Origin: Isoetes taiwanensis
Taxonomy: Eukaryota > Streptophyta > Lycopodiopsida > Isoetales > Isoetaceae
Direction of reading: 5' to 3'
Assembly (NCBI GenBank): GCA_021234155.1
Contig: JAJEKV010000040.1
Span: 12,109,072 to 12,173,071 of the forward strand
Length of the DNA: 64,000 nt
In this document: positions 1 through 64,000 of the stretch, in pieces
How positions within the stretch are numbered: position 1 is the stretch's first letter
Layout: each line of letters starts with the position of its first letter
The notes under the pieces: model-generated
Seen by the model: only the letters and a program-made list of their open reading frames with translations
Told to the model about the DNA's origin: nothing
The model's database searches: none
Translations under genes and position numbers: made by a program

Positions 1-540
1 CACGAATGAACATTAAGTGTGTATCAATGTGTTTAGTTCTGGCATGAAACATGGGATCATGAGCAAGCTGGATGGTGCTCTGATTATCACAATAGAGTGC
101 TGGTGGAGGGGAAGACAGCTGAAAATCAGCCCAAAACTTCTGCAGCCATAAAGCTTCCTGTACACCAGCAGAGAGAGCCTTGAATTCTGCTTCAGCTGTG
201 CTCAAAGAGACAGTTGGTTGTCGCTTGGAGATCCAACTAATGCGATTTGGTCCCAAGGAGGCAACCATTCCAGTGGTGGATCTCGAGTATCCGAGAACAC
301 CCGAATAATCGGCATCCACAAATATAGTAAGTGAATATGAATCTTTGGGCACGTAAAATAAGCCTTCATCCATAGTGCCTTTGACATAAGCAAGCACTTG
401 CTTAGCTGCGTGCCAGTGGCTCACCTTTGGTGTGTGCATGTACCTGCTCAGTAAGTTAACTGAAAATGCAAGATCTGGACGTGTAACAGTGAGGTACAGC
501 AGTCCACCAATTAGACTCCTATACACAGAAGCATCACAAT
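1..540 (-). pseudogene. Copia RT C-terminus and RNase H
   Basis: One minus-strand frame stays open from about 536 to 1. It holds the Copia segment between reverse transcriptase and RNase H (YRSLIGGLLYLTVTRPDLAF), then ADYSGVLGYSRSTTG, the RNase H core with SLSTAEAEFKAL, and the DNQS and ARTKHID motifs typical of the Copia RNase H end. It is out of frame with the reverse transcriptase to its right (break near 540-565). The C-terminal end lies outside the window. Confidence 0.85.
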
Positions 541-561
541 AACGGAGTATCACAGACCATG

Positions 562-1311
562 CTAAGCTTTGTCAGGAGCCATGGGACATGAAGTCGGGTT
601 TGATCCCGACATATTGAACTTGGTTAACAACTTTCGAGCATACTGTTTTTGACTGAGGAAGATCCCCTCAAGTTGCTGCCAGACTTCCAAGCCCAAACAG
701 AAGTGACATAACCCTAAATTAGTCATGTCAAAGGCATGTGACAGCTGGTCCTTAATGTGTTGAATAAGCTGAAGTGCTCCGCCTGTGATTAACAAATCGT
801 CAACGTACACCACAACAACGCATAACTCACCAGCCTCAGCCTTGTAGTACAAACTGGGATCTGCTGTACTCTGCCTAAAACCAGCATTCAAGAAGAATTT
901 ATGGAGCTTCTTATTCCAACAACGCGGTGCCTGTTTAAGACCATAGAGGCTCTTGTTGAGTTTGCACACGAACTCCTCGTTATCCTGCTGCACAAAACAT
1001 TGAGGCTGCTCCATGTAAACAGTTTCTTCAAGTTTGCCATGAAGAAAGGCACTTTTCACATCCATTTGATGTACCTTCCACCTTTTGACGGCTGCCAAAG
1101 CCATGATAGTCTGTTGTTGCTAATCGGCCACCGGAGCAAAGACTTCATCATAGTCAACGCCATATTCTTGAGCAAACCCCTTTGCTACCAGACGAGCTTT
1201 ATGTTTGCTAATAGAACCATCTGCTGCATACTTGGTCCTGTAAACCCACTTACATCCCATGGCACGCTTTCCAGCAGGCAATGGGACCAAGTTCCAAGTA
1301 TCATTCTTCAT
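562..1311 (-). pseudogene. Copia reverse transcriptase core
   Basis: The frame 1311 to 562 contains the Copia RT N-terminal block ([20 protein letters not shown]), the HQMDVKSAFLHG motif with the first catalytic Asp, YGLKQAPRCW, and the catalytic YVDDLLITG. One in-frame TAG at about 1115-1117 interrupts the protein just after FAPVAD. A second TAG lies near 1322, and the upstream linker is in another frame. The enzyme cannot be made from this copy without readthrough. Confidence 0.88.
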
Positions 1312-1384
1312 TAAAAGCTAATACTCTTCTTCCATAGCTCGCTGCCATGTTGGATCCTTTGCTGCAGCAGCAAAGCTAGTTGGA

Positions 1385-1891
1385 TCAGAAGACTCTTGCA
1401 AAATTTGAGCCATCAAAGCCCATATTGCATTGTGCATCTGTTTGGGCAGCTAGACGAGCAGATCTCCTTGGAGTTGCTTCCTGTGGAGGAGGTTCTAATG
1501 TTGAATTACAACGGGAAGTTGATCGACAGCTGGACGACGACCAAGAGAAATCACTCAAGTTGGAAGACAATTTAAAAGGAGTATCTTGAGGAGGTAATGC
1601 ATGAGCACTACTCGCAGCTCCACCATCACAAAAGGAGTTCAAAGGGAGTTCTTCCATGAGTGGCTGCCATGGATCAGGGGCTTCATCAAATTCCCTTGTA
1701 GATACACCAGGGTCAGCTGCAACATTGGAAGAGTATTGACCAAGACCTTGCGCAATGAGATCACCAACCAAACAATCATCAGCAAAATCACTTAATATTG
1801 GCTGGTCCCACTTAATCTCATCAAATTTGGTCTGCTCATGAAAGTGAACAGAGCGGCTAACAATTGTTTTCTTTGCAATCGGATCATACAA
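1385..1891 (-). pseudogene. Copia integrase-RT linker region
   Basis: This frame begins with the Copia segment following the integrase core (KLYDPIAKKTIVSRSVHF, where codons just upstream of the first ATG belong to the same frame). It continues through a Ser/Pro/Glu-rich linker ending in RRSARLAAQTDA. It is shifted relative to the integrase frame at about 1925 and to the RT frame at about 1400, so it is one fragment of a broken polyprotein. Confidence 0.75.
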
Positions 1892-1920
1892 CTTGTAGGC
1901 CTTGTGATCAAGCGCATAGC

Positions 1921-3110
1921 CTAGATTGCTTTGGTTGCTCTCTCATGCAACTTGCCTTGCTTCTTGAAGGCTTCAAGAGTATTAGATACAAAGGCAAGAC
2001 AACCAAATGTACGCAAATGGGAAACATCTGGTTTCTTACCACGAAGGGCTTCATACGGCGTCCGATGCCCAAGCAGCTTAGTTGGCGACCTGTTTAGAAT
2101 GTAGGCTGCTGTCACCGCTGCTTCAGCCCAAAACCACTTCGGAAGATGTGCATGAAACAACATGGATCTGACCAAATCCGCCAACGTTCGATTGCGCCTT
2201 TCTGCAACACCATTTTGAGCATGTGCACCTGGAACTGCAAGCTGCCGAGAGATTCCATGTTCAGCCAAAAAATCAGCAAACTGATTTGACATATATTCAC
2301 CACCGTGATCAGTCCTCAATGCTTTAACATGATGACCAAACTGCTTCTCAACCTGAGCTTTCCATTTTCTGAAAACATCAAAAGTTTCAGATTTGTACTT
2401 CAAAGGAAAAATCCACATGTATCTCGTACTATCGTCAATCAAAGTCATGAAGTATTTGGATCCGCCAATAGAAGACACACTCATATGGCAGAGATCGGAA
2501 TGTACAAGTTCCAAAGGCTCTGCAGCAATATTTTCAGCAATATGTGGGAAAGGAACTTGAGTTTTCTTACCTTTATGACAAGCTTCACATTGGAGATTAA
2601 CAGAATTGAGAGAGGGGAGATTCTCAACCATCTTCTTGCTGCTGAGCATATGCAAATGCTGCACATTGATGTGGCCGAACCGAGCATGCCACAACTCCTC
2701 CAAGGTCTGATCTATGACACATAAATCAAGCTCATGTTGAACCTCATTTGCCTCACCACAAAAGTAATATAAGCCTTGCCTAAGTTTGCCTTTAGCAAGA
2801 ACTTTGCTGCTGCTGTCATGAAGAGGATTTGAGTTGTAGATCATAGCTTCTCCACCGCCAAAGAGAAGAAAATTGCCACCTTTGTCCATTTGGGACACGG
2901 ACATCAGATTTGCACTTAAGCCTGGAATGTACTTGACATCTTTTAAGACTTTAACACTCGCATCATCGAAATGAAATTGCACATTCCCTTTACCAACAAT
3001 TGGATGTGAAGAACCATTACCGAAATGGACCTGCCCTTCATTTTGCACATCCAAGTCTTTGAAAATAATTCTTTTTTTTGTCATGTGTTTGGTGCTTTTG
3101 AATCCAAGAT
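1921..3110 (-). pseudogene. Copia protease remnant and integrase
   Basis: The frame contains a His/Cys zinc-binding region (LWHARFGHI and CEACHKGK), then the integrase catalytic core with Asp in LVHSDLC, Asp in TDHGGEY and Glu in NGVAERRNRT, and the conserved HLRTFGCLAF block. The protease upstream is degraded: where Copia proteases have Asp-Ser/Thr-Gly-Ala this copy reads DLGF shortly before KHMTKK. The integrase domain itself is uninterrupted down to a frameshift near 1925. Confidence 0.9.
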
Positions 3111-3122
3111 CGATCTTGGGGA

Positions 3123-3575
3123 TCAGTAAGTAATCAGCATGACTTGAAACATATACTCAATGGGACAATTATCATCACTAGACCCATTTGTATCGGCCAA
3201 ATTTGACTGCTCAACTCCTTTTCCTTTATCAGCAGATTTCTTTGCATCCCCTTTGGCCTCTTTAGCTTTTCTTTTATTGCAGTCCCTAGCATAATGGCCA
3301 TGCTTGTGACAGTAAAAGCACTCCACATTAGGCTTGCACCTGCCTTTACCCTTATCAGAATCAGAATCACGTGGTTTCTTCTCTTTGAAATCGTGCTTTC
3401 TAGGAGTAGAAGCATGTCCAACGAATGCAGCTTCAGATCCTCCTCCATGCTCTCGCTTAAGAACAACTTCTTCTTGCAAGAGCCGTTGTTGTGCAACAGA
3501 GTAATCAAAATGCTCCATATATCTGATGTTGGTACTTACAGTTTTGTATGCTGCTGGTAGAGCTAACATGGAAAA
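3123..3575 (-). pseudogene. Copia gag C-terminal part with zinc knuckle
   Basis: The frame starts inside gag with LPAAYKTVSTNIRYMEHFDY, then a Lys/Asp/Ser-rich stretch, and a single CCHC zinc knuckle (CFYCHKHGHYARDC, 3279-3320). It is separated from the N-terminal part of gag (4166-4702) by about 0.6 kb of non-gag sequence. The knuckle is the RNA-binding part of the nucleocapsid region. Confidence 0.85.
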
Positions 3576-4242
3576 TTTTAAGGGACTTATAATTTTGTAT
3601 AAGTATAATGAATTGGCCATTCCTTGTAGAATATGCCCCCAAAAGTGTAGCCTGAACTGGCCATTTTCCTATTTTTTTCTAATGTGGATGCAACCCAATT
3701 GGCGATTTTTGAAGCCGCTACCCTATATAAATGTGTTTAAGTTACATGTTGTATGAATTTCATACCCCATGTATTTCAATAATGCACAGATTGCTGGTAG
3801 GGAGAATTGGAAATCGGATGCCAGAATCTTCGTAAAGAGGATTGAAAAGTACCTCGACATTCTATTTTCCAAAAGAGCAGAATTATTCTTAGTTGGTAGA
3901 TATATTTAAGAATAAAAATTTCTAATAATGTTGGCCCCCCTGAGTGACGATTTTATGAGGGGGCCTCTTAATGAATTAAGATTTGGCAAACTTAAGGCAT
4001 AAATGGCCATTCCATAAGCATATCTAGTTCTCACTTGGTACTGAATTGGCCCCAAAGTCGACACCACTCTAATTAGCAAATATCTAATTGGCCATTCTAA
4101 TGTCGTAATGCGCAATAAAGTGCCACGAAATGGCGAATCTGCAGGTAGTCCATAGGTAAGGCATCCTACTCAAGCCGGTCGTCGCATTTTGCCTGAACCT
4201 GTAATTTGTGGCCAAATGGCCCGCCGGGGCCACTAAAATTTT
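3571..4242. other. Roughly 0.66-kb insertion splitting Copia gag
   Basis: The two halves of gag are separated by AT-rich DNA with no coding match. Both edges carry a copy of AAAATTTT (3573-3580 and about 4234-4240), and AGCTAACA occurs just outside on each side, compatible with a target duplication. Four copies of TGGCCATT lie inside (about 3613, 3658, 4002, 4091). I see no convincing terminal inverted repeat and no transposase, so this may be a non-autonomous element or replaced sequence. The exact ends are uncertain. Confidence 0.5.
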
Positions 4243-4702
4243 CGCTGAGAGCTAACAAGATGTCTTGAACTAGCTCTTCCTCCTTGTATGTACCTCCGGC
4301 TGCAATATAAGCCAACCTCCATGCTTCCATCTGCTTCAAAAAGTCTGCCATAGACTTAAAATCTGCTAGCTTGGCCATTCGAATCTTTTCCTTGATCAAT
4401 CCTTGTTGAGGCATGCCTTTAGTAGAGAATTGTCTCTCAAGAAAGGCCCAAAGCTCCTTGAACTCTGTCAAACTTTCAATCTGAGGCTGAATGGTAGGAT
4501 CTACCAGCAGGTTGATAGTTGAAACTGCTAGAGAGTTCATTTCTGCTGCTTTGACATTCTTTGTGCTGATGAAGTCTGCCTGAAAGACATCACCTAGCTT
4601 GTTGAAGGTGAGATAGTGCTTCATAAACACCCTCCAAGAATGATAGTTTTCATTTGTTAGTTTGGCATCCCTTGAAAATTTGAAGGGATCCATCACCTTC
4701 AA
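4166..4702 (-). pseudogene. Copia gag N-terminal part
   Basis: Starts at an ATG with MKVMDPFKFSRDAKLTNENY followed by HSWRVFMKHYL, the usual opening of Copia gag (UBN2 family). The helical capsid part follows, with ELWAFLERQF and KEKIRMAKLADFKSMADFLKQ. The last 20 or so residues no longer match gag and read into inserted DNA. The remainder of gag resumes at about 3575. Confidence 0.85.
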
Positions 4703-5106
4703 AGACGATGATCAAAAGAAATCTTTCTCTTGATCTCAAGAAAGAAATCTTGCCCAAGATTGTCTAAGGAACAATCCTCCAATCCAGGAATTGGCTCAGA
4801 CGTCTCAAGAATTTGGCTCAGAATTGAGCAAATACAGCTTCTTGTAGTTCTAATTGAATGTGCCGATGCTGGAAAAAACGTCCACGGTATTGGTTCTCCG
4901 TCACCGAAGGCTTACACGAAAAAAAAAAACCAACGTGAACCAAAAAATGACGTTTTGTCACAAAATTAGCCTTGTCGGCAATCAAATTTGGCCAAATTGC
5001 CAAACGGACAAGACTTCACCCGACCAAATCCGTCACTTCCAAAACCAACCCGGAACACCTGCAATTCAATTCAACGAACGATCCTCCGCTCGATTTGCCT
5101 AGGGAG

Positions 5107-5118
5107 GCTCTGATACCA
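5107..5118 (-). other. Copia primer binding site (tRNA-iMet)
   Basis: On the minus strand the 12 bases read TGGTATCAGAGC, complementary to the 3' end of plant initiator methionine tRNA, the standard primer of Copia and many Gypsy elements. It directly abuts the LTR at 5119. Confidence 0.93.
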
Positions 5119-5390
5119 TGTAGAAGATAGGGATCCTAGAGCAAGAACGGCAGAGAGAGACGCAAGAAAACAATAACGTCTAGATTGATCTCCATTGAAT
5201 ACATCCATCAACTAGTTATAGAGATCTAACAAACTATCTACGTGGCCTAACAATACAACTAACATCTTGGGCTTATATGAGTTCGCCCCATTACAACGTG
5301 GGTAGTGACACATGTCACCCACCAATTGGCCACTTTAGTTTACATATAACATTAGCTTTAACACTATTATACCCTCATTTCACACCTACA
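5119..5390 (-). repeat. Copia 5' LTR (272 bp)
   Basis: Bounded by TGTAG at 5119 and CTACA at 5390 on the plus strand, a 5-bp inverted terminal repeat with the canonical TG...CA ends. The inner edge touches the primer binding site. A 272-bp LTR is within the usual Copia range. The partner LTR is outside the window, so the outer edge rests on the terminal repeat alone. The last 20 bases recur at 5444, because a later tandem duplication overlaps this end. Confidence 0.75.
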
Positions 5391-5681
5391 TTGTAGTAAA
5401 GAGCTATTTGATTTCAACAATTCAACATGCTATATGGGCGACTACCCTCATTTCACACTACATGGTAGTAAAAAAGCTATTTGATTTCAACAAGTTATTC
5501 AGCATGTTATATGGGCGACTTAGAATTGGTTGGTTGTTCTTGATTTTGAGTCCTCATAAGAAATTGGTTGGTGGTTCTTGATTTTGAGTCCTCATAAGAA
5601 CACACAATGTAAGACAAGCATAACACACTGCTAATGTTAAGAACACACAATGTAAGACAAGCATAACACACTGCTAATGTT
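5371..5681. repeat. Three consecutive two-copy tandem duplications
   Basis: Unit A is 5371-5443 and 5444-5520. Unit B, which includes TTCTTGATTTTGAGTCCTC, is about 5521-5560 and 5561-5598. Unit C, which includes CACACAATGTAAGACAAGC, is about 5597-5638 and 5639-5680. Each unit is present exactly twice, in order AABBCC, with only small differences between copies. Confidence 0.85.
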
Positions 5682-6500
5682 TGGCTTCAATAAACGGTAA
5701 AAATACACTTCCCTTGACTCTACCTTAAAGAAGACGACGTCAAAAATGCTCTTCCTCCCTACCATAACCTTGGCCTCAACAACAAAAGCGTCCATTTTGC
5801 AACGGTTTGCAAACCATATGGAGAAGGCAGTTTCTATATATGGTTTTTTTGAGCCAGAAGCCATTGAGTATTTGGTGTTGAAAACTTGGACAAATTTGTT
5901 CAATCTGTATTCCGTCTGGATGGATGGGCTGCAGGCTACAGGCATTTGTCTTGCCATTTCTCGAGAAGAGCTGAACAATATAATGGTGACTATGATGAGA
6001 AACAAGAAGGTTTGATATTACTTTTCAAGTTTCAACATGGTGCAGTTGTGAAACTGGTCACTTGGACTTTGATCTGAACTGATTACTTCAAATTTGATCT
6101 GTGAAATAAATGTGAACCTTGTTTTGAACCTGTGTAATTCCATGATGATCTCTATAATTCCATGATCTTTTGATAATCTGTGTAATTCCATGATGTTCTG
6201 TGTAACTGCACGATTTTTTGATCATCTGTGTAATTCCATGACCTGTGTATGTGAACCTATTTTGATCATTGTAATTTTAAGACTGTATAATGTTCACTTA
6301 AAACTATGTACGCTTCATTTTGTAAGTAACTAAGATTAGAATGTTCAGTAAATAAATGAAACTTAAGAATGTAACTAACCTAAGAAAATGTAACTAAGTT
6401 GTAATTCGTTGATAGAATTGTGTACACGTGGCAGTCTGGAATTGGTGAATATTTCGGAATTGCAACAAACCAAACTTTACTTATTCGTATCTAAATACCG
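5682..6500. other. Intergenic, with a short-motif repeat and no recognised gene
   Basis: A 90-codon open frame at 5746-6015 (+) has no recognisable family and no intron or promoter evidence. At about 6129-6250 the motif TGTGTAATTCCATGA occurs several times, with variants, in an AT-rich stretch. I see nothing else to annotate. Confidence 0.5.
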
Positions 6501-6684
6501 TAAATGCTGACGGTGGACCCCTGTTATACGAAACATAAGGGGTATGGCACTATAGCCTCTTTTGAGGTTTCGGGGGGAATGGATGGGCATGGCGCTCTTG
6601 CACCTGCCTTTCTATCTATGTTTTGCAGGGTAGTGTTCGCTGGGTTGAGGCCAAGAACTCTCTCTTCCGCGGCCACGAAATCAG

Positions 6685-7824
6685 ATGGTGAAGCACAAAA
6701 ACAGAAGATGGAGCTTTTGCTCCACCAGATATCCAAGCAACAGGGTTTCTCAAGATCATGATGATGTGTCCGGTATGAATGACTGTATTACCAAAGTATT
6801 GTTGCAAACAGCTCAGTTGTGTTTCAGCTCTAACAGGGCAGCAAAGGGGTTACCGTGTAATTCTTGGTTTGATATGGATTGCAAGCAAGCACGCCAAAAA
6901 TTTGTTGAGGCACCAGAACGTGATAAAAAACAAATGCTGCTGGAATATAGAAGGATGATCAGGAGAAAAAAGAGAGGTTATATGAAAGTTAGGCAGGAGA
7001 GACTTCTCATGGAATGGATAACGCGCCCAAAGAGCTTTTGGAATAAGATGAAAATGAAGAAAAAACAGGAATCTAGTTTGCCATGTGATGTGTTGATTAA
7101 TCATGTGTGCATGTTGTACCATAAACCAGGAATACATGAGCTTTCATCTTTGCAAAATGGTAATATGGGCAGCTTTTCTGTGGAGGACATATGTGATGGC
7201 ATTAGGCGCATATCTAATGGTAAGGCATCAGACAGTATGGGCTTAGTGGCTGAACTAGTAAAATGGGCCGGGGATCCAATTGTAGAGTATATTACTCACA
7301 TGTTCAATAAAGTGATACTGCAGGGATTTCCTACTAAATGGCAATGCAATAGGGTGGTGCCAGTACCTAAAGGTGGTAACAATTCGGATATGAATAACTA
7401 CCGAACAATTATGGTAAGTAATCTATGGGCAAAACTATTTGCTACTGTTGTTGAGGGGAAATTGAGTTCTTGGGCGGAGGAGAATAAAGTAAGAGCCAAG
7501 GGGCAAGCAGGTTTTAGGCCACGTCATTCTACCACGGACCAGCTGGTGACTCTACGTGCCATGGTAGAAAATGTGAAAGGAAAGAAGAAACCGCTATTCT
7601 TGGCATTTGTGGATTATACTAAGGCATTTGACACGGTGCCGCATGATAAACTATGGGCGAGAATGGATGCCTTAAATGTCCCAATGGAATTGAGGTCAGC
7701 AGTACGACGTTTGTATGATAAAGTCCTTGTAGAGCTATCCCGGCCATGGAATGATATCTGCAAAGACCAGGTACACAGTAACATTGGAGTAAAGCAGCCC
7801 CTACTCTATTCGGTCTCTTTATAG
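6685..7824 (+). pseudogene. LINE ORF2: RT fingers and palm, first part
   Basis: The ATG-initiated frame of 379 codons contains a Lys/Arg-rich linker and then RT blocks: ISNGKASDSMGLVAEL, VVPVPKGGN, NNYRTIMVSNLWAKLF, GQAGFRPRHSTTDQ and AFVDYTKAFDTVPHDKLW with the first catalytic Asp. A frameshift at about 7800-7840 separates it from the part with the catalytic Asp pair. It encodes the enzyme that copies LINE RNA at a nicked target. Confidence 0.88.
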
Positions 7825-7844
7825 ACAAATTAGAGGATTGGATT

Positions 7845-8375
7845 GTGTATAATGGTGGTCCAGGAGCTCCTTCGGCTGAACATGTGATCTCCCTCTTGTT
7901 ATATGCGGATGATGTGGTCTTAATAGCTAGGACTAAACAAGGGTTGGACACTCATCTTGAAACATTGGGTGCCTTCTGTGATAGAACTGGTTTGGAGGTG
8001 AACATATCTAAAACTAAGGTTATGGTGGTTGGCACCCGTGCAAAACATGTTTTCTATTATAAGGGACAACAACTGGAGACAGTAACTTCCTTCAAATATT
8101 TAGGGGTTATATTTGAAAGCAGCTATAGATGGAACATGTGCATTGAGCAAAGGTACAGCAATGGGCTTAAAGCCTTATGCGCGCTGCAAAAGCTATGTAA
8201 GAAGAATCACTTATGGGATTGGAACATGAAAAAGACACTTTTTAAGACATTGGTCCAAACTGTTGTACTCTATGGGTGTGAGGTGTGGGCTCCCAGTGTT
8301 ACAGCTAATCTGTGGCTCTCAGTTGAGAAGCTGCAAAAAGGATTCCTACATTCCGAACTAGGGGTCAAGTTATAA
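7845..8375 (+). pseudogene. LINE ORF2: RT catalytic motif and thumb
   Basis: Open frame holding the catalytic YADDVVLIA motif, the following KTKVMVVGT block and FKYLGVIF, then the VLYGCEVWAP and LEKLQ-like segment typical of LINE C-termini. It is out of frame with the upstream RT part. The frame stops at 8375, and sequence in another frame continues the protein to 8704. Confidence 0.88.
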
Positions 8376-8704
8376 ACGCCCTATCCTATGATGTTAGCAG
8401 AAGGAGGCTTGCTTCCGCTAGAATGCGAAGCCATATTGCAGGGTACATTGCTAAGGTCCGACGTGGGAGAGATGACCGATTACCGCATGTTGCAATGCGT
8501 GCCAGTAAGGAGAAGGGTTGGTACCATGAGCAGAAGTGTGGCTTTGAGCTCCCAAGTAAAAAAATAGGCAATTTTATATCTGATGTACTTGAGCGTAGAG
8601 AAAGTTATACCAGGAGAGTGAGATCTGATAGCAGTTACTCTAGTGATATACACTCAGAGAGTGAGAGTAGTACATCCACCGATGATAACGATGGAAATTT
8701 ATGA
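8376..8704 (+). pseudogene. LINE ORF2 C-terminal end
   Basis: After a frameshift near 8370 the frame continues SYDVSRRRLASARMRSHIAGY, closing with an acidic, Ser-rich tail (SSDIHSESESSTSTDDN) and a stop at 8704. No zinc-binding cluster is seen in it. It is placed directly before the repeat tail of the LINE, consistent with the end of ORF2. Confidence 0.6.
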
Positions 8705-8783
8705 TGTATGTTGCATTTTGTCGTCTTATAGGCCTGTTAGGCCTCGACAAGACGTAATAAACACTTCACTTCACTTCACTTCA

Positions 8784-9304
8784 ACGATAATACACCCCAA
8801 ACAATAAGCAGGGTGCAGCGATTTGGCTCCATATAGTAGTATGTTCATAGCTCTTCCTTGCAGATGGATTCATCACGAAGAAAGTTCTATCGGAGGAAGA
8901 TTACTACCTGGTTTTGCAGTGCCTAATTTCAACCCTCATGATCCTTTAAGCCTGCTTAATTAATGTGACCCACCAGGTTGATGCTTGTACAGGAAAAATT
9001 GAGAAAATGCTGAGTGTGGACAGTCTATGTGGGAGATTGTCTGCGTTCGTAGGCCAACTGGATCTGTGGCTCGTATACATGGGTGTGGGTGGAAGAAGGG
9101 CCTCTGTGAGGCAGGCTATCATCCTCCATGGCACTCGTAGCATGGCAAGAGCCTTAATGCAGAAACATGAGGATGTATGGCATGCTCTGGTGCATAGAGA
9201 TGAATGACCACCTGAACCATTGTTGAAGAAATGTGAACTGTTGCTTTTTTTTGTTAATCATATTGTTTTTAGCTCTATTTTTTTTGCTTGAACGTGTGGT
9301 CTTG
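8784..9304 (+). other. Exon-like open frame, no family recognised
   Basis: An 80-codon plus-strand frame ends at 9207 (GKIEKMLSVDSLCGRL ... QKHEDVWHALVHRDE). A possible 3' splice site (TTGTACAG) lies just before GKIEK, so it could be a last exon. No start exon or domain could be identified, and a stray reading frame is equally possible. Confidence 0.25.
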
Positions 9305-9396
9305 TACAACCCCCCTCCCCTACGTGGCGCTATCGTAGCCCTCCATTTCAGCCATCGACGGCCAGATATCAGCCACATAGGGGAGGGCGGCTGTAA
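9305..9396. repeat. Long imperfect inverted repeat (hairpin)
   Basis: The left arm 9305-9328 and right arm 9372-9396 are reverse complements apart from about three positions; the core is CCCTCCCCTACGTGGC against GCCACATAGGGGAGGG. The loop is about 43 bp. It stands out from AT-rich surroundings by its GC content. It could be a transcribed hairpin or the core of a miniature inverted-repeat element. Confidence 0.65.
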
Positions 9397-9876
9397 AATG
9401 CACTCTACCCGGAGTGTTTTATGCCATGATTTATGATTTAGAAGATCTACTATGTTTTGTGATGTTTTAAATATGACACTAATGACACGAAAAAAAATGT
9501 TGTTCAAGATAATAATGGAGATGTGATGTACATCTCATGGAATTGTTGTGTGCATAGTTCAAACCTATGAAACACGGATACAGTTTTAAAGATTTATGCC
9601 TGTAAAACTCCTTTTGTCACAAAAAGTATGAACAACAAAGAGGGTAACTTAATTTCCATTTGACTTTCTCAAGCTGAATCCTGTTTGACATTCAACATCG
9701 AGCTTGGGATCTCATTGGATATCTCAAATTCAATAGCAATTGGGAAATAAATGATATTTGCACTGGCGTGATGTCTAATATACAAGCAAATGAACAGGAT
9801 CTGTGTGGGTCATTGAGAAAAAGACCCATGTTGCCTGAACATGAAGCAAATTAATGACATGTACACAGGACAGTAT
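9397..9876. other. Intergenic, likely 3' flank of the NIPA gene
   Basis: No coding frame, repeat or RNA gene is recognisable. The part next to 9877 is expected to contain the 3' UTR of the minus-strand NIPA gene. Confidence 0.4.
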
Positions 9877-12279
9877 TCACTGCCTCCTTAATGGGATTTC
9901 TTCTGCTGGCATTTCAAGGTCCTCTGGCCTTTTTAAACTTCCTGAGCTCAAGGAGTGTCGTGTTGAAACATGCGATGGTAATCCAGTGTACATACCTGCA
10001 CAGAACTGTGAGTCTAAGAGAAATATAATGTACATAAAACAGCGGATCAAACCTGTGTTGGCTGATGTATTTTCCCCATCTTTTGTTACATGCAGCAAAT
10101 AAGTGCCAGAAAGAATGGTAATAAAGCCACATAGTTCGGTCACAATTTGCTCCCCGTTTTGTGTATCCCAGTCCTATCATGTTTCAAATTAAAATCTGAG
10201 AATCATTGTAAATATACAACATGGGTATCTCTTCACCAAAACAGAATCATGTTACCTTAAACATAATGACACTGGCCACAATGGTAAAGGATGTAAACAT
10301 GACATAATAAATTGGTGATACTACTGCAGTATTGAAGGTGTCCAATGCCTGCCATAATCGTTATGATGATTATGTAAGCAGGTAATCAAAGTACAAAACT
10401 GAAACAAGTTTAACAGATACTCTGAAGTTTACACATGTCAATGAATTCATTCATATTAGAATAACAAAAATTTGGTCATTACATACCACCCATTCAGCAT
10501 TCTATAACTGCTGGTAACTTAAATTAATTATTAGATAAATGTCTCCACAGCGTAGAATTTGTGTTGATTTGGATGTGCTAATCCGACAAAGACTATAAGC
10601 CTAGAAACTAAAATAATATAAAGATGAGAAGCTACAATATCTGGTCAATAGTGTAGTCTGAGTAACCTACCAACGTGTCTAGGTTCATCCATAAGAATAT
10701 CAAATTGGCCTTGGCATTGCTTAGCTAAAGACACATATGTCCTTTTAAGAGCATCAAATGAGGTTCTACGAAACAAGTTTCCAATGTTCTATTTTAAAGT
10801 GGTTAAGAAAAGCACCAAACGATGTTCCCATAGTTTCAAGAAGACTTCCATCCTTTTCCTTCTTTAAAAGGGCCCTAGAAAACTAAAAAAGGAGTACTAG
10901 CTGATATTGGAAAAGTCATCTCCTGGATGGCATTATACCAGATAGGGATTTTGGAGCATAATGTAAAGGCTTTCCAAGTTCAACCAGGGCCTTCAAAAAC
11001 TGTTCAGCATCCTATAGCCAGATTGAATTGGCTCCTTGGATATTCCTAAAAAATGTTAAACAACAAGCAAGGTTGACTAAATACCTTGTTAAGGTAATTC
11101 ATCTGTGTCAAGACACAAGAAATGAGCACCATCGCAAAGGCCCAGGTTTGGGGGTATATTAGTTGATTCACTCCTTCAAAAGTAAGCCGTATTGCAATTC
11201 CTAAGGCCTTCGCACTCATGACCTGGCATGGTTGAAACCACCTAGTTGAGACATAAAAGACTAACATATTGCACATGATAAGCTCTGATGTTTGTGGTCT
11301 TACCGATAACGAACCAAAAAGTGAGCATATTCCAACATAGACCATCACTTCGCTATTCCCATAATGGGGTACAAAATGAAAGATAAGAACCAAAGCAACT
11401 GCCATAATAGAAACGGCATACAAAAGAAATGCTGCAGCATATGTGAACTTTCATAAATCATTTGAGTTCAAGGATAGACCTAATAATAAAACAGAAAAAA
11501 CAAAAGCTCGAGCAAGAAAATACCTGGCTCAGTGGCAAGTTGCCAAACCTCCTGCACCGATTGTATCTCCCGCTCTTGTGGAGCATGAAGAACAATACTA
11601 ACAGAACCAACAACGCATAACACACAACCCAAGATGCCCAAGGTAGGAAGTTTTTCCTTTAACATAATATCTGCTAAAACTGCACTGGAATAGGGACAAA
11701 AAGAGCTTCCAGATCAGAAATAAGTTCCTTGGTAGATGTAAACAAACTGCATGGTTGGATCTGCACCTAACGATAATGCTTAGAGCTCCCAGAGGGGTGA
11801 CTAAAATAGCTGGGGCAAATGCATATGCTGCAAAGTTCGCAACCTCGCCAACAATCACTGGAAGCTATCAAGTAGCGTAAAAAAATGGAACAAGTAGCAA
11901 GATAGGAGATAAATACATGTAAAAATGTTTATTACTTACTGGTTATCATCCCTGCCCACCATAGGGGTTCTAGCAAATATGAAAATCCTCCGACTCCTGA
12001 AAATTAAAGTGGATAGGTGAGAACTGTAGTTGCAGTTTTAAGTTTAGGTCATGTGAAATTTGCAGAAGGAAGTACCATACCTGCTCTCATTCCTGAAGCA
12101 CCAGCACGTTTTAGTCCTTTTTTCTTCACAATAAAGCTAGACCCAATGAATAGACTGGAAGAAAGAGCTAAAATAAGACCACGGTGATTATCTGCCGATG
12201 GTGCAAGGGGCACAGACGCACCATTGGCCATAGACACTTCTGGTGGAGCTAGCAGTATACTAGCCATTGACAGGGGCAT
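9877..12279 (-). CDS. NIPA: NIPA-family magnesium transporter, nine coding exons
   Basis: Spliced from exons (given high to low) 12279-12081, 11996-11940, 11857-11767, 11684-11524, 11431-11304, 11222-11085, 10348-10256, 10173-10053 and 9995-9877. All junctions are GT-AG and the total of 1107 bases keeps one frame (368 aa), near the usual plant NIPA length. Family blocks in order: [92 protein letters not shown] and [20 protein letters not shown]. These form the multi-helix DUF803/NIPA membrane domain, known in animals for Mg2+ transport; the plant role is inferred. The C-terminal tail after LLHVTKDG is polar and presumably cytosolic. The ATG at 12279 directly follows a TTGCAG acceptor, so a 5' UTR intron is likely. 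Confidence 0.93.
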
Positions 12280-12800
12280 CTGCAACAATCTGTGGTCAGT
12301 ACAAATCTTCCCTTTTCCTCAGTGCATCTGTGATACCGTATCCCAATCCAGGATCTATTAAACTGTATCCAAGTTTCTCTTCAATTGTACACCAACAGTC
12401 TTAACAGTAAAGCTCCAACCATAAACGCACGCAGGCTTAGAACTCTTACAAGATTTGAGCTCAGAGTAACCTAAGGCTTGCAAATTCGAGTCTGAAAAGA
12501 ATTATGTAAGCTAAGGTCTATTTTAGCACAAAAGCTTGAAATCCCACTGAAAATGTGACGAATGCAAAAATCTAAATGCGCAGGTGCCCAGGACAGCAGA
12601 AAGAAGAAGGACCTGCCCTCCGGAGTATGGCGACGAACATGGGAAGCCAACAGATAATAGTAATAAATTGATGGGTAAAGTGTATGGAAGTTTACAATTG
12701 TCCAAGGTCCGGTCTACTGTTGACATTTCCATGTAAATAAAAATACGACACAATTTGGTCGTGGTTTCTACGAAAGGAAAGGTTTTCTAGCTACGAGCCA
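12280..12800 (-). other. Probable 5' UTR intron and promoter side of NIPA
   Basis: The sequence left of the acceptor (GTTGCAG on the minus strand, ending at 12280) has no coding frame. An untranslated first exon should lie somewhere here. I could not fix its limits and no TATA box is convincing. Confidence 0.35.
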
Positions 12801-13680
12801 ATGACACCATGCCATGTGGCACCAGTTCTTTTACTGAAACAAATTTCAGAGTGAGGATTGCAGTGATAGACGAATTTCACAGCAATCTTACCTCGTGTTC
12901 TACCTCGGAATTGCCTCGGCACTATTTCCACCCTGGATTTCAAACCTTGAGATGTTTCTTGTGTAAAATCATTGTTTGTATTGGTCTCACCTACTCTAGG
13001 TGCAAAGAAAGTGGTAACCCTACTTTAGTCTATGGTAACTAAACTTAACATGGGCATCTGCCCCTTTATTGTTGAACTTGGACTAAGCAACCTAGCATAT
13101 ACATTGCCAAGTTATGGGAAATAAACCGACACTTCCAACCTGGCAGTATACAAATGTGGGGACAAATTGATAAACATCATGACAAGGATAGGAAACTCTA
13201 ACAATAAAATATGTCCAAAAGAATCCAAGAAGCCTTGGTCTAGTGTGACATCACTGGGTCCAAAGAAACTACTAGCTAATTACTAAGTTAAATGAATGGT
13301 AGAAAGTAATCCATGTTGCCTAACTTTTTGATAAGGTGATAGCTATTAAATGCCTTATCCTAGCTTCAATTTGCTATCTAGATGTTTGTTCTAAGATCAA
13401 AACGATATAATCCCTTTCCCTCGGGGCATGGTCCTTGTGGTAGGACCTTAAACTCACCACACTTAAGATCACAAGTTCAAGTATGACCCACCGCGGACTC
13501 TAAAACTTGATGCCATGCGGTTATAAGTATGAGACTAGCCATACATAATCTACCATAACATGGAGCTACGCTAGATTATGGAGCTACGCTAGATTGGCTT
13601 CATGTCACTGTGATTCATGTTATGTACAAAATGTTGCATGATGAATAAAATAACTTACAAAATAACAATTCCTAAAAGTT
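12801..13680. other. Intergenic, nothing recognised
   Basis: AT-rich DNA with stops in all frames. A short direct duplication (ATGGAGCTACGCTAGATT at about 13560 and 13580) is the only structure noted. Confidence 0.4.
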
Positions 13681-13721
13681 TATATTTTTCTTTTTCTTTT
13701 TATTTTTATTCTTATTCTTCT

Positions 13722-13802
13722 CTTTCTTCTTTCTTCTTTCTTCTTTCTTCTTTCTTCTTTCTTCTTTCTTCTTTCTTCTTTCTTCTTTCTTCTTTCTTCT
13801 TT
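13722..13802. repeat. Pyrimidine microsatellite (CTTCTTT)n
   Basis: About eleven copies of a 7-bp CTTCTTT unit preceded by irregular T/C-rich sequence from about 13684. Pure polypyrimidine on the plus strand, a sequence type that can form triplex DNA. Confidence 0.95.
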
Positions 13803-13843
13803 AGCAAGAGTTGAGACTTTGAAGCAATTCGAAGCTATCCACG

Positions 13844-14215
13844 TTGCAGCCATCTAGGATTATTGTGCATGTGGAGAACCTCATAGTCGTCCGATTTGAT
13901 CTATGGTGGAGAAAAAACTTGGAAATTCCAGTATGTCAATGGGTAGCGTTGGTGGTTATGGCTAGAGCACTTGAATTGGCATTATGGCATTTTGGAAATC
14001 GATTTTGCATTATGGCATATAGTAAGTTTGAAAGCGGCGCATTGCTTATTGCTCTTATTTCAGAAGCTATATTCATTTGCTTGCTTTATGAATCGTTATG
14101 CAAACCAATTCCTAAGCTTTTGAGGGATTCTAGTTCTACTGCATCTGCCACGTTCCTCATCATCGGGTGGGCCAAGTTCCTAGTTGAGAAGGTAAGTCTA
14201 TATAGGACTGTCTAG
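13844..14215 (+). other. Hydrophobic open frame, possible exon of an unrecognised gene
   Basis: A 123-codon ATG frame encodes two hydrophobic stretches (VALVVMARALELALWHF and ALLIALISEAIFICLLY), then a polar region, and reaches WAKFLVEK at a GGTAAGT that fits a 5' splice site. This would make it an exon of a membrane protein. No family is recognised, and no matching next exon could be assigned with confidence. Confidence 0.3.
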
Positions 14216-14498
14216 AAATCATACAATAGAAAATTAGTCGGGACTACCGTAGATAGAAAATTGATGGCTTATGAAAATCAGTTCCTTAGATTTTCATCAC
14301 CTTGTATGGGTACGATATTTGGCTTTTAAGCTATCCTTATCTTATCTTAACTGTTGAGTTATGAAACAAAGAAACTTCCAATTAGGTCGAAAGAAAGCAC
14401 CTTCCAATACAGATTTCGGGGCTGAGCAAGATCTGAGGCGCACTTGGTGCTGATTTTTGCCAGCTTTTAGTTGGCCTTTGCAACAGCTGGCATCAAGG

Positions 14499-14661
14499 AT
14501 TAGGTTAGAATTGGAATGTTAGGTGACCTCCTGGCGATGGTGAAAGGGCATTTGCCAAAAGGTTTGATGTTCTTTGCTTGTGCTACAGACTTCACAAGAG
14601 ACGGTCCACTCCTTGCAAAGTAGAATTTATACAGCTTCTTTTATAGATGCATGGGTTTGTG
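14499..14661 (+). repeat. Direct repeat copy 1 (about 163 bp)
   Basis: Matches 15812-15975 over its whole length with scattered substitutions; both contain GGCATTTGCCAAAAGGTTTG and GCTACAGACTTCACAAGAGA. Neither copy has a conserved open frame. Confidence 0.85.
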
Positions 14662-15811
14662 AGAACTGGGTTTGCCCTTCCGAATGAAAAGTCTGCTAAC
14701 AAAGAGGTGAAGCTTCATCCTTTTCTTTTTTTTTTTGTTTGCCGAGTTGAAAAATAAGCAATCAATGAGCATCCTTTTGCATGCTTAAGGTGTTTTTTAG
14801 TAAGATCTGGTAGTTAGTATATTCTCTTTTTATTTTGTAAGAAATATTGTCTTCACCGTGTCCTCTTTACAAAAGGATGAAATTATTGCCAAATCTGGTA
14901 ATTCTTATAAGGCTAGTAGGACTTCCAGTTGACTGGACATTTGTGCTTTGGTAAATAGACATTGAGTTTTGCTCTTTTTTACGTATTCTGGCAGCACCAA
15001 ATTAATTGGTCATCCCATGGCATAGAAGCTATTGCATGCTTGATCTTCATTGACTGGTTAAGTGATGTAAGTTTGACAGGCTTTTTACAGGAATTGTAAG
15101 AACGCTTCATACCACTAGAGATTTTGCAAATTTTCTTTTTGTTCCTTCGTATAGAGACACCTCTGTTGCTAGTCCTTGCAGTCCTCAAGAGTATATGCTT
15201 CCTATTACTAGAGAGTTTACAAATTTTCTTTTTGTTCCCTTGGATGAGCCATGTCTATTGCTAGCCATTGAAGTTCTCATTAGTCCTTGCATATATTGTT
15301 GCCAATAAGTTGTCAGACCAGTTGCAATACTTTGTGTTGCCACTTGTGATTCTGATCCTGATAGCATTATAAGGCTTTAAAATTTGCTGGAAATGCTGCT
15401 TTTGCGCTTAGGCAGAACGTTTTGGCTGGAGCAAAGCTCTCGCCAGAAATATTTTTGAAAGGTCAATGTTTGAACATTACGTAACTTCCAAAAAGAGGCC
15501 AAAGGCAAAGCTTAGGAAGGCCATAAACACTCAACACCCTTTCTAGTTTGCACAGTTAAAGGATTCGTTGAAAACACTGAACAAATTTTCAGGTGAATCG
15601 CAAATAAGGAATAAAGACTTTAGGGTGTTTTCCAGGAGATAAGGAGATGAGATTGGGGTATATGGCATGCTTAGAGCTGCAAACTAAAGGCTGTTCAAAA
15701 TTTCGATGTGCCTTACTTCTTATTAGATATACTGACTATAGATGTTATTTCTGTTATCACTAGGCTGTGAAAAATAGGGGTTTCAACCCAAAAAATCGGG
15801 TGCCCACTCCT
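14662..15811. other. Non-coding stretch with a local imperfect duplication
   Basis: A segment at about 15108-15190 recurs at about 15210-15285, both containing CAAATTTTCTTTTTGTTCC. Otherwise AT-rich with no recognisable gene. Confidence 0.45.
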
Positions 15812-15975
15812 ATTAGGTTAGAACTGGGATGGTAGGTGACCTCTTGGCTATGGTGAAAGGGCATTTGCCAAAAGGTTTGATGTTTTTTACTTGTGCTACA
15901 GACTTCACAAGAGACAGTCCACTCTTTGCAAAGTGGAATTTATACAACTTTTTTTTATAGATGCATGGGTTTGTG
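15812..15975 (+). repeat. Direct repeat copy 2 (about 164 bp)
   Basis: Partner of 14499-14661. It ends about 55 bp before the KIN17-like fragment, so the duplication may have been part of the rearrangement that created that fragment. Confidence 0.85.
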
Positions 15976-16030
15976 GATTCAAATCTCATGAAACCAATGC
16001 GATTTAAGTTAAATGGGACAGCCTTCATGT

Positions 16031-16428
16031 AGATCCTTAGAGGCATTAGATGAAATTATGAAGGAGCAAGAGCGTGCCAAAGAGAACGTTAATAGGAAGG
16101 ATTACTGGCTTTATGAAGGTTTGCTGGTGAAGGTAATGTCAGAAAAGGGTTATTATAAGCAGAAGGCATTGTGATGAAATTTGTGGGCAAGTACATCGGG
16201 GAAATTGAAATGCTTGAGAGTGGTGATATGCTTAAGGTTGATCAGGAAGAACTTGAAACTGTCATTCCTCAGGTTGATGGGCTTGTTAAAATAGTTAATG
16301 GTGCATACCGAGGATCAAATGCAAGACTGCTTTCTGTTGATACAAGCTACTTCTACGCAAAAGTTCAAATTGAGAAAGGGATGTATGATGGCAGGGTCTT
16401 GCCTTTTGTACTGATAATCGTTACTTAA
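16031..16428 (+). pseudogene. KIN17: KIN17 (DNA/RNA-binding protein) C-terminal fragment, frameshifted
   Basis: The first frame reads EALDEIMKEQERAKENVNRK, then DYWLYEGLLVKVM and SEKGYYKQK, and hits TGA. The next frame resumes with YIGEIEMLESGD, VDQEELETVIPQVDGLVKIV, NGAYRGSNARLL and AKVQIEKGMYDGRV. These are the conserved C-terminal KOW/SH3-like half of eukaryotic KIN17. One-base loss or gain near 16172 breaks the frame, a few residues after VKVM are missing, and the conserved end after YDGRV is replaced. The N-terminal zinc finger and winged-helix parts are absent. This is a gene relic; a functional KIN17 should exist elsewhere. Confidence 0.85.
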
Positions 16429-18090
16429 AACGTTGGGAGTTTTCAAGATTATCTATCCTAATAGCAAATTTTTGTATTTCAAAGCTGCAATGGAAGTAAT
16501 ATTTTTGTCTACGACTATGTCTTAGCAACCGGATTTTGCTTTCTTGGATCTTTCCACGCCGGATCCATGTAAAATATAGATGGATTCCTGTTTGGTGGAG
16601 CTCCGAAATCTTGCCCTATTTTTGGGCGAACACAGCATTTCTTTACTAAGTGTTTCAAACCCACAGTAGAGTTCCATCTGATGACGTGAAGCTGTAATTT
16701 GATCTTCTGGAGATATGGAGCAAAAGCCAGAGGAGCAAAAACCAAGAGACCCTGTTGTTGCAGAAATGACGTCATGTTTCATTGCTCTTCTTCCGTATAA
16801 CACAGACAAAGCAACATCCTCAGACACACAAAGCACATGATTGTTCCTTCTCTATCAGACTTACTGTGAGTATTTTCCTCTTCCCTTGAGCATTCGTATT
16901 GTTAAGCAGGTGAAATTCGAATTGGTCCGTTCTTCTCAGTGTGGAGGTAGTTACAATTTGCCATTTTAAGAAAGCCTCGTGGTTGAGGGATTTCTTGGAA
17001 TAACCTTATAAGAATTGGGTCCAAATACCCATTGTGGCTATGAGCTTGCCGGATAAATTTTAGGTCGGATTTCGCCTAGCACGGCTTGTTATGGCTTTCA
17101 GTTTGTCCATCTTTCTCACCTTGGCACCTTTCCACAAGGAGCAAGTATGGGCGGAGATTTATTTTTAAAGCCACCTAGCCAGTTAAACAACAGGCGAGCT
17201 TGAGCATTTGTGCAGATGCTAGTGATGATACTGCCATGGTGTAATCTGGAGTCTGATGTTAGTTGATTAGTTATTTATTAAGAGCCGGAGAGTTTGGATT
17301 TGAGAGGAGAGGGATTATGAACACGAACCCAGTGGCCAAAACATCCATTGATAATGGGTTGCTTAAGGACGGGGCACGGCAAAGCCAAAAGAGCGCTCTT
17401 CACTTGAAAGAAATAGGACATGTTGCAAATTGCTGGATATGGGCTTCTATTACTCAAAGGGAATATCAAACTAGTGAATTGATATTTGGGCCAAATATGT
17501 ATATCCAGTATGAGAACCACATGATTGAATCTTGCTGTTTTTTTATACACATGGCAACGATATGTATGCATTCTTATTCCACCATTTAGTTTCAGGCATA
17601 AAGATTTGGCATTATGCATGTCTGCTACTTGGACCGAATATGTATATCTAGTATGAGAACCACATGATTGAATCTTGCTGTTTTTTTATACACAGGGCAA
17701 CGATATGAAATCAATGTACTTAACCAATAATCATGTGTCCAATTTCATTGCCACCTTGTCCCAGAATATAGCTTTATAGCTTTTTGGATGCACGAATAGG
17801 GAGCTACAGGCGGTTATGAGGTTAGTATATCATTTTTGGGTTGCCCCTAAGGGGCAAACCCTCGTTTATGTGGGTTTATGGCATATCCAAGTATATGCCA
17901 GCATATGCCTAGGATATGCTGATGACTGCTCCAAACTGGCTGTTGCCAGTAAACTGGCGGTCAGCCCTTTTGCCGCCCAAACCCCCCTTCAGGTTGCCTC
18001 TTGAAAATCGATTTAGCTCGTGATCTTGTTCAGGGTATCTCAAATGGTCACAGTTTTATTGCTATGGCTTGGTGTATGACGGCATGTGCT
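16429..18090. other. Non-coding, with a 77-bp direct repeat
   Basis: The segments 17487-17564 and 17630-17707 are near-identical (both contain GAGAACCACATGATTGAATC). Reading frames on either strand are short and match no family I know. Confidence 0.45.
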
Positions 18091-18100
18091 GAAGTAGAGC

Positions 18101-18195
18101 TTGCTGAGCCGTTGAAGCAATAGGTTGAAGCATAGGTTGCTGAGCCATTGAAGCAACAGGTTGAAGCAGAGGTTGCTGAGCCGTTGAAGCAGAGG
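18101..18195 (+). repeat. 36-bp in-frame-length tandem repeat (about 2.6 copies)
   Basis: Units at 18101-18136, 18137-18172 and 18173-18195 share TTGCTGAGCC(G/A)TTGAAGCA. Translated, a unit reads AEPLKQQVEAEV, a charged 12-residue repeat that could form a coiled coil. The first unit has two TAG codons where the second has CAG and GAG. A fragment of a repetitive protein exon is likely. Confidence 0.6.
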
Positions 18196-18196
18196 T

Positions 18197-18654
18197 TGCT
18201 GACCGGAATCCAACAGAAAGGGCATTTCCAAGGTTGCAAGGAGTGTTGAAAATATCAAAGAAGAAGATGACTGAGGTATAAGCATTTCCTGTTTTGATCC
18301 CACAAAGCAAATCACTTGATTTGCTTTCATTTTTGCGCATATTTTTTGATCCTGGAAGGATTTTTTCTGCTTGCAGGTGCTCTGGAAAGATTGCAAGTAC
18401 TCCTTACCATTTCAATAACGATTTGCTTTTTTATTTGCTATATTGTTGATTTGGGCATTTTGTGCAACAGACATGGCAGTCCTAGAAGCCAAGCTCTAGA
18501 TTTGTAACTCTGAAGTGGACGGCATTTATCAAAAGTAAGTTCTGTGCTTCTAGATAGGAAGTGTATCAATCCCAGTTTTGGCCGTTGGGAACAACTCCAT
18601 AGAATGTATCAGGTGTATATATGATCATGGGCTTGCAAAAAATAGAAATCAGAT
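18197..18654 (+). other. Exon-like pieces of an unrecognised plus-strand gene
   Basis: A stretch reading RNPTERAFPRLQGVLKISKK ends at a possible donor (GGTATAAG near 18274). A piece at about 18471-18534, between CAACAG and GTAAGT, reads MAVLEAKL, a stop, then ICNSEVDGIYQK. They look like degenerate exons belonging with the duplicated piece at 18658. The protein family is unknown to me. Confidence 0.3.
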
Positions 18655-18657
18655 TTG

Positions 18658-18836
18658 TGTGCTATTTTTTTCCATCGCAGCTTTATATCCCCCTGGAGAA
18701 CCTATTGTCTTGGGGAACCTTTTGCATGCAGAATTGAGGCTTACTTTGAATCATGCAGATTTGCCCCTGGATTCTCTACCCACTTCACAATGGAACAATC
18801 TTCACAGACAATTCATGAGGCTTTAACACAGAAGCG
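18658..18836 (+). pseudogene. Duplicated exon-like segment, left copy
   Basis: Encodes AALYPPGEPIVLGNLLHAEL followed by RLTLNHADLPLDSLPTSQW, closely similar to the segment at 32037-32160 on the other side of the Gypsy element. The chromovirus inserted immediately after this copy. The protein is not recognised. Confidence 0.55.
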
Positions 18837-18841
18837 CTTGG
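18837..18841. other. Target site duplication of the chromovirus, left
   Basis: CTTGG immediately before the left LTR; the same five bases follow the right LTR at 31973-31977. Five-base duplications are standard for Ty3/Gypsy integrases. Confidence 0.93.
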
Positions 18842-20440
18842 TGTGACGCTCCCAGAATATATACGACCCTCGGACGTATACATACGGGGACTTTCCCCTC
18901 CCATGGCGATCCTCTCACCATGAGCAGGGCCCTCCGTCTGTTTCGGGCCACCTATGAACTGAGGCCCGAAAGAAGGACACGAAGGGGTCATTCGGCCCAC
19001 GCCTTCAATGGGACTCCTACGTCGCGGAAGCATGAATACAAGGGTTAGCACACAGCACGAATATACATAAATAACCACCACGAAGGGTGGCGCATCCATC
19101 CAAAATACCAACGGCATAGAATATGCATCTAATCCTAAGAAAACGCCCAAAACCCAGGCTTCTACCCCGGCTCAGACTCCAGTGAGGATCGACTGACGGC
19201 TGGGCCTCAAGAGATCAGCAGACCGAGTCTTGGCATGGCGTTGGCTGGCATAGAACATCGGCTAGGGTTGTCCACTCCATCCGCCCCTCCTGTGCACACT
19301 TTGCAGATGGGTCAATTCATGCTATGGCTTTGCTATAGCCTTCCGGAGACGCAGGTTCGAGGAATCACCCTTTGAGCCTACTCCAGGTTCATGACGCCTG
19401 GTCCGATGAGGCAGGTCGGGGAAGCGTCCCCTTCCAGAATCACAGTGGTTCCATGGGCGAGCTAGAGAATACGTGCCGCATCAGCTGACCCGTGATCCGT
19501 GCGACTTACCGCCCCTAAATCTACTCAAAGTGCAAGGTGCTCCATACGGATCACACCTTCCCACCCAGGAGTGTCGGACCCATACCCGCCCCTACGTGGA
19601 TGGCCATCGGGCCTAGCCCATCAGAGGAGTCGGGAGCCATGTATGCTCATGCAAGACCCCACCCCTCATGTCACCTTGTGTTCCTTGTCCGGTGCTAAGC
19701 CGCACCATAGCATCTAGGACCCGGTGGGCTCTTGTGCACAGCCGCAATTAATGGGACTTTACAGGCTATCTAGGAGCATACTACTATACACGGTTCAGAG
19801 GCCTCTACCCCCGTAATCCCCCGTTTCAGAATCGATTTAATCACGTAACTAACAATCAATCCTTTGAGAGAAGAACCCGAATTGAATGTAAAGAGAACCC
19901 ACTTGTACAACCAAGGGTTAGTTCCTATGATTAATTACTGAGAGAACAGAGAAACGCAGACACAACCAAGCGTTATCTAGAACTCACACAACCACCTACC
20001 CGAATTCTGGCTTGACTCGTTTCCATGGGGCCTCCATCTCCGGGAGTTGTTAATCATTTGTTACTTCACAGGGGACGATCGCTATGGTGGTTCTGCAAGG
20101 GTGTGATGGCTCGCTCTCCCGGCCTTCTTTGGTCGATCTTCAGGAGTCAATCCCAGGGATAGGGGTCAAGCTGGCATCCAAACTTGGCAATCCCCATGCT
20201 CCCCCAATCGATTGGGGCAGGTGGCGCCTCCCCAAATGGTATTTCCTAGGTTATAGGTTATTATTATTAATGTGTTAAATTAGCATAGCTAATTTAATCC
20301 ATTGTAAGGTAACCCCCTAGGTTACAATTAAGTTCCCATACCCCCATGGTAGCGTACCTTTAGGGGGGTGACATGCTTGTATTTGTACGTGGCCCGTATA
20401 AATACGTGACGTAGACCGTACAAATACGTGGAACGTCACA
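18842..20440 (-). repeat. Chromovirus 3' LTR (1599 bp)
   Basis: Begins TGTGACG and ends CGTCACA, a 7-bp terminal inverted repeat. It matches the LTR at 30364-31972. The first 440 bp or so and the last 330 bp or so look identical to the other LTR, while small indels and substitutions cluster between about 19290 and 20110. A minus-strand frame inside both LTRs has no ATG and is not taken as a gene. Confidence 0.97.
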
Positions 20441-20453
20441 TTCTCCCCTCCTT
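20441..20453 (-). other. Polypurine tract of the chromovirus
   Basis: On the minus strand AAGGAGGGGAGAA directly precedes the 3' LTR. This purine run is the expected primer for plus-strand DNA synthesis in LTR elements. Confidence 0.92.
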
Positions 20454-21060
20454 AAAAATTAATGCTGTCCTCAGCATTGGGGTCAGCTAACCGAATATAT
20501 TTAATTAGAAAATGGAGTTAAGAATATAACATTAATACGTCGAAAGTATTTCGGATAGTAATATATTGAAGTTACAATAGCAAAGTAGAAGCACGAAGGT
20601 GCCTTACACAACTTATCATCAAGAGAGTTTAGGACCAGAGTCCGATTCAAAACATTTAGACAACATAAATCACACATGTAGACAACAGGACTACGGGAAA
20701 AGTTGGGTCATCAGCAACCCTCTATACAAGGCAGGCGACGACCTGTTCACTGGCCTGCACATATCCATATACCCGTAGATTAATAATATGATGAAGGTGT
20801 GGTTAAAGGGTCCACCCCCCTACAATTAAAATAAATAAAAAAAATATCTAGAAGAAATGTATCATGCGGACGGTACGCAATTCATTATGGCATAAGGAAC
20901 GATTCAGTTCCCCGTATTGCCGGAATGACTGCGGTCTATTTACTATACGCTTCTCAAGCAATGCGCGGTCATGTCAACATCAACACTACACCACGTCCTA
21001 GAGAACACAAAGGTGATCTCATCATCGGTTATTTTTATAATATACGATGCATCTACCCCT
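20454..21060. other. 3' non-coding region between pol and 3' LTR
   Basis: About 600 bp after the pol stop with no coding frame of note. The length is normal for a plant Gypsy element. Confidence 0.6.
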
Positions 21061-23658
21061 CTAAACATGATTATCGGCAATCAAGTCTTCGAGCTTACCG
21101 CTGGGAGCGGGGTTGATAGCATCGTTGATGGTGCGGCCTTGAGATTCCCGCATGAAGTCCGGATAGTGCTTCTCAAGGTCTATCTTCATTACCCAGGTAG
21201 CATCTTCAACTGGTAAGTGTTTCCACTTGACTAAGTATTGCAACATTTGAGTCCTTCTGGTCTGTTTGTAAGCTCGATCAAGAAGAGCTTCGGGCACTAT
21301 TTCCAGCTGCTCTTCAGTCATCTCTAGGAGAGTTGGGGTATCCAAAACCTCCTCTGGATCTGGGGTGTGTTGCTTCAGAAGACTCACGTGAAAGACCTTG
21401 TGGATCTTCAAGCGGGGTGGCAAGTCCAAGCGATATGCTTGTTCCCCTACGCGTTCAGTAATCCTGAACGGCCCAGCCCATCTGGGTGCCAACTTCTTAC
21501 AGTTACCAATTTTAAGCTTGGCTTGTTTTACTTTGATCTTAAGCCAAACTGATTCGCCCACCTGGAAGATCCGTGGGGTTCGGTGCTTATCCGCTAGACT
21601 CTTTTGACGATTGCGTGCGGCCAATAAGTAACCCCGAACTTCTTCCACCAAGGCCTGCATTTCTAAAAGGAGCTGTTGAGAGACCTCCACTTTAGAAACA
21701 GGGTTATACCACGTGTCTGGAGTAAGACATTGATAGCCATAATTTATCATGAAGGGAGACATCTTTGAAGACTCCTGCTTTGTACTGTTATAGGCGAACT
21801 CTACCAGGTAAATATAATCCGCCCATTGTGACTGTTTACTCCATACATAACTTCGTAGCATATCTTCGATAATACGGTTGACACGTTCCGTTTGACCATC
21901 TGTCTGAGGATGGTAAGCTGTACTCATGGCAAGCTTGGTCTGGATGGTGGCGAAGAAATCCTTCCAGAATGCACTGACAAACTTAGGATCTCTATCTGAT
22001 ACAATTACTCTTGGCATCCCGTGCAACCTGAAAATTTCTTTTGCAAAGAGCAAGGCGGTGTCGAAGGCGGTGTCCGTGGTGCGACATGGCAGGAAGTGAG
22101 CCATCTTTGACAATTTGTCGACCACGACCATTAATGCATCATATCCACGGAGGGTGCGTGGAAGCCCCACAATGAAATCCATAGTTATGACTTCCCACTT
22201 GGCGTTGGGCACATCCAAAGGTTGCAACTCCCCAGGAACTCTTAATTGCTCCGCCTTGGTTTGCTGACAAACCTGACACTGTTTGATGTACCTAGCAATA
22301 TCCTTCTTCATCGAAAGCCAAAAATAGCTGGAGCGGATCTTAAAGTAAGTTTTCATAAAACCCGCATGTCCTGCTATAGGGCTGTTGTGGGTGTCATGGA
22401 GAATCAACTTTCGCACCCCTGAAGTTGCTGGAACGCACAACTTATCTTTGTAATATAATAAGTTGCCCTCCTTCTTATATGAACGGAATGCTTCTCGTTC
22501 TCTGTCGGTACGGGCTTCCTTACCCAAACTTTCCCAAATATTACAGAATTCGGGATCTGTGGCCAAGGTCTGCTCTATCTGCTTCCCAAACTCGCTGGTG
22601 AGTGTGGAAATGGCATTACAATGGGTGCGGGTTATAAAGGGATGACGTGACAAAGCATCCGCAACCACATTGTGCTTCCCTGGCTTGTATACAATCTCGA
22701 AGTCATACTCCTCGAGGAATTCCATCCATCTGCGCTGATGGAGATTTAGATTTGGCTGGGTGGATAAATAGCGGAGACTCTGATGATCCGTATCCAGCTG
22801 AAATCTTCTACCAAGAAGGTAGTGTCTCCAAATACGGAGAGCACGAACAACTGCCAGCAACTCCTGGTCATGGGTAGGATATCGTTGCTCTGCGTCATTC
22901 ATCTTCTTTGAATCGTAGGCAACCACTCTCCCCTCCTGCATTAGAACTCCACCGGTAGCTATCTTACTAGCATCGGTGGCTACCGATTTATCCTTTTCAG
23001 GATCAGGCAATGTAAGGACCGGTGCAGATGTTAAGGCATCCTTGAGCTTTTGGAAGCCGACTTGGACTTTTGTCTTCCAATGTTCCATCCAATCCTTTAC
23101 CTTCTCATGCTTTGTGAGATTAGTAAGAGGTGCGGCAATTGCTGCAAAATCCTTAACAAATTTTCGATAATATCCTGCGAGTCCCAAGAAACTTCGGACC
23201 TCTGAGACATTAGCTGGAATGGGCCAATCCTTTACTGCCTCTATCTTGGCTGGATCTGTAGCAATTCCTTCTGCTGAAATAATATGCCCCAAATAGTCGA
23301 CCCTCGTAGTGGCAAACTTGCATTTAGAAAACTTGGCAAAGAGCTGATGGCGTCTTAGCTTCTGCAAAGCCAATCGAAGATGTTGTTGATGTTGCTGCAA
23401 GGTTTTACTATAGATGAGAATGTCATCAAAAAAAATGACAACAAAGTCATCCAAGTATTGGCGGAAGATGTCATTCATCAACCGCATAAACGTTGCAGGG
23501 GCATTGGTCAATCCAAAAGGCATGACATTGAACTCATAATGGCGTGATCTCAGTGCGAAAAGCGACTTATGAATGTCCTCCTCCTTTATCCTTATCGATG
23601 GTACCCGGAGCGCTAAATCAATCTTTGAGAAATATTTTGCTCCTTGTAACCGGTCCAT
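21061..23658 (-). pseudogene. Chromovirus pol: RT, RNase H, integrase, chromodomain
   Basis: An open frame of 865 codons. Order by residue: RT with KIDL (12-15), [12 protein letters not shown] (46-57) and the catalytic FFDD (76-79); RNase H with [16 protein letters not shown] and TDHQSL; integrase zinc-binding region ending CQVCQQTK; integrase core with Asp in TMDFIVGLP, Asp in VSDRDPKF and Glu in [10 protein letters not shown]; and a C-terminal chromodomain (about 785-835; [15 protein letters not shown]). The chromodomain marks it as a chromovirus; in this group it is thought to steer integration to modified chromatin. Two RT blocks, just after KIDL and near HKSLF, read oddly and look like paired compensating indels. 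The RT N-terminus is in another frame (23613-23921), so the polyprotein is broken near 23655. Confidence 0.93.
21154..21306 (-). other. Chromodomain at the pol C-terminus
   Basis: Residues about 785-835 of the pol frame read ALLDRAYKQ ... [20 protein letters not shown] and end near HYPDF, the chromo shadow/chromo fold pattern of chromoviral integrases. Two of the usual three aromatic cage positions are visible as Tyr and Trp. Binding to methylated H3 is known for related domains, and is inferred here. Confidence 0.85.
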
Positions 23659-23921
23659 AAGATCATCGCCCTAGGCAAAGCATAGCGATTCTTGATGGTA
23701 TGCTTATTGAGTTGCCTATAATCAATACACATCCTTAAGGAGCCATCTTTCTTCTTGACAAAAGAATAGGAGCCAAATGGTGAAACACTAGGCCGAATAA
23801 ACCCCAAATTCAAGAACTCTTGTAGGCTGTTTCTTAAGCTCGCTAACTCAGGAGGACTCATTGATGCGGGGCTTTCTTTGGTAGGCTTAGTACCCGGTTC
23901 AAGAGTTATCTCACATTCCAC
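23613..23921 (-). pseudogene. Chromovirus RT N-terminal segment
   Basis: The frame reads [60 protein letters not shown]. This is the beginning of a Ty3/Gypsy reverse transcriptase. It leaves the frame of the rest of pol within the overlap 23613-23658, so a frameshift separates the two parts. Confidence 0.92.
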
Positions 23922-23924
23922 CCT

Positions 23925-25110
23925 CCGAAAGGAGGAAGCTTGTGGATCTCATCTCGAAAAAAGATCGCTAAATTCTCGAAGAAGGGTAGCAATGTCCCGA
24001 TGGTAAAGCGTCAATTACTTGTCTTGCTTTGGAGTCCGGCTCAATGGAAGCAAGTCTAATGAGGCAAAGAAGTTCATTTACAGTATAGCTTTTCCTAGCT
24101 GTTTTATTGACATTGATCGTGATAGCGGAGTGTAATGAATCACCTTTTATTGTCACACGTGCTCCATTAGCGGCGTTGAAGGTGACCTCCGTTTCTCACG
24201 GTCTATGTGGGCCCTAGCAGGACGCTAAAAACTCCATTCCCACAATAAGATCATATTTGCCAATGTCCATTAACTTTCGGCACCTAAAACCGGTGCACCC
24301 GGCGGCTGCATTTTAAGGTTAATACTGCCATGAGTGTGCTCCTCGATCTTACCGCCGGGCTAATGTGATCGGGCTTAGGTCGGGATCTCAATGTTTCCAA
24401 ATCTGCAGTATTTGGGCCATTCTAGGAGAAGCAAAATTATGCGCATTACTACCCGTGTCCATCAAAATTATGAAGGGCTTATCGCCTACTTGGCCTATTG
24501 TAGAAATAATGTATAGGCTGACTTTCGCCGCTTACTTTTGTTTCTATAGCGGCAAGAATATGAGACGCACCATGAATGTACTGGGAGCCTCGTCCTCCGC
24601 AGCAAGATTGGACTCCAATTCTTCCCAATCCAGTCGGCCATGGCGGTTGAGCGTCTGGCGACGCATCGGACAATTCTCGCATGAAGTGTCGGGCCTCATG
24701 CACTGTAGTAGCATGCCTTATCCCGGCGTGAGCTGCTCTCTCGCCTCTTTAGGAATGGACCGTAAGAGGCCCCTAATTTCCTTACCCGCATTGTTCGCTT
24801 TTATCCCCGTGCTAAAAGCAACTTTCTTCTCGGCGTCCATAGGAATTGTCTTTGAGAGGGCCCCGGACTTGGCGAGCGGGGTTTGTAAGGTGTGGACTGA
24901 CCGTGGTGCGCGTAAGTAAGGAGCAGGTCGCAGATATCTGGTTCTTTGGCGTGTCTTCCTCAAGGCTTAATGCCTTAGCTTCGCCTACAAGCATTGACTT
25001 TGGGTCTATGGCCTTGACCATGCGTTTAATGGATGGGGCCAACCCTTCAATGTAGCCCTCACGCCCTTTTCTCATTCATTCCGGTACATACAACCTCAAA
25101 CGCATGAATT
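23925..25110 (-). pseudogene. Gag C-terminus and protease region, heavily frameshifted
   Basis: Fragments in all three minus frames: after gag come MRKGREGYIEGLAPSIKRMV (25075 down), a Cys/Arg-rich zinc-knuckle-like remnant around 24650-24720, and protease-like remnants around 24170-24470. No frame longer than about 85 codons survives and no intact zinc knuckle or protease Asp triad could be read. This is the most damaged part of the element. Confidence 0.65.
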
Positions 25111-25116
25111 GGCCGA

Positions 25117-25887
25117 TTAGGCCAGGCACCGACATGCCCTTCTGTTCCAACCCCAGAGAAGGTCTCGAATCTGTTGGCATTTGTGCGCACGAGGCACATA
25201 ATGCGATTTAAAAGCCTTAGCAAACTTCCTGAACTTGCATCTGCTCCTATCCAGGTGTTTAGCTCTGGCGTAACCCTTCCACCAAATACGGGCAGCTCCG
25301 GTAAGGTTGGTGGTGGCGACTTTCCCTGTATCTTTCTCTGTCATTCCATAGGACTTCCCGAATTCCTTCATTTCATCCAACCAAGATTCCGCATTCAAGC
25401 CTCCTCTAGATTTTCCATCAAATTGAGCTAACTTCCGGTTCTTCCATATACTAGTGATGGCTGTATCAACGGTTTTTCGGTATTCCTTATCCTTACGCCT
25501 TGAGTGGTCACTGTCTGACAGCGAGGACCCCGAAGAACCCGAAGCGGTTGAATGTGAGGACGCGGCACTATCCTTAGAGGAACTTCGATGACGCTTGGCA
25601 TGAGTCCTCCTTTGTACCGGCACAGGGCTAGCTGTGGGAGGAGACGGCTGTTGTGCGGGTGGACTCAATGGTCGCGGAGGCAATTCCGGTCCGTCCTCCT
25701 GAGTATGTGGCAGTGGATTGGTATGCAAGACATAGGCCTGCAATTCGCCGAGTTGCCTTTTCATTATCATCAATTCCTGTTCAGGGGTGAGCCTGCTGGC
25801 GTTGGAGGGTGTTTGCCAAGCGGCGTTACGTACACCGTCTATAGGGAGTATCCATGAATGTATAAGCAGATTTACATTAATGTACAA
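25117..25887 (-). pseudogene. Chromovirus gag, capsid part
   Basis: The frame is open for 256 codons from a TTG; the first in-frame ATG is at 25770, so the true start is uncertain. After a Pro/Ser-rich segment (PELPPRPLSPPAQQP) and a basic Ser-rich tract it contains the retrotransposon gag capsid pattern: AQFDGKSRG, ESWLDEMKEF, TGAARIWWKGYARAK and FRKFAKAFKSHYVP. It breaks into another frame at about 25140, before the region where the zinc knuckle should be. Its product would normally form the particle around the element RNA. Confidence 0.85.
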
Positions 25888-26084
25888 TCCTTTTAAAATA
25901 TTTGAGACAAAAGAATATACAAACAGAAAATAATATTTTCATTTTCATTTTTTTGGTCAAGTACAAAACAAGTTTATTGGTACATGAGTTGAGACGGAAG
26001 TAGGTATGATACAGTGAAAATCTTTAAAGGTCTACTTGCACACAGTGTAAGCACAGCAAAGAAACATAGCGGAAAAGACCAAGC

Positions 26085-26573
26085 CTAGGGGTTGGCGAAG
26101 GGGTACAGGATCGCGTAGCGGGTACTCTCCCGTACGGCTCGGACGAGTTTATAGCGTGCCCAGGCTTGGACAATGATTGCTTGGTACTCCCATGTTGGGC
26201 TGATAATTAGAAGGTTAAAGAGCCTTCGCATCGCATAAAAGAGTTGCCAAAGGTGATCGTTGGCGTCCTCAAAGGCTTCGTGCCTGGTCATATTCCAGTA
26301 GTCCCAGGTACGACACAAGGTCATCCTCAGATCCTCGAAAGCTCGATCTCTGAGGATGTTAACTATCTCCAGCCCTTTGTCAGGGTCATAGAGTTCCCCT
26401 GGTGGCGGTGGTTCAGTTTCATAGCCTTCCTCCCACTCTGGATATTCACCATATCTCTGGCCATAATCCTGGTCTGGCGGCCCGGGATCGTCCCTCCTAA
26501 CCATGTCGGTGATTCTTTCCTCATACTCCCAAATGGTTTCCTCTGCAACATAGTTGGAATGAATAGAGAACAT
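26085..26573 (-). CDS. Accessory ORF-C of the chromovirus, H2B-like histone-fold candidate
   Basis: Starts at ATG 26573 and encodes 162 aa; the frame is also open to a TTG at 26594. The N-terminal third is acidic and Tyr/Pro-rich (YGEYPEWEEGYETEPPPP). The C-terminal half resembles histone H2B by eye. ND (105-106) and RL (117-118) are spaced as in H2B helix 2, EYQ (129-131) sits where H2B has EIQ, and RAVRESTRYAILY (145-157) follows the H2B alpha-C pattern [HK]AVxEGTKxxxxY. About seven of the last thirty positions are identical without gaps. Helix 1 does not align. It lies between ORF-B and gag with about 200-bp spacers. Function unknown; a nucleosome-like role with ORF-A and ORF-B is inference. 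Confidence 0.6.
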   Translation of the reverse strand: MFSIHSNYVAEETIWEYEERITDMVRRDDPGPPDQDYGQRYGEYPEWEEGYETEPPPPGELYDPDKGLEIVNILRDRAFEDLRMTLCRTWDYWNMTRHEAFEDANDHLWQLFYAMRRLFNLLIISPTWEYQAIIVQAWARYKLVRAVRESTRYAILYPFANP

Positions 26574-26778
26574 TGGAGTTGCATTATATTCCAAAGTTTA
26601 ATGCTCTTGAAGAGGATGTCATAACAAAACACAATTCAATAATACTCCTCAAGAGAACTTTGTATTAAATAGGTAAATAAAGTACACCATTGTTCAATAT
26701 CATCCAACGGTTGCTAAACGAAAATCTCATAAACCCACGTATAATTATATATATACAAAAATTTCATAGCACAATTGT
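26574..26778 (-). other. Spacer between ORF-B and ORF-C
   Basis: AT-rich, about 200 bp, stops in all frames. Similar spacers of about 200 bp lie between ORF-A and ORF-B and between ORF-C and gag. They could hold promoters or translation re-entry signals, but no specific motif is seen. Confidence 0.5.
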
Positions 26779-28182
26779 CTAGGAACTAGGCCCTGCCTCT
26801 TTATCCTTAGCCTTAGGAGGTGGTGGAGGCGGTCGGTGTCGCAGCAGAGCTACTCCAGGGTCCACGGTGGCCGCCGCAACAGATGCAACCTCTGGTGGAT
26901 AAGCAACGGCCAATGGGGCTGCCGTGAGGAGCTTCATACCCATCCAGGGCGCAATATCCTGGCCCAAGGCCGTAAGGGCAAGATCCCGTCGTACGAGTAC
27001 ATACGTAAACGTACGATAGGAAAGCTTCTTGTGGCCGGCGAGTGTAGAAAGTGCACGGAGGGCCCACCATGAAGCTTCAGCCTCTGGCCCTAAGTCCCGG
27101 GCTATGAAGAGGACTTGGCCGTATTTGAAGGCCGACAAAAAGAAACGGGTAAGGTGGTTACCCAGCACCTTCCCTTGCGGAGTCTCGGATGCTGCCACCT
27201 CCTTATCCAAGTCCATGGGGACTTCTTCCTCCTTAAGCTCCTGTTGCTCCTCCTTCTTGTGTGCAGGGTTATGATACAAATCTTCGCCCTCATCATCTGA
27301 GTCGGAGGGAATCTCAACCATATTAATGTTTGGGACGTGAGGTCCCATAGCCGTGAAGGCATCTGGTGCAGGTTGCGAAGCTGGTTCCTGCATCACAAAG
27401 TCACGAAGACGTAATAGAGTCTCCGCCGGCTCTAGGGTCTCCTGACGGAACTGCAGCAGCTGGTGCACCTCTGGAGGAAGCTCAGTAGAAGTGAAGTCGA
27501 TGAAATCATCCATACAATACTCCGCAAGCTCATAAAGTACATGGTCTTTGCGCTTGCGTCTAAATCCGGCCACTACATGATACGTCCAGATAATATCATC
27601 CAAGAGAAGGTATTCCTGCCCCTGGTGATAAATAACTGGAAGGCCGTCTAACCCTGACAAGCCTATAGATTGGTCACGGCGCGGTGGTAGCTCCTCTGCT
27701 AGCTCTTTCCAACGGCCGAAGTCACCCATCCCTATATGCTCATCATCCCCCTCCTCGGAGGATTCCGGCAGTTTGCTCTTCTCCACTGGCAAGGTCTCAT
27801 CCTCAACGTATTGGTCCATGAGGATAGCCAGGGCGAAAGTAGCTTCCAAATACTGCTGCCCCTGATGTTGGACTACCGGTAGGTGCTTACCCCATCGGAG
27901 TTTCCCCTTCAAGACGTCATAGGCATGTGTGTCCCCGCCTAGCATCTGCCGAACTATCTCCCGCTCCAAATACAAGTGGGGAGGATCCCCTAGAGGAATA
28001 CACAGAGGAAGCATTTCCTCCATGTAAAAGTCAAGGAATCCGGCATAGTCCGGATGCCGCTGCATATTGGCAAGGAGATCTATGCGTTGGCATAGCAAAG
28101 GCTGCAGCAGGTCGAAGGGAACCTGTGGATCCCATTTCTCTCCATCAAGGTACCAGGCAGCAAGGTCGATGGCGGCAGCCAT
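26779..28182 (-). CDS. Accessory ORF-B of the chromovirus, 467 aa, H2A-like C-terminal region
   Basis: Starts at ATG 28182 and is uninterrupted for 467 codons. Residues 1-100 are helical and acidic. Two internal repeats follow, LPVVQHQGQQYL (101-112) and LPVIYHQGQEYL (181-192). An acidic stretch (about 290-328, with IPSDSDDEGED) contains a hydrophobic-acidic pattern like a SUMO-interacting motif or a histone-binding acidic patch. Residues about 338-420 resemble H2A: LTRFF..KY for IARFL..KY, LAG at 381-383, then KK and VRRDLALTALG where H2A has VRNDEELSKLLG. Helix 2 would be shorter than in H2A by about six residues, a weakness. The C-terminus is Pro/Lys-rich. No known family name is offered; presence in an element with an H3 raises the odds of the histone reading. 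Confidence 0.7.
   Translation of the reverse strand: MAAAIDLAAWYLDGEKWDPQVPFDLLQPLLCQRIDLLANMQRHPDYAGFLDFYMEEMLPLCIPLGDPPHLYLEREIVRQMLGGDTHAYDVLKGKLRWGKHLPVVQHQGQQYLEATFALAILMDQYVEDETLPVEKSKLPESSEEGDDEHIGMGDFGRWKELAEELPPRRDQSIGLSGLDGLPVIYHQGQEYLLLDDIIWTYHVVAGFRRKRKDHVLYELAEYCMDDFIDFTSTELPPEVHQLLQFRQETLEPAETLLRLRDFVMQEPASQPAPDAFTAMGPHVPNINMVEIPSDSDDEGEDLYHNPAHKKEEQQELKEEEVPMDLDKEVAASETPQGKVLGNHLTRFFLSAFKYGQVLFIARDLGPEAEASWWALRALSTLAGHKKLSYRTFTYVLVRRDLALTALGQDIAPWMGMKLLTAAPLAVAYPPEVASVAAATVDPGVALLRHRPPPPPPKAKDKEAGPSS
26923..27171 (-). other. Candidate histone-fold region of ORF-B
   Basis: Residues about 338-420 of ORF-B. Anchors shared with H2A: RF (346-347), KY (353-354), LAG (381-383), KK (385-386) and VR-D with Leu and Gly spacing (397 on). 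An alternative match to the H4 C-terminus (KxxxxxxxxYxLxR) is weaker but cannot be excluded. Confidence 0.4.
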
Positions 28183-28383
28183 GGCGCTAGAAGGGAGGAG
28201 ATGAGGAAAAGAAGCGTTTAAAATGACCCTACAGTCCCCTTTTAAACCCTCTTAATAAAGCTGACGTCAGCATTTTATTTTAAATTCAACATGGAAAAAC
28301 ATTAAACTTTTAATTCAAAATAAAAGTTTCTTTATTAATTATCACAAAAAAAATATGTACAAATGCGGATCCCCGCAAGTAGG
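28183..28383 (-). other. Spacer between ORF-A and ORF-B
   Basis: About 200 bp, AT-rich near the ORF-A stop, with no open frame. ORF-B begins at ATG 28182 with no overlap, so the two proteins cannot be made by frameshifting from one another. Confidence 0.5.
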
Positions 28384-29613
28384 CTAAGGTTGCTCCCCCC
28401 GTATCCTACGGGCGAGGGCCAAATCCTTAGGCATTATGGTGATCCTCTTTGCGTGGATAGCGCAAAGGTTGGCGTCACCAAAAAGTGCTACCAAGTAGGC
28501 TTCAGCAGCCTCTTGGAGCGCCAAAATTGCAAAGGTCTGGAAACGGAGATCGGTCTTAAATTGCTGCGCGATCTCACGTACCAGCCTCTGAAAAGGCAGC
28601 TTCCTGATCAGAAGGTCCGTGGACTTCTGAAATTTGCGGATCTCCCGCAATGCCACGGTACCGGGTCGGAACCGATGAGGCTTCCGCTGCGGCCGAGGCC
28701 CCGACGATGTTGGCACCGTCTTAGCCCCAGTAACCGGCCGGGAGTTATCCACTCTCTGCTGCCTCCGGTCGGAGCTGGTCTTCTTCCCGAAAGCCCCGAC
28801 AGTCTTTAATTTCTCCTTGTATTGACTGCCGGCCTTATGGGCGACTCCCTTCCTTCTGTGCTTCACGGTCTGGTGCGTCGGTTTTGGGTCCAGCCCGCTC
28901 CCCGATGCACCTCCCTCTTGCTGGTCCCGCTGGTCCTGTCGGTCCCGCTCATCTTGCTCCAACTTCTCCCGTTCCTCCCGGGCTCTCCTCAAATCTTCTT
29001 GGATCTGAGCAAAAATTTGGGCTGCGGCACGGCGATTAAGCTCAGCGTGGTACCGTTGTGGCCGCAGACCCATATCTATCTGAATAGTTGTCAGATAGTC
29101 TATGCTGATGTCGGGGATTTCTCCCCAGACAAAAGTATCGGAACCCTCATGCCAGCGGTATGGGGGAACCTCGATGGCCCTGCCATCAATGACGGCAAAG
29201 CCGTCCCCGAGGTACCGGTACTCCCTACCCCGAGCTGCTGTGTCAGACCGCTCAATCTCCCGGTGGTCGTCCTCCCTGGCCAAACCCCTGATACGGTCGG
29301 CCTCTGCCCTGACATCTTCCTCCTCCGTATGGCCTTCCTGCTGAGGAGGATAAAACTTGATGAGCATCATTACCATGTCTGGTTGCTCCACAATGGTATA
29401 TGGGAGCTGGCGTAGGTTCAGCCGGATAAGAAACGGCTCTGAGAAATGATAGATAGGATAAGGAATCCTATCATTGTTCTCAAACCTGTTAACCAGCTCA
29501 TCCAACAAGATGTCGACGAGGGCTGGGTCAGTGGCCATGTGCTTGGCAATCATGGCGTAGATCTCCACGATGCTCAAGGTGGACGGATCCGGAGCGCTCT
29601 TGGTGATTGCCAT
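28384..29613 (-). CDS. Accessory ORF-A of the chromovirus: N-terminal domain fused to histone H3
   Basis: From the first ATG in frame (29613) it encodes 409 aa; the frame is open upstream to a TTG at 29757. Residues 1-100 are helical ([20 protein letters not shown]). About 115-205 contain charged and aromatic segments, and about 210-250 form an Arg/Glu/Gln-rich probable coiled coil. About 250-310 is a basic, Lys/Arg-rich tail. The last 99 residues (311-409) are a histone H3 core: [65 protein letters not shown] and LARRIRG. Compared from memory with plant H3 I count about 15 changes. The canonical H3 tail, including both ARKS contexts around K9 and K27, is absent. Loop 1 has canonical length, so it is not a CENH3. 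It is the first ORF after the primer site. Function is inferred to involve chromatin or genome packaging. Confidence 0.93.
28387..28683 (-). other. Histone H3 core domain of ORF-A
   Basis: Begins at the KPHR motif that precedes the H3 alpha-N helix and runs to the ORF-A stop. All H3 secondary elements are present without gaps. Cys in NLCAIHAKR and the His three residues later, used in H3-H3 contacts, are kept, as is the Asp of MPKD. Notable changes include Q for D in the IAQDF position, TFAIL for the SSAVA segment, and GD for ED in LFED. Confidence 0.95.
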
Positions 29614-30350
29614 AGGGAATAGTGAGGCGCTGGCGGCGACGAAGGTGGCAAAAGGGGCGCTAAGAGGCACAAGGCACACAGGCGCGGGAGCAGGGTCTAG
29701 TCCGGCGACGATGGCGGAGGGCGGCTCAGGTGGTTGGAGGCGCGGAAGCAAAAACAAATGACAAAATTTAATTGGTTAAAAGGCCCCTTAACTTTTAAAA
29801 ATTTCAAATTTTTTTCCTTTTATTAACGTCGAAATATTATTATTATAAATTATACGGCGGAAATACGCGCCCCATACGGTCGGGCGCCGATGGCGTTATA
29901 CGAGTTTCTGCCTCGACTGGGCGTCGCCGAAAAGCAAGCGGCGCCCGAGTTGACTCGGCGGGCCCGCGTTGACTCGGGTCTGACAGGTCGGGCGCCGAGG
30001 GCATTTCGGGCGCGTCTACTTTGACTGCAAAGCTTCCAAATGCAAGCGGCGCCCGAGTTCGTTTTTGGGCCTGCCCTTGACCATGTTTCGCCTAGAGTCG
30101 ACTGTTCTAGGGTAATTCGGGTACGCCCGATCCAATGGAACCATCATCTTCGTCATTTGAGCTACCCACTGGCACCTATTAGGCCTCCAATCTTGGGCCC
30201 TCCACTTTAAAGCTATAATCTCTTAACTTAACCTAACACCAAACCAAACAACAAAGAGAACTAACGACACATTGACTTAGCCTCCTCCTAACTACCGTGC
30301 TACGAGTTAGTGTTTGGCCAGTGCTATGATTTCGAGCAACCGAAATCACG
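29614..30350 (-). other. Chromovirus leader with alternating inverted 10-mers
   Basis: Between the primer site and ORF-A the GC content rises and a 10-mer occurs four times in alternating orientation: TCGGGCGCCG at 29880-29889 and 29988-29997, and its reverse complement CGGCGCCCGA at 29939-29948 and 30047-30056. This would allow strong alternative hairpins in the genomic RNA. A 22-codon upstream ORF lies at 30016-30084 (minus). Packaging or translation control is a reasonable guess, not shown. Confidence 0.7.
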
Positions 30351-30362
30351 GCTCTGATACCA
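30351..30362 (-). other. Chromovirus primer binding site (tRNA-iMet)
   Basis: Minus strand TGGTATCAGAGC, complementary to initiator methionine tRNA, one base away from the 5' LTR. This is the usual primer of plant chromoviruses. Confidence 0.95.
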
Positions 30363-30363
30363 C

Positions 30364-31972
30364 TGTGACGCTCCCAGAATATATACGACCCTCGGACGTA
30401 TACATACGGGGACTTTCCCCTCCCATGGCGATCCTCTCACCATGAGCAGGGCCCTCCGTCTGTTTCGGGCCACCTATGAACTGAGGCCCGAAAGAAGGAC
30501 ACGAAGGGGTCATTCGGCCCACGCCTTCAATGGGACTCCTACGTCGCGGAAGCATGAATACAAGGGTTAGCACACAGCACGAATATACATAAATAACCAC
30601 CACGAAGGGTGGCGCATCCATCCAAAATACCAACGGCATAGAATATGCATCTAATCCTAAGAAAACGCCCAAAACCCAGGCTTCTACCCCGGCTCAGACT
30701 CCAGTGAGGATCGACTGACGGCTGGGCCTCAAGAGATCAGCAGACCGAGTCTTGGCATGGCGTTGGCTGGCATAGAACATCGGCTAGGGTTGTCCACTCC
30801 ATCCGCCCCTCCCATTGCACACTTTGTGGATGGGTCAATTCATGCTATGGCTTTGCTATAGCCTGAGACGCAGTTCGAGGAATCACCCTTTGAGCCTACT
30901 CCGGGTTCATGACGCCTGGTCCGATGAGGCAGCGGAGGGGAAGCGCCCCTTCGGAATCACGGTGGTTCCATGGGCGAAGCTAGAGAATACGTGCGCATCA
31001 GCCGACCCGTATCCGTGCAGGCTTACCGCCCTAAATCTACTCAAAGTGCAAGGTGCTCCATCTGGGGGATCACACCTTCCCACCCGGGGAGTGTCGGACC
31101 CATACCCGCCCCCTCGTGGTAGGCTATCAGGCCTAGCCCACTGTAGGAGTCTCAGGAGCCATGTATGCTCATGCAAGACCCCACCCCTCATGTCACCACT
31201 GTGTTCCTTGTCTGGTGCTAAGCCAGACCATAGCATCTAGGACCCGGTGGGCTCTTGTGCACAGGCCGCAATTAATGGGACTTTACAGGGCGCTATCTAG
31301 GAGCATACTACTATACACGGTTCAGAGGCCTCTACCCCGTAATCCCCCCGTTTCAGAATCAGATTTAATCACAGAACTAACAATCAATCCTTTCAGAGAA
31401 GAACCCGAATTGAATGTAAAGAGAACCCACTTGTACAACCAAGGGTTAGTTCCTATGATTAATTACAGAGAGAACAGAGAAACAGACACAACCAAGCGTT
31501 ATCTAGAACTCACACAACCACCTACCTGAATTCTGGCTTGACTCGTTTCCATGGGGCGCCTCCATCTCCTGGGAGTTGCGAATTCAGCTGTTACTTCACA
31601 GGGACGACTGCTATGGTGGTTCTCTGCAAGGGTGTGATGGCGCTCAGCTCCTGGCCTTCTTTGGTCGATCTTCAGGAGTCAATCCCAGGGATAGGGGTCA
31701 AGCTGGCATCCAAACTTGGCAATCCCCATGCTCCCCCAATCGATTGGGGCAGGTGGCGCCTCCCCAAATGGTATTTCCTAGGTTATAGGTTATTATTATT
31801 AATGTGTTAAATTAGCATAGCTAATTTAATCCATTGTAAGGTAACCCCCTAGGTTACAATTAAGTTCCCATACCCCCATGGTAGCGTACCTTTAGGGGGG
31901 TGACATGCTTGTATTTGTACGTGGCCCGTATAAATACGTGACGTAGACCGTACAAATACGTGGAACGTCACA
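30364..31972 (-). repeat. Chromovirus 5' LTR (1609 bp)
   Basis: TGTGACG to CGTCACA, matching the LTR at 18842-20440. It is the promoter LTR in element orientation. Differences to the partner are mostly short indels in the middle 800 bp. I could not pick a TATA box or poly(A) signal with confidence. Confidence 0.97.
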
Positions 31973-31977
31973 CTTGG
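31973..31977. other. Target site duplication of the chromovirus, right
   Basis: CTTGG, identical to 18837-18841. Confidence 0.93.
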
Positions 31978-32217
31978 TGTGCAAAATTTAGATATCATGG
32001 GCAGTGGCTTTAATCACAGCGGTGTTATGCAACCGACATCGGCAGCTTTATATCTGCATGGAGAACCTATTGTCTTGGAAAATCCTTTGCATCCAGAATT
32101 GAGGCTTGCTTTGGATCATGCAGATTTGCCCCTAAATTTTCCACCCACTTCACAATAGGACTATTCTTACAGAAAATTCATGCAAGCAATATCCAATAGA
32201 CCAAAAACATGAATCAT
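31978..32217 (+). pseudogene. Duplicated exon-like segment, right copy
   Basis: Encodes VQNLDIMGSGFNHSGVMQPT, then SAALYLHGEPIVLENPLHPE, LRLALDHADLPLNFPPTSQ and a TAG. The second half matches the left copy at 18658-18836 at DNA and protein level, so an exon-sized tandem duplication existed before the chromovirus inserted between the copies. The protein is not recognised. Confidence 0.5.
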
Positions 32218-33700
32218 TTTAGAAGCTAGCTTTTATATAAAAGGGTTCTTCAGTTGTCAACATTCTGGTCCCGTTGAATATGTTCAATTATTAGTGGTTC
32301 TATTCTTGGAACTGCAAGTATTGACCAGCTTCAACCAATATGTATTGCTATTTTATTCTATTGTTGTATATAGGTAGATATGCATATTCTTTTTTACTAA
32401 TGTGGCTTTTGTTTGCACTGTATCCTTTGGTAAAGGCAATAAGTGACATTGAGATCAGTGACTTGGAAGCTGCAAAAGTTGGACTTGGCTTACTTTTCGA
32501 ATCTCAAAGTGCGCCTTTCATTTGGGTCTTTTCTTATCTCCAAAGCTTAAGTTCTGATTAAACAAATATGAGATGCTTTATATTTTCGCTGCGCTTAGTC
32601 TCCAGGTCCAGTGGAAAAACAGTTTAACAAGATTATTCAGAAGGTAGTTTAAGAAGACCAGTCTTCAACTTCATTGGGATTTTTTGGGAAATTTTTATTT
32701 GAAGCTCATTTTAAAGGTATGTAGCTACTACGTTTGATGGCCTGTTTATCTAATTATACAAGGCCTTTCTGTAATTAGTAGAAAAACTTACCATTGGTGC
32801 TTTCAAAAAGCCTTCGTCAAAATTCCAACCTGAAGGAAATGCCCTGAACACCTGTCAGCAGAGATTTCTCCCAAAGTCTTCATCTATGTTTATAGTGTAC
32901 TGCATGTAGTATCGTATAACATAGATGGCACATAGACAATGAATGTGGCATGAGAACTGGATTTTGCCACTCCACCTTCTCTCCCTCTCTCTTGACCAAT
33001 TTTGTGCTTATGTAGCTTGGTCCATCATTTTCAGTTCTATCACTTCAAAAATGCTGCCAACTAAAATGTGTTTGTTGCAATACATACTTTTAAATAGATA
33101 TATTTTTGCTTTCTAATGCATAATATTAGTAACTTTGCAGGTATGTTTTAACGGCCACAATCCATTTCAAAAGCTACGTTTTTTATAGAATCATTATTCC
33201 GATACCATTTACAGCTTAAATTCTACTGTCTGACCATGCCAAAGCAGCAATTTGAAAAAACTAGACAAGAGCTTTCAAACAGGGCGAAGAGCCTGCTGAC
33301 CGAGGATCTAAGAGCTTCCAACTTTTACTGCATGATTTACTTCCTTTTGTATCTTATCCCATATTTATGTTTAGAATCCAAAATCATTATAAGTTTTTTC
33401 CATGTGGTGATGAATTTTTGTGTTCTCAACCACGCGACCCAGCTTCAGGATCTATGATAAGTGGTGTGATGCTAGTGCTATTTTCTTATTACAATATCCC
33501 TCTCCTATAGTACATGTGCATATTGAAAGCAACATGGAATGAATTGTATTATCATGTTTAAGGAGTTAGTTCACGTCTATCTATTCTAAAATGAACAATT
33601 GGAGCTTTCAGAGGTGGCCTACACAACTGTTTGATATAGATGTGAAATGCATGTTTGTGTTAATTTTTTAATTCGAACAAAACAGTTGTACACTTAACCG
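32218..33700 (+). other. Non-coding with exon-like fragments of an unknown gene
   Basis: Short open stretches next to splice-like sites: ISDIEISDLEAAKVGLGLLF (about 32437-32500), GPVEKQFNKIIQKVV then a stop and STSLGFFGKFLFEAHFK (about 32604-32716), and an ATG frame at 33236 (FEKTRQELSNRAKSLL). They may be decayed exons of the gene whose pieces lie at 18.2-18.8 kb. No family is recognised. Confidence 0.3.
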
Positions 33701-33770
33701 AATGCCAAAATTGTAAATCTTCTTTTTTAAAATGGGATGGGGTTGGGAACCGCGCCAGAACGCCGCATGT

Positions 33771-33788
33771 AACGCCGCATGCGGCGTT
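33771..33788. repeat. Perfect 18-bp GC-rich palindrome
   Basis: AACGCCGCATGCGGCGTT reads the same on both strands. A further AACGCCGCATG lies directly upstream (33759), and the block is GC-rich in an AT-rich region. Confidence 0.9.
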
Positions 33789-33999
33789 CCCTCTGCCGCT
33801 TGCGGGTATTTTTTGCGGAACGCGAGTCGGCTGCCAGTTTTTTTTGAATCCGATGCACTTTTCACTCCGCCTCCTTACTCTCCACCTATTTCGTATCAGA
33901 AAAAAGGAAGGGGAGAACTCCCGATTCAGAAGGAAGCGGGAAACCAAGTGTTTTCAAGAGTTCATTTTTTTCTCGCCATTCTCCAGCTTCGCGTTCTTC

Positions 34000-36420
34000 A
34001 AACGTGGTGCTGCTTCTATGCCCACATCTTCTGCTTCAAAACCAGGCAGAAGAACTGTAAGCAAACTTTAAGCTCGGAGGAATTTCAAGTTCTTATCCAG
34101 GAATCTTTCTGACAGAATATATTCTCCTTTGCAGAAGTCCAATGGATCCAAGGTCGTGCGATATGCAAGTGTTTACTTTCCTTCTATTCGTTATGTTTTT
34201 GCTTAATGTAGAGTGATTGTAACCAGATTCGATTGTCTGCAGGATGCTGTTTGAGTCCATATTTGAGGTATATTTCTATTTTGCTGGAAGGCATTCTTTA
34301 ATTCGTATATTCATTATTCAAGTAGCTCATGCACTTCTGGTAATGTTATGCAATTATACAAAATTTTGTTGGTCAATTTGTGGTTGCTTTCAGTATGAGG
34401 TATTGACAACAGCCATGGGGTAATACCCTTTATTCTGCAGGAATCAGTAAGGGCTTGCAATGATCCCTCTTTGTTAGCTAACTGTAAGCACTTGGAATAG
34501 AAAGGTACTGCATTATCTATTCTGATTTGCTTCATTTATGTCTATGAATTTGGAATATGAAAATATAATGTTGTATCTGTGTTGCTTTAAATAGCTTATT
34601 TATGCATCTCTGGCATATTGACATGTCCTGCTTCTTATTCGCTCGCATTATTCAATCTGGTCATATTGTTTTGCTTCAATCCCACATTGATTTGTCTGTG
34701 AATGCAGGTTGAAATTTGAAAGCCAACTGGGGAATCAAAGCTCTCTATGTAGATCTTCCATGAGATTTCTCGCCTTCCGCTCTGATTTCTCTTGAAGCAG
34801 GTTTAGTATCTATCACTCTTCAAATTTCAAACGAATGACATTTCTTCTGGCTCTGGATGAAAATAATAATCTAAGCCTAAAACTAGCAAATCATGCAGTC
34901 TTTAGTCATTTGAATGAAAGTACACTGGCTTCTAAAGTCCGCTTGGTTCAAAATGACCCATTCTTGCATGCCATAGTTTTTTACAGTTCTTTCTTGCAGA
35001 TGGCATATTCTCTTTCTTGCACTAAACACAGTCTGATCTATCCCATTTGCAGCCTAGGTCAATTCATTGCATTACAGAGTTTTTGTGCAAGTATACTGTA
35101 AGGTAAAGAGATAATCAGTTTTGCTAAGAGTGATTTTGTAGATCATTTTATGTGTTGCCTTTTGAGCCCAGAGATATTCGTAAGGGTGCATGGAGCAACT
35201 GAGCATGAATATGCGTGGAGAAATGGGTTGACATATGCTCCCTATGACATATGCTCCCAACAACATATTTTGACTCGCAGCCTCTATAGTGATGGAGCAG
35301 AATGGACATTGTTGTTGAAGATCCCCATGGTACGTACGTAGTTTATTGTGACACTGGATTAACTATGCCATAACCGTTATAAATGCTTAGAATGGACGTT
35401 ATTGACCATGTTGAATATATATTGTGTTGCAGCCAAGGGATTTGCATATTGAACCTTAGAATGCCCAAGTGTCACAAAAATGTTTCATGCAGATGCATCT
35501 TCCATTTCGGCCTTGGCCTTACTTGACTGTATGAAGCCTGCAATGACAGGTATGCACTTCATGCAGAAAATCGAACAGAATAGGGCTTTCAAATATTGGC
35601 TGCAAAATTTAGTTTAGCATGTTTTGATATTAATTTGGATTCTTACATTTTGTAAAACATGGCTTAGAACCCAAATTTGTTGCTCCACCAGGGGCTTGGA
35701 GGCGAATGGTCAAGCTCGGTCACAAAAGAAGAGACCATCCCAGTTGTTACTGCATGGGAGCTGAATGAAAGAATGTAAGATTTGGGTGATTATTCTCATA
35801 TTTGCTTATAAATTTTGAGTTCTCAATAATCAGCGTGATACGTAAAACATGGTTGATTTCAAGTTCAGTTTTAATTCTGAAGGCAGATGTAATTCTACAA
35901 AAGGCAGCAGCAGGATGACATTGTTTCTCCAGTATTTTAATGTTTGCACGGCATTTAGTTATGCAAAATTTTGACCTGGACGAGGAAGTGCATTAAAAGT
36001 TAATTGCGGATGTCTTTGCTCTTGCGAAGTGCAGCTATGGAAACCTACAGGGATTGAACAAGAAGGGAACTCCAGATTATGGAACTCCTTTGGTCGTTGC
36101 TGTGCCGGATCCTGCATTTCAATTAGGGTGAGCCTTGCACAATCGACTTGCTGTGAGTGGGTAAAAACTTGCTGGAAAAGCAATCTACGTAGGCAAGAGC
36201 ATCTATAATTTTTTCTTCTCAATTTCTAGGGACAATGGGCCGCTGCAAATTTGAGGGTACCATAGAGTATACTATCATAATGGACGATACCATTCAAAGT
36301 TTGCCAACACCACGACAACATTCAAAACATCTACAGCTTATGTACCATGCTTCAAGTGGGGGTACACTAAGGCAGGTGCAGACATTTACTTGATTTGTGG
36401 CTCCAAATTAGTATAGAATA
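34000..36420 (+). other. Unrecognised spliced gene or gene relic
   Basis: Several pieces bounded by GT-AG sites. Exon 35692-35774 reads GLGGEWSSSVTKEETIPVVT then AWELNER, and it splices in frame to 36035-36127, which reads YGNLQGLNKKGTPDYGTPLV then VAVPDPAFQL. An earlier piece (about 35185-35334) reads ATEHEYAWRNGLTYAPYDI. A possible first exon near 34017 begins MPTSSASKPGRRT. The exon after 36128 cannot be read without a stop, so the gene may be broken. I do not recognise the protein. Confidence 0.4.
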
Positions 36421-37763
36421 ATTTTTTTTGATTCGGCACTATTTTTAGTATTATTTGGCAGCTCTATGGGATGCAATTGTCTAACCATCATGGCTCTAGG
36501 TGCCTGTTACTGCCATGGATAGACTCATCAGTACTTATAAGCTTCGTATTTCAATGGTTGAAGCAGTGTAAAATAAGAACAAGATAATAATGCAGTGTAA
36601 TAATGATTGGGCTGTTTAGACGCGATGTGAAGAAATCATAGTTGATTGAATTTGTATCAAAAATTTTGCACATTTATGTGATGTACATGAGCGCACAATA
36701 CCCATCCATTCTTAACAATTAACTGCCAAAATATGCAATTTTCTCCCAAATCCATGTCTCACTAAAATGTTTCCTAAGTCACATGCACCATGCCCCACAA
36801 ACGAGGAACTTTACGTACGGTGTAGATTAAGGAATAAGGGGTGAATATGCCTATCCAACAGCTCTCGTTGCCCTACGTCACCCCCCGTGTGAATATGCAC
36901 CCAAACCAAAGGGGGTTTAAGGGGGATTTTAATTTAAATTTGCTGGACCCAATGGTTGTGTTAATTAATGTCAATGGTAGTTATGTGTTGGTTGTTAATG
37001 TCAATGGTTGTTATGTGTTGGTTGTTATGTGTTGGGGGATTTAATTTTAATATGTTGGATGTTAATGGTTTGTGTTGCAAAAAAAAAAATTTGGCCCCTT
37101 CGGGGCATTAGGGATGTCACCCCCCCCCATGTGACAAAAATTTTAGAATTCAAACCAGAAAAAAACTAGAATTCATTTGAGGCTTTCATCACCTGTAGCT
37201 TTTGAATTTCATCACAATAAAACAAATAGAACATAAGTAAAAGTTACCATAAAGATAGAGCAGATTGATCCCATTATTCTGAAAGTCATAAAGTTTGCAA
37301 CACCCATACACAAACATTTTTCAACTGGAATTTAACAGCAGCCTTTGGCCTCCATGGATTCTTGTGGTGAGAAACCAAAGTGGGAAACTTTTCTGCTTGT
37401 TAGCACAAGGATCTAGAAGCCTTGGAATTTGCTTAATAACTGCCTCAAAATCTAAAAATGCATGGTAATTTTTTGCAAGCTTCATTCGGGTTGAGCCATA
37501 AAACAATATCCAATAGCACAATCCTGTATTAATCAGCTAGTAGGATGTGAAAGCCTACCAAACCCGACCGAAAAATTGTTGTTTTAGCATAAATAACTTA
37601 ACCAAACATATTCATATCATACACTATAAAAAAGATCTCGGAGAGAGCTTTCCAACGCAATAAAAATCATCTCAAACAGAGCTCTGCATCAGAAGTTATG
37701 ATAAGAAATGTGTTGCCGGCGGCGAAACTGCACTACATGCGCCCTTCAAGCCCTTCATGTGCC

Positions 37764-37877
37764 CATTATGCACCACACACACAAAAAGAGGGCTTTTGTT
37801 GTGAGCCATTGGTTGTTGACCATTATGCACCACACGCACAAAAAAAGGGCTTTTGTTGTGAGCCATTGGTTGTTGAC
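37764..37877. repeat. 57-bp tandem duplication
   Basis: Two copies, 37764-37820 and 37821-37877, both containing GGGCTTTTGTTGTGAGCCAT. They differ by only a few bases. Confidence 0.93.
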
Positions 37878-38033
37878 CATTGAAAAAAAAAAGGCTAAAA
37901 TCAATGGCTCAGAAATGGTGCACTCTAGATGTACGCATTAGTACATCCATTTGAATGCATCACGAAATCATAGGAAAACCTTAGTGAAAAGCGTACAAAA
38001 ACATAAAGAAAACCTGTTATTATGCTACATATT

Positions 38034-38145
38034 GACCTATTTATTTGTCTCGATCCCACAATCTAAGCCTGAAGTTCTTTTTAAGCACCTATTTGTTTGT
38101 CTTGATCCCACAATCTAAGCCTGAAGTTCTTTTTCAGCAGACCGT
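38034..38145. repeat. Short tandem duplication (about 55 bp)
   Basis: ATCCCACAATCTAAGCCTGA occurs in two adjacent copies with the same flanks (CACCTATTTGTTTGTCT upstream of the second). Slight divergence. Confidence 0.85.
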
Positions 38146-39960
38146 TGAATTTCTTTTTTAGAACGGCTTGACACCATTGGGATTTTGAGAAACAGGAAGG
38201 TACAATCGCAAATACTACTCATGATAGGAGAAAAGTTCTAAGCGTACTTCCATTGCCAACATGTTCAAGGAAATAAAATGACATTTGTGCTGCTGATCCA
38301 TTAACCTATTTATTATTGAAATTTGAACTTCCACCATAACACACAAGAAAATATATACATGTTTAGTTTACATCATATCAATTAATGTTGTATAGGATCT
38401 CTGTTGTTTTATATATTGTTGTTGCACAACTCACAATCCCCACTTAACAATAATAAGATATTATGCAACAAACTTCCATTTGATACATGTTAGTCTTCAT
38501 GCAAGGTAGGCTTATTATTTTATACATATCAAATTTCATGCTCATACTCATGCCTTTTCAACAAACCACTTTATGCAGTTTATCTAACACCATAACAATT
38601 AATCTCTCATATTCACGTGTAACCATTAACACATGATTGAGCACATGTTTTCAAGGATTCTTTCAAGCTTTTGCCTCTTATGCTTTAAGCATAATGTCCA
38701 AGGATATTTGTAGGTTTACAACATCAAAGTCAACCCGGTTCACGAAATTCGAGTATGCACCTATAATGCCACCAAATATGGTATCATTTGCCGTGGCATA
38801 CCTCTACGAATATTGGAAGCCTGTATAGATACACATGCGTACATAGACCCCACATCACATGATTTGCATTAAAAGATCATCTCCAAAATGATGCTTGCAT
38901 GTAGCAGTAGCAACAACAACACATTTCATACATGTATACAACACCACACTTCAATTACCATCACGGTGAGTACCCATTATATCCACCACTTCTTATGATT
39001 CCATGACACTTACAGTTGTACAATCACTTTGAAATATGGTATTTATAACCCAGTACCACTACCATTGTCTCACAGTTGCACTTCATTAATGTTCGCATCA
39101 TATAAAAGACCAATTTTCTATGCATTTCACTTGCAAATCGTGTGACTATCCATTAAGTCTACACACACCATTAAATCCACCTCTTCCATTCTATCTCATG
39201 CAGGCTTGCATCACCATCTACCTATCCATGTGCCCACCACGACTAATGCCCGACATCGCCGGGCACATGTTTCTAGTAATAGTTTATAATGTCTAGTGGT
39301 GTCTCTGCATTCATATCCGTTGCTGTGTGCGTCAAAGTCTAGGACGTAATAATAGCATTGAACTTGTTGAAATTTGGCTAAAATTTTCATAGGCAAAATT
39401 GCATGTTTAACAGAACATTCTGATGATACTCCTCTCACACTACTTTGAATTGTACAAGAGTCTTACACATGACAAGGGGCATCTGGTGCATTAAGAACTT
39501 GGTATATGCTTTTTTTGCCTGGCCTTTGTTAGAAAGGTTTCCCAATGTGCTTTATTTTTTTTTTCTAGAGGTTTGACTTGGTGTAAGTGTTTGCGCTTTT
39601 TGTCGTCGACACCTAGCTTGTTATGGAAACCACCATTTAGTTCTCGGGTGCAGTTTGTTAAAGGGACCCTAGAACTTGGGTGTTATCTCTCTCTTAAAAT
39701 CATATCGTCCACTTTGTTTTTGGATGGCAATGGCAACATGATTCTATTTTGTGGCAATAGAAGAGATCATAAATGTGTAAGAAACTGAGGCAGTCTTATA
39801 GAAATGTAAAAAATGTAGAGCCTACCACTTATTCTTGGAAGTCATTCTGGAAGCTAAAGGTTAGGACAGATAGATATATATTATATTAATATCCACAGAG
39901 ATCCTGTGTGGTTTCTTGAGGGATATGACTATGATTAGGCTATTTACTGAGAACTAACAG

Positions 39961-39972
39961 TGGTATCAAAGC
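39961..39972 (+). other. Orphan LTR-element primer binding site
   Basis: TGGTATCAAAGC on the plus strand differs at one base from the iMet primer site, and it is preceded by ...AACAG as an LTR end would be. No gag or pol follows, so only a relic of an LTR element in plus orientation is likely. Confidence 0.45.
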
Positions 39973-41460
39973 AAGTAGATGTGCTCAGTAAGGTGCTGAC
40001 GGAATTTAAACTAGTGTCAAGCACGAGTAGGTACAGGCTGAGAAGGAGTTGTAAGGATAAGGATGCAGCCTGTACATAAGATTATTAGATGATAATGTGG
40101 CATTGGGGCTGCCAAAGGCTGCAGGCATTTGAGTTATTGATCAGAGAAACAGGAGTTCAATCTGCAAGAGGTAAATTGCGTAGGCTTGAATTGGCCATTT
40201 CCAGACCTAGAATAATATTTTAGGGATCAAGGGTGAAATTCTTGTTGAAAACAAGAATCAAGTATCAAGCGTTGTATTGTTTTGAAGTAGCATTTTTTAT
40301 TGATTGTGAAACATGACTTTGAAGTATGATTTAAGCCACTTCACCCTCGAGTCACGGAGGGCAATCCTCCGTGCGCACCACCTTGTTTAGTTCATGGCAT
40401 TTCTTGTGACCTTTGTTTACATCTTCAATGATATTACATCGATAAAAAAATACTATTCCTAGGAGCTGTCATGGTTATTTTAATTTAGCACCACTAATGA
40501 AGGGTTTCATGGCATCTCTTGGCATCACTAATGGAGGGTTTCATGCCGCCTCTTGGCTCCATTACAATTTTTGAACAAGTACGCACATATTAGAGAGGGC
40601 AAATTTGGTCTAGTTATGTGAACATGGACTTAGAGCAGAAGTTCTGAACTAGAATTCAGTAGGGATTAGTTGTTAATTTAGCAAAAGTGCCATCCACATT
40701 AGCCTGGCTATATCTGCAATTGCAACTGAAACTTCAGAGAAAGTACAGAAGTAGTAGATTTCATTTTTTTTACAAAACACTCCATTTTACAAAGGTTCTA
40801 GCACACACCATGGACCTGAAGTGAGACATGCCTGACTTATTGTAATCTGATTGGTTGTATGTGTTGGAGATATTACAATAATTCTCTGCAAATCAAGAGC
40901 TCTCTGGTTATCATGATTGGCAACGTAAGCCGTTCCATGTGATCTGTGATTATGCACTGCCAATCAGCTACATAAGATTTTTGGAGAAGAATGTCCCTTA
41001 CTTCCTACCACAACAAAGCGCTCTGTAGAACTCTCAAGGAAAAAAAACATGAGAGAATTTTTGACAAATATAGAGACTCTCCTAAATGGAATTTCCTAGT
41101 TTTCTATGTTTTCCATCTTTACATGTTCCACACGAAACTATAGGTTATCGCTCTATTGCTAGATTCGCAAGATTTACAAAATGCTAGTCAGTGGATTGCA
41201 TGGACGGAACTGGATTATGACTTCAACACTATTGAGGATGCAGGTGTACGGACATTCTCAAGGAGTGAGAATATGGAGGCTGGTATATGTATAAGGATAT
41301 TATGTATAGCTGTTTAATGGTCTGCAGAATTTGTGCTCATGTAATTTAGGGCCATAACTTTTTCTTTAATTTGGTTAGTTGATGTTGTCAGCTGGTGCTT
41401 GAAAGAAAGTAAATGCCACAAAATTGTCTTAATATTCATCCTCTTAGGCATCTCTTACAG
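39973..41460. other. Non-coding, no gene recognised
   Basis: Stops in all frames. A short hairpin (CACGGAGG and CCTCCGTG at about 40354-40375) and a short duplication of CACTAATG(A/G)AGG near 40493 and 40528 are the only structures noted. Confidence 0.4.
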
Positions 41461-41476
41461 TGCTGAAGCAGAAGTT

Positions 41477-41662
41477 CTATCCAATTTTATACACCCACTT
41501 GTTACCCACAATATTTTTTCCTTTTGGTAGTTCTACTAATTCATAAGTAAAAGTTCTATAAAATGATTCCACTTCAGCCACCATTGCTCTCTTCCAATCC
41601 TGTGATTTTGCTAAATGTATTGCTTCATCAAAGCTCTCTGGAACTCTACTTTCTAATGTCAT
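41477..41662 (-). pseudogene. Copia-2 RT N-terminal block
   Basis: Open for 61 codons: ESRVPESFDEAIHLAKSQDW, KRAMVAEVESF and GKNIVGNKWVYKIG, the Copia RT start. The frame ends right after the VYKIG block. Confidence 0.8.
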
Positions 41663-41695
41663 TAAGACTTCATTATATGCTGCTTCTTCATGTTA

Positions 41696-42335
41696 TTATT
41701 CTCTTACTTCTGCCATCTTCTTGTCTACACCATATTTCTCTATTTCCAGAGGTACATCCGCCCTAAGTTTTTCAGCTTTAGTCCTTCTCCTTCTTCTACT
41801 TTGATCTTGTTGTAAGTTCCCTTCACCCTCAAGTTGAATTTCTGTACTATCTGTATCAGTCCCTTTGATGAGCTTCATATGCACTTTGATTATCTGCAAT
41901 TTCTGATTCCTCTTCGTCATCACTCCCTAATGCAACCTTTTCACATGTTTCCTTGACTGCCTCGATATTTTCTTTTGTAATTTCAGCAATATTATCAGTA
42001 ACCCTTCTTGGTTTGTATACCATTTCTATAAAGTTTAATGATTTTTCTATTATCTAGATTCTACAGTCTGTAAGCCTTAGAGGATTCATCATAACCTACT
42101 AAGTAGATATCAATACTCGATCATTTAATTTCTTTATTTGCTCAACTGGAACATGTGCATAGGCTAGGCACTCATAAGTTTTCAGTCTTTCATAGTTTAA
42201 CTTCTTTCTGCCCAGAGCATATCAGGAATTATCCCGCCTAAGCTTGACGATGGCAACATATTTTGAACAAACACTGCTGTCTTAGTTTCTTCTTCCCAGA
42301 AATTTGGTAATCTTGTATGCTTGAGCATTGGCCTA
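41696..42335 (-). pseudogene. Copia-2 integrase end and linker
   Basis: Three-frame fragments. Around 42240-42335 lies the integrase end (LPNFWEEETKTAVFVQNMLP), followed by LDNRKIIKLYRNG-like linker and an Arg/Glu-rich stretch (41696-41923). Several stops are present. Confidence 0.65.
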
Positions 42336-42344
42336 ACTGCATTA

Positions 42345-43407
42345 TTCTGTAAGGGGTCGAGGTTTGGGGCCCGGTCATCTCTTTGGCGACCTGGAATGAC
42401 TTGGAGCAGGTGCAGAAGGCATTTTTGGCACGCGCACTCGGGGTGAAACCTTCAGTCCCCTATCAGATCCTGCTGCAGGAAACTGGATTCTTGCCGCTTC
42501 AGCGGGCAGCCCTTGATAGACACATCGTCTATTTTCAGAAAGTGGTTAATATGGGTGATGCTCGGCTCCCGCACCTGGCTTACGCTGTGGCAATGGACCC
42601 GCAGTGGCTCAGGGCCTGTTGGAGGGGTAAGAGAGATCAGTGGTTCGCCAGATGGAACGTGCAGGAGCACAGATGTGTGCAGGTGGACACAGAGGCCGAT
42701 CGTGACAGCCTGCGAGAGTACCTGGACGCTTGCTTCCTTGGCAAGCTCTGGGACCCCGGCGCTCTAGAGCAGGTCAAAACGGCCCATTACAAGGAGCAGA
42801 TCAACCCCGCGTTGGCCCGGGGCCCGCAGCTCTACTTGCGTTCCCAGCTGCCCCTGAAAAAGCACAGACTCATTGCCTCCATTCGCACAGGTGCCCACCA
42901 TCTCCGCATCGAGACGGGCAGGTGGATTGGGGAGCCCCGCCAGGACAGGCTCTGTCAGTGATGTGAAACGGGTGCCATTGAGGATGAGTCTCACACTTTC
43001 CAGAGTTGTCCAGCATTTAGTCAGATCCGGGCCAGATACGTTCCCTTAGTACGGCCAGACTTGCCCCTACATTTGCTGATGAACACACCGTCAGTACGTG
43101 CTCTGGGATCGTATATTCAGGAGGTACTGGATCTGCGAGCCCACCTTTGTCCCCGCCTGGCTACCCGCTGATCAGACACTACGGGTACGGTACATGAGTG
43201 TATATATTTGTGTGTTTTTGCATTTCGTATATTGGAACAGTTTGTCAGCAGGCTGATTGCTGCCACGGTTTTTCCCTCGAAAACCCTTCGGGGTGGGGGG
43301 GTTTTTTAATCCGGGTAGTAATCCGCTTGCTGCGCTTTTGTATTGGGTCCCATAGACCGATTGGTCTCCGTGGACGATAAAAATACCTTCCTTCCTTCCT
43401 TCCTATA
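42345..43407 (+). mobile_element. LINE 3' fragment nested in Copia-2
   Basis: The C-terminal part of a LINE ORF2 with a short 3' UTR ending in (CCTT)n (43388-43407). Orientation is opposite to the host Copia. GC content is clearly higher than in the surroundings. It sits where most of the integrase catalytic core should be, so insertion was accompanied or followed by loss of Copia sequence. Confidence 0.85.
42359..43171 (+). pseudogene. LINE ORF2 C-terminus with zinc-binding cluster
   Basis: Reads GVEVWGPVISLATWNDLEQV and QKAFLARALGVKPSVPYQIL, the post-RT region shared with the LINE at 6.6-8.8 kb. It ends with a Cys-His cluster (CQ-stop-CE ... ESHTFQSCPAF) characteristic of zinc-binding LINE C-termini. 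A TGA at 42959-42961 falls inside the cluster. Upstream RT is missing. Confidence 0.8.
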
Positions 43408-43491
43408 AGTCTCCATTTTCAACTTGTATATGCCGCTCCCTTTTCCTTTGCATTCCTTGAGAATTTTTGTAGAGCACGCTATTGATCTTTC

Positions 43492-43503
43492 AGCTCCACT
43501 ATC
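43492..43503 (-). other. Copia-2 protease active site
   Basis: On the minus strand FILDSGAERSIACSTKIL, with the Asp-Ser-Gly-Ala active site intact. Flanking protease sequence is short and broken. Confidence 0.75.
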
Positions 43504-43719
43504 TAAGATAAAGAAGCCATCATTTCATTTATTATTACTCAATAACTGACAGAATTTCAAAATTTTTTACCTTCAAGATTTTCATCATCATTCTCGTCAC
43601 CCTCTGGTGCAACTCGTTTAGCCAAGTTTATAGTAGCTTGTCTGCCTCTTTCCCTTCCTCTTGAGTTTGCAAGTCCTCCTCTTGTACCTCTGCCCTTCCT
43701 TTCCCCCCTTCTTTAGGTG

Positions 43720-43845
43720 TAGAGCATTTTGATGCAAAATGCCCATGACCTCCACAGATATAACAGTTAACATTCTTTGTTTCTTTGCTCAAACTAAAGC
43801 AGTTAGTCTTTACATGTCCAAAGGTGTCACAATAATAACAAGGTC
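43720..43845 (-). pseudogene. Copia-2 nucleocapsid: two zinc knuckles
   Basis: Two CCHC knuckles in series: CYYCDTFGHVKTNC (43799-43840) and CYICGGHGHFASKC (43725-43766). Copia gags usually carry one, so the pair is worth noting. Confidence 0.85.
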
Positions 43846-44567
43846 CTATGTTATCTTTACCTCTAGATTTAGGATTTTCTTTCCTTTTTGCATAAAAGAT
43901 TCCTGCATTCTCACTACCTTCTGCTCCTCAACTCCTGTCCTGAGCATTTTCTTGGCATCAATCCGTGATTTAGCCATATTCCTTATGAATATTGAGAGCT
44001 GCCCAATGTCTACAACCGCCGTGTCCACCTGTAAAACTTTTTGCGCCCGAGATACGTAAATCCTCGCACCTTCAAGATCAGCAACAACATTATCAAATCT
44101 TTGAACGAAAGTATTCACGTCTTCCTTTTCATCATACTTGAGTTTTCTAAACTCTTGGTCTAAAACATCTATTTTGTGAAGATGTTTTTGCCTCATAAGT
44201 CTCAGCATGTATTTCCACATATGTTTGGGATTTTGCCATCTCAATCTTATTACTACTATACTATCATCCCCTGCACCTCTTTAATCTTTGCTTCTTCAGA
44301 CTTACCATTTGCATCCCTTCTTGTCATTACTTGTTTTACAGTTCTAGCAACTGTGGAACCTTCATTAGTAGACGAGTGACTACCTTCTCCATTTGAACTT
44401 CTAGCGGAAACACTTTCAACAACATTAGCATTCCCATTTTCAATTAAATACCATAGATCTTCCACTTCTAGAACATGCTTTACTTTCTCTTTCCAAACCT
44501 GAGATCCTGGCCCTCCTTTGAATACTTCAATAGCACTTAATAATCCTGCTCCAAACCTGCTTGCCAT
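43846..44567 (-). pseudogene. Copia-2 gag
   Basis: The first frame, from ATG 44567, reads FKGGPGSQVWKEKVKHVLEV and EDLWYLIENG. After a frameshift at about 44250 the second frame reads MLRLMRQKHLHKIDVLDQEF and EDVNTFVQRFDNVVADL (gag helical domain). The ATG is only about ten bases from the primer site, an unusually short leader. Confidence 0.8.
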
Positions 44568-44577
44568 AGCTTATCTA

Positions 44578-44589
44578 CTCTGGTACCAA
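44578..44589 (-). other. Copia-2 primer binding site
   Basis: Minus strand TTGGTACCAGAG, a variant of the iMet primer site (TTGGTATCAGAG), directly next to TGTGAG which should be the LTR end. Confidence 0.75.
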
Positions 44590-45760
44590 TGTGAGAAAAA
44601 TACTTGATAGTTCTATATGAAAACAATGCCTTGATCAAGGTTTTTCTAATAGTATTCAAACATTCACAAATATGATATAAAAACCTTTAAGCTACTGTAG
44701 CACGAAATACTATTAGAAAGGAATTAAATCGGCACTATAGCAACTTCGATTATAATACACCTGACAACTCAAGCTTTTCAATACAATTTCAATTCCATCC
44801 AGAATGGCTGCAAAACTATATCGCCAATCAACGCAGACAATTCTGTATTCAGTAGTTCGATCCCTTATATTTTGACTCCGATGGTTATGCAACACTGATC
44901 TCATGTACTCCCATTGTGGCTTGTTTCTATTTAACCAAATAAACATTTGAGATCATCTGATAATATTTCTATATTATAAACCATTGAACAAGTTTTATCT
45001 TTATAACCAAATGCTCAACCCTTTATATGATGCTAACTTGTTTAACCCTTTAGATCACCTCCATTCTAACCCTATACTTTATGAACCTGTGGTATCACTG
45101 TCTTCTGCATGATCACTAGGTTATCATAAGCATTTCACCTAATGCAGGTTATACTTATAACCATCAGTTCATTTGTAACTTCTGATAATAATCAATGAAC
45201 ATATTTCTTTCAAAAACATCCCTAAGACTCGTGCAACGCTTAATCTAACCTCAGGCTAACCTAAAAGATAACACATCATTCTGGCATCAGAGTCGCAGCC
45301 ATAGCTGCAGAGTTGAAGCGCCGAGAGAGAGGAAAACTGTCCAAAAATATACTTTATATAGCCGGATATGTCAGCTACCATGTCAGAATTGAAACTATCA
45401 CAAACTTCAGGTTCCAATAATTTCCTTCTACGTGCGATTCTAGAATTTAGGGATCCTTCTTTTGTCAAGAAGTAGCCCTTGCTGGAGGTAATAATAGATG
45501 ATTCTTTGGAGCCATTGTGTTCTCCATAGCCATTTCATAGTATGTCTAAAGCTGCCTCACGCGATCCCACGTGGCTCATGCCCCATCGGCCCTTCCAATC
45601 TATGCCATCAAATTGGCACATCTAACGGCATCTAGCAGCATATTCTTCAACCAATCTCCCCAAGGGTTTGCCCTAAGGTCCACCATTATGAACTGCTCAT
45701 TGGAAAATGTAAGAGGGTTTTCTAAACTCCAATTGTGTGGAGGAGTATACCAGGTGCGGA
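44590..45760. other. Copia-2 LTR (undefined end) and upstream region of the PPR gene
   Basis: The LTR should start at 44590; no CA-ending partner could be fixed. Open frames near 45571 are not in the PPR frame. The promoter of the PPR gene is expected in the last few hundred bases. Confidence 0.4.
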
Positions 45761-47671
45761 ATGTTGAAACTACGGGCCTCTGAGAACACCAAATTGTGGC
45801 AAGTTTACAGGTTCAAAACTCTTCTTCCAAGCGCTCATGGCATCTTTGCCTCGTATCTTTGCAAGACATTATTTTCCAGTAATAGGTATACGGAAATTCT
45901 CACTGATATCAGCGCTGTTTTCTAGCAACCACATAACTTTAGGGTTTTAATCAACAGGAATTTTGAAGATCCAAACAAACAAAGCTGGTTAGAAGAGGCT
46001 CTCAGATGTGCTGAAGCAAAGCATCAGAAACAAGGAATTTCATTATCTAAAGCACTTGCACATCGTATGGTTTCAGAGTGTTCTAAACGCCGAGACTTGA
46101 AGCTTGGAAGACGAATCCATTCATTGATGGCTATTAATAAACTAGATTGTGTTGCATTTTTGGCAAATCACCTTATTCGTTTATTTGCCTCATGTGGAAG
46201 CTTGGCTGAAGCAGAGCAGGTATTTATCAAGGTTACAAATCCAGATCAATATACTTGGAATGCAATTATTGATGCCTATGTTAAGCACGGTGAAGCAGAA
46301 TTGGCATTAAAATTGTATGATAAAATGCTAAGAAAGGGTGGAAAGCCAGACAAATTTACATTTCCTAGCATTTTGAAAGCGTGTGGTAGCATAGGTGCAA
46401 TAGAGAGAGGCATGGAAATTCATGGCCAGGTTGTTAAGTTAAGTCTTCAATTTGATCCTTTTGTTGGAAGCAGTTTAGTGGACATGTATGCGAAATGTGG
46501 GAATTTGGAAGCTGCTCGTGCTATCTTTGACAAACTCTCCACTCGAGATGTCGTAACATGGGGTTCAATGATTTCAGGTTATGCACAGAATGATAAAGGG
46601 CACCTTGCTTTACAATGTTATGAGCAAATGCAGCAGGCAGGCATAAAGCCAGACAAGTTTACATTCCCAAGCTTGTTGAGAGCATGTGGCAGCTTGGGAG
46701 CTATAGAGCAGGGTACCTTTATTCATGAACAAATTGTAAAAGAGGGCCTCCGGTCTGATGTCGTTGTTGAAGTTGCCATTGTTGATATGTATGCCAAATG
46801 TGGCAACTTGGACAAGGCACGCAATGTGTTCGAGAACTTAAAGCATCGGGACGTAGTCGCATGGGGAGCGATGATTGGAGGATATACCGATAATGGTCAA
46901 GGCCAACTTGCACTAGAATTTTATGAGAGCATGCAGCAAGAAGGCATAAAACCTGATATGATAATATTTTCAAGTGCTTTGAAAGCATGTAGCAGTATAG
47001 GAGCCATAGAGCAGGGCAAGCGCATTCACCAGCAGCTTGTTGAGAGTGGGGTGCAGTCGGATATTGTGCTTGGGAGTATCCTTGTTGATATGTATGCAAA
47101 ATGTGGGAATTTGGAAGAGGCACGAAAGATGTTTTTAAAATTGGCAAAGCATGATCTAGCAGCCTGGGGCGCAATTATTAACGGATATGCACAGGCTGGT
47201 GAGGTGGGTTTGGCTTTTCAATGTTTTGAAGACATGCAAGATCGTGATATCAAAGTAAATGATATAGCATTTACGAGTATTCTTTCGGCATGCACTCATA
47301 CTGGCTTAGTGGATGAGGCTCTTAGGTGTTTTTATACGATGAAGCAGGTTCATGGGTTACATCATGATATACATCATGTTACGTGTATGGTGGATCTCCT
47401 AGGACAGGCTGGACAGCTTCAGGAGGCTGAACATTTGCTTAAAGCTGTGAATGTCCCTGGTATTCGTCCATGGATTGCTCTCCTTAATGCCTGCAGAACA
47501 CATTGCAATGTAGAGCTAGGAAGACGCAGCTTTAATGTAATTGTTCAATTAGAACCTGTCTATGTTCAAGCATATGTGCTCATGTCAAATATTTATGCTA
47601 ATGCCCACATGAATGATGATGCTCATAGAGTGGACCTGATGAGAAAACTTGCTTGTGCACGTCAAGACTAA
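45761..47671 (+). CDS. PLS-class pentatricopeptide repeat protein, truncated before E2/DYW
   Basis: Model: 45761-45885 joined to 45958-47671 (612 aa). A 72-bp intron (GTATAC ... CAACAG) removes an in-frame TAG at 45923. The N-terminus (MLKLRASENTKLWQVYRFKT ... FSSN) is basic, Ser-rich and lacks acidic clusters, as in mitochondrial or plastid targeting peptides. Around a dozen PPR motifs follow, with repeated blocks such as LVDMYAKCGNLEAARAIF, RDVVTWGSMISGYAQND and GIKPDKFTFPSLLRACGSLG. It ends in an E1-like segment (ACRTHCNVELGRRSFNVIVQ ... LMRKLACARQD) and stops where E2 and DYW normally begin. PLS proteins bind organelle RNA and direct C-to-U editing; without DYW it would need a partner deaminase, or it is a truncated copy. 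Confidence 0.9.
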
Positions 47672-47880
47672 CTGAGTTTTTGTTTAGGCAAAAAACATCC
47701 AAGTGACAGGGAATCTTGGCATGTCAAGCTCTTGCTATGACAAGCGACGCTTAATTTCAAAAAAAAAATTAAATGGTAGGATCAAATGATGCCAAGATAT
47801 GCAGAAAACATGGAGGTTTTGATTGAGTAAAGTGGTTAACTGGTGCCTTGGCTTGGCTTGCCATGAACGAGTCAAGCAGG

Positions 47881-48066
47881 CAAGTGCCAAGTCTATTTTG
47901 ACGACATTATGACAAAGTAAAAATATATTGGTTCGAGCAAATGGGCAGGCCAAGTGCCAAGTCTATTTTGACGACATTATGACAAAGTAAAATATAAGTT
48001 ATTGGTTCGAGCAAATGGGCAGGCCAAGTGCCAAGTCTACTCTAACAAAGTAAAATATATGGTTGG
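47881..48066. repeat. Minisatellite, 70-74-bp unit, 2.6 copies
   Basis: Units 47881-47950, 47951-48024 and a partial 48025-48066; each starts CAAGTGCCAAGTCTA and the full ones contain GTTCGAGCAAATGGGCAGGC. It lies between the PPR gene and HVA22. Confidence 0.92.
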
Positions 48067-48292
48067 ATATTGTGAATGCCACATAAGCCAAGCGGTCGAG
48101 GTGGACATTGTCTTTAACTCCTAATCTGATTCAAATACTGTGCCCCATTTTCTGTTCACCGGGCAAGTGGCTTCTTTCATCTAGAAGCAGAAACCGCGGC
48201 TTTGGGAGTATTTTGGGTTATTCTTTTGCCGCTAATCTTATCGCCTCTTAAACAGAGTCCGCTCTGAGCCGTTTCTTCTTGGTCTGATACAT

Positions 48293-49017
48293 ATGGGTTC
48301 TGCGATTGCGAAAGCCGGCATGTAAGCACCGGAATACTAATTTTTAGTCCCTTGTTTAGGAATCTTGAAAGTTTTTAGTTTTTTATTTACAGTCTTCTGC
48401 TTGGATATGGGTATCCTGCCTATACTTGTTTTAAGAATATCGAAAGCAGACATGCTGACTCTGCTCATGCCCGAAACTGGTGCAAATACTGGTAATCACA
48501 ACAACAACATATATTTATTATTATAATCTTCGAAGCGAAGTATTAAGGATCTTTTTTATTCTTTAACTTTCAGGATTGTTGTTGCTGTGCTTTGCATGAT
48601 TGACCCGGCCCTATCTTGGTAAGTCCTAGTCTCTTTCCTGCTGCTTCAGTATATCAATGTGACGGAAATACCCAAATTTTGATTTGAAGGGCCCCATTAT
48701 ATTACGAAGCAAAGCTCCTATTTATGATCTACTTGTGGTACCCTGGCACTCAGGTACTTATTCTGTGCAGGCCTTGATGTATGTTTGTTTTAGGGTTTAA
48801 ATTTTGGTGTAATATCCCATTGTTGCAGGGCACAACTTATGTGTATGACAGATTGCTGAGACAGTTGTTGTATCGCCAAGAGAATAAGATTGACAACACT
48901 ATCATACAAGTTGAAACCAAAGGAGGCCATGCTTTATCCAAATTTTTGGACAAATCTTCTGCATATGTTGAGGGGGCATTCAAAGATCTTCTTACTCAGT
49001 CACGCAAGCATGAGTAA
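48293..49017 (+). CDS. HVA22: HVA22/REEP-family membrane-shaping protein, five exons
   Basis: Exons 48293-48321, 48393-48491, 48574-48618, 48690-48753 and 48829-49017, all GT-AG, total 426 bases in one frame (141 aa). Family pattern: LLLGYGYPAYTCFKNIESR, ARNWCKYWIVVAVL, a second hydrophobic segment ending PALSW, APLYYEAKLLFMIYLWYPGT and QGTTYVYDRLLR, which is the TB2/DP1/HVA22 domain. It has two hydrophobic hairpins that bend endoplasmic reticulum membrane. Plant HVA22 genes are often induced by abscisic acid and stress; no such element could be verified here. The length is ordinary for a short HVA22. The C-terminus is charged and probably cytosolic. Confidence 0.93.
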
Positions 49018-49540
49018 AGCAAGAGTCTTCATCTGAGAGTCCTTCACTCTCAAACAGTCACTATACTCTTATGGGGTATCATTTTTTGGCACCTCATCAA
49101 ATGGCCAGGCCATGCAAGTCAATTGTACTTATTGACTTCCAAGAATCAGATGTATTTGACGTTTATATGCTGATTTTTCTAGATTAATTGTAATAAACTC
49201 GAGATGCCTTATGGCTTATGGTTGGAACCTGGAATTCATTCAGATAAGGGATGTAAATGAGGCAAGTGTAGTTGGCATTGGACACTGTAATCTTTGAACT
49301 TGCACTCTTGCATAAGAGTAAAAGAATGAGACGAAGAAGCGTTGTACGACTGCGAGTGTGTGTTTTCCCACCATTGGAAGTAGAATGTTTGTTTTGCAAG
49401 CGTAAGTAAAGTGCTTGATACGCGTTGCATGCCTAGTGCCCTAAACGTGAACAATTTTGCATGCTTTTTGATGCTTACAAGCAAGAGAAAACGTGAAGAA
49501 TGTCAATTGTGGAATGCCTTTTTTATGGGGACACCTATTT
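49018..49540. other. 3' flank of HVA22, nothing else recognised
   Basis: Contains the expected 3' UTR. No gene or repeat was recognised. Confidence 0.4.
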
Positions 49541-49544
49541 GCTA

Positions 49545-49990
49545 CGCAGAAGACAAAGTGTAGATCATGAAAAACCAAATGTTCTAACATGGCCTAGACC
49601 TCCTTCCTAGAAGTGTAGATCATGAAAGAAACCAACCCCTCTAACATCTTAGGAAGGACATGGAAGAAACTAACTATTCGAACATGGCCTAGGACTCCTT
49701 CCTAAAAAGTGTAGATTTATGAAAGAAACCAACCATTCTAACATCTTAAAAAGGACATAGGACTCCTTTTTGTATTTGTTCTAACATCAGGAAGGACAAT
49801 TGTTGTAACATCTTAGGAAGGACAATTGTTAACATTTTAGGAAGAACATAGCAGACAATTGTTGTAACATCTTAGGAAGGACAATTGTTAACATTTTAGG
49901 AAGAACATAACACTCCTTCCTGACATAGCGAATTTCTTTTGCATGTTCTAATATCTTAGGAAGGACATAGGGCTCCTTCCTAACATAGAT
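49545..49990. repeat. Irregular minisatellite of TAACATCTTAGGAAGGAC type
   Basis: The motif CTAACATCTTAGGAAGGACA and variants (GTAACATCTTAGGAAGGAC, TTAACATTTTAGGAAGAACA) recur about ten times. A longer unit with GACAATTGTTGTAACATCTT is duplicated at about 49787 and 49852. Confidence 0.85.
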
Positions 49991-50790
49991 AATTTGCTTT
50001 GTTCTCTGGTACCCCTGGCAAATTGGCTCCCTTGCAACAAGGTTGTGTCACATGATGGGTGCCCTCATGATGGAGTAGTCAAGAATGGAATGACTATCAA
50101 TTGTGATAACTAGGGTATGGTCGCTTTCCCGCCGCGTGACCCCACCCGAGCGACGGAACCCCGGTCCCTTCGCGGGTTATCGTCATGCTGCCATGGGTAT
50201 CCGCGTCTATGTACCGTCGTTTTGTGGCCAGGTGTCATTATCTGGGGTTCCGTCAATCGAGACACCAGGGTCCATCAACCGTGCCTGCAGTGGCCATTAA
50301 AAGAGCACACGTTGAAGGTCATATGTAAGAAATTTATATTTTCACATGTGTATTTAAGCACAATTTAGGAGGCATTCAAACATAAAACAAGAATATATGT
50401 TTACCCCCATCTTCTTCTAAGAATGGCCTTTGAGTTGGAATTGCGTACTAGTGTCAATGGTGCAAAATAGGCGATCCCAAGCAACCAAGGAACTCATTAA
50501 AGTCAAAGTAAGACATAAAAATCACATAGGCCATTGTAGCCCAAAAAAAAGGGGCAGTAAGATAGGCCTGGGGCAGGGTTGGGTGGGGGAGTGAAGGGAG
50601 AGAAGGATGACAAAAGGTTGATGAACACAAATAGAAAAGATAGTGGGTAGGAGGGAGACTAATTCACTTGGAAGAAGAGATTTATGAGAACACGAAAGAT
50701 TGGATAGACTATGAATGATGTAGGGTCACTAGTATTGAATTGAAGTAAATAAATTTGTATTGCATGAGAATGTGACATGCGAGTTGAATG
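49991..50790. other. Non-coding with a GC-rich island
   Basis: At 50110-50300 a GC-rich segment (CCCGCCGCGTGACCCCACCC onward) is unlike its neighbours and has an open frame on the plus strand with no family match. It may be the 5' part or an ORF1 remnant of the LINE that follows, or an unrelated insertion. Confidence 0.35.
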
Positions 50791-50791
50791 A

Positions 50792-51094
50792 TTGTCTTAC
50801 TGCATTCACAGGCGGCGTGGCATCCACCCACCACCTAAACATCCACCGGCTCTTCGTCAACCACGAAAGTCAGCTAAGGGATCTAATTCCTCTGCGTCCC
50901 AGCCCTCAGTTCCTACTTCAGGTTGCACTGCCCCTCCCATTGCATCCCATGGTGGTCGCTTTGATCCACTTCAGTGGGCTGATTTGGTTGATGAGGTTAC
51001 TGTCATGCCAGGTGCCCAGGAAACATCCTCAAGTTCCCTTGAGACACCAGTGGTCTCATCTGAATTGGCCCCATCACAAGATCAATGCGGTTAG
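50792..51094 (+). pseudogene. LINE-3 ORF1 end
   Basis: A frame rich in Pro and Ser (PKHPPALRQPRKSAKGSNSS) that overlaps the start of the endonuclease by about ten bases. The usual RRM and zinc knuckle of plant L1 ORF1 proteins are not visible, so this is only the C-terminal end. Confidence 0.45.
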
Positions 51095-51764
51095 TCTCAT
51101 GGAATGTTCAGGGGGTAGCCTCCTCCCCCCTCAAGCGGAGTCGTATTTCTTTTTACTTATCTAGATTGGATGCTCAGTTTGTATGTCTTCAAGAGCATAA
51201 GTGTCGTAAGGGAGACGTATCAAAGCTTGCAGACATGATTGGTCGCAGGTTTAATGTCCTTATCGCGAAGAACGATTACGCGCCGGTCAGGGTCGTGATA
51301 GCATGGCTTCCTTCCTTGCCGGTCATCTTTACCAGCCGATCGCTTTGGTCGTTGGGCCCCTAATTGTATGGCAGGAACAAGGGGTTAAATATGGTCTAAT
51401 TAATGTTTACGCCCACAATAGACCTCATCGAGAGAGCTTCACTGTGGGCCTCTTTATGAGGGAAGATACTCGGCTTGAACGCCACATTTCATGGCTTCTT
51501 GTTGGGGATCTCAATATGGTGGAAGTGGAGTCTGATCGGTTGGGGGCGACCTCTATAGTGGTGTCTGGTTTTGAATGCCAGCAGTGGCTTCGTCTACTCC
51601 ATGACTGCAACCTCTCGGAGATTGATGGTGAAGGTGCCTTCACTTGGTGCAATGGTCAAGTTGGTGGGGGTCGCGCAAGCTCTAGGTTGGATAGAGCTTA
51701 TTGGAATCGCGGGAATCTGATTCGCGGCACTTCCAGGTCTCTTTCGATTCTATCTCAGAGATAA
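51085..51764 (+). pseudogene. LINE-3 apurinic endonuclease domain
   Basis: The ATG frame reads MRLVSWNVQGVASSPLKRSR, then VCLQEHKC with the catalytic Glu. After a frameshift (about 51300) it reads VKYGLINVYAHN, LLVGDLNMVEVESDRLG with the GD-N motif and SSRLDRAYW. These are the EN signatures of L1 ORF2, which nicks target DNA. Confidence 0.9.
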
Positions 51765-52429
51765 CTCAGTTTCAGACCACCATCCGCAATTCATTTCAGA
51801 CGAGCCCCGCGCAACGAACAGCGGCGGCCGGAAGGGCGTGTTTCGCTTTGAACGTGAAGTTCTTAAAGGATGCTGACTTTCAACAAGGTTGCAAGAATAC
51901 TTGGACAACTGCCTTCAACCGACGTCGAGGTATGACCGGGCATAGTGGATGCAATTGCGGCGATCAAGGGTTTTGGCAAAGAGTGGGGTCGAGAGTCCGC
52001 AGCGGCCAGTCGTGCTTTCTTGGACACTTTGTATCGGGACTGCTCCATTCTCGGCGGGGGCGTCTTCAGTGTTCATGATCGTGATATTTTGGCACGAGAT
52101 CCAAGCATTGGAGGAGGAGCAAATTCAGCAAGCAAAGATGAAGGCGGTCTGCGATGGTTTTCGTGATGGAGATCGTTATGCGGGCTTCTTTTTTAGATGC
52201 GGCTAAGAGGCGTCGCATGACATCAACCATGTCCTCATTGCTTTTGCCGAATGGTTCGATGCTAACAGAGCCGCCCGAACTTCGGCAAAGACATCGCATA
52301 ACCACTTCGGCGTTTTTCTTTGAGAAACATCTTCCCTTTCAATCGAAATGCAAGATGTTGTTTTATCTAGGATTTCCCCATCATCTCGGTGAGCAAATGC
52401 GAGTCCATAGAGGCGACTATGACGGTGAT

Positions 52430-53824
52430 GATTTAGGTTCGGCGGTCTTTGAACCGAAAAGAGGCAAATGTCCGGGTTTGGATGGTTTGCCAATTGAGTT
52501 CTTCGAGTATTGGGAATGGTGAAGCGGATGTGTATGATGCTTTATGTGACTTTTCTAAACACGGTGCCATCTCACTCATCCCCAAGGTCAAGGATCCTCG
52601 GACTATTTTCGACATTGGCGACCCATCACCTTATTGTCATCCCGTATATAAGATCTTCGCCAAGGCTTTTGCAGGCGGGTAAAAGGACATCTTGGCGAGT
52701 CCATCTCAACAACCCGGTCGAGGTTTTCTTCCAAAGCGGTGCATTTTGAATAATGTTCTTCTGCGCTACGAGGAATTTATTGGGCACGTAGGCAAAACCT
52801 TCCAGTTGTATATCTTAAGCTTGATTTTGCAAAAGCTTATGGCGGTGTCATTTGGGAATTCATCTTGCCGTTGTATGCTAAAGGTGGGATTTGGGGAACA
52901 ATTCACATCGGATATTATGGTGCATATCTCTGCTTTCGGGCGACCGTCTGTTCCATGGTGAGCCGTCACATGCCTTTTCACTTTCGGCCATTGGTATTCG
53001 CCGGGGATGCCCTTTAGCACCATTGCGTTTCATAATCGTTCTGAGAGGCTTTGTCGCGGTTATTCACCATTGCAACGACGGAGGGACTTCTCCATGGACT
53101 TGCAATGGAGGGCGACACACAAGAGGTTTGCAATCAATATGCGGGCGACACGTTCCTCTTCCTAGTCGCTAATGATGAGAATCTTCTTCTTTGCCAAAAT
53201 GCTTTTAGATACTTTTTCACCGGCTTCGGTGTTCTTGTGGGGTGGCGTATGTATGCGGCTTTGTGGACATTGGATAATCCGGCTCCGGCATGTGTTCACA
53301 ATTATCCATGGAAATTACTTGCGCATGGACAGGCCATCAAGTTGTTGGGGATTCCAGTTGGCATCCATGTTACTATGGGAGCTGCATGGGAGGAGATCAT
53401 TAGGGGTTTGGAGAAGCACTTGTTCTGGTGGTCCACTGCTAACTTGTCTCTTGCGGGTCGCATTACAGTGGCCAAGTCAGTCCTTAGTAGTACCCATGTT
53501 TATATGGCATCCTTACTGCTAGCACCACAAATCAAAGTGCGTGAGCTCATTGCAATAGTTCGGAACTTTATTTGGGCAGGTACTGAGGAAGGTGTTGTGC
53601 TTAGGGTGGCTTGGTCGAAGTGCATCCTTCCAAAATGGGCAGGTGGTCTGGGTATGATGGACTTCTTACTACAGAGCAAAGTGCTTATTTCAAAGTTCAT
53701 TTGGAGACTCCTGAATGGTGAGGATGACTCTCCTGGTTCACGCCTTCTTAGACAAGCTCTTGGTCACTGTATCCCTCTAGGCAAGAAGGCTGTCAAACCA
53801 GTCCTACCTTGGGCTTTATTTTAG
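52430..53824 (+). pseudogene. LINE-3 reverse transcriptase and following region
   Basis: RT blocks in several frames: KCPGLDGLPIEFFEYW, HGAISLIPKVKDP, GIRRGCPLAPL, and the catalytic position that reads YAGDTFLFL (53138-53164) instead of Tyr-Ala-Asp-Asp. The later frame (53051-53824) continues with IKLLGIPVGIH, NLSLAGRITVAKSVLSS and FIWAGTE, the usual post-RT L1 blocks. The enzyme would be inactive. Confidence 0.88.
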
Positions 53825-54075
53825 ACTCTGCAGCCTTTTCCAAGTGCTTCTCCATTTTTGCGTGGCTTGTTGGCAGCATGGGAGGCAGTCAGACATCTTT
53901 TCTGGCCATGCCCCTCTATCCACACCCTCTTGGAGACTCCATGGTGGTGGGCACCACTGCCTCCAGACCCCTCAGCACCTCCACTGGCAGCCTCAGTTCA
54001 TCCCCTTACACAGAGACGATGGGTTCTTGCAGGTGTTGTCTCTATTCAAGCATGGTATGAGGAGGGTAAGCCCTC

Positions 54076-54690
54076 TTGTCTTGGCCTGAATTTCAGGCAA
54101 AGTTCCTGCTCTCTCGTTGGGATGTATCTCTATGGGAGAAGGTCGCAGAAAATTTGCCTCTTATGGTGCAAGTCGGTGTTGCTGAAAGGGTGCCATGGGA
54201 CTGCCATGAAAATATTCACAAAGGCAAGCAATTTGTCAGATCAGTATATCGCCTTCTTTTAGCACCACAACCCCTCCAATTGCCAGATGGGTGGCACCTA
54301 CATGTTCCACAGCCCACTTTGTGTCGTACATGGCGATGGCTTTGGGATAGGTTGCTCCACCCTAAAGTCTCTGTACTGTGGTGGCAGGTTATCCACAGGT
54401 GCCTGCGGGTTAAAGCCGTTCGACATCGCTATGATCCTCGCATATCTGCAGTATGCCCGCTCTGTCTTTCGGACGTTGAGACTCTTGAGCATTGTCCCTT
54501 TGATTGTCCTGAGGTTCAACCAGCGTGGTCCTGGCTACAAGGTTTGTTTAACAGTACACTGGACTGCCGATGCATCCTTTTGGCGTCCTATCCCAACGCA
54601 TGGCCTCCAGCTAAACAGAGGGCATTTCATCTTGGTTCCGGTTGGCTCCTATGGTCAATATGGGAACGTCGCAGACACCACATCTTTTAG
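54076..54690 (+). pseudogene. LINE-3 zf-RVT domain
   Basis: The frame has WRWLWDRLLHPKVSVLWWQV, then the Cys/His cluster CPLCLSDVETLEHCPFDCP and WSWLQGLF. This matches the zinc-binding reverse-transcriptase domain at the end of plant L1 ORF2 and related gene fragments. Confidence 0.88.
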
Positions 54691-54979
54691 GGCATTTATT
54701 CATCTGCACACAGTGTTATTACGGTGGCCCAAAAAAAGATATTGACAGCCTACGAGTGTTCCTCCCTTGACTCAGAACTGGTGGAACGCATCTGGATTCA
54801 GTATCTTCGAATTGATTCTTATCATTAGTCTCCTATTCTGGAGTAAGTACATTGTGCTTCAGGCTCGTGCTTCTATGGCATCTTTGTGTGCTTACACAGT
54901 TAGATGAGACATGTAAATTTTGTACTTTTTCTCTGATTAATAAACTTTTTGGCTTTCGTCCTTCAAAAAAAAAAAAAGA

Positions 54980-57479
54980 TTAACATTTTCGACCATTTGA
55001 TCATAGATATGGCAAGGATTCCATAACGATTGTGGCGTGGCTTAGTTTGAGGCAAATAAGCTGGTAGTTAGTGTAAAATCCTACTACTATACCGTGTTTT
55101 AGGCACTATGCTTGGCCGGATCCAAGGCCAGAAATGGCCTGAACCAAATAGGTTGAGCAGGCCTCTGCTGGGCCGGATTGAACAGCATCTAGCAACCCCA
55201 GGCCGCTGCTGTTTGCAGTGCTCATGCTTCACTTGTTTCAGTCTTCAAGTACCCACTCAATAAAATGGTTGCGTACATTTAGACCACTAATAAAAACAAA
55301 TCTATAGTCTAAAAGGATCTAACATCCAATGCACATTGTATGTTGGGAGGTAGAGTGTGAGTATGATTCCACCCATAAACTATACTGCAAATTGGAGGAA
55401 CATTAGCTTCAATTGCATACAATATTAGTGCAAATGCTAAAATTGAGCTAGGTTTTAAGGCTTAGATTTTTCATTTCACTAATCTAATTATATCATTTAC
55501 TGAATATTACCAAGATGCATGATCTAGTTGACTAAAAAAACATGAGATCCCACCATAGAGTCACAAACTCAAGTGGAATAAACCATGTTCCATAAATAAT
55601 TAAATGTCAGAAGTCAACATCGTCCACCAACCATTGCAGGTCAAGTTTAACAAATCAACTTCAGATAGACAGACTTATCAACTGGTAAGCCTATTGATGA
55701 GCATAGAATCTGTCATGCAGTTAGCGCTTTTCTGAATCGTGAATATAACTTCCTTTATCTATACATATTAATAAGGGCATGCAAGTAGAGCTTCTTGAAA
55801 CTGGACACCCAATGGGCGCACTCAGCTCCCACATATTCATTAAACAAATGCTAAGGCAATAACCCGATATATATTCCATCTGGCATTAACATGGACAGTG
55901 GCACATCTGTAAAATATCATTTTGTCTATTTCTTTGACATTAACATGGACAGTGGGAGATCAGTATAACAACAATTTTCACTCTACTTCATACATCTCCA
56001 AATTGCTGAATTATTTCTAGCAATGGCTTTTGCTGAAATCATTTCGAAGCACGCTTAAAGTAGACACTTCAAGTCGTAATGAAGAAAAGACATACTTGAA
56101 AGCCACCAAATACTTTTACTGCACTAAAATTCATCCTTATAGACCAATTGAAATAAACTCTTATCATTAAAACCAAGGTACTCACGATATAAAATCTGAC
56201 ATGCAAGTAGAGCTGTGAACAATGTTAAAGAATATCATTAAGTAAGATGCAAAGTCGCAGATTGTAGAAAATCAATTTGCACAAGTTATGTAGTTGCAGA
56301 GGTGGTTATGGCTTTCACTCTGCAGGCAATTAAGGTTTCATGAATTGAAACTTGTATTTCACTCCATCATAATAATTATAATATACAAACAAATAATTGT
56401 AACCACATTTCAAGACCTAATACGACAATTTACTATTTTAGAATTCAACAACTGTGAAGCTCATATTCAGGTTTTAAAATATATACATTCTATATTTCGC
56501 CATTGATCTAATAAGGTGCTGCTATTTCTTACAAGCTTATTTTTGCACTGCAAAACCATGCAATATCCTCTTTCCACTGAGCGCAGGCATGTGGTACTTC
56601 TCAGACGGATACTGCACATATGATTGCACACACGATTGCAGTTTTCAATGTTCCCTGCAATTGTAAGAAGAAGATGTTGACGGATTTGTAATATTCATAG
56701 ATTCTATAATTCACATTCTTTGGAAGAGGATCATGTCAACATGTACCCTTGTTGAAGTAATGCTAACACTTGTACATATTTGAACTTAAGCATCTAGAAT
56801 AGTTGCATGGGAAGCATATGCAGAATGATCTTGGCATGGCATTATTCAGCAAGTCAATAAAATATCTGACAAGAAGAGACACATAAAGCATTATAGTTTG
56901 TCTGCCATATTTCAAAAGCCTAGAGCTTCCATGTGTATCTCTTCTCATCCATAGCCAGACCAGTCCTCTTTATTTTTTCGTGTTCATATCATACTGTTGA
57001 TTCACACTACTACTATTTAAGCCATGGTGAGGTTCTTTCAATAACCACTTTAATTTTGCACTGAAACATTTTTGCTCCTCTATTAACAATGATTCATGTT
57101 AAAGGAGGATCATCTTGTGCTCTAGAAAAGGATTTTATGCTTGCTGATCCAAAATAGTTCGGGTTGATTAGTGAGTCTAGCTGAATCACAGAGCAAAATG
57201 CACATACATCTAGCAAAAACAAGATTTGTTTAATGGGGCTAAACCAAATATGTTGATGGCTGATAAATGGTCATATCTACTACTGTATACCAGTTCCTGA
57301 CAAGATTAGCAATCACAATACTAGCACAAGATGACAAAGCACTTTTATATGCTAATAAAGCCAACATGAGTAGGCTATTGTATAGATATGAAACCTGTAC
57401 AACAGCCTGTTCTATATGGCCTCTTTGGGCTTCACTCTGGAGCAATATATGAAAGGTGGCCATTGCGGCCAAGAAGTAA

Positions 57480-57511
<32 letters not shown>

Positions 57512-59249
57512 TAACAGTGTGTGTATTATGACATAACATGACATAATACAATAGAACAGAACATAACAAAGCTAGACAATCACAGCAAAGTTATGTAACC
57601 CACAACATTTCATGGCACTCTAGTGAAAAATGGAATTAAAGTAAACTCACAACTGGTTTTAGAGATCACACATTTCCATCTAGATTGCACATAAACAACC
57701 TAGAATATAGGAAAACCATCACAAATCCCAATCCAACTATGAAAATAGATTTAGATTTAATGGAAAGAGACATATATGATGATATGAAATGATAACAGAT
57801 GGAAATAGTCAATTTGAAACTGTTGAAACATTCAGCAAGCTGAAAGAATGAATGAGTAGAACCGTTGTACGCAAATCCAAAACCTAAGTTCAAGGATTGA
57901 TGCTGGTACCTGCAGACCATCCAAGAGCTTAAGTTAGTAACAGAATAGTAACTAGACTTGGGAACTGCAGGCGTCAACACATCAATCCACTTGTTATCGA
58001 TGTCCAAACTTAGCAGATGGATAACTACACACAAGTTTATGACATCACAAGAACATGAACAATTCATTCCCAACTAAAAGCAAACTTTTAGTTATACTGC
58101 CGGGAGCGGAATATCATACACATGCTAATACAGAAATCTTGACAACGATTTGAAAAACTTGAAAAGAATTCCAAATCAACATACTCCTACTGGATTAAAG
58201 AACAGGATTCCACTATGATGCCTCTGTATAGTATCCTTCTCATTTACAATTGAATGCAAAATTGAGACTCATCAGAAGGACTAACGAGTCTTGAGAATAA
58301 TCTGAAGGACTAAAGAGTCCGTTCTTATAGCCCAAGCCAGAAATTTACAAGGTATTTACAGCATGTTTAATGCAAGACTGAGAATTTTCTGAAAGACTAG
58401 AGAGCCAACTCAATAAGCCCAAGACAGAAAATTTACCTGGCCATTAAAGCAAACTCACAGTTGAAAGCAAGATAGAGAATAAACTGAGGGACTAAAGAGC
58501 TAGCTCTATTAGCCCAAGACCGAAGTTTACAGCAACAATTCCCATCAAGATAACAGCCCACCGGAAGAGAACGAAGAGGAAACGACATTGGCAATAAAAC
58601 CGAAGCCAAAACCAGAGGGAAAAAAATTCTGACAGAGGAAAGACAGATTCGGCACTGACGAAATGCTAGAGGCAGTACCGGCCCAGGACAAAAAGGTAGC
58701 ACGAAAACAACAATGAACCAACAAAAGGCAACCAAAAAATAATAAAACGAACCCGCTAAAGGGGACGGCCATCCATAAAAAAAGAAAAAACAAAAGAAAA
58801 CAACACACCTGAAGGTGCAGGCCGTACAAGCAGCAGCAGAGGAGCGCCCAGTAGGACCGACAAGCAGAGAAAGGGACCAAGAAAAGGGGGGGCCAGAGGA
58901 GAAAAAGGAAAAATCACAAATAAATTTAAAATTAATTAACAAACAAAAAAATGAAATAACAAGGAAGGAACAAAAACCATGAACACGAAAAAATACATAA
59001 AAAACCTCGGAGGCTGGAGCAACAAGATGGGCCGATAAAAACAGTTCACATAGGTAAATTGCCCAGATGAACCATGTACTCAGAGCACACATACTGCATC
59101 TCAAAGTTGCCCTACCACAATTACACAGGGCAGCATACAGAGCACGCAAGATTATTATCCCAAAGTCTAAAATAAATGTAAATGACACTGTAGAAACCAC
59201 ATCACCTGTGTCATAAGACAGGACCCAAAATCGTGCAAGGGTATGAATA

Positions 59250-59250
<1 letters not shown>
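54980..59250. other. Long non-coding stretch
   Basis: AT-rich with no recognised gene. A piece on the minus strand at about 57930-58020 (DIDNKWIDVLTPAVPKSSYY) ends at a good donor (CTGCAGGTACC) and could be an exon. The 255-codon minus frame at 58433-59200 is low complexity and is not accepted. Confidence 0.4.
57485..57511. repeat. (TG)n microsatellite, short
   Basis: About 13 TG units. Confidence 0.95.

Positions 59251-59251
<1 letters not shown>

Positions 59252-59301
<50 letters not shown>
59252..59301. repeat. (TG)n microsatellite
   Basis: 25 TG units, about 140 bp past the end of the Penelope-like ORF (its 3' side). Confidence 0.97.
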
Positions 59302-59302
<1 letters not shown>

Positions 59303-59439
59303 CCCACCTCCACCTCACAAAGAATACACCTGAGACCCAAAATGTATCTGAGAGCATACCGAGCACCACTCCCTACATGGGTTTGTGTGTGTGCACCGCT
59401 CCCACAATAGAATAATCAAGAAGTATAGGCTACACTTGA

Positions 59440-60183
59440 TTAACTTGAAAAAACTGTAAAAACTAGTTGCATGTGATAAGCCAAAGAGATAGACTCCATA
59501 CCTGAATGCTTATGATATAAGAGATGATCAATTAACGTGGACGGGTCACACTTAGCTTCAGGAAAGTTGTTTGCTTTCAGCATGTTAGTAACAATGCGTA
59601 ACAACTTATCCTTTTTGAATCCATTGCTATGGAATGCTTCGATAGTGATCAAAATTTCTTGAACACATGACTCAATATCATTGCAGTAGTATAATAGAGG
59701 AGAAACTTGAGATATAACCACCTTATATGCTGCATTATTTGGTCTGTTAGATGCCAGCCAAATATATTGCGCATACTTGAAGGGAAGAGATCTTCTCTTA
59801 TCAAATTTGGAGAGTAAGAATCCACCATTGGCCTGGTCCGTAATCTGTATATCCAAGCTAAGAAAATGAGCATTAGTACAATGCGATGCTTCATCACATC
59901 GAAGCACATCCTCCATTTCAGGTTTGATCTCAAGAAGATCTAAGGGATAAATAGTAAATGGATCCGAGGGATCCACACAAGTCCCCGGCTGTAAGAACTT
60001 GAACATGTAAGCGTTGTTCAAAGAGCACAGATCATCAATAAATCTATATGTGTTGGCAAATAAAGAAAGAAGATCTGGTCTCCCCAAGCGAGATAATTTC
60101 GCTATAAACTGGAACTCATAGAAGGCTAAATACAAGTTGCACCAAATCGGTGAACAAGAAAAGCCCATGGGGATGCCTTTCAC
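59440..60183 (-). pseudogene. Penelope-like RT, catalytic half
   Basis: The frame reads KGIPMGFSCSPIWCNLYLAF, YEFQFIAKL, then the catalytic YRFIDDLCSLNN. Downstream are LSLDIQITD and LSKFDKRRSLPFKY (thumb region) and a segment rich in Asn/Lys (GFKKDKLLRIV). Gly-x-Pro-Met-Gly and Tyr-Arg-Phe-x-Asp-Asp are typical of Penelope RTs, which copy RNA by target priming. Confidence 0.8.
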
Positions 60184-61147
60184 CTTGAATTTTCTCCGGC
60201 AGGTTTAAAGCAACCTCCATAGTGGAGTCTACCACCCAAAAGCTTCTAGTTTTGACATTTAAGAATCTGAGAACAGACTGATCAAGTGTATTGCACTTCT
60301 CTCGCAATAAAGGAACAATAGCTTGCAAGGCTTTAGTAATAAGCACTGCAATTTGCGAGAACACACAACCAGCAGCATTGGTCAGCCACCTCATGGAATT
60401 TTTGTGCGCCTTAAAGATAGCCATTAAATAAGGCAATTTAGGGTTTTCAATATGGGTAGCAGGGATAAGTGCACTTATATTGCAAGAAAGCTCAGTTACA
60501 CAATCCATTACTGATTTCCAGTTCAAATTAGAGTCCAAACATGGCACGAAGTCACTGCTGGATAATCTCTGAAGGGCTAACAGTCTCAGGTACCGTTTAC
60601 AAATGAAGGAAGGTGTCATGGCAGACTTATCAATGCCGGCAACATACAAGTGGGATTTCAACCAGTGCAATTCATCCATGGCAGAACTGCAATCCAATAA
60701 ATTAGAAGCTTTTGTAATCTTCTTTTTCAGTTTGGCTTTAATGGTAGATTTCAATAGTCTCCCAATGCGGTACAATTGCTCAGAATTAAGCACCAAGGAT
60801 TGTGAGGAAAGAATACTATATAATAAATTCCACCCATCAGTAATTGCCGAAATGATCTCATGAACATCCGGTTTTGACAGAGGAATATGATTCAACCCTT
60901 TCCCCGTTTCCTGCTTCAATAATTTGTGATGGATAATATCCAGATCTAGTGTCAAAACATGACAACCAAATTGACCACAGTCTCGAATGAATGGAAAGAA
61001 ACGTTTCAAAGAAGTGCAATAGCATGGCGAAATTTCAGAACATGAAAACTTACAGAAAGTATCCGATGGTGAATACCATAAGGCAGACATGCTCTCCTTG
61101 TAACGCCATCCAAATACTACTTGGGACATCACATCACTGAAATCCAT
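60116..61147 (-). pseudogene. Penelope-like RT, N-terminal half
   Basis: An ATG frame of 343 codons. Cys-rich CSEISPCYCTSLKRFFPFIR, then GCHVLTLDLDIIHHKLLKQE with KGLNHIPLSKP, a pattern found upstream of the RT fingers in several Penelope groups. The fingers have PYLMAIFKAHKNSMRWLTNA. The frame runs into the catalytic half with a shift near 60190. A short frame at 61129-61323 (YANRAMEHINVRGLFEYVL) is likely the preceding N-terminus. Confidence 0.75.
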
Positions 61148-61329
61148 GACAGAACATATTCAAACAAACCACGTACATTTATGTGTTCCATGGCACGGTT
61201 AGCATATAAAATGTGGACGTAGAAAGATCTTTCCCTGTCAGACTTAACCATGATCTTTCTGCCATGTTTGATTACGACCTTTTTTTGGCATGTGGTATCC
61301 CAGTCATCCATTATCTCCTCCATGTACCT

Positions 61330-61862
61330 ATCAAAAGGAGCATACGTACTGCAAATCGAATATCAAAAGACTGGACAAAGTCCAAAAATTTGTGATGTAA
61401 TAAAAGAATTTGAAGCATTTATATACGATGGACCACAAACAGCAACATGTCCACACCACCAAAGTGAACCAGCATATAAAGGTAATGAGACATAACAACA
61501 ACGACATGCATAGAATAGTTAAAACACTTTATACGGAACTGAGAATAGTGGATGAAAGACATGTCACTACACATAAAAATTAGATAAGCTATAACCAAGA
61601 ACAGACTTAAGAAAGAAGCTTAAGAATGTACGGAAATGGAGCTTAGATAGTTTACGACATATCCAGTAGAATCCAAACATATTAAAATCCAGTAAACAAG
61701 TTACGAACATAAAATAAAAACTGAAAGTATGATGAACCAAACAGAAGTTTATCCATAGCATGCTGTTCATGTGATGATCAGTCTCTACTCATTCCAAATG
61801 TCGGAACAGGTGTGCATAGCGCTAAGATCACTGTTTCAAATTGGAGAAAAGCCTCTTTGGAG
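61330..61862. other. Non-coding, nothing recognised
   Basis: AT-rich flank on the 5' side of the Penelope-like element. No gene. Confidence 0.4.
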
Positions 61863-62096
61863 TCACCATAAAAGGCGAAGAGGATGAAGCAGTAGCTCCA
61901 CTTGAAGTTCCAGGGTAGGTGGAGTCCTTGCATCATGGAAAGCCGAACCACTATTTTGATGAGGAGTACCCCGACCACGACCAAATGGAGAATTATGGAA
62001 GCCACCACGTGAGTGACCCCGACCACGTCCCCTATAATTGCGCTTGTTGGATCTTTGCACTGTCAGTGTATTATCACCGCTATCTTGTGAGTGCAT
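61863..62096 (-). other. RG-rich open frame, possible gag or RNA-binding fragment
   Basis: 77 codons including NYRGRGRGHSRGGFHNSPFG and RGRGTPHQNSG. Arg-Gly-rich boxes of this kind occur in Copia gag C-termini and in RNA-binding proteins. No domain beyond the RG box can be named. The reading frame continues upstream only into the TG microsatellite. Confidence 0.4.
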
Positions 62097-62150
62097 TCAA
62101 GTTCAACCGACGCCGAGGAGGCTGCTTTTTTGACATGTTTTGTGTGTGTG

Positions 62151-64000
<1,850 letters not shown>

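Follow-up and report, generated by a model that had tools for sequence, protein, structure and literature searches.

The genome of Isoetes taiwanensis contains a family of Ty3/gypsy chromoviruses in which an open reading frame ahead of gag, here called ORF-A, encodes a protein that ends in a histone H3 core. We hold with high confidence that ORF-A is an old H3 fusion, borne by the elements and kept by selection. It was recognized in a single element copy within a 64,000-nucleotide stretch of genomic DNA (the window), and occupies at least 341 distinct loci in the genome, the window's own included.

An H3 fusion within a chromovirus

The window copy is made up of the following features.

31973..31977, minus strand: target site duplication CCAAG, 5' side
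30364..31972, minus strand: 5' LTR, 1609 bp, TGTGACG...CGTCACA; 94.9% identity with the 3' LTR (alignment of 1623 columns, 44 mismatches, 38 gap positions)
30351..30362, minus strand: primer binding site TGGTATCAGAGC, directly inside the 5' LTR
28384..29613, minus strand: ORF-A, 409 aa, with an N-terminal domain, a basic linker and a histone H3 core
28924..29592, minus strand: N-terminal domain spanning aa 8-230; predicted to be structured, with block means of pLDDT at 77-94 over aa 11-230
28684..28893, minus strand: basic linker, the 70 aa that lead into the core, with a net charge of +14 in this copy
28387..28683, minus strand: histone H3 core, H3 residues 37-135, 99 aa (Pfam, PDB search, alignment)
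26779..28182, minus strand: ORF-B, 467 aa, orphan, with an acidic stretch
26085..26594, minus strand: ORF-C, 169 aa, orphan; present in 15 of 20 loci, where it lies between ORF-B and gag
25117..25887, minus strand: gag fragment, Retrotrans_gag 4.4e-5, 24.1 bits (cut-off 24.1), profile positions 1-53 of 97
21061..23658, minus strand: pol, with RT (partial), RNase H, integrase and chromodomain (Pfam)
21151..21297, minus strand: chromodomain at the integrase C-terminus, PF00385 8.4e-8
20441..20453, minus strand: polypurine tract AAGGAGGGGAGAA, preceding the 3' LTR
18842..20440, minus strand: 3' LTR, from the paired LTR alignment
18837..18841, minus strand: target site duplication CCAAG, 3' side

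Read along the minus strand, the order is LTR, primer site, ORF-A with its H3 part, ORF-B, ORF-C, gag, pol with chromodomain, and LTR. The hallmarks of a chromovirus (Ty3/gypsy) are present: an LTR pair with TG..CA ends, a target duplication, a polypurine tract, and a primer site, TGGTATCAGAGC, which we take to be of the initiator-Met type. Pol matches the Pfam profiles RVT_1, RT_RNaseH, Integrase_H2C2, rve (31.8 bits, below its cut-off of 32.6) and Chromo. RT and RNase H precede integrase and the chromodomain forms the integrase C-terminus, and in this, as in its LTRs, primer site and gag, the element is like other chromoviruses (Ty3/gypsy). It is unlike them in its three extra ORFs ahead of gag, one of which is the H3 fusion, and is 13.1 kb in length.

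The preliminary description placed ORF-A between the primer site and gag of a complete chromovirus. The placement holds, with ORF-B and ORF-C in the same interval, and the parts of a chromovirus are all there, but the window copy looks to be without an intact gag-pol frame, gag and pol both appearing broken in the sequence (the gag frame stops at 25117, and the pol ORF begins within the RT domain at 23658). ORF-A, ORF-B and ORF-C are all open. Several gag matches elsewhere in the genome lie in open frames of more than 1300 aa, up to 1665 aa, and long coding copies of the H3-bearing family seem to exist.

The ORF-A frame is open from 28384 to 29757, and the ATG at 29613 gives the 409-aa product at the coordinates first described, with the minus strand as the one that is read. 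Histone was the only Pfam profile to score above its cut-off (1.6e-40), and the best match in a PDB sequence search was an H3.3 chain (E 7e-52), with H3.1 and H3.2 chains also found. These searches and a gapless alignment to host H3 confirm the 99-residue H3 core that had been proposed at the end of the protein.

ORF-B and ORF-C recur in the element family. The predicted model of ORF-B is poor (mean pLDDT 39.7), and no relatedness was detectable between ORF-B and the N-terminus of ORF-A. Just upstream of ORF-B on the minus strand lies a palindrome, GCTGACGTCAGC (28260-28271), then a TATA-like TTTAAAAGGGG (28236-28246) that is followed by a CT-rich stretch ahead of the ORF-B ATG; going by these motifs, ORF-B may have a promoter of its own. 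We also considered a swap of 5' ORFs between elements, with synonymous divergence lower in pol (0.51-0.70) than in ORF-A/ORF-B (0.70-0.90), and make no such claim because pol is itself old.

The leader between the primer site and ORF-A holds two GC-rich copies, 29878-29951 and 29986-30059, 72% alike and 108 bp apart. Four further retroelement-like ORFs were seen by eye in the window, at 562-4702 (minus), 6685-8375 (plus), 51303-54690 (plus) and 59440-61147 (minus); by the same inspection one is copia-like, two are LINE-like and one is perhaps Penelope-like. An intronless 534-aa protein of pentatricopeptide repeat (PPR) type, likewise judged by eye, is encoded at 46067-47671 (plus).

Recurrence across the genome

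The I. taiwanensis assembly (1,658,258,908 bases in 1110 contigs) was searched in three ways, and the 341 loci, a lower bound, comprise 135 matches to the Histone profile, 150 matches to the H3 part of the window copy (5 in common with the former), and 61 N-terminal matches that lie away from both. The Histone-profile figure derives from the best 150 of 8705 candidates, of which the first 15 were set aside as canonical H3: 8 of these were cut out as loci, all with a canonical core and 7 reading MARTKQTAR, and the other 7 were set aside by score alone. The matches to the H3 part are the best 150 of 9267 candidates.

The ten best matches to the N-terminal domain, which begin with the window copy and share 93-100% identity with the query, are close relatives of that copy rather than a broad sample, though they were not selected on H3, and all ten have H3 behind the domain. 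ORF-A is intact in 7 of them, and in 3 the H3 is in pieces or shortened. Among the matches listed, an N-terminal match lies directly upstream in 74 of the 150 H3 matches, and an H3 match lies 193-246 bp upstream (median 207) in 46 of the 91 ORF-B matches. Counting either an H3 or an N-terminal match at the expected place raises the latter to 59 of the 91 ORF-B matches listed, against 0 when the positions are shifted by 50 kb as a control. ORF-A stands upstream of 72 of the 148 gag matches among those listed, or 85 when ORF-B is counted as well (shifted controls 0, for H3 and N-terminal matches); for the remaining 76 there is no ORF-A among the matches listed.

In a set of 20 loci of ten kb each, chosen for their H3 score, 19 contain the N-terminal domain, 18 ORF-B, 15 ORF-C and 17 gag, and 18 have a correctly oriented 5' LTR; some element ends fall beyond the 10 kb. 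The N-terminal part is interrupted by stop codons or frameshifts in many of these 20 copies. Two loci (L019 and L020) have gag directly after ORF-A, without ORF-B and ORF-C. A third, L011:1375-8761, reads LTR, ORF-A, ORF-B, LTR, with neither gag nor pol between the LTRs, and by this layout is perhaps a non-autonomous derivative that retains the H3 ORF.

A conserved H3 core under purifying selection

The H3 core is 99 residues long in 25 of 25 copies, and the linker ahead of it carries a net charge of +12 to +18 in all 25. In 39 of 41 copies the 99-aa core aligns without gaps to host H3, the two others (L014 and L020) having been left out as they did not fit the motif used. Thirteen positions are unchanged in all 39: R69, R72, R83, C110, H113, K115, R116, T118, M120, K122, D123, L126 and R129. 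R63 is kept in 38 of the 39 and R49 in 37. We take R72, R83, R116, T118 and R63 to be DNA contacts of H3, while C110, H113, D123, L126 and R129 are presumably residues of the H3-H3' interface. The changes common to element H3s cluster at H3 86-89 and 101-107, stretches that presumably include chaperone-contact positions. Over the H3 part the predicted ORF-A model is of low confidence (pLDDT block means 36-51), perhaps because the alignment was shallow and the model held no H4.

Constraint following capture had been suggested earlier, and dN/dS across copies agrees with it. By the Nei-Gojobori method, the 496 pairs of the main subfamily have a median dN/dS of 0.037 in the H3 core, with a maximum of 0.22 and saturation in 31 pairs. 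Two other subfamilies have 0.022 over 6 pairs and 0.055 for a single pair. These within-subfamily medians of 0.02-0.06 are biased low because the copies were ranked by histone score (40 of the 41 in the alignment and in the dN/dS analysis were chosen among the top Histone-profile scores). Host H3 genes among themselves give 0.010. Synonymous sites are saturated in most pairs between subfamilies, the exception being 2 pairs between the window type and L047, and mean pN of the core between subfamilies is 0.065-0.136, a figure subject to the same bias.

A second sample, small but less affected by this bias, consists of 8 intact copies (28 pairs) from one subfamily: the window copy, N-terminal-domain matches, and L046, which is also on the Histone-profile list. 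Here pN/pS is 0.082 for the H3 core versus 0.211 for the first 200 codons; the H3 value is 0.935 for L049-L058 when L058, with an indel in H3, is included. Measured against the window copy, pN is 0.43-0.49 in the N-terminal part and 0.11-0.18 in the H3 part. The H3 core is under strong purifying selection. The contrasts in pN and pN/pS indicate a well-conserved H3 part and an N-terminal part that evolves quickly but remains under constraint.

The N-terminal domain and the unrecognisable tail

The N-terminal domain, described as novel from the outset, has kept that standing in the searches made: no relative was detected with Pfam, and Foldseek, with the whole ORF-A model rather than the domain alone as query, returned nothing at E <= 0.001 from the PDB and viral models. 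Outside the window copy's subfamily the domain is 29-35% identical to the window copy. R3H domains are marked by an R-x3-H motif, and an R3H-like fold was considered for ORF-A residues 27-99; its Z score is weak, far below 8, and none of 25 members has a Pfam R3H match.

The H3 tail is ordinarily short and N-terminal, with K4, K9 and K27. In ORF-A the standard tail is unrecognisable, and ARKS occurs in 1 of 25 copies. Anchored and local alignments against shuffles revealed no significant tail similarity in 9 copies: in a first test 296, 625, 295, 886, 338, 247, 267, 345 and 669 of 1000 shuffles were as good, and in a second test of the nine 178 to 1598 of 2000. The original observation that the protein has none of the normal H3 tail fits these results, with H3 residues 37-40 belonging with the core; no plain H3 tail is left to be read.

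We also considered a remnant of the tail flanking an insertion, in the form of 'AR-HP-xTGGKS' ahead of the core and of 'MARTK', with which L047 begins; it had no significance against shuffles and is a hint at most. When the positions of a copy are ranked by how well they match the start of H3, the N-terminal peptide comes first among 304 in L047, third among 300 in L046 and sixth among 298 in the window copy. In the MEE-type subfamily, with about 340 positions, it takes ranks 6, 9, 10 and 121, and in the main subfamily ranks 11-28 among 289-348, with L037 at 46 of 314.

Origin of the element H3

In a tree built from few columns, with many open forks and a midpoint root, the 39 element cores group together in a single clade (100/98), separate from the fetched host H3s and from other H3s. 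All 39 have A107 and either S or G105. In 241 other H3 cores, which came from 120 listed proteins with several cores each and were picked for likeness to the query, position 107 is T in 240 and P in 1, and position 105 is E in 240 and D in 1. Because the element cores form a single clade and share residues found in 0 of the 241 others, one old capture of H3 is likely. E77 is present in the fetched host H3 genes and in 34 of the 39 elements and in 0 of the 241 other cores, which hints at capture from the Isoetes plant lineage; in the tree, the elements and the host genes do not form a group that leaves out other plant H3s. Together, the single clade, the low dN/dS and the N-terminal domain without relatives support the view of the preliminary description, in which a cellular H3 was captured and then came under constraint.

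A proposed role in element chromatin

We hypothesize that an Isoetes Ty3/gypsy chromovirus captured a host H3, fused through a basic linker to a structured N-terminal domain, and that this fusion became a lasting, selected component of the element family. Beyond the selected H3 core, the steps are ones that we infer from sequence. The ORF-A protein would enter the nucleus, pair with host H4, and take its place in nucleosomes on element DNA, whether reverse-transcribed or newly inserted. Host H3 would be replaced there by a version with an element domain in place of the tail, so that K9 and K27 silencing marks could not be written at the usual place, and the N-terminal domain would be displayed on element chromatin.

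Since both the DNA-contact and the H3-H3' residues are kept, use in nucleosomes with host H4 is the simplest reading, and conservation of these residues is what points to pairing with H4. A kept H3 core together with an unrecognisable K9/K27 tail would suggest altered, silencing-resistant chromatin. Put as a whole, a captured and selected H3 fusion acting in nucleosomes on element DNA is our best explanation, and we give it an even chance of being right; for the nucleosome and anti-silencing mechanism taken by itself our expectation falls somewhat short of that. More tentative still is a fuller version, in which the exchanged tail of the fusion, assembled with host H4 on element DNA, would prevent silencing of the K9/K27 type, the fast-evolving N-terminal domain would recruit or block factors, and ORF-B and ORF-C would be possible partners.

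The preliminary description had named packaging of element DNA, marking of the integrated copy and steering of integration as roles that a captured H3 might play. A conserved H3 core is also what one would expect if the H3 mainly bound chaperones. The fusion could act as a decoy, sequestering host H3 chaperones or H3-modifying enzymes and so weakening silencing without being stably incorporated. The element-specific changes at H3 86-89 and 101-107, near presumed chaperone sites, are in keeping with such a role, as is the fast-changing N-terminal domain, which by analogy resembles host-virus conflict. However, a decoy does not need the DNA contacts R72, R83, R116 and T118, kept in all 39 cores, or R63, kept in 38, and we consider this account unlikely. 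An account we regard as improbable has the H3 core and linker condense element nucleic acid in the particle or pre-integration complex and never enter host chromatin. Plain nucleic-acid binding would not call for C110, H113, D123, L126 and R129, unchanged in all 39 cores, and the resemblance of the N-terminal part to R3H is not significant.

It is quite improbable that ORF-A and the chromodomain integrase together choose the landing sites of new copies, as no sequence link was seen between the two. The idea that one element copy received a host H3 gene by insertion or through a misjoin has a negligible chance of being correct: the window in itself offers nothing beyond a single copy, but ORF-A recurs across the family at the 341 or more loci, the spacing from H3 to ORF-B is narrow, the 5-bp duplication bounds the whole element, and the element H3 clade is apart from the fetched host H3s, while this recurrence and the Pfam and PDB scores exclude chance. 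Because selection has preserved the H3 part of the fusion, the finding suggests that the elements build or alter chromatin for themselves.

Relation to known systems and significance

CENH3 has a longer loop 1. ORF-A is like CENH3 and other H3 variants in joining an H3 core to a divergent N-terminus; unlike CENH3, its core is of canonical length with no loop insertion, and unlike CENH3 and the other variants, its N-terminal part is a predicted structured domain, more than a tail.

Host-type domains have been captured by plant elements before. Ty3/gypsy elements of Phalaenopsis carry a captured 2-ODD (m6A demethylase) ORF, as described in the main text of a study that looked for non-canonical domains in the LTR elements of 121 angiosperm genomes and found 15 (PMC9289625). 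As in those elements, an extra ORF with a host-type domain has been retained in Isoetes over many rounds of copying, the domain here being H3, and no histone is among the domains named in the main-text section on that screen (PMC9289625). The word 'histone' is absent from the text of a paper that deals with extra ORFs in the LTR elements of plants (PMC7264820) and from the main texts of the genome papers on I. taiwanensis (PMC8566536) and I. sinensis.

Selfish or viral DNA that bears core histones is also known from viruses: a review describes bracovirus H4, the histones of Marseillevirus and medusavirus, and, in two phycodnavirus MAGs, H3-like proteins with N-terminal extensions of about 170 residues without known relatives (PMC9145170). 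By its abstract that review concerns DNA viruses, and its main text contains neither 'retrotransposon' nor 'retrovirus' (PMC9145170), whereas the Isoetes case is a retrotransposon. A literature search of titles and abstract openings, with most subscription journals and bioRxiv preprints outside its scope, returned no retroelement with a histone ORF.

We know of no earlier retroelement-encoded nucleosomal histone, and ORF-A, if this reading is true, would be the first. Retroelements have long been in conflict with silencing by histone marks, and chromoviruses read such marks; for an element to carry a histone of its own would be a direct move in that conflict. The questions that follow are whether a transposon H3 sits in nucleosomes, and whether loss of the standard tail protects the copy that encodes it. 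Hundreds of element-borne H3 copies that evolve outside the host gene would also make a natural experiment in H3 design.
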